This document shows, one piece after another, positions 1 through 21,618 of a stretch of 21,618 nt of DNA. A program made the position numbers and the translations under genes. The DNA comes from Afipia sp. (GTDB lineage Bacteria > Pseudomonadota > Alphaproteobacteria > Rhizobiales > Xanthobacteraceae). The notes under the pieces are model-generated. The model was not told the origin of the DNA. It saw nothing but the letters and a program-made list of their open reading frames with translations, and searched no databases. The first letter of the stretch is position 1. Each line of letters begins with the position of its first letter. The stretch is taken from contig JAGVII010000316.1 of NCBI GenBank assembly GCA_020056155.1, positions 1-21,618 on the forward strand, given 5' to 3'.

Positions 1-59
1 CCACCGCCATCAAGCGCGCCCGTTTCCTGGCGCTGATGCCCTACACCGACCTGCACTAA
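1..59 (+). CDS. rpsR: 30S ribosomal protein S18, C-terminal end (partial)
   Basis: The first 59 bases read, in the frame ending at the TAA at 57-59, as TAIKRARFLALMPYTDLH. This is the typical C-terminus of ribosomal protein S18, where an IKRAR...LALLPY segment ends the protein. S18 is a small-subunit protein that binds the 16S rRNA platform together with S6. The gene enters from the left edge, so its start is not visible. It lies 12 bases ahead of rplI, the standard S18-L9 order of the bacterial rpsF operon, and the two are certainly co-transcribed. Confidence 0.93.
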   Translation, partial: TAIKRARFLALMPYTDLH

Positions 60-71
60 GGAGAGGCCACC

Positions 72-518
72 ATGCAAGTGATTCTGATGGACAAAGTGGT
101 GAATCTCGGCGGTCTGGGCGACATCGTCAAGGTCAAGGACGGCTATGCCCGTAACTACCTGATCCCACAGGGCAAGGCCAAGCGTGCCACCGAAGAGAAC
201 AAGAAGGTTTTCGAAGCACGCCGTGCCGAGCTCGAAAAGGCCCAGGGCGAAAAGCTTGCCGCCGCACAGGGCGTTGCCTCCAAGCTGGAGGGCGTTACCG
301 TCCAGATTACCCGCAAGGCGGGTGTCGATGGTCGCCTCTTCGGCTCAGTCGGCAATTCCGATATCGCGGAAGCGCTGGCTGCCCAGGGCATCGAAATCGA
401 GAAGTCGGCCATTCGCCTGCCGCTCGGCCCGATGAAGCAACTGGGTGAAAGTCAGGTTGAAATCGCGCTGCATTCGGATGTCGTATCGACCATCACGGTA
501 GTTATTTCAGCAGAGTGA
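72..518 (+). CDS. rplI: 50S ribosomal protein L9
   Basis: The product has 148 residues, the normal length for L9. It starts [19 protein letters not shown] and continues with the [16 protein letters not shown] segment of the N-terminal rRNA-binding domain (residues 1-45). A long charged helix (about 45-75) links this to the C-terminal domain (about 80-148), which contains the DGRLFGSV motif. L9 binds 23S rRNA near the L1 stalk and helps keep the reading frame. The ATG at 72 is preceded by AAGGAG at 58-63, which overlaps the rpsR stop, with 8 bases of spacing. It is the last gene of the ribosomal operon and is followed by a strong terminator. Confidence 0.98.
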
Positions 519-541
519 TTTTCGATCGTTTTGGATATCAG

Positions 542-571
542 AAAAGGGCCGCGATCGCGGCCTTTTTTTTT
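542..571 (+). terminator. Rho-independent terminator of the rpsR-rplI operon
   Basis: A perfect GC-rich stem GGCCGC (547-552) / GCGGCC (557-562) with a GATC loop is followed by nine T residues (563-571). A run of A residues (542-545) before the stem can pair with the T tract and make the structure partly bidirectional. It lies 24 bases after the rplI stop. It separates ribosomal transcription from the polysaccharide cluster, so the latter needs its own promoter. Confidence 0.93.
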
Positions 572-610
572 GGTATTTCGTTGAACAAGGCCGAAACAAA
601 AAAATATCAC

Positions 611-643
611 CATGTCGCACAGATGCGACATGTCGTATACATG
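611..643. repeat. Nested inverted and direct repeats upstream of the polysaccharide operon
   Basis: CATGTCGCA (611-619) and TGCGACATG (624-632) form a perfect 9-base inverted repeat with a CAGA spacer. The heptamer CATGTCG recurs directly at 629-635, 18 bases after the first copy, so there are two direct copies and one inverted copy. CATGT (629-633) can also pair with ACATG (639-643), a competing hairpin. The block ends 11 bases before a possible -10 box. It could be a protein-binding operator, or a stem-loop in the leader RNA if transcription starts further upstream. There is no T tract, so it is not a terminator. Confidence 0.5.
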
Positions 644-654
644 CTTTGGTTAGC

Positions 655-660
655 TAGAAT
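655..660 (+). promoter_or_regulatory. Possible -10 box for the polysaccharide operon
   Basis: TAGAAT matches the sigma-70 -10 consensus TATAAT at five of six bases. The region between the rplI terminator and rfbF must contain a promoter because every later gene is closely packed. No convincing TTGACA-like -35 element lies 16-18 bases upstream (TGTCGT at 631-636 is a poor match), so an activator or another sigma factor may be involved. The call is a weak motif match in a position where a promoter is expected. Confidence 0.3.
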
Positions 661-799
661 ACGTGTGAAATAGCTAATTCATCTACCATCGCGTCCATTT
701 CAGTTCCGTTATGTTTCCTCTAGTCGACTCAAGAGATGTGCCAATGCGTGTTGTGATCGTTGATCAGGGTGGTTGCCGCGTCCTTGCCGGAGCATCTCG

Positions 800-1567
800 A
801 TGAAAGCGGTAATCCTTGCGGGCGGCCTTGGTACCCGGATATCCGAGGAAACTGGCGTTAAGCCGAAGCCCATGATCGAAATCGGCGGCAAACCGATTTT
901 GTGGCACATCATGAAGATCTACTCGGCGCACGGCATTCACGACTTCGTGATTTGTTGCGGCTACAAGGGTTACATGATCAAGGAGTACTTCGCCAACTAT
1001 TTCCTGCACATGTCTGACGTAACCTTCGACATGGAAAACAACCAGATGAAGGTGCATCAGCGCAATGCGGAGTCGTGGCGCGTAACGCTGGTTGATACCG
1101 GGGACAACACCATGACGGGCGGGCGCCTGAAGCGAGTCCGCGATTACCTTGGCGATGAGGACTTCTGCTTCACCTATGGCGATGGAGTGGGTGACGTGGA
1201 TATTGGGCGGTCTATCGAATTCCATAGACAGCACGGCAAGTTGGCGACGGTAACGGCAGTGCAACCGCCGGGACGATTCGGTTCTCTGGATATGAAGGGC
1301 GATGACGTTCTTAGTTTCCAGGAAAAGCCTCAAGGTGATGGAAGCTGGATCAACGGAGGCTTCTTTGTCCTGTCGTCCAAAGTTGTCGACCTGATTGATG
1401 GCGATCAAACGAGTTGGGAACGAGAACCTTGCGAAAGGCTGGCGCGAGATAGGCAACTTTCCGTCTATCGGCATTCCGGCTACTGGCAGCCAATGGATAC
1501 GCTGCGAGACAAGATTCATCTCGAGGAACTTTGGCAATCGGGCAAAGCCCCTTGGAAGGTCTGGTGA
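800..1567 (+). CDS. rfbF: Glucose-1-phosphate cytidylyltransferase
   Basis: This enzyme makes CDP-glucose and diphosphate from glucose 1-phosphate and CTP, the first step towards CDP-6-deoxy sugars. The 255-residue product has the usual family length. It opens with the nucleotidyltransferase signature LAGGLGTR (6-13), followed by [12 protein letters not shown] (21-32), and has the metal-binding region TYGDGVGD (125-132). The ATG at 800 was chosen because GGAG at 789-792 sits 7 bases before it and because the conserved MKAVILAGG start falls there; an in-frame start at 773 would add nine unconserved residues. It is the first gene of the operon, and its stop overlaps the rfbG start by one base (TGATG). 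Confidence 0.96.
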
Positions 1568-2634
1568 TGGAGGCGTCTTTCTGGCGCGGCCGCCGGGTGT
1601 TCCTGACAGGGCATACCGGATTCAAGGGTAGTTGGCTTTCGTTGTGGCTACAACATCTGGGCGCCGAACTTACGGGTTTTGCACTTGAGCCTCCGACGAC
1701 CCCCAGTCTGTTCGAAGTTGCGCATGTGGCGCAGGGCATGAACTCCATCATCGGCGATATTAGGGATGCCGAGTCGTTGTCCAATGCCATGCGGCAAGCA
1801 CGACCAGAAGTGGTGATTCATATGGCCGCCCAGCCGCTGGTACGCTACTCCTATGCGCACCCGGTGGAAACCTACGCTACCAATGTCATGGGGACGGTCC
1901 ACCTGCTTGAGGCAGTGCGCGCGGTGGATACCGTTCGTGCTGTGGTTGTCGTCACCAGCGACAAGTGTTACGAAAATCGCGAGTGGGTATGGGGCTACCG
2001 GGAAAGCGAACCCATGGGTGGCTTCGATCCTTACAGCAGCAGCAAGGGTTGCGCCGAACTTGTTACGTCGGCATATCGAAACTCATATTTTGATTCAGCG
2101 AAATATTCCGAACATGGTGTTGCGCTCGCTACCGTTAGAGCCGGCAATGTCATCGGAGGAGGAGATTGGGCGCAGGATCGTTTGATTCCAGACATCATGC
2201 GAGCTATTGAGAATAGGGCTCCGGTGCAGATTCGAAGTCCCCACGCCGTTCGCCCATGGCAGCACGTGCTTGAACCCCTTGACGGCTATTTGATTCTGGC
2301 TGAGTTCTTGGTACGGCAGGGCTCCGTTTTTGCGGAGGGCTGGAACTTCGGTCCGGCCGATGATGATGCTCGACCTGTGCAATGGATTGTCGAGAGATTG
2401 GTCAGTTTTTGGGGTGACGGGGCGAACTGGGAACTGGATGCAGCACCGCGACCTCATGAGGCGAGTTACCTGAAGCTTGATTGCTCAAAGGCCCACACAC
2501 GCCTTGACTGGCAACCGCGTTGGCGATTGGAATCTGCCCTTCAACGCATCGTTGAATGGCACCAAGCCTATTTCCAATGCGCCGACATGCATAAATTTAC
2601 GTTAAAACAAATCGAAGAGCGCCAACGGGAGTAG
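1567..2634 (+). CDS. rfbG: CDP-glucose 4,6-dehydratase
   Basis: This extended short-chain dehydrogenase converts CDP-glucose to CDP-4-keto-6-deoxyglucose using tightly bound NAD. The 355-residue product has the family length. It shows the family form of the Rossmann motif, TGHTGFKGSWL (14-24), the HMAAQPLVR segment (85-93), TSDKCY (130-135), which holds the catalytic Thr and acidic region, and Y156-x3-K160 within DPYSSSKGC. The TGHTGFKG and TSDK variants separate it from dTDP-glucose dehydratases. GGAAGG at 1554-1559 is a good ribosome-binding site for the ATG at 1567. With rfbF it supplies the common precursor for abequose, paratose, tyvelose, ascarylose and yersiniose pathways. Confidence 0.95.
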   Translation: MEASFWRGRRVFLTGHTGFKGSWLSLWLQHLGAELTGFALEPPTTPSLFEVAHVAQGMNSIIGDIRDAESLSNAMRQARPEVVIHMAAQPLVRYSYAHPVETYATNVMGTVHLLEAVRAVDTVRAVVVVTSDKCYENREWVWGYRESEPMGGFDPYSSSKGCAELVTSAYRNSYFDSAKYSEHGVALATVRAGNVIGGGDWAQDRLIPDIMRAIENRAPVQIRSPHAVRPWQHVLEPLDGYLILAEFLVRQGSVFAEGWNFGPADDDARPVQWIVERLVSFWGDGANWELDAAPRPHEASYLKLDCSKAHTRLDWQPRWRLESALQRIVEWHQAYFQCADMHKFTLKQIEERQRE

Positions 2635-2688
2635 TGATCCTGCGATGGTGAATTTCGGAACGACATGGTGGTGGGTAATTTTGTTCTC

Positions 2689-2694
2689 GGAGAG
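2689..2694 (+). promoter_or_regulatory. Ribosome-binding site supporting the start at 2698
   Basis: GGAGAG lies 3 bases before the ATG at 2698. The spacing is short but the match is better than that before the other in-frame ATG at 2665. It is part of a 63-base gap after rfbG, one of the larger gaps in the operon. Confidence 0.45.
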
Positions 2695-2697
2695 ATA

Positions 2698-3801
2698 ATG
2701 ATTAGTCAGAAAGACAGGGACCTGTTCGAAAACTTGTTCGTACTTGAGGTGGCGAACAACCATTGGGGGAGTCTTGATCGCGGGTTGAAGATCATCCATG
2801 ATCATGCTGTTGTTGTCCGCTACAACAATGTCAAAGCTGCTCTCAAGCTCCAGTTTCGCGACGTAGACGAATTCATTCATCCGGACTTTAAGGGGAGTAC
2901 CGAACTGCGGTACATCAAGAAGACCGAGGATACCAAGCTCACGAAAGCCGATTTCGCGAAAATGATCGATGAGATTCGGCGCGTTTCCTGCATCCCGATG
3001 GCGACGCCATTCGACGAAGCGTCCGTTGATCTGTGCGTTGAGTTCGATCTTCCTATCATCAAGGTCGCCAGCTCAGACATGAACGACTGGGCATTGCTCG
3101 AAAAGATCGCCTCAACCAGACGACCAGTCATTGTCTCCACGGGAGGTGCGTCGGAAAAGGACCTAGATGACCTCGTGCGTTTTTTTGAACACCGCGACAT
3201 CTCACTTGCCATTAATCATTGCGTTGCGCTCTATCCGTCCGAGGATGGGGAACTGGACCTAGACCAGATCGACTACCTGAAGCGCCGTTACCCGAATCAC
3301 ATTATTGGATTGTCAACCCACGAATACCACGACTGGCATTCGTCCATGCTGATTTCCTATGGAAAGGGTGCCCGGAGTTGGGAGCGTCATATCGATATCG
3401 ATCATGGTGGGGTTGCGGTTTCACCCTACTGCTCCTTGCCGCAACAATGTGACGTATGGTTCAAGTCGTTTCGAAAAGCGGCTGAAATGTGCGGTGGACG
3501 TTCTGATTCCCGTCGTTCAATCTCTCGTCGCGAAGTCGAATATCTGGATGCGCTGGTGCGCGGCGCGTATGCGCGGCGCGATCTCGAGCCGGGGTACGTA
3601 TTTTCAAAGTGTGGATTCGAAAAAGACTTCTACCTCGCAATTCCTCTCAGGAAGGGCCAGTTGTCTTGTCGCGAAGTCATGAACGGTGAGCAGTTGGTCG
3701 TTCCGATCAAGGCCAACGAATCGCTAACCATCAATCACATCGACGGTCCTTATAACGAAAATGAAGGGCTGCGCAATCTGATTCTGAATCGCGGGCTCTG
3801 A
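2698..3801 (+). CDS. NeuB-like PEP-condensing synthase (sialic acid synthase family)
   Basis: NeuB enzymes condense phosphoenolpyruvate with an aldose (ManNAc or relatives) to give a 2-keto-3-deoxy-ulosonic acid. The 367-residue product keeps the TIM-barrel signatures: E17 in LEVANNHWG, K50-LQ, TPFD (103-106), KVASSD (122-127), STGG (147-150), H174 in NHCVALYP and H208 in IGLSTHEYHDW. H174 and H208 match the two metal-binding histidines of known NeuB. The ERH (229-231) is kept, but the following DRxxPGPDH-type substrate segment is replaced by DIDHGGVAVSPYCSL. A reduced SAF/antifreeze-like domain follows (about 305-350). No neuA or neuC accompanies it, and its neighbours are a cyclase and kinase, so the acceptor is probably not ManNAc. 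An in-frame ATG at 2665 is a possible longer start. Confidence 0.82.
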   Translation: MISQKDRDLFENLFVLEVANNHWGSLDRGLKIIHDHAVVVRYNNVKAALKLQFRDVDEFIHPDFKGSTELRYIKKTEDTKLTKADFAKMIDEIRRVSCIPMATPFDEASVDLCVEFDLPIIKVASSDMNDWALLEKIASTRRPVIVSTGGASEKDLDDLVRFFEHRDISLAINHCVALYPSEDGELDLDQIDYLKRRYPNHIIGLSTHEYHDWHSSMLISYGKGARSWERHIDIDHGGVAVSPYCSLPQQCDVWFKSFRKAAEMCGGRSDSRRSISRREVEYLDALVRGAYARRDLEPGYVFSKCGFEKDFYLAIPLRKGQLSCREVMNGEQLVVPIKANESLTINHIDGPYNENEGLRNLILNRGL

Positions 3802-3816
3802 CCGTTTTCTTCAGAC

Positions 3817-3820
3817 GGAG
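3817..3820 (+). promoter_or_regulatory. Ribosome-binding site that fixes a TTG start
   Basis: GGAG lies 5 bases before the TTG at 3826. No ATG or GTG lies at a suitable distance before the conserved Rossmann segment of the next gene, so this site supports the TTG start. Confidence 0.65.
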
Positions 3821-3825
3821 TTTTC

Positions 3826-4506
3826 TTGGAAAAGCTACGTGCTCTTGTGTTGGGCGGACGAGGCGATATCGGTGGTGCCATTGCCAATCGTCTTAGAGGA
3901 GAGGGCATCGAAGTTCTCCAAGTCGGCCGTGACGATTTTGATCTTGCCGACCCCGTTGGAATCGATGCTTTTTTTGCACGCCGTGGCGATGCCTATGACA
4001 TCCTCGTGCATAGTGCTGGGCTAAATCAGCCGAAGCTATTTGAGGATCTGACTGACGAGGAGATCCGTGCGTCGCTGGATGCAAACCTGCACGGCTTTCT
4101 TCACGTTGCTCGTGCGTGCTTGCCGAACTGGAAGTCGCGTCGTTTTGGTCGAGTTGTCGTCATCTCATCCTTGTACGGGTTCCTGGCCAGGAAGGGACGC
4201 CTGCCTTACGTTGTGTCGAAGCACGCCTTGAACGGCGCGGTAAAGACGCTTGCGATCGAATTGGCCCCGTACGGTGTGTTGGTCAATGCACTGTCGCCAG
4301 GTTATATAGGCACCAAGATGACCTACAAGAATAATTCCCCTGAAACCATTGCCAAGTTCGTCTCGGGAATTCCGCTGGGCCGCCTGGGTGAGCCCGAAGA
4401 CATCGCAGAAGTCGCTGCCTTCCTTTGTTCCCCCAGGAACCGCTATCTCACCGGGCAGGACCTGGTGGTGGATGGCGGATTCTCCGTCGGTGGTTTCCAA
4501 GGGTGA
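3826..4506 (+). CDS. Short-chain dehydrogenase/reductase (classical SDR)
   Basis: This 226-residue protein is a classical SDR, a NAD(P)-dependent ketone reductase or alcohol dehydrogenase. It shows a glycine-rich cofactor loop GGRGDIGG (10-17), N87 in DANLHG, catalytic serine in VVISS (S114 or S115), Y128-x3-K132, the SPGYIGT segment (157-163) and the C-terminal LTGQDLVVDGG typical of FabG-like proteins. The loop has R12-G13-D14 in place of the usual TGxxxGIG pattern, which is seen in some sugar-pathway members. Its start is TTG. Between a NeuB-like synthase and a sugar-phosphate cyclase, it most likely reduces or oxidises a keto group on the product of that pathway. The substrate cannot be read from the sequence. 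Confidence 0.88.
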   Translation: MEKLRALVLGGRGDIGGAIANRLRGEGIEVLQVGRDDFDLADPVGIDAFFARRGDAYDILVHSAGLNQPKLFEDLTDEEIRASLDANLHGFLHVARACLPNWKSRRFGRVVVISSLYGFLARKGRLPYVVSKHALNGAVKTLAIELAPYGVLVNALSPGYIGTKMTYKNNSPETIAKFVSGIPLGRLGEPEDIAEVAAFLCSPRNRYLTGQDLVVDGGFSVGGFQG

Positions 4507-4525
4507 GCACAGGAACCTATTTATC

Positions 4526-5677
4526 ATGAATGCCGAATTTCAAATCCAGCACCGGAAATTTTCCGCCGCCGTGACCCCCGATGTTGACGCGGGCTTCGAG
4601 GTCGCCTCCAGTCCACGCCCCTATCGCGTGGATTTTCCCGGTGGTGGCTCGCCGGCAATGAATCTTGCCCGCGAGATTGCAGCCGAGAGGGCGCCGTTGC
4701 TGTTGGTGGACAGCCAAATTCAAGCGCTGTACCTGACTGGCTCACCCACAATCGCAGCTGTTCCCACATTCTCCGTTGTCGCGAGGGAGGATGCCAAGGA
4801 AATCTCGACGGTGTTGGAAATTGTGGATTTCCTTGAGCAGAATCGAGCTACCAAGACCTCCATGCTGTTCGTGGTAGGAGGGGGCATCATCCAGGATCTG
4901 GGCGCGTTTTCCGGCGCCATGTACAAGCGCGGGTTGCCGTGGACGTTCGTCCCAACTACGTTACTCGCTCAAGGCGACAGTTGCGTCGGCGGAAAGACGG
5001 CGCTCAACCACAAGAATACGAAAAACCTCTTGGCCCTGTTTTCCGCACCCCGGCGGGTCATTATCGACACTGGTTTCCTAAAGACGTTGTCACGCAGAGA
5101 TTTGCTTTCCGGAGTGGGAGAGATCTTTCGCTTGTGCATCACCGGTGGTCCGCAGTTTCTGGACGAGTTCAGTGCCCGTCTGCCGGCCTTTCTTGCCGGC
5201 GATGCCAGCGCCACCCGCCGGTTGATTGCGACATCGTTATCTGCAAAGAAGGCTGTAGTGGAGTTCGACGAATTTGAACTCGATATCCGGCGCTCCATGA
5301 ATTACGGCCACAGCTTCGGCCACGCCCTCGAAGCCCTTACAGACTTCCTGATTCCGCACGGCGTCGGCGTCACTATCGGTATTTTGGTGGAGAACGAGAT
5401 CGCCTATCGTCGCGGCATGCTGGGTTGTGAGGAGCGGGATCGTATGCTGACGCTGGGCCGTCAGATCATTCCGGCGGATTGCCGGAAAGTCTTCTCTGTA
5501 GCCTCCCTGGACGGCGTTTTGGACCTCCTTCGTCGAGACAAGAAGACCGAGGGCACTGTTCTCAAGTTGGCGACGTTGGAGCGGATCGGCCAGATGCGCT
5601 TCATTGATTTCGTGCTCAATTCCGAGGGCGAGGCTGAGCTTCAGGCTGCTGTTACCGCCGTACTGGCAGAGATTTGA
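4526..5677 (+). CDS. 3-dehydroquinate synthase-like sugar-phosphate cyclase
   Basis: Members of this family (AroB, 2-epi-5-epi-valiolone synthase, 2-deoxy-scyllo-inosose synthase) use NAD and a metal to turn a sugar phosphate into a carbocycle with loss of phosphate. The 383-residue product has GGGIIQDLGAF (118-128), RGLPWTFVPTTLLAQGDSCV (135-154), GGKTALN (155-161), E199 in GVGEIF, R255 and H262 in IRRSMNYGHSFGH, and H278. E199, H262 and H278 fit the three metal ligands by spacing, and K241 fits a substrate lysine. Two changes stand out: the lysine three residues after the Glu ligand is R202, and the usual HGE is HGV (278-280). About 20 extra residues precede the domain. This suggests a specialised cyclase, not housekeeping AroB. 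AGGAA at 4511-4515 precedes the ATG. Confidence 0.85.
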   Translation: MNAEFQIQHRKFSAAVTPDVDAGFEVASSPRPYRVDFPGGGSPAMNLAREIAAERAPLLLVDSQIQALYLTGSPTIAAVPTFSVVAREDAKEISTVLEIVDFLEQNRATKTSMLFVVGGGIIQDLGAFSGAMYKRGLPWTFVPTTLLAQGDSCVGGKTALNHKNTKNLLALFSAPRRVIIDTGFLKTLSRRDLLSGVGEIFRLCITGGPQFLDEFSARLPAFLAGDASATRRLIATSLSAKKAVVEFDEFELDIRRSMNYGHSFGHALEALTDFLIPHGVGVTIGILVENEIAYRRGMLGCEERDRMLTLGRQIIPADCRKVFSVASLDGVLDLLRRDKKTEGTVLKLATLERIGQMRFIDFVLNSEGEAELQAAVTAVLAEI

Positions 5678-7029
5678 GCGAGCCTATCGTGGCTGACGTC
5701 CTGCTGCTGGATTTTGGGGCGAGCCGCGTCAAGTGCGCTCTATGGTCCGCACAAAGATTTGAGGTAATCGACGAGGCGGAGGTCCCTGCGCCAACTCCCG
5801 CTTTTGGTCCGCGTGGGGAGGTGGAAATCGAGCCAGAAGCCTATTGGTTGGCGCTGGAGTCCACGGCCGGGAGACTGGTTGCGAAACATCCGGAAGTAGA
5901 AAGCTTGTGGCTGTGTTCCGAAATGCATGGCGTAATTGTTGCCGACTGGGAGGGAGTGCCGCTCAGTCCGTACATCAGTTGGCGTGATGGCAGAGGCACC
6001 GTCACCAGTAATGGCGATCCTTCAACCTACGACAAGTTACTTGCGCAGCGAGATGCTTTTTTTGCCTTGAGCGGCATGAAGCTACGCCCAGGTTTACCCA
6101 TCGTTTCCCTGTCGCACTTGGCCTCCCAAAGCGCTTTGCCAAAGGGCGATCTGATGCTATTCACACTCGTTGACTGGCTGCTTTGGCGTGGTGGCGAACG
6201 GTATCCAGCGATTCATGCTTCCCTGGCTGCGGGTACCGGCTTCTACGATGTCCATCGGCAACTTTGGTCAGAAGCGCTGTTTGGTTTGGCGAGTTTGACC
6301 GACCGCAAGATTCGGATGGCAACAATTGCACCGGCAGGAACGCCTATCGGACGCATCGATCTGGCCGGGCGGAAAATCACTGTCTTTGGCGGTGTCGGCG
6401 ATCTTCAGGCCGCTGTTTTTGGTGCCGGTTTTCCAGGTCGGGTGACGATGGCGATCAACCTTGGAACGGGATCCCAAGTTCTGCGCGCGTGCAATAACCA
6501 GCTCATGGGTATCGAACGACGCCCCGGAGCGGATGGCGGAGAATTCGCAGCCATTACCCACATTCCTTCCGGCCGAGCGCTAAATGTGTTTGCCACCTGT
6601 CTCGACGGCTGTGCTCAACTCGGTGGCGGCCAGCCGTTTTTTTGGCGGCTGTTTGGCAGTCTTTCTACGGAGCAGGTGCTCCAGGCGCCCATGCAAGTGG
6701 ATATGAATGTGTTCGCGGCAGCGTGGAAGTATGAGCGGGGCGGTTCCATCCGTTTCATTCACGAAGGTGGCTTCACTCCCGATGAACTGCTTGCAGCCAT
6801 CGCGAGGGGGTGGCTTGCCCAGTACGCGACGGCCATGGAGCTGCTGGACCCTGAACGGGAGGAGTCGGCCTTCCTCGTTTCTGGAGGCCTTGGTCGGAGA
6901 GCGGAGTTTGTATCGCCAGTTCTTTCTGCCCTGAGCGGACGGGAAGCCCGACCGGTCGGCACGCTCACAGGCGAGGAAACCCTGGACGGATTGCTTGCAT
7001 TGGCAAGGAGTTGTGACCTTGTCAATTGA
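5674..7029 (+). CDS. FGGY-family carbohydrate kinase, sedoheptulokinase-like
   Basis: FGGY kinases transfer the ATP gamma-phosphate to a ketose, polyol or related sugar. The product (451 residues) has the N-terminal phosphate motif LLLDFGASRVK (10-20), SEMHG (82-86), SWRDGRG (102-108), GVGDLQAAVFGAG (240-252) with D243 the likely catalytic base, INLGTGSQV (261-269) and the C-terminal adenosine motif SGGLGRRAEF (403-412). The GDLQ context of the catalytic Asp resembles, from memory, sedoheptulokinase more than xylulose or glycerol kinases. It starts with TTG at 5674, overlapping the cyclase stop by four bases (TTGA); a GTG at 5689 is the alternative. A kinase beside a cyclase that needs a phosphorylated substrate makes functional sense, with a heptulose or ulosonic acid as the candidate substrate. 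Confidence 0.85.
   Translation: MSEPIVADVLLLDFGASRVKCALWSAQRFEVIDEAEVPAPTPAFGPRGEVEIEPEAYWLALESTAGRLVAKHPEVESLWLCSEMHGVIVADWEGVPLSPYISWRDGRGTVTSNGDPSTYDKLLAQRDAFFALSGMKLRPGLPIVSLSHLASQSALPKGDLMLFTLVDWLLWRGGERYPAIHASLAAGTGFYDVHRQLWSEALFGLASLTDRKIRMATIAPAGTPIGRIDLAGRKITVFGGVGDLQAAVFGAGFPGRVTMAINLGTGSQVLRACNNQLMGIERRPGADGGEFAAITHIPSGRALNVFATCLDGCAQLGGGQPFFWRLFGSLSTEQVLQAPMQVDMNVFAAAWKYERGGSIRFIHEGGFTPDELLAAIARGWLAQYATAMELLDPEREESAFLVSGGLGRRAEFVSPVLSALSGREARPVGTLTGEETLDGLLALARSCDLVN
7005..7010 (+). promoter_or_regulatory. Ribosome-binding site that fixes a TTG start
   Basis: AAGGAG lies 8 bases before the TTG at 7019 and within the end of the kinase gene. The in-frame GTG at 7013 is only 2 bases from it, too close, so the TTG at 7019 is preferred. 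Confidence 0.7.
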
Positions 7030-7663
7030 CACTGTCCTTTTCGACCTCGATGGCACATTGATTGATAGTGCGCCCCTGGTCGGTGGCATTCTCAATGGCA
7101 TGCGCGAGAATCGGGGGTGGGCGACCTTACCGCCGAGTTGCTATCGCCAGTGGATAAGCTTGGGGGCTGCGGCTCTGGTTGGCCGCGCTATGGAGGCCAA
7201 TGCACAGGACACACCCTCCCTTGTGGAGGAATTCCGCAGTCGCTACCGTGCGCTACCAACGCCCATGGACACTCTGTTTCCGGGGGTTGCAGAGACCCTC
7301 GCCATCTTGACTGCATCCGGCGTTCACCTTGGTCTGTGCAGCAACAAGCCGGAGCATCTATGTCGCAAGGTACTGTCTGACACAGGACTGGCCCCATATT
7401 TCGGCAGCGTAGTCGGCGGTGATACAACTAGCCAACCCAAGCCTCATCGCCAACCCATTGATTGCGCTTTGGACGCGCTGGGTAGCGCTGCTGAATTCGC
7501 AATTCTGGTAGGCGACAGCACGGTGGACCAACGCGCGGCGGACGCGGCGAAAGTGCCTTTCGTGTTTTTTTCCCATGGCTACGACGACGGAGTAAACGTT
7601 GGTGCTGCCCGCTGGCGCGTAGATGCATTACCCGAAGTGCTCGATATTGTTCGCAATTCCTGA
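7019..7663 (+). CDS. HAD-superfamily phosphatase (phosphoglycolate-phosphatase-like)
   Basis: The 214-residue product is a Gph-type HAD hydrolase, probably a sugar-phosphate phosphatase. It has all four motifs: FDLDGT (8-13) with nucleophile D9 and acid/base D11, CSNK (107-110), K141 in QPKPHRQP, and VGDSTVD (164-170) with D166 and D170. The segment between motifs I and II is the alpha-helical cap of subclass I. The start is TTG at 7019, chosen from its ribosome-binding site; the gene overlaps the kinase by 11 bases. In this context it may remove a phosphate put on by the kinase, or act like GmhB/KdsC-type phosphatases of heptose and ulosonic-acid pathways. The substrate is not readable from sequence. 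Confidence 0.88.
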   Translation: MSIDTVLFDLDGTLIDSAPLVGGILNGMRENRGWATLPPSCYRQWISLGAAALVGRAMEANAQDTPSLVEEFRSRYRALPTPMDTLFPGVAETLAILTASGVHLGLCSNKPEHLCRKVLSDTGLAPYFGSVVGGDTTSQPKPHRQPIDCALDALGSAAEFAILVGDSTVDQRAADAAKVPFVFFSHGYDDGVNVGAARWRVDALPEVLDIVRNS

Positions 7664-7667
7664 AGGG
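7663..7667 (+). promoter_or_regulatory. Ribosome-binding site supporting a GTG start
   Basis: AAGGG lies 6 bases before the GTG at 7674. The in-frame ATGs at 7689 and 7695 have no purine-rich sequence before them, so the GTG is favoured. Confidence 0.5.
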
Positions 7668-7673
7668 TTAAGC

Positions 7674-8783
7674 GTGATTTTGAACGATATGGAAATGGAT
7701 AGTTGCACAGTCAGGGGTGTTCCCGGAAACCAGGTTGTCGCCCGGCCTTGGTCCATGGAGCACGACCTGGACGATGTGTGGCAGCAGACTCACTCCGTAT
7801 GGCCGGCATTGCGTGGAGCCCGGCTGTTCCTCACTGGAGGAACCGGCTTCATCGGTTGCTGGTTGCTGGAAAGTTTACGTCATGCCGATCAGCGCCTTGG
7901 CCTCGGTGTGCAAGCTACCATCCTGACTCGGGATCCGCTGGCCTTCAGACGTAAAGCGCCCCATTTGGCCGATTACCCCGGATTCCGCTTCGTAACTGGC
8001 GATGTCTGCGGTTTCGACACGCCCGCCGGAGAATTCAGTCATCTCATTCATGCCGCCACCGACGCCAGCGCCGCACTCAACGAAAACGATCCGCGGCGCA
8101 TGTTCGATACTGTTATCCAGGGTACCCGCCGGGCGCTGGATTTTGCGGTTGAGAAATCGGTAGACCGTGTGCTGTTCCTCAGTTCCGGGGCTGTGTATGG
8201 CCAACAGCCTTGGGAGATGGAGCGCGTCGCGGAAAACTGGATCGGCTCCCCCAGTTGTACCGATCCACGCGCTGCTTATGCTGAAGGCAAGCGGGCGGCG
8301 GAGATGCTCTGCGCGATCTATCAGAAGCAGTTCGGTACCAAGATCGCCATTGCCCGCATCTTTGCCCTGCTCGGCCCCTACCTGTCCTTGGATATTCATT
8401 TCGCCGCTGGAAATTTCATCCGTGACGCTATGCAGGGGAGCCCAGTCATTGTGAACGGAAACGGTCTGCCATGTCGATCCTATCTATATGCATCGGACCT
8501 CACTGTCTGGCTCTGGCAAATGCTCGTCCTCGCCGAGCCTGGCAAACCCTACAATGTCGGTTCGGATGAGTCTGTATCCATTCGGGATTTGGCCGAACGA
8601 GTTGCACGCGTGATTGGTAGCGGAAGTTATCAAGTGCTCGGGGCACCGGACCAGGGCTGGAACCCTGGTCGCTATGTGCCGGACACTGGTCTCATCGCAA
8701 ACGACCTTGGTCTTCGCAGAACGGTGTCATTGGACGAGGCGATACGTAGAACTGCACTTTGGAATGGTTGGAAAGGGAAATGA
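7674..8783 (+). CDS. NAD-dependent epimerase/dehydratase family protein (extended SDR)
   Basis: This 369-residue extended SDR acts on a nucleotide sugar. After about 48 non-conserved residues it shows the Rossmann motif TGGTGFIG (54-61), HAATD (126-130), LSSGAVYG (169-176) and the catalytic Y202-x3-K206 in YAEGKRAAE. YLYASDLTVWLWQML (270-284) and YNVGSDES (293-300) are the usual C-terminal substrate-binding features. It lies directly before the thiamine-diphosphate enzyme, with four bases between stop and next start. In the yersiniose pathway a reductase of this superfamily (YerF) reduces the keto group on the two-carbon branch added by YerE, and the same role is plausible here. Epimerase or 4-reductase activity on a CDP-sugar are alternatives. 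The long N-terminal extension is unusual; starts at 7689 or 7695 would shorten it. Confidence 0.82.
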   Translation: MILNDMEMDSCTVRGVPGNQVVARPWSMEHDLDDVWQQTHSVWPALRGARLFLTGGTGFIGCWLLESLRHADQRLGLGVQATILTRDPLAFRRKAPHLADYPGFRFVTGDVCGFDTPAGEFSHLIHAATDASAALNENDPRRMFDTVIQGTRRALDFAVEKSVDRVLFLSSGAVYGQQPWEMERVAENWIGSPSCTDPRAAYAEGKRAAEMLCAIYQKQFGTKIAIARIFALLGPYLSLDIHFAAGNFIRDAMQGSPVIVNGNGLPCRSYLYASDLTVWLWQMLVLAEPGKPYNVGSDESVSIRDLAERVARVIGSGSYQVLGAPDQGWNPGRYVPDTGLIANDLGLRRTVSLDEAIRRTALWNGWKGK

Positions 8784-8787
8784 CGAA

Positions 8788-10593
8788 ATGAAGTTGTCGG
8801 ATTACGTTGCTCAGAAGGTTGTCGAACATGGCATTCGCCATGTGTTCATGGTCACCGGCGGGGGTGCCATGCACCTCAATCACTCTCTCGGTACCCACAA
8901 GGATCTGGAGTGCATCTTCAATCACCACGAACAAGCATGTGCTATTGGTGCAGAAGCGTACTACCGCCTCACCAATCGACTTCCCTTGGTCAATGTCACT
9001 TCCGGCCCTGGTGGAACGAATGCGATTACCGGCGTTTACGGTGCATGGGTGGATTCCATCGGCATGGTGGTGCTGTCGGGGCAAGTGAAGTGGGAAACCA
9101 CCGTTCGCAGCACCGGTCTGCCTCTGCGGCAATACGGCGATCAGGAACTCGACATCGAAGAGCTGGTACGCCCGATCACCAAATATTGCGTCATGGTGAC
9201 GGACCCTCAGTCCATTCGGTATCACCTGGAGAAGGCCATCTATCTGGCAACCGCAGGTCGTCCAGGGCCCTGCTGGCTCGATATACCCTTGAATGTACAA
9301 GGTGCGCAGATTGATCCCGAAACCCTGCGCGGTTTCGATCCGGCGGAATTGAAAGAGCCGTGGAAGCGCACCGATCTGAATGCCGCCACCGCTGCGATCC
9401 TGCAAAAAGTTCGATCTGCAAAGCGCCCCGTGGTGTTCGCCGGCGGCGGTGTGCGCTTGAGTGGTCAACATGACGCCTTTATCCGCTTGGTGGACAAACT
9501 TGGCATCCCTGTCGTGACCGGCTGGAACGCCCACGATGCCATTTGGGACGCCCACCCGAACTATGCGGGACGTCCTGGCACGGTGGGGGATCGAGCGGGG
9601 AATTTCGCGGCGCAGAACGCTGACCTGCTTCTCATCCTCGGTAGCCGCCTCAATATCCGTCAGGTCAGTTACAACTGGAAGAGCTTCGCCCGGGCGGCAT
9701 ACAAGATATGGGTGGACATCGATGAACTCGAACTACAAAAGCCCACCGTCAAGGCAGACATGCCGGTGTTCGCCAGCCTGACCGACCTGCTGCCGGTCCT
9801 CGCTGCCCACCCCTACACTGGCCCGTCGCGCGAGCACAAGGAGTGGCTACGGTGGTGCAAGGAACGGCAACGCCGCTTCCCTATTGTGCTGCCAGAATAT
9901 TGGAACAACGAGCGGGTCAATCCCTATTGCTTCATTACGAAATTGTTTGAGCAACTGGCGGACAATCAGATCGTTGTCACTGCCAACGGCACCGCGTGCG
10001 TGGTCAGCTTCCAGGCCGCGGTGTTGAAACCCGGACAAAGACTTTGGACCAATTCCGGGTGCGCCACCATGGGGTACGACCTGCCCGGTGCCATCGGGGC
10101 TTGCAAGGCATCAGGCGGCAAGGCCATCGTCTGCATCGCCGGCGATGGAAGCATCATGATGAACTTGCAGGAACTGCAAACCATTGTCGGTAACCGACTG
10201 CCGATCAAGATATTCCTCCTCAACAACAGCGGCTACGCTTCCATCTTCCAGACGCACCGTAACTTTTTCGCAGGTGTGGAAGTGGGCGGCGGTCCGAAGA
10301 GCGGCGTTACGTTTCCGGATTTTGGCCGCCTAAGCGAGGGATTCGGCCTGCCGTTTCGCCGTTGTTCCCGCCACGAAGACATGTCAGATGCCGTTGCTGA
10401 AACGATGGCGATCGATGGACCGGCCGTGTGCGAGGTGATGCTGGATGAAAACCTATCCTTCGCGCCGAAGCTGGGAGCCAAGCAATGGCCGGACGGGCGG
10501 ATTACCTCTCCGGCCCTGGAAGACCTTTCGCCCTTCCTTTCCCGCGAGGAACTACAGGACAATATGCTCATCGACCTCATGGAGGACCAGTAA
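8788..10593 (+). CDS. Thiamine-diphosphate-dependent enzyme, YerE/acetolactate-synthase-like
   Basis: The 601-residue product has the three-domain plan of the acetolactate synthase/pyruvate decarboxylase family: N-terminal Pyr domain with catalytic E48 in NHHEQACAIGAEAY, a middle domain with GRPGPCWLDIPLNVQ, and the C-terminal PP domain with the ThDP motif GDGS (452-455) to NN (479-480). The C-terminus (EDLSPFLSREEL near 570-590) resembles ThDP proteins of surface-polysaccharide clusters more than IlvB. No ilvH-like small subunit is nearby. In Yersinia, YerE joins a two-carbon unit from pyruvate to C-4 of a CDP-keto-dideoxy sugar; with rfbF, rfbG and the adjacent SDR this is the best analogy. 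Biosynthetic acetolactate synthase is the less likely alternative. The ATG at 8788 is preceded by AAAGGG at 8772-8777. Confidence 0.83.
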   Translation: MKLSDYVAQKVVEHGIRHVFMVTGGGAMHLNHSLGTHKDLECIFNHHEQACAIGAEAYYRLTNRLPLVNVTSGPGGTNAITGVYGAWVDSIGMVVLSGQVKWETTVRSTGLPLRQYGDQELDIEELVRPITKYCVMVTDPQSIRYHLEKAIYLATAGRPGPCWLDIPLNVQGAQIDPETLRGFDPAELKEPWKRTDLNAATAAILQKVRSAKRPVVFAGGGVRLSGQHDAFIRLVDKLGIPVVTGWNAHDAIWDAHPNYAGRPGTVGDRAGNFAAQNADLLLILGSRLNIRQVSYNWKSFARAAYKIWVDIDELELQKPTVKADMPVFASLTDLLPVLAAHPYTGPSREHKEWLRWCKERQRRFPIVLPEYWNNERVNPYCFITKLFEQLADNQIVVTANGTACVVSFQAAVLKPGQRLWTNSGCATMGYDLPGAIGACKASGGKAIVCIAGDGSIMMNLQELQTIVGNRLPIKIFLLNNSGYASIFQTHRNFFAGVEVGGGPKSGVTFPDFGRLSEGFGLPFRRCSRHEDMSDAVAETMAIDGPAVCEVMLDENLSFAPKLGAKQWPDGRITSPALEDLSPFLSREELQDNMLIDLMEDQ

Positions 10594-11036
10594 TGGGGCG
10601 ATGGCAGAGTTGCCTGGAGACTGGTCGACGCCTCGCCGACGAGCATCAGACGAAAGTCAGATTTCTCCTGGCCGGCGCCTTCAATACCGCCTTGGGTTTG
10701 GCAACCTATCCTGCGCTCTATTTTTTGCTGGCGTCTTTGGACCTTCATTATCTGGCGATTCTCGCCATCAGCCAAGTTGTGTGTGTGACCTTTGCTTTTC
10801 TGACCAATAAGTTTCTGGTGTTCCGCACATCCGGAAACTATCTGAGTGAATATGGAAAGTTCATCACGTTTCATCTGTCCTATTTTCTAGTGAATCTAGT
10901 GGTGCTACCCATTCTGGTGGAATTTGCGGGCATGAGCCCGGTTTGGGCACAGACGCTGTTCGCCGTGCTGGTTATCGTCTCCAGCTACTTTTGGCATAGC
11001 CGCATTACCTTTTCCTCAACCAAGGTGGCGCCGTAA
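10593..11036 (+). CDS. GtrA-family membrane protein
   Basis: This 147-residue protein has four predicted membrane helices, the GtrA plan. It contains FLLAGAFNTALGLATYP (24-40), NKFLVFR (about 72-78) between helices two and three, and the C-terminal SSYFWHSRITFS, all family-typical. GtrA proteins are thought to flip or help transfer polyprenyl-phosphate-linked sugars made by a GtrB-type glycosyltransferase; such an enzyme is encoded two genes downstream. The ATG overlaps the previous TAA by one base, and GGAGG at 10581-10585 lies 7 bases before it, so translation is probably coupled. Confidence 0.88.
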   Translation: MGRWQSCLETGRRLADEHQTKVRFLLAGAFNTALGLATYPALYFLLASLDLHYLAILAISQVVCVTFAFLTNKFLVFRTSGNYLSEYGKFITFHLSYFLVNLVVLPILVEFAGMSPVWAQTLFAVLVIVSSYFWHSRITFSSTKVAP

Positions 11037-11968
11037 TGGAGCAGAACGGTTTTCTTAGGCGCGTTTGCCCTGTCTGCGGCAGCCAACCATCGGCGCCAGA
11101 AATTGGTTCGGAGCTAAGAGCAGAGTCCATGGGCTTCGACGCCTTGGTTCCACATTGGAACGGCTTCTTCAAAGACAAAGCGTTCTTCTCCTACGCTCGT
11201 TGTGGCGGATGTGGGCTGCTCTATGCCCCAACATTCTTCAACGGGTCCCAGTTGGAGAATCTCTACGGGCAGATGCCGCCAAACATGGCCGTGGTTCCGC
11301 TGGAAGCCCTGCGGCGAACCCAACGCGGCTATTTTCAGACACTGAAGAAGTGGTCGTTGCTGGAAGGTGGATTCATCGAGGTTGGGCCGGACATCGGGTT
11401 GTTCACTGAGAACTGTGTACGAGACGGGCAGTTCGGCGAGTACTGGCTGTTTGAACCGAACCGGGACGTAGCTCCAACTCTCGGCAAAGTCGTGGATGGC
11501 CAGAGAGCCCACATCATTCATGACATGTTCGGCTTCTCAAGCGTACCGGATCAAGCGGCCTCGGTGGCCGTCATGATTCACGTTTTGGATCATCTGCTAG
11601 ACCCGATAGCTACCTTGCGAGATCTACGAAAAAAGCTGCGACCGGAGGCCCGGCTCTTGTTGGTGACACATGATGAATCGTCGCTCTTGCGACATATCGT
11701 TAGCTGGAGATGGCCGGCGTTCTGTCTTCAACATCCACAAATCTATAACCCATCGACCATGCGCGCACTCTTGGGTGCTGCGGGTTTCCAAGTGCTACAT
11801 CAAGAAAAGACCACCAACTTTTTCGAAATAGGTTTTCTGGTGAAGCATCTGCTCTGGGCGTTGGGCATCAAAATCAAGTCGGTGCCGAGTTTCTGGCATA
11901 TTACTGTCGGTCTCAAGCTCGGCAACATGCTTACGATCGCGACTCCGAAAGGAGAAATAACACCATGA
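11036..11968 (+). CDS. Class I SAM-dependent methyltransferase with N-terminal zinc ribbon
   Basis: The 310-residue product carries two CxxC pairs (C11/C14 and C56/C59), predicted to form a zinc ribbon, then a methyltransferase core. The SAM motif is EVGPDIGLF (115-123), followed by an acidic ribose-binding position in FEPN (E140) and a HVLDHLLDP segment (182-190) typical of Methyltransf_11/23 folds. A similar zinc-ribbon plus methyltransferase layout is known in sugar C-methyltransferases such as the TylC3 type, so the target may be a sugar in this pathway; O-methylation is also possible. It starts at 11036, overlapping the GtrA stop by one base, and overlaps the next gene by four bases (ATGA). 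Confidence 0.8.
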   Translation: MEQNGFLRRVCPVCGSQPSAPEIGSELRAESMGFDALVPHWNGFFKDKAFFSYARCGGCGLLYAPTFFNGSQLENLYGQMPPNMAVVPLEALRRTQRGYFQTLKKWSLLEGGFIEVGPDIGLFTENCVRDGQFGEYWLFEPNRDVAPTLGKVVDGQRAHIIHDMFGFSSVPDQAASVAVMIHVLDHLLDPIATLRDLRKKLRPEARLLLVTHDESSLLRHIVSWRWPAFCLQHPQIYNPSTMRALLGAAGFQVLHQEKTTNFFEIGFLVKHLLWALGIKIKSVPSFWHITVGLKLGNMLTIATPKGEITP

Positions 11969-12903
11969 CCGAACGGCCGCTACTGAGCATTGTTACCCCC
12001 TGCTACAACGAGGAAGACAACGTCGATGAGCTCTACGCCCGGATCAAAGCGGCGACTTTGGGCCTTACGAAATACGAGTTCGAGCTGATCTTCATCGACA
12101 ATCATTCGGAAGACGGTACAGTGGCTAAGCTGAAGCGACTGGCGGCAAGTGATTCGATGGTTAAAGTCATTGTCAATACGCGTAACTTCGGTCATATCCG
12201 TTCCCCCTACTACGGCATCTTGCAGTCCCGCGGGCTTGCCACCATTTATCTGGCCTCTGATCTTCAAGATCCACCGGAAATGATTCCCGAGTTCATCCGG
12301 TATTGGGAAGAGGGCTACAAGCTGGTTATGGCAACCAAGCCGGAGAGCAAGGGGTCCGCCTGGGTTCACGCATTGCGCAAGGCGTATTACCGCTTTCTGG
12401 ACGGAATTTCTGACATTACCTTGTTGGCCGATTCAACGGGCTTTGGGTTGTATGACCGCGAAGTTCTCGACCACGTTCGACAGATTGACGATCCCTATCC
12501 CTACCTCCGTGGGTTGATCTGTGAACTCGGCTACGAAATCAAGACTATCCCGTTTACCCAGCCACGAAGGCTGCGCGGAATATCGAAGAACAATCTTTAT
12601 ACCTTGTACGACATCGCCATGCTGGGTGTTGTCAGCCATTCAAAGGTGCCGATTCGGATTGCGGCGTTCACTGGTTTCGCATTGGGCGCGATCAGCCTGG
12701 TGTTGGCATTTGTTTTTTTGGTATTGAAAGTATTGTTCTGGGATTCATTCCCGCTAGGGATTGCGCCGCTGGCGATTGGGCTTTTCTTTCTGTTTGGGAT
12801 CCAGTTGTTCTTTATCGGCATTCTTGGCGAGTACATTGCATCGATTCACACCTACGTTCAGCGCCGCCCGGTTGTGGTGGAAAAGGAAAAAATTAACTTC
12901 TAG
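11965..12903 (+). CDS. GtrB-type polyprenyl-phosphate glycosyltransferase (GT2)
   Basis: The 312-residue product is a GT2 enzyme of the DPM1/GtrB/ArnC group that moves a sugar from a nucleotide donor to polyprenyl phosphate on the inner face of the membrane. It shows IVTPCYNEEDNV (9-20), FIDNHSEDGT (43-52), NTRNFGH (71-77), the metal/donor motif ASDLQDPPEM (97-106) and two C-terminal membrane helices (about 226-250 and 262-285). IDNHSEDGT and NFGH vary slightly from the usual IDDGSxDGT and NxGH forms. AAAGGAG at 11948-11954 precedes the ATG. With the GtrA-like protein and the GT-C protein next to it, it forms a classic three-part set for lipid-linked, periplasmic decoration of the polysaccharide. 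Confidence 0.9.
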   Translation: MTERPLLSIVTPCYNEEDNVDELYARIKAATLGLTKYEFELIFIDNHSEDGTVAKLKRLAASDSMVKVIVNTRNFGHIRSPYYGILQSRGLATIYLASDLQDPPEMIPEFIRYWEEGYKLVMATKPESKGSAWVHALRKAYYRFLDGISDITLLADSTGFGLYDREVLDHVRQIDDPYPYLRGLICELGYEIKTIPFTQPRRLRGISKNNLYTLYDIAMLGVVSHSKVPIRIAAFTGFALGAISLVLAFVFLVLKVLFWDSFPLGIAPLAIGLFFLFGIQLFFIGILGEYIASIHTYVQRRPVVVEKEKINF

Positions 12904-12919
12904 CGCGCCGTTGATTGCT

Positions 12920-12936
12920 TGGAAATTCAATTTCCA
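12920..12936. repeat. Short perfect inverted repeat between the GtrB-like and GT-C genes
   Basis: TGGAAAT (12920-12926) and ATTTCCA (12930-12936) pair perfectly around a TCA loop, in the 77-base gap after the GtrB-like gene. The stem is AT-rich and lacks a following T tract, so it is at most a weak RNA hairpin. Confidence 0.3.
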
Positions 12937-12980
12937 GTGCGGATTGTTTGTGGCGATCAAGTGCCTTGAGAACTTCAGAT

Positions 12981-14330
12981 ATGCCATCGTTTTTTGAGAC
13001 AAATACGATTAGTCGGAAAATGCTCATCTTGGCGATTTGTGTGGCCACGGTGGGCGGCGCTGTGTCGTATTGGTCTTTCTTTACCTCCAACGGCTATCTG
13101 CCAAGTCCATTTGTTTATGACAAGACAGATACCTTCATGGACTTCTTCCACCCCATGTTTTGGGCGGATAGCGACGGGCGATATTCGGAGTGGGGGTCCG
13201 TATATCCACCACTAAATTTCTTGGTGTTGGATTTGCTCCGATGGCTTGCGGTTGGCGATGAGAGATTCTTGAACGCGTTTGCGCTTAGGGAGAATGCCGT
13301 CAACCTTCAGATTGTCTTAGTGACCGCATATGCGCTAGTTCCTGCATACGTAATATCGCGTTCGTATTGGAGCGATTTTTCGGTTACCGAGAGGCTGATG
13401 ATCTATTGCATCGCGCTGACATGCACCCCAATGCTGTTTGCGCTGGAGAGAGGAAATCTGGCTATTTTCTCGTTGTTGTTATTGCCATCCGTCATCTACG
13501 GAAAGCCGGTCGGAAGAGCATTGGCGATAGCGTTGCTTGTCAACCTGAAACCGTACTTCGCTGTGCTCTACTTTCTGTACATAGTAAGGCGGTCGTGGCA
13601 AGAACTCGCGGGGGCCCTACTTGCCGGTGGAGTGCTCTTTCTTGTTACAGGGCTACTGGTGGACAGGGAGTTCTTCCTGTTCCTGGAGAATCTGCTGGCT
13701 TTTTCGCGAAATGAGAGCCTATTTTCCCTCCGCGAGGTTATGTCTATGCCTTCGAGTATTTCGGCGTTCTCATATGTGCTTGGGTCGATGGGGCCCCATC
13801 AAAGCGGATACATAGAAGCCCTTGGAGATCCAATCGCGCTAGCCTATTTTTTGGAAGGGATAAAGTGGGCCGTCTTGCTGTTTGCTCTTTGGGCAATCAT
13901 CTCTTCGCAAGCGTCAACCGAAGACCGACAAGTGGTCGCAGTGCTCGGCGCGATTATTTCAAACTTGGGTGTATCGGTAGGGGGATACACGTTGATTTTC
14001 TACTTGGCGTTTGTTCCTGTTTTTGTGGAAATGCGGCTTGGGCGCACGTATCTCATAATAGTTGCCGCGATGGCGCTGCCACTTGACTGGTTGGTGCTAG
14101 TCAAAGGCTTAGTGGGACAACAGGCTATCTATCTCTCAGGAATCACTAAGGATATCGAATGGGAGCTCGGGTTGGGGAGCATCGTCAGACCTGTGCTTAA
14201 TCTTCTTTTACTTGCCAGTCTATCTTGGGAACTGATGTCCGATCGGAGAAATGCCCCCGGAGGAATCTGCATCCAGTTGCCATCTGCGAAGTCCGTTGTT
14301 CAGAAACGCGAGGGGATACTGAATGGGTGA
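12981..14330 (+). CDS. Multi-pass membrane glycosyltransferase, GT-C/GT87-like
   Basis: The 449-residue product is strongly hydrophobic with about ten membrane helices. After the first helix (about 14-33), an extracytoplasmic loop carries DKTDTFMDFFHP (47-58) and SVYPPLNFL (73-81); later come FALERGNLAIF (153-163) and VNLKPYFAVL (187-196). The acidic first loop, YPP and RGN...KPY features resemble DUF2029/GT87 enzymes, which use polyprenyl-phosphate sugars on the periplasmic side. It lies just after GtrA- and GtrB-like genes, where GtrC/Gtr(type)-style transferases are found. No strong ribosome-binding site is seen before the ATG at 12981; an upstream TTG at 12915 or ATG at 13020 are alternatives. 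A Wzy polymerase is another possible role for a polytopic protein in this locus. Confidence 0.72.
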   Translation: MPSFFETNTISRKMLILAICVATVGGAVSYWSFFTSNGYLPSPFVYDKTDTFMDFFHPMFWADSDGRYSEWGSVYPPLNFLVLDLLRWLAVGDERFLNAFALRENAVNLQIVLVTAYALVPAYVISRSYWSDFSVTERLMIYCIALTCTPMLFALERGNLAIFSLLLLPSVIYGKPVGRALAIALLVNLKPYFAVLYFLYIVRRSWQELAGALLAGGVLFLVTGLLVDREFFLFLENLLAFSRNESLFSLREVMSMPSSISAFSYVLGSMGPHQSGYIEALGDPIALAYFLEGIKWAVLLFALWAIISSQASTEDRQVVAVLGAIISNLGVSVGGYTLIFYLAFVPVFVEMRLGRTYLIIVAAMALPLDWLVLVKGLVGQQAIYLSGITKDIEWELGLGSIVRPVLNLLLLASLSWELMSDRRNAPGGICIQLPSAKSVVQKREGILNG

Positions 14331-15090
14331 TCGTTCAATAAGTGTATTGCGTTTGTTCCAGCTGCATTGGAAACAGATACTCGTATCACTCTTCGTCGGA
14401 ACGTCCTTGGCGGGAGCGTTGTTTGTCGTCGTGCCTCAGGAATGGGAGGCTGTCGCCGAAATACAAGTGGGACAGGTCGGGCACATTGGGCAGCTTAGTC
14501 AGGGAGGCTTTACTGCGCATGCGATGCCGATTGAGGCAGTTCCGGTGACCTTTGAGCGGATGACCTCCCCTTCTTTCGTCCAGGCAGTTTCGCGAAGAGT
14601 GGGAAGGCAAAGCGTTGTTCAGCAACTGCTGCCAAAGCGGTTCGGAGGCAAAGGGAAACTCGATGTGCGCCAGCCAATGAATTCTGACCTGATAATTGTC
14701 AGAGTTCGGGCGGAATCGGCGGAACTGGCACAGCAATTGGGTGAGGGTATCGTCGCCGAGATCACTGAGGAACATGCTCGGATCGCAGGGCCTATCAAAA
14801 ATGTGTTGCACCCGATGCTACTGAAGATTGTGTCCGAGATCGCCAAGGGAGATATTTCTGGCGAGCGTGTGCAGTTGCTTATCTCGCAGATGGAGCCATT
14901 GTCTCGCCCAACCCGCGAAATAGGGCGTGTCGTCACGCTTGCGGAGCCGGTTTTCCCTCGCCCAATGTATTTTGCTGCGCTGGGTGTCCTTATCGGTATT
15001 GCAATCATGGCTGCGACACTTGGTGTTGGGCGACTTCGAAAGTCCGGCACAAGTGAGTCGGTTACGTCGGTGACGGGATCTGGTTCATAG
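14323..15090 (+). CDS. Wzz-like polysaccharide chain-length protein
   Basis: The 255-residue protein has the two-helix plan of Wzz/PCP proteins: a short cytoplasmic N-terminus, TM1 (about 18-38), a periplasmic domain of some 175 residues, and TM2 (about 215-235) preceded by the proline-containing PVFPRP segment that is typical of the family. The cytoplasmic tail is only about 20 residues, with no Walker motifs or tyrosine kinase domain. Wzz proteins set the modal length of Wzy-made polysaccharides. The ATG at 14323 overlaps the previous gene by eight bases and is preceded by AGGGG at 14311-14315. Similarity in the N-terminal Wzz domain is modest, so the call rests mainly on architecture and position. 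Confidence 0.75.
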   Translation: MGDRSISVLRLFQLHWKQILVSLFVGTSLAGALFVVVPQEWEAVAEIQVGQVGHIGQLSQGGFTAHAMPIEAVPVTFERMTSPSFVQAVSRRVGRQSVVQQLLPKRFGGKGKLDVRQPMNSDLIIVRVRAESAELAQQLGEGIVAEITEEHARIAGPIKNVLHPMLLKIVSEIAKGDISGERVQLLISQMEPLSRPTREIGRVVTLAEPVFPRPMYFAALGVLIGIAIMAATLGVGRLRKSGTSESVTSVTGSGS

Positions 15091-15106
15091 TGGCTGTGAT
15101 GTTGGA

Positions 15107-15142
15107 TTGCGGCATGAACTCATCGTGGTGGATGAGTCGCAA
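15107..15142 (+). promoter_or_regulatory. Hairpin covering the start of the large phosphotransferase gene
   Basis: ACTCATC (15118-15124) pairs perfectly with GATGAGT (15131-15137) around a GTGGTG loop; outside it TTGCG (15107-15111) pairs with CGCAA (15138-15142), with a six-base bulge on the left side. Its 3' end reaches the A of the ATG at 15142, and the only weak purine-rich site, GATGAG (15131-15136), is inside the stem. It could hold back translation of the next gene. The base pairing is observed; the function is inferred. Confidence 0.45.
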
Positions 15143-18100
15143 TGAGTAGGTCTTGGGCGCGGCCTGTGGTAATAGCAGGGTTGCTCGTCTTCGTCGTATT
15201 GCTGACAGTTGCGACGCTGGACTCTTATGTGCTGCACCGTCGTGTGGCGCCCCAAATCGAGTATGACTTCTCCCTGGGCAATGGGGCGGTCGAGATTGGT
15301 AACATTTCCAAGGATATCGCTAGGCCGTCCGACAGGCTCCGGGTCAGCCTTTCTTTCAAGATCAATGGGAATGTCTTACAGCACCGAATTGGAGACGGTT
15401 ATCAGAACATATTTCAGACATCGCAGGGCAACAACGGCATTCGGCTAGAGCTATCGACAAATGAGGGACCCAATAGCCGAATGGGACTTGTCGCCAGTTC
15501 GGCGTTGGGAGAATCATTGGGGATGGATCTCGGTCGGATGCCAATCCCCGGGAGTTGGCACGACTTTGTGTTGGAGGTCGTGGACGGGAAACTTGATGTT
15601 TGGCTGGATGGTGTTGCGATTGGAACGGTTTCTGGGGTTGTTCGTGATCTTCCCTTGGATGACGTCGCTATTGGAACCGGATTTTCGAAGCAGCGCCCTT
15701 TCAACGGCCAAGTGCGCAATTTCCAGATAAGTCGCAGTATCGGAGTCTTCGACGAAAGCTCGATGTTTACGCTGTATGTGGTTTCCGGAAGTCTTGCGAT
15801 GTGTGGATGGCTGGTGTTCGTCTTCTTTCGTTATCGTTCGCACGGATACGAGCCCACGTTTTCTAGAACGATAAAGGCAGGAACTGTACTTCTGTCGGTT
15901 GCGTCCTTGTTTGGAGTGGTCCTGCTTCTAACTCCAGTGCAGGGAAGTATTGCGCTCTATTTCACCTACTTATCTTGGTGCGTACTCGCACTGGCCATCA
16001 TCGCATCGTTACGTGGCTTTCTTGGCTCGGGCCCAAATAGTTGGGCTGTGGGTGGCCTGATTGCTGCGATATGCTATCTGGGCTTCCTTCTCTACGCCGC
16101 TGCCGCTACCTATCTGGGGCATCTTGATCGGAATTCAGGGATATTGTCAGCCGCAGATGCGTCGGCGGTATTTCAATCGTCATCGCGAGAGTCGGTCGAG
16201 TTTCTCGTTTTACACTTCAGTACGCGCGAACTGTTGTTCATCTTCCTGATTCCTGTGTTTCCGTCGCTTGGCGTCTTGATGGCCTTTTTTTCGGAAATGT
16301 ATGCTGCGCGGAGGTCCATATTGGTCCTTCCAGCACTCGTGATGGGTATCTGTGTTCCGCTTATGTACCCAACAGGAAATTCGGTGGCCGCAGAGCTTGT
16401 TAGTGCGTATGCGGAATACCAACGTAGTACCGACGAGTTGATCGCATTGATCAATGAACGCCGTTTGACGCACGCAATTACTGCCAGCAAGAAGGACCAA
16501 GGCGAGCTATATCTCGTAGTAATTGGTGAGTCGGCAAACCGGGACCATATGTCGGCTTACGGATATTTTCGAAAGACAACACCCTGGATGGATCAGAAGA
16601 CGTCCGATCCGAGCTGGATTATTTTTGACAATGCATATACAAGTTTTTCTCACACGGTTCCATCGCTAACGCAAGCGCTGAGTCAGGCGAATCAATACAA
16701 CGACCTTGATATCCGGCGTGCGCCTACACTCATTGAGTTGATGAACACGGCAGGATTCGATACATATTGGATTGATGAACAGGGATCGGCACTAGGTGAT
16801 ACGCCGCTGAATGCGATAGCTCAAGTATCCAAGCAGAACAGGTACGTCCGCCCGCTGGGCCAAATCAAGAACGCTTTACGGGATATTCTTGAGTCCATGG
16901 ATCGAGGCAGGAATAACCTCGTCGTTCTGCATCTAATGGGATCGCACGCGGACTACGCGCGACGAGTTCCCGACGCGTACGGAGTACGCTTCAATGACGG
17001 CATTGAGGAACTCGGGGATATTGCCAAGGATAAAGAGTTTGTTGAGAAGGTTCTCGATCCGTACGACAGATCCATCCATTACACCGACCGGTTAATTTCA
17101 GAGCTCTGGGATATGACCAAGACGCAGGTGGGAGAACCGTCCGTATTCGTCTATTTTTCCGATCACGGGGAGGACGTCTATGGGAAGAAGTTTCACGATG
17201 CCTCGCGGTTCACTTATTCGATGGTAAGGTCGCCCTTGGTGATGCAGTTCTCACCTCAATGGATAGCTAGGAATCCGCATCGTTTCGAGACTCTCAGACG
17301 CAATCGAGGTCGCGTTTTCACATTGGATTTACTCTTTGAAACCATGACGGGTATGAGTGGAATTCAGGAGTTCAAATACGATCACCGGTATGACCTTGGT
17401 GATGATCAGTATGCGCTCGACGAAAGAGATGCCGTTACGATGCGAGCTGATGGAGAGTTGGACAAAGCGCTTTACGCGGATTCTGGCGTTAGGTTTATCC
17501 GGGATGATCCACAATTTATTGCTCGGAGAAATGTGGAATATCTAAATGCAACGTACGGAAATAAGGTCATGTCGGTGCACAACGATATGAAGAACAAACT
17601 GTACGAGTCGGCTTTTTCTGGGTTCAAGGGAGTCGAGTTCAATATTGGCATCCCTTCGATGAAGATGGGGCACTACCCACAAAGTGTGTATCCGGTCGAT
17701 CTTGACCAGTTTCTCGCGTACGACGCGACGAAACAATTCCAGCGGTATTGGTTCGACATGAAAGTCGAAAACGGGTACTCGTTGGTCGATGCACTCGATA
17801 AGTTGGAGGAATTGGATCGTCGATTTGATCTGAAAAAGCGGGCACTTATCGAAAGCTGGGACGATGACCTCGTCTATTTTTCCGAGAAGGGATGGAGGAC
17901 TTCGTACTATATGCACGAAGATCGTTGGAAGAAGTGCGGGAAGTTCGATGTCAATGTGAGCGAGTGCGCAAAGGAAATTGCTGCTGAGATCAAGAAGACC
18001 AAGGCGACATCGGTCAGTTTCTTTTTCGATAACTATGCCTTCGTTAAACGCTATCTTGAACCCATGTTGCCTAAGGACATCGGGTATCACACGTTTGGGT

Positions 18101-18234
18101 TACCGGCGGAGTACGATATCTTCCGTGAGAACTTTATCGTGTTGTCCAAGCGTTCTCCTGTATTTGCGGACCGGAGAGTTGAGACGATTCTTCTGGAGAG
18201 TTCTCACCGCTTTGGCGAAACGATTTCTCCGTGA
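15142..18234 (+). CDS. Large membrane phosphotransferase: LamG-like / TM / EptA-like / phosphodiesterase-like fusion
   Basis: This 1030-residue protein combines four parts. TM1 (about 9-30) is followed by a LamG/concanavalin-like domain (about 38-200, ending RPFNGQVRNFQI), five or six helices (about 208-410), an alkaline-phosphatase-superfamily domain (about 455-740), and a C-terminal domain (about 800-1025). The third part resembles EptA or phosphoglycerol transferases: VVIGESANRDHMSAYGY (459-475) with metal ligand E463, nucleophile T505 in SFSHTVPSL, H602 in MGSHADY, D674/H675 in SDHGED, and H685. The last part recalls GDPD/menorin-type TIM barrels: H813-N-D, GVEFN (830-834), H844, WFDMK (870-874) and LIES. 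It probably adds phosphoethanolamine or phosphoglycerol to glycans in the periplasm; the C-terminal role is unknown. Confidence 0.78.
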   Translation: MSRSWARPVVIAGLLVFVVLLTVATLDSYVLHRRVAPQIEYDFSLGNGAVEIGNISKDIARPSDRLRVSLSFKINGNVLQHRIGDGYQNIFQTSQGNNGIRLELSTNEGPNSRMGLVASSALGESLGMDLGRMPIPGSWHDFVLEVVDGKLDVWLDGVAIGTVSGVVRDLPLDDVAIGTGFSKQRPFNGQVRNFQISRSIGVFDESSMFTLYVVSGSLAMCGWLVFVFFRYRSHGYEPTFSRTIKAGTVLLSVASLFGVVLLLTPVQGSIALYFTYLSWCVLALAIIASLRGFLGSGPNSWAVGGLIAAICYLGFLLYAAAATYLGHLDRNSGILSAADASAVFQSSSRESVEFLVLHFSTRELLFIFLIPVFPSLGVLMAFFSEMYAARRSILVLPALVMGICVPLMYPTGNSVAAELVSAYAEYQRSTDELIALINERRLTHAITASKKDQGELYLVVIGESANRDHMSAYGYFRKTTPWMDQKTSDPSWIIFDNAYTSFSHTVPSLTQALSQANQYNDLDIRRAPTLIELMNTAGFDTYWIDEQGSALGDTPLNAIAQVSKQNRYVRPLGQIKNALRDILESMDRGRNNLVVLHLMGSHADYARRVPDAYGVRFNDGIEELGDIAKDKEFVEKVLDPYDRSIHYTDRLISELWDMTKTQVGEPSVFVYFSDHGEDVYGKKFHDASRFTYSMVRSPLVMQFSPQWIARNPHRFETLRRNRGRVFTLDLLFETMTGMSGIQEFKYDHRYDLGDDQYALDERDAVTMRADGELDKALYADSGVRFIRDDPQFIARRNVEYLNATYGNKVMSVHNDMKNKLYESAFSGFKGVEFNIGIPSMKMGHYPQSVYPVDLDQFLAYDATKQFQRYWFDMKVENGYSLVDALDKLEELDRRFDLKKRALIESWDDDLVYFSEKGWRTSYYMHEDRWKKCGKFDVNVSECAKEIAAEIKKTKATSVSFFFDNYAFVKRYLEPMLPKDIGYHTFGLPAEYDIFRENFIVLSKRSPVFADRRVETILLESSHRFGETISP

Positions 18235-19316
18235 AGTTCGGTTCGACATCCTCATCGATGCGTGACCTTGCCAAGCATCCCTACTACATTGTTTCCCCGC
18301 GTTACGCCCGAACTTCTGCTGGTGTGCGCGTGCTATTCAGGCTTGCCGATCTGATCAATAGGGCAGGTGGCTCGGCGTTCATATTTCTTTCGCCGCACTT
18401 TAATCATGACCTCGCGTCGTCGCCGATGGATGTGGCGCCATTCTTGAATCAAAGGATTGTTGATTACCACTTTCAGAATGGGCTGACACCTATCGTGGTG
18501 TACCCGGAAACAGTGCGCATATCGAAGTTTGCACCGCCGGTCAGAGTGAGATATTTGCTGAACTACGACGAACTTCTTTTTCGAAATGAGCCGCTAGCGG
18601 CCGATGACTATCTTCTGGCCTTCAGTCAGGCCATTGCCGACCAAATCCGCATTGAGAAGCCGCGTCGGACGATATTTCTTCCTGTATCCGATCCGGTGTT
18701 CTTTTGCCCTCCAAGGGAACCCGTCGTTCGGTCCGGTAGCGCTTTCTACGCCGGAAAGTTCAAGTACCACTTCGGTGGAAAGGCATTTCCGATTACTGAC
18801 GGAATGCTGGAAATCACGCGTGACCGGCCTGACTCTCAGACCCCTGACCAGATTCGCTCGTTGTTCCAGCGACTCGAATTCTTCTACTGCTACGAAGACT
18901 CGGCATTGGCGTTGGAGGCGATTTTGTGTGGATGTCCGGTTGTGTTTCTTCCCAACGAACACTTTCAGACGCCATTGGGTGGCAAGGAGCTCCGTGGTCT
19001 TGGTTATGCCTGGGGCGCATCGCCGGAGCAGATGCGTCATGCTCAGGAGACCGTCGCGGCTGCGCGTGAGGAACATCTGCGCAGGCTGGATGAGATCCCG
19101 GGCCAGGTCAAGGCGTTCATGGTGGATACGCAAGCCATTGCAGCAAATCGCGCTTACGTTACCCCCTTCGCTAAAGGTTTTCTGAAACCTCCGGGCTTGC
19201 TTCAGCGGGCAATTGATTTCACCTATTTTCTTCGGGATGTGATTGACGACAGAGGTTGGGCGGGAACGCTAAAGATTGTCGGCAAGAGAATACGCTCAGG
19301 ACGGTTCCGGATTTAG
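18231..19316 (+). CDS. Glycosyltransferase, GT-B fold (GT1/GT4-like)
   Basis: The 361-residue product looks like a cytoplasmic GT-B enzyme with no membrane helix. The N-terminal half has GVRVLFRLADLINRAG (31-46), typical of the acceptor-binding Rossmann domain. The C-terminal half has FFYCYEDSALALEAILCG (217-234) and CPVVFLPN (235-242), matching the donor-binding E-x7-E-type region of GT4-related enzymes. The exact family is uncertain because overall similarity to known GT4 proteins is weak. Translation probably begins at GTG 18231, whose GTGA overlaps the preceding stop by four bases; ATG 18258 is the alternative and neither has a clear ribosome-binding site. The gene precedes the flippase, so it probably builds the repeating unit on undecaprenyl diphosphate. 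Confidence 0.75.
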   Translation: MKFGSTSSSMRDLAKHPYYIVSPRYARTSAGVRVLFRLADLINRAGGSAFIFLSPHFNHDLASSPMDVAPFLNQRIVDYHFQNGLTPIVVYPETVRISKFAPPVRVRYLLNYDELLFRNEPLAADDYLLAFSQAIADQIRIEKPRRTIFLPVSDPVFFCPPREPVVRSGSAFYAGKFKYHFGGKAFPITDGMLEITRDRPDSQTPDQIRSLFQRLEFFYCYEDSALALEAILCGCPVVFLPNEHFQTPLGGKELRGLGYAWGASPEQMRHAQETVAAAREEHLRRLDEIPGQVKAFMVDTQAIAANRAYVTPFAKGFLKPPGLLQRAIDFTYFLRDVIDDRGWAGTLKIVGKRIRSGRFRI

Positions 19317-19322
19317 CGGAAG

Positions 19323-20615
19323 ATGGGCACGCTTTCTTCAGCCCACATCGTCTTGCTACAGAAGAGCTGGCAGGCTCTATCGGGCTTGATTACCGCGCTG
19401 CTGGTCGCCTATTTTCTTTCGCCGGATGAACAGGGCTATTACTACGCGATCGGCAGCTTACTGAGCGGATATGTGTTGCTGGACCTCGGGTTGTCGGGGC
19501 TCCTGGTCCAGGTTTCGGCACGCATGTTCCCCGGATTGGAGATCGGCGAGGGTGGCTATCTGTCGCCCGACGGACAGTCCAGGCGGGAATTTCTCGCCAT
19601 GACCGGTTGGGCCAAGCAGTGGTATGCGCGGGCCGCCCTGATTGCGCTGCTGCTGATCCCGATTGGCTATCTGTACTTTTCGTACGCCAAGCCGGTGGTT
19701 CAGGATATTGGCTGGGAATGGCCGTGGATATTCGTGGTCGTTTCGGTCGCTGTCAGCATGCCGGCCCTTCCGCTTCTGGCGATTCTGGAAGGAGCGGGAC
19801 GCGTTTCGGAAGTCTATCTATTGCGGCTCGGGCATTACGCCCTTGGCGCTCTAGTGGCCTGGGTACTGTTGGCCGGCGGGCAGGGACTGTTCGCACCGGC
19901 AATGGCGCCACTTTCGGTTGCCATCGTTGTATTCGTTTGGATGTACTCTCGTTATCGGCCGCTGTTAATGGTGTCTGTCGATCAGACTGGCGCTTTCGCC
20001 TGGCGCGACGAGATTTGGCCCCTTCAGCGCAAGGTGGCGTTGTCATGGCTGGCCGGTTATGTGTTCCTGAATTCGCCTACGCTGGTGGTGTTCTACTTTG
20101 GCGATGCGGCCTCGGCTGGCCGGTTAGGTCTGTCGATGGTCATCGCCAACCTGCTTGGTTCATTGTGTGCATCGTGGCTGATCGCCCGGGTGCCGCGCAT
20201 TACCCATCTTGTTGCAGAAGATCGGCGTGTCGATTCGCATGAGATGTTCTTGGCCGAATTCAAGAAGGCGTTTCTGTTGATGGTGCTTGGTTATGGTGTG
20301 GCGGTTCTTGCCGCATCCTTGATTGCGGAGACGTTCGTTGCCCGACGTATACTTCCGCCCTTCGAGTTGCTGCTCTTGTCCGCCGTGTTCCTCATTTTCC
20401 ACTGCATTGGTATGCTCTCCGTGTATTTCCGGGCTCGCGGACGTGAAGCGTTGGCGGTGCCGGCGATGGCGGCTACCGTGATCGGTTTGGCAATTTCGAT
20501 GACCGTCGTTAGCGGTCATGGTGTCCTTGGCGTACTCGTTGCGTTTCTGGCCGCTTATGGACTGGTTGCCGTTCCCGGAATGATCCTGGCCTGGACGAAC
20601 AGCCGTGACCGTTGA
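19323..20615 (+). CDS. wzx: Wzx-like polysaccharide flippase (MATE/MOP superfamily)
   Basis: The 430-residue product is a polytopic membrane protein with about 12 hydrophobic segments and few charged residues in them, the plan of Wzx/RfbX O-unit flippases. The N-terminal portion (LLQKSWQALSGLITALLVAYFLSPDEQGYYYAIGSLL is spread over residues 11-47) has the family's first helix, an acidic loop ending in EQGYY, and then a second helix. Wzx carries undecaprenyl-diphosphate-linked repeating units across the inner membrane. The call rests on topology, length and the company of Wzz and glycosyltransferases, since Wzx sequences are poorly conserved. The GGA before the ATG is too close to be a good ribosome-binding site, so the exact start is uncertain. 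The gene overlaps the next by 11 bases. Confidence 0.78.
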   Translation: MGTLSSAHIVLLQKSWQALSGLITALLVAYFLSPDEQGYYYAIGSLLSGYVLLDLGLSGLLVQVSARMFPGLEIGEGGYLSPDGQSRREFLAMTGWAKQWYARAALIALLLIPIGYLYFSYAKPVVQDIGWEWPWIFVVVSVAVSMPALPLLAILEGAGRVSEVYLLRLGHYALGALVAWVLLAGGQGLFAPAMAPLSVAIVVFVWMYSRYRPLLMVSVDQTGAFAWRDEIWPLQRKVALSWLAGYVFLNSPTLVVFYFGDAASAGRLGLSMVIANLLGSLCASWLIARVPRITHLVAEDRRVDSHEMFLAEFKKAFLLMVLGYGVAVLAASLIAETFVARRILPPFELLLLSAVFLIFHCIGMLSVYFRARGREALAVPAMAATVIGLAISMTVVSGHGVLGVLVAFLAAYGLVAVPGMILAWTNSRDR

Positions 20616-21348
20616 TGCAGGGCGGGGGTCGGTTGCGGTTTCCATTGTTAGCCATGGCCACGGCAAGATGGTATCGGCCTTGATTGAGCAGCTCAGGAAT
20701 TGTCCCGAAGTCGGGCAAGTCATCGTCACGCAGAATGTGCCGGAGGAGATTCGATTCGCGCCAGACGATCTGGTTGGTGTGATTGAAAATCCGAGCCCAA
20801 AGGGATTTGGCGCCAACCACAATGCGGCGTTTCGAGCGTGTCGTATGCCGATATATTGCGTACTCAATCCTGATATCCAACTGATTGGGAACCCATTCCC
20901 TTCCTTGTTGCAGTCATTGGTGGAAGGGCGCCGCGAAATTATCGCGCCGCTGATTGTTTCGCCATCCGGGGGCGTTGAGGATAGCGCGCGGCATTTCCCT
21001 ACCATGAGCGGGCTGCTGAAGAAGGCGGTTGGGCACAATGATGGTCGTTATCCAATGGTTTCGGGACAAGCACTGATCTTTCCCGATTGGGTCGCGGGGA
21101 TGTTCATGTTGTTTCGGACAACCGACTATGCCCGCCTTGGCGGTTTCGACGAGCGATACTTCCTTTACTACGAGGACGTCGACATTTGTGCACGGGCGTG
21201 GCGTGACGGCATGAAGGTCGTGCTTTGTCCATCTGTCTCGGCGATTCACGATGCCCGCCGGCAGAGCCGGAAGAGCCTGCGGCATCTGCGCTGGCATCTG
21301 GCGAGCATGGCGCGCTACTTTCTTTCCGGGACGGGGCGACGGGCGTGA
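20605..21348 (+). CDS. Rhamnosyltransferase-like glycosyltransferase (GT2, WbbL group)
   Basis: The 247-residue product is a soluble or peripheral GT2 enzyme of the WbbL/RfbN-like group. It has VSIVSHGHG (12-20), ENPSPKGFGANHNAAF (61-76), the donor motif LNPDIQL (87-93), GMFMLFR (165-171), and GFDERYFLYYEDVDIC (180-195), which includes the catalytic acidic region. The start is GTG at 20605, overlapping the flippase gene by 11 bases; no strong ribosome-binding site is visible, which fits translational coupling. WbbL-type enzymes often transfer a deoxy sugar such as rhamnose, but the donor here could equally be one of the unusual sugars made by this cluster. Confidence 0.88.
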   Translation: MTVDAGRGSVAVSIVSHGHGKMVSALIEQLRNCPEVGQVIVTQNVPEEIRFAPDDLVGVIENPSPKGFGANHNAAFRACRMPIYCVLNPDIQLIGNPFPSLLQSLVEGRREIIAPLIVSPSGGVEDSARHFPTMSGLLKKAVGHNDGRYPMVSGQALIFPDWVAGMFMLFRTTDYARLGGFDERYFLYYEDVDICARAWRDGMKVVLCPSVSAIHDARRQSRKSLRHLRWHLASMARYFLSGTGRRA

Positions 21349-21618
21349 CTTCACTCGTTACTGGCGCCACAGGTTTCATAGGCGGTCGTTTGTTGCGCGC
21401 CGATGATCGTGCGTTGGCGCGTAACGCTACCGCCAATCCCGGCGCCATCGTCGGTGATCTGCTCGATAAGCCGTCTTTGCGTGGCGCGTGTGCCGACATC
21501 GAATGCGTATTCCATTGCGCTGGCTACGCCCATGCCGTTGAGTCGTCCGATCCGGAACTGCATTGGCGTGTCAATTTCGAGGGAACGCGCAATCTGCTTG
21601 ATGCCGCGGGTGCGGCGG
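21345..21618 (+). CDS. NAD-dependent nucleotide-sugar epimerase/dehydratase (partial, 5' end)
   Basis: The reading frame is open from GTG at 21345 to the right edge (91 codons). It begins with the extended-SDR Rossmann motif TGATGFIGGRLL (6-17), followed by GDLLDKPSLRGACADIECVF and HCAG, then the FEGTRNLLDAAG helix seen in GalE-type epimerases. It therefore encodes the N-terminal half of the cofactor domain of a nucleotide-sugar epimerase or dehydratase. The start overlaps the preceding stop by four bases (GTGA). Members beside WbbL-like transferases often make a UDP-sugar for, or work next to, an initiating glycosyltransferase, but the substrate cannot be assigned from this fragment. Confidence 0.85.
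   Translation, partial: MTSLVTGATGFIGGRLLRADDRALARNATANPGAIVGDLLDKPSLRGACADIECVFHCAGYAHAVESSDPELHWRVNFEGTRNLLDAAGAA

Follow-up and report, generated by a model that had tools for sequence, protein, structure and literature searches.

What would a set of shikimate-like genes build when it stands beside the genes of a CDP-sugar? The question is raised by the window analysed here, a stretch of 21,618 nucleotides from an Afipia contig, in which an earlier note had described five adjacent genes for a NeuB-like synthase, an SDR, a DHQ-synthase-like cyclase, an FGGY kinase and a HAD phosphatase. Domain matches and coordinates agree on these five genes. The fifth conserved partner, which that note overlooked, is the YerE-like carboligase at 8788-10593. 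Our favoured answer, held as a real possibility that falls a little short of even chances, is that the cassette makes a CDP-deoxyhexose that carries a carbocyclic branch on C-4, for which we infer the substrates, the order of steps after NeuB, the ring size and the product. The genes are as follows.

800..1567, + strand: RfbF, glucose-1-phosphate cytidylyltransferase (TIGR02623, 479 bits, cut-off 300)
1567..2634, + strand: RfbG, CDP-glucose 4,6-dehydratase (TIGR02622, 516 bits, cut-off 278)
2698..3801, + strand: NeuB-like synthase (PF03102, 115 bits, cut-off 22)
3826..4506, + strand: SDR reductase, TTG start (PF13561, 157 bits)
4526..5677, + strand: sugar phosphate cyclase, DHQ-synthase-like, ATG at 4526 (PF01761, 113 bits; PF24621, 90 bits)
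5674..7029, + strand: FGGY-fold kinase (PF00370, FGGY_N, 50 bits, cut-off 29)
7019..7663, + strand: HAD phosphatase, accessory (PF13419, 105 bits)
7623..8783, + strand: NAD-dependent epimerase/reductase-like gene, accessory, true start unsure (PF01370, 114 bits)
8788..10593, + strand: YerE/JanthE-like thiamine-diphosphate carboligase, ATG at 8788 (8rph, JanthE, 408 bits)

From NeuB to HAD all genes lie on the + strand, with gaps of 24 and 19 bases followed by overlaps of 4 and 11 bases. The epimerase/reductase-like gene has relatives of 66% identity in locus L004 and 47% in L145.

Identity of the encoded enzymes

The NeuB-like synthase misses the equivalog cut-offs of PseI (100 against 340 bits) and NeuB (93 against 400 bits), and its best solved relative is 3g8r (197 bits). 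A nonulosonic acid pathway of the sialic, pseudaminic or legionaminic type was rejected, as these cut-offs are far off and the conserved partners differ. The kinase has the FGGY_N domain and its model (pLDDT 88) matched mostly glycerol and xylulose kinases among the 50 Foldseek matches listed (TMq 0.69-0.77), which makes it a two-domain FGGY carbohydrate kinase.

The window cyclase carries the DHQ_synthase and DHQS_C domains with the DHQS fold and so belongs to the sugar phosphate cyclase superfamily; by sequence it is closer to DHQS (141 bits) than to EEVS (98 bits). The Glu-His-His positions E199, H262 and H278, which we take to be the metal ligands of DHQ synthase, are kept in 84/84, 84/84 and 83/84 typed cyclase loci (one residue being undetermined), and the two basic positions K241 and R255, presumably ligands of the substrate carboxylate in that enzyme, are kept in 84/84. 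Identity with the housekeeping AroB was rejected, as the cyclase scores 240 bits with TIGR01357 (cut-off 305) and a separate AroB gene is present elsewhere in the same genome. Its best NCBIfam model is TIGR04425, at 279 bits against a cut-off of 400, and eight relatives score 264-398 bits with it.

Among solved ThDP enzymes the carboligase is nearest to JanthE (8rph), the next best reaching 244 bits. An ordinary acetolactate synthase was rejected, since cut-offs were missed among the 25 of 54 models listed and JanthE is far closer. A survey is said to list over 200 YerE-like enzymes. In the literature passages available, YerE is a maker of 4-C-branched sugars, ErwE favours 4-hydroxy-2-oxo acids as donors (PMC12247030), and JanthE takes a 4-hydroxy-2-oxo acid donor with benzaldehyde as acceptor, the physiological substrates of JanthE-type enzymes being stated to be unidentified (PMC12188165). 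CDP-deoxyhexose genes stand alongside the carboligase, namely RfbF and RfbG at 800-2634 in the window and RfbH in relatives. RfbH (3,6-dideoxy form) is found in more than half of the relatives; none was seen in the window and none above cut-off in its genome, which is 84.6% complete.

Co-occurrence of the genes across genome and viral contigs

Genes were called with HMM cut-offs of 350 bits for NeuB, 250 for ThDP enzymes, 250 for HpaI, 230 for the cyclase, 80 for FGGY, 120 for SDR, 150 for CTP transferase and 400 for RfbH; the cut-offs were chosen with the scores in view, and some of the tested loci also went into the models. Viral cyclase loci were taken from the best 80 of 142, and of 89 non-redundant cyclase loci those with less than 4 kb on one side, 20 in number, were excluded. 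The ORF filter of the 69-locus typing removed the SDR of L007 (66%), the 74-row tree excludes L062, and in the carboligase-first count L097 scored below the carboligase cut.

The expectation that all five genes would be found together elsewhere held for NeuB, SDR, cyclase and FGGY, which recur in bacteria and in viral contigs, but not for HAD. In ten cyclase relatives on genome contigs we found NeuB in 7, SDR in 7, FGGY in 9 and a ThDP enzyme in all 10; the contigs of L003, L004 and L010 end no more than 0.9 kb upstream of the cyclase, and FGGY is missing from L010 though its downstream side is open. The HAD phosphatase was rejected as a core step and as part of the conserved cassette because only a minority of loci carry it: 4/10 of these genome-contig relatives (68, 61, 41 and 31% identity), 3/69 typed cyclase loci (the window, L007 and L008; viral part from the best 80 of 142) and 0/17 cyclase-bearing non-redundant NeuB loci of viral contigs. 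Three cyclase-less viral loci (L013, L015, L016) have a HAD gene that separates NeuB from the carboligase and may serve another purpose there.

The carboligase follows the aldolase. Of the non-redundant loci found from the cyclase, 56 reach 4 kb or more in each direction (54 from viral contigs, taken from the best 80 of 142, and 2 from genome contigs); in these it is present in 34/34 aldolase-type loci (NeuB-like or HpcH/HpaI, the latter called HpaI here) against 0/22 aldolase-less loci (Fisher 5e-16, ignoring relatedness), and with the loci of other searches added the counts become 42/42 against 0/27. Over all 89 non-redundant cyclase loci (viral part again the best 80 of 142) the carboligase occurs in 29/30 NeuB loci, 19/19 HpaI loci, 1/1 with both and 5/39 others; the sole NeuB locus without it, L011, is cut, and the five others with it (L003, L004, L005, L010, L145) all have less than 1.3 kb on one side. 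Carboligase is missing from L107, which has the cyclase and an HpaI-family gene of 203 bits (below the 250 cut), and from L168, with a NeuB-family gene of 90 bits, also under its cut. In 38 non-redundant NeuB loci of viral contigs the carboligase is the direct neighbour in 36 and one gene away in 2. When the search was started from the carboligase, 18 of 21 non-redundant viral loci had an enzyme of a type that makes 4-hydroxy-2-oxo acids within 3 kb (PanB 9, NeuB 6, HMGL-like aldolase 2, HpaI 1), with 2 of the remaining loci having none and 1 being cut off.

The kinase is distributed differently between aldolase types, being present in 17/21 NeuB loci, 0/13 HpaI loci and 0/22 aldolase-less loci of the 56 cyclase-first loci (viral part from the best 80 of 142); as it is present with NeuB and not called with HpaI, it is as if HpaI used an aldehyde that is already phosphorylated. 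Four NeuB loci (L170, L172-L174) have the cyclase but no kinase. Of the 89 non-redundant cyclase loci (viral part, best 80 of 142), 76 have an SDR, and in 74 of these it is no more than 200 nt from the cyclase.

No plasmid matched the NeuB (E 1e-80) or carboligase (E 1e-100) queries and no phage matched the NeuB query (E 1e-40). With the cyclase query only matches below 60% identity, some of them labelled 3-dehydroquinate synthase or aroB, were obtained in cultured phages and plasmids, and the carboligase query gave 18 phage records at about 30%, of which some are labelled acetolactate synthase.

Proposed pathway and competing explanations

In the favoured pathway RfbF and RfbG would provide CDP-4-keto-6-deoxyglucose as the CDP-4-keto acceptor, and the NeuB-like enzyme would condense PEP with an aldehyde to give a 4-hydroxy-2-oxo acid (3-deoxy-2-ulosonate) as the donor. 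The FGGY kinase would phosphorylate the far-end (terminal) hydroxyl of this product, giving a DAHP-like molecule, and the carboligase would decarboxylate the phosphorylated acid and join the acyl unit to the 4-keto group of the CDP-sugar. In the coupled product the ketone would match the C2 ketone of DAHP exactly in position, and the sugar would stand in for the carboxylate; the cyclase would eliminate phosphate and close the branch onto this ketone as a ring, six-membered if the aldehyde used by NeuB is a tetrose, and the SDR would reduce the ring ketone. Given the chemistry of the two families, a cyclase acting first would use up the keto group needed by the carboligase, which favours ligation before closure. 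If the conserved K241 and R255 are carboxylate ligands, the substrate may still carry its carboxylate, which favours closure before ligation, and these DHQS-type residues may speak for the order given in the earlier note.

The gene trees bear on the partner of the cyclase. Its presence changes 13 times on the NeuB tree, which is about random (shuffled mean 15.0; 92/500 shuffles as low), and 4 times on the carboligase tree (0/500 as low). On the 40 loci bearing c2, a reductase-like gene that in most cases directly follows the block, there are 11 changes for NeuB (73/500 as low), 10 for c2 (25/500, thus a weak signal too) and 3 for the carboligase (0/500); the c3 tree of 39 loci gives 11 changes (90/500). 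NeuB thus seems to keep its role whether or not a cyclase is present, while the carboligase seems matched to the cyclase, and a cyclase acting before NeuB is disfavoured because the NeuB tree is indifferent to it. In two clades picked by hand, carboligase position T421 (window numbering) switches between T and S with the cyclase; 55 carboligase positions differ in at least one hand-picked clade, which the clade split alone could cause, and no NeuB position switches with the cyclase in the same comparison, to which we give no weight in the argument.

Because the carboligase lies directly beside the SDR-cyclase block, part of its tree signal may be linkage. Carried to its end, this would mean that NeuB and carboligase make an open-chain branched sugar and that SDR, cyclase and kinase are an unrelated neighbour riding with the carboligase by position, as its contact with the block in many loci and the frequent NeuB-carboligase loci with no cyclase in view (21/38, some contigs being cut) would allow. 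We regard this as improbable, since for the same 40 loci cyclase presence changes so much more often on the tree of c2, a gene that mostly lies across the block from the carboligase, than on that of the carboligase, and HpaI loci also keep aldolase, SDR, cyclase and carboligase together in other gene orders. The earlier note had a free product instead, NeuB, kinase, cyclase, SDR and HAD making a carbocyclic acid or cyclitol for the polysaccharide and, we would add, the carboligase serving another residue. This agrees with the DHQ-synthase positions kept in the cyclase, the two basic ones included, and with other cassettes in which a CTP transferase accompanies the cyclase and the carboligase is missing (18/27 aldolase-less loci; viral part, best 80 of 142). 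It is nevertheless unlikely, because the aldolase-carboligase tie is complete in the 56 loci, NeuB adjoins the carboligase even in 19/21 viral loci where no cyclase is seen (some contigs being cut), the cyclase tracks the carboligase tree and not that of NeuB, and HAD is a minority gene. With aldolase and cyclase tied to the CDP-glucose genes and the carboligase, the cassette more likely yields a CDP-deoxyhexose whose C-branch is carbocyclic than a free carbocyclic sugar, and the product is probably a branched CDP-sugar and not a free cyclitol.

The kinase and cyclase could also act on the acceptor side, turning a ketose of central metabolism (as in 2-epi-5-epi-valiolone synthesis) into a cyclic ketone that receives the NeuB product as donor. 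Such a scheme would likewise have the carboligase and not NeuB track the cyclase; it fits the cyclase and SDR found without a nearby aldolase in 21/27 loci (viral part, best 80 of 142), twice beside an FGGY-family gene (L108, 46 bits and so under the FGGY cut-off; L219, 92 bits, contig cut), and the acceptance of cyclic ketones by JanthE in the available passages of its description (PMC12188165). We consider it quite unlikely, as RfbH is about as common with the cyclase (16/28) as without it (12/19), so that the acceptor is probably the same, the absence of the kinase where HpaI replaces NeuB ties it to the aldolase product, and the cyclase is nearer to DHQS than to EEVS.

Comparison with known systems

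Among the matches listed, no paper in the open-access literature describes this gene set by its title or the start of its abstract, and part of it may be in print. If the proposal of a CDP-sugar with a carbocyclic branch is true, the gene set would predict which bacteria and phages make carbocyclic branched sugars, JanthE-type enzymes would have a natural use, a sugar phosphate cyclase would act on a nucleotide-activated higher sugar, and the pathway would divide into single-enzyme steps open to test; the occurrence of the cassette in phages suggests a contest over surface or virion sugars. More tentatively, at about one chance in three, we suggest that the cassette makes sugars of a new class, in which C-4 of a 6-deoxyhexose carries a cyclitol through a C-C bond. 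Shikimate closure and YerE-type carboligation would be merged in one route, the sugar standing where DAHP has its carboxylate; the keto-acid supplier would be modular (NeuB or HpaI, and PanB or HMGL where no ring is formed), and the core kit is present in at least one T4-like phage.

Caryose and bradyrhizose are carbocyclic sugars of LPS in the passages available (PMC9026286, PMC9912281, PMC4743980); in 2016 the genes for bradyrhizose were described as unknown and an 11-gene cluster was put forward (PMC4743980). No link of these genes to a DHQS-like cyclase was found in the same passages. Bradyrhizose, a carbocyclic O-antigen sugar cited earlier as a precedent, is a loose analogy; both sugars are likened to the cassette by product type only. 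TIGR04425, the AroB-related putative sugar phosphate phospholyase (cyclizing), has an SDR beside the cyclase as in the window; four genomes over its cut-off (L140-L143) show SDR in 4/4, MocA in 3/4 and CTP transferase in 2/4, and no carboligase was found, in the stretch read.

With the entry to the shikimate route (DAHP synthase, DHQ synthase) the cassette would share PEP condensation, a terminal phosphate and a DHQS-fold cyclase with its active-site residues. It differs in having a NeuB-family enzyme for DAHP synthase, a separate kinase, the tie to a carboligase and a cyclase under the aroB cut-off. The shikimate-like logic first proposed for the five genes is plausible in its condensation, phosphorylation, phosphate-eliminating closure and reduction, but the set does not stand by itself. 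The pathways of YerE, ErwE and JanthE (yersiniose, erwiniose, caryophyllose) have in common with the window the CDP-glucose genes, a YerE-like carboligase and a nearby enzyme of a type that makes 4-hydroxy-2-oxo acids. Caryophyllose, a name taken from literature passages, would imply a 7-carbon keto-acid donor, that is the DAHP skeleton minus its terminal oxygen. Such a cyclase is not named in the available part of the ErwE-type pathway account (PMC12247030), and it is by this phosphate-eliminating cyclase, together with a kinase and an SDR, that the window cassette goes beyond these pathways.

Gene content of the window and its carboligase

The five genes of the earlier note (2698..7663), encoding a NeuB-like synthase, an SDR, a DHQ synthase (DHQS)-like cyclase, an FGGY kinase and a HAD phosphatase, were recovered where it had placed them and with the small gaps and overlaps it had described, but their thiamine-diphosphate (ThDP) partner at 8788-10593 had been overlooked. 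The surrounding features are as follows.

72-518, rplI, upstream of the cassette
RfbF and RfbG, upstream of the five genes
Epimerase-like gene, downstream of the five genes
8788-10593, ThDP enzyme, downstream of the five genes
10548-12903, GtrA-type transmembrane domain and GT2 glycosyltransferase, adjoining the cassette
15142-18234, protein of 1030 aa; a sulfatase-family domain, plus a laminin-G-like part that is weak and scores below cut-off

The GtrA-type and GT2 neighbours suggest that a polyprenyl phosphate carrier is used to transfer the sugar. RfbH was absent from the window and had no match over cut-off in the source genome (4.56 Mb, 909 contigs, 84.6% complete), which carries a separate AroB on a different contig. 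The best solved relative of the ThDP enzyme is 8rph (408 bits vs 244 for the next), that is JanthE, a YerE-like enzyme which couples keto acids with ketones and whose physiological substrates are called unidentified in PMC12188165. According to PMC12247030, YerE puts an acetyl unit onto a keto sugar linked to CDP, and the preferred donors of ErwE are 4-hydroxy-2-oxo acids.

Distribution in bacterial and viral contigs

A single scan of genome_contigs found a cyclase relative at 10 loci, in variable gene order (in L003, L004 and L010 the contig ends close upstream of the cyclase); the joint recurrence expected by the earlier note held for the cyclase with NeuB (7/10), SDR (7/10) and FGGY (9/10) and failed for HAD (4/10), while ThDP was present in 10/10. 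The cassette is rare and patchy: among 397 sampled genomes of the window's order the cyclase was matched at E <= 1e-60 in three, namely its own genome and L107 and L108, which hold another cassette kind without carboligase, and NeuB was matched at E <= 1e-100 in its own genome only. At 1e-90, the 398 genomes sampled from the phylum included two with a NeuB match, the window's own and that of L109, where NeuB directly adjoins ThDP and no cyclase lies in the stretch read.

Sugar cassettes also occur on contigs classed as viral (IMG/VR loci L013-L098 and L146-L225). The scans gave 52 loci with the NeuB query and 34 with the ThDP query, on partly shared contigs. After removal of near-copies, ThDP was the direct neighbour of NeuB in 36/38 loci and one gene away in the other 2; cyclase was present in 17/38, and FGGY in 17/17 with cyclase and 0/21 without. 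Two hallmark genes, terminase and T4-type gp23, mark the 210 kb record G417 (L041) as a phage, and they stand beside NeuB, ThDP, SDR, cyclase and FGGY; each hallmark was found in 2/39 records, most being fragments. The cyclase-less L028 and L040 share flanking gene clusters with the cyclase-bearing L031, L034 and L035, and in them a small gene (cluster c10; representative of 180 aa, no Pfam match) follows the carboligase in place of SDR-cyclase-FGGY.

Cassette kinds, proposed keto-acid suppliers and gene trees

Viral contigs were also scanned with the cyclase, which avoids choice by NeuB or ThDP, and the best 80 of 142 loci were taken and typed with family models. Three main kinds were distinguished.

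NeuB-ThDP-SDR-cyclase-FGGY
HpaI-SDR-cyclase-ThDP, without kinase
CTP-transferase-SDR-cyclase, without aldolase and ThDP

Among 56 non-redundant cyclase-first loci (54 viral, 2 genome_contigs; 4 kb on both sides), ThDP was present in 34/34 with an aldolase (NeuB or HpaI) vs 0/22 without, and with loci of the other searches included, in 42/42 vs 0/27; the Fisher value for this tie ignores relatedness of loci, and the exceptions L107, L108, L168 and L219 fall under score cuts or on cut contigs. FGGY was found in 17/21 NeuB, 0/13 HpaI and 0/22 other loci of the 56. CTP transferase occurred in 18/27 typed cyclase loci without aldolase. Cassettes with CTP transferase and/or a MocA-type oxidoreductase and the cyclase, without carboligase (L140, L142, L143, L107, L108 and others), are where TIGR04425 proper belongs, and their product is possibly a CMP/CDP-activated cyclitol. 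The AroB-like frames of L132 (G490) and L133 (G539) each hold one in-frame stop codon, which may be an assembly error.

NeuB, PanB, HMGL and HpaI are all families whose enzymes form or split 4-hydroxy-2-oxo acids. Where a ThDP locus lacks NeuB, one of the other three often stands beside ThDP: PanB, of which one representative scored 308 bits against a cut-off of 272; an HMGL-type protein, closest to 4-hydroxy-2-oxovalerate aldolase but below that cut-off at 93 bits; or a member of the HpcH/HpaI family, with 36 and 46 bits against a cut-off of 25. One of the four lay within 3 kb in 18/21 non-redundant ThDP-first loci, with none in 2 and 1 cut off. HMGL-aldolase-like neighbours were seen in L070, L072, L073, L088 and L090, and PanB-like ones in 14 loci among L076-L094. 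The pattern would fit a change of branch donor through exchange of the supplier gene, PanB or HMGL, beside the carboligase. The strongest argument that NeuB supplies the donor comes from these four families beside ThDP, together with the donor type of ErwE.

Trees were built from 47 NeuB-ThDP pairs, 28 with cyclase and 19 without; support values were taken from quickly built trees, in which some rows form long branches. The cyclase label needed 13 changes on the NeuB tree (shuffled mean 15.0; 92/500 shuffles as low) and 4 on the ThDP tree, below all 500 shuffles. On 40 control loci also having c2, a reductase-like gene usually just past the swapped block, NeuB gave 11 changes, ThDP 3 (0/500 as low) and c2 10 (25/500, a weak signal); the c3 tree of 39 loci gave 11. 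Six cassette classes on 74 ThDP proteins of all kinds needed 10 changes vs 41.9 shuffled. As the label is near the shuffled level for NeuB and low for ThDP, NeuB appears to do one job with or without ring-forming genes, and the carboligase to be matched to them.

Proposed order of steps and product

Gene content, families, folds, co-occurrence and tree behaviour were observed directly; from them we infer the substrates, the order after NeuB, the ring size and the product as follows. NeuB would act first, or stand apart from the rest. In ring-forming systems the carboligase would take a phosphorylated donor, which would explain why its tree tracks kinase and cyclase; in HpaI systems without kinase the phosphate could come from the aldehyde. 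Since DHQS-type closure uses up the C2 ketone on which the carboligase depends, the simplest order places ligation ahead of closure. Against it counts that the cyclase keeps two basic residues that act as carboxylate ligands in DHQ synthase. A change of acceptor between cyclase and cyclase-less systems is less likely, since RfbH is about equally common in both (16/28 with cyclase vs 12/19 without). An RfbH-less pathway, as in the window, is plausible because the C4-branched sugars described in PMC9912281 have the C3 hydroxyl in some cases and lack it in others.

Caryophyllose is given in PMC9026286 as a 3,6,10-trideoxy-4-C-(1-hydroxyethyl)-decose. By YerE chemistry the precursor of its long arm would be a 3,7-dideoxy-heptulosonic acid, which has the DAHP skeleton but lacks the terminal oxygen. 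With a terminal phosphate on a donor of this type, the DHQS-like enzyme could close a six-membered ring, and the proposed product is a deoxyhexose joined at C-4 to a cyclitol by a carbon-carbon bond. Nothing here ties the genes of bradyrhizose, cited in the earlier note, or of caryose to a cyclase of the window's type, but both sugars stand as precedent for carbocyclic residues in LPS.
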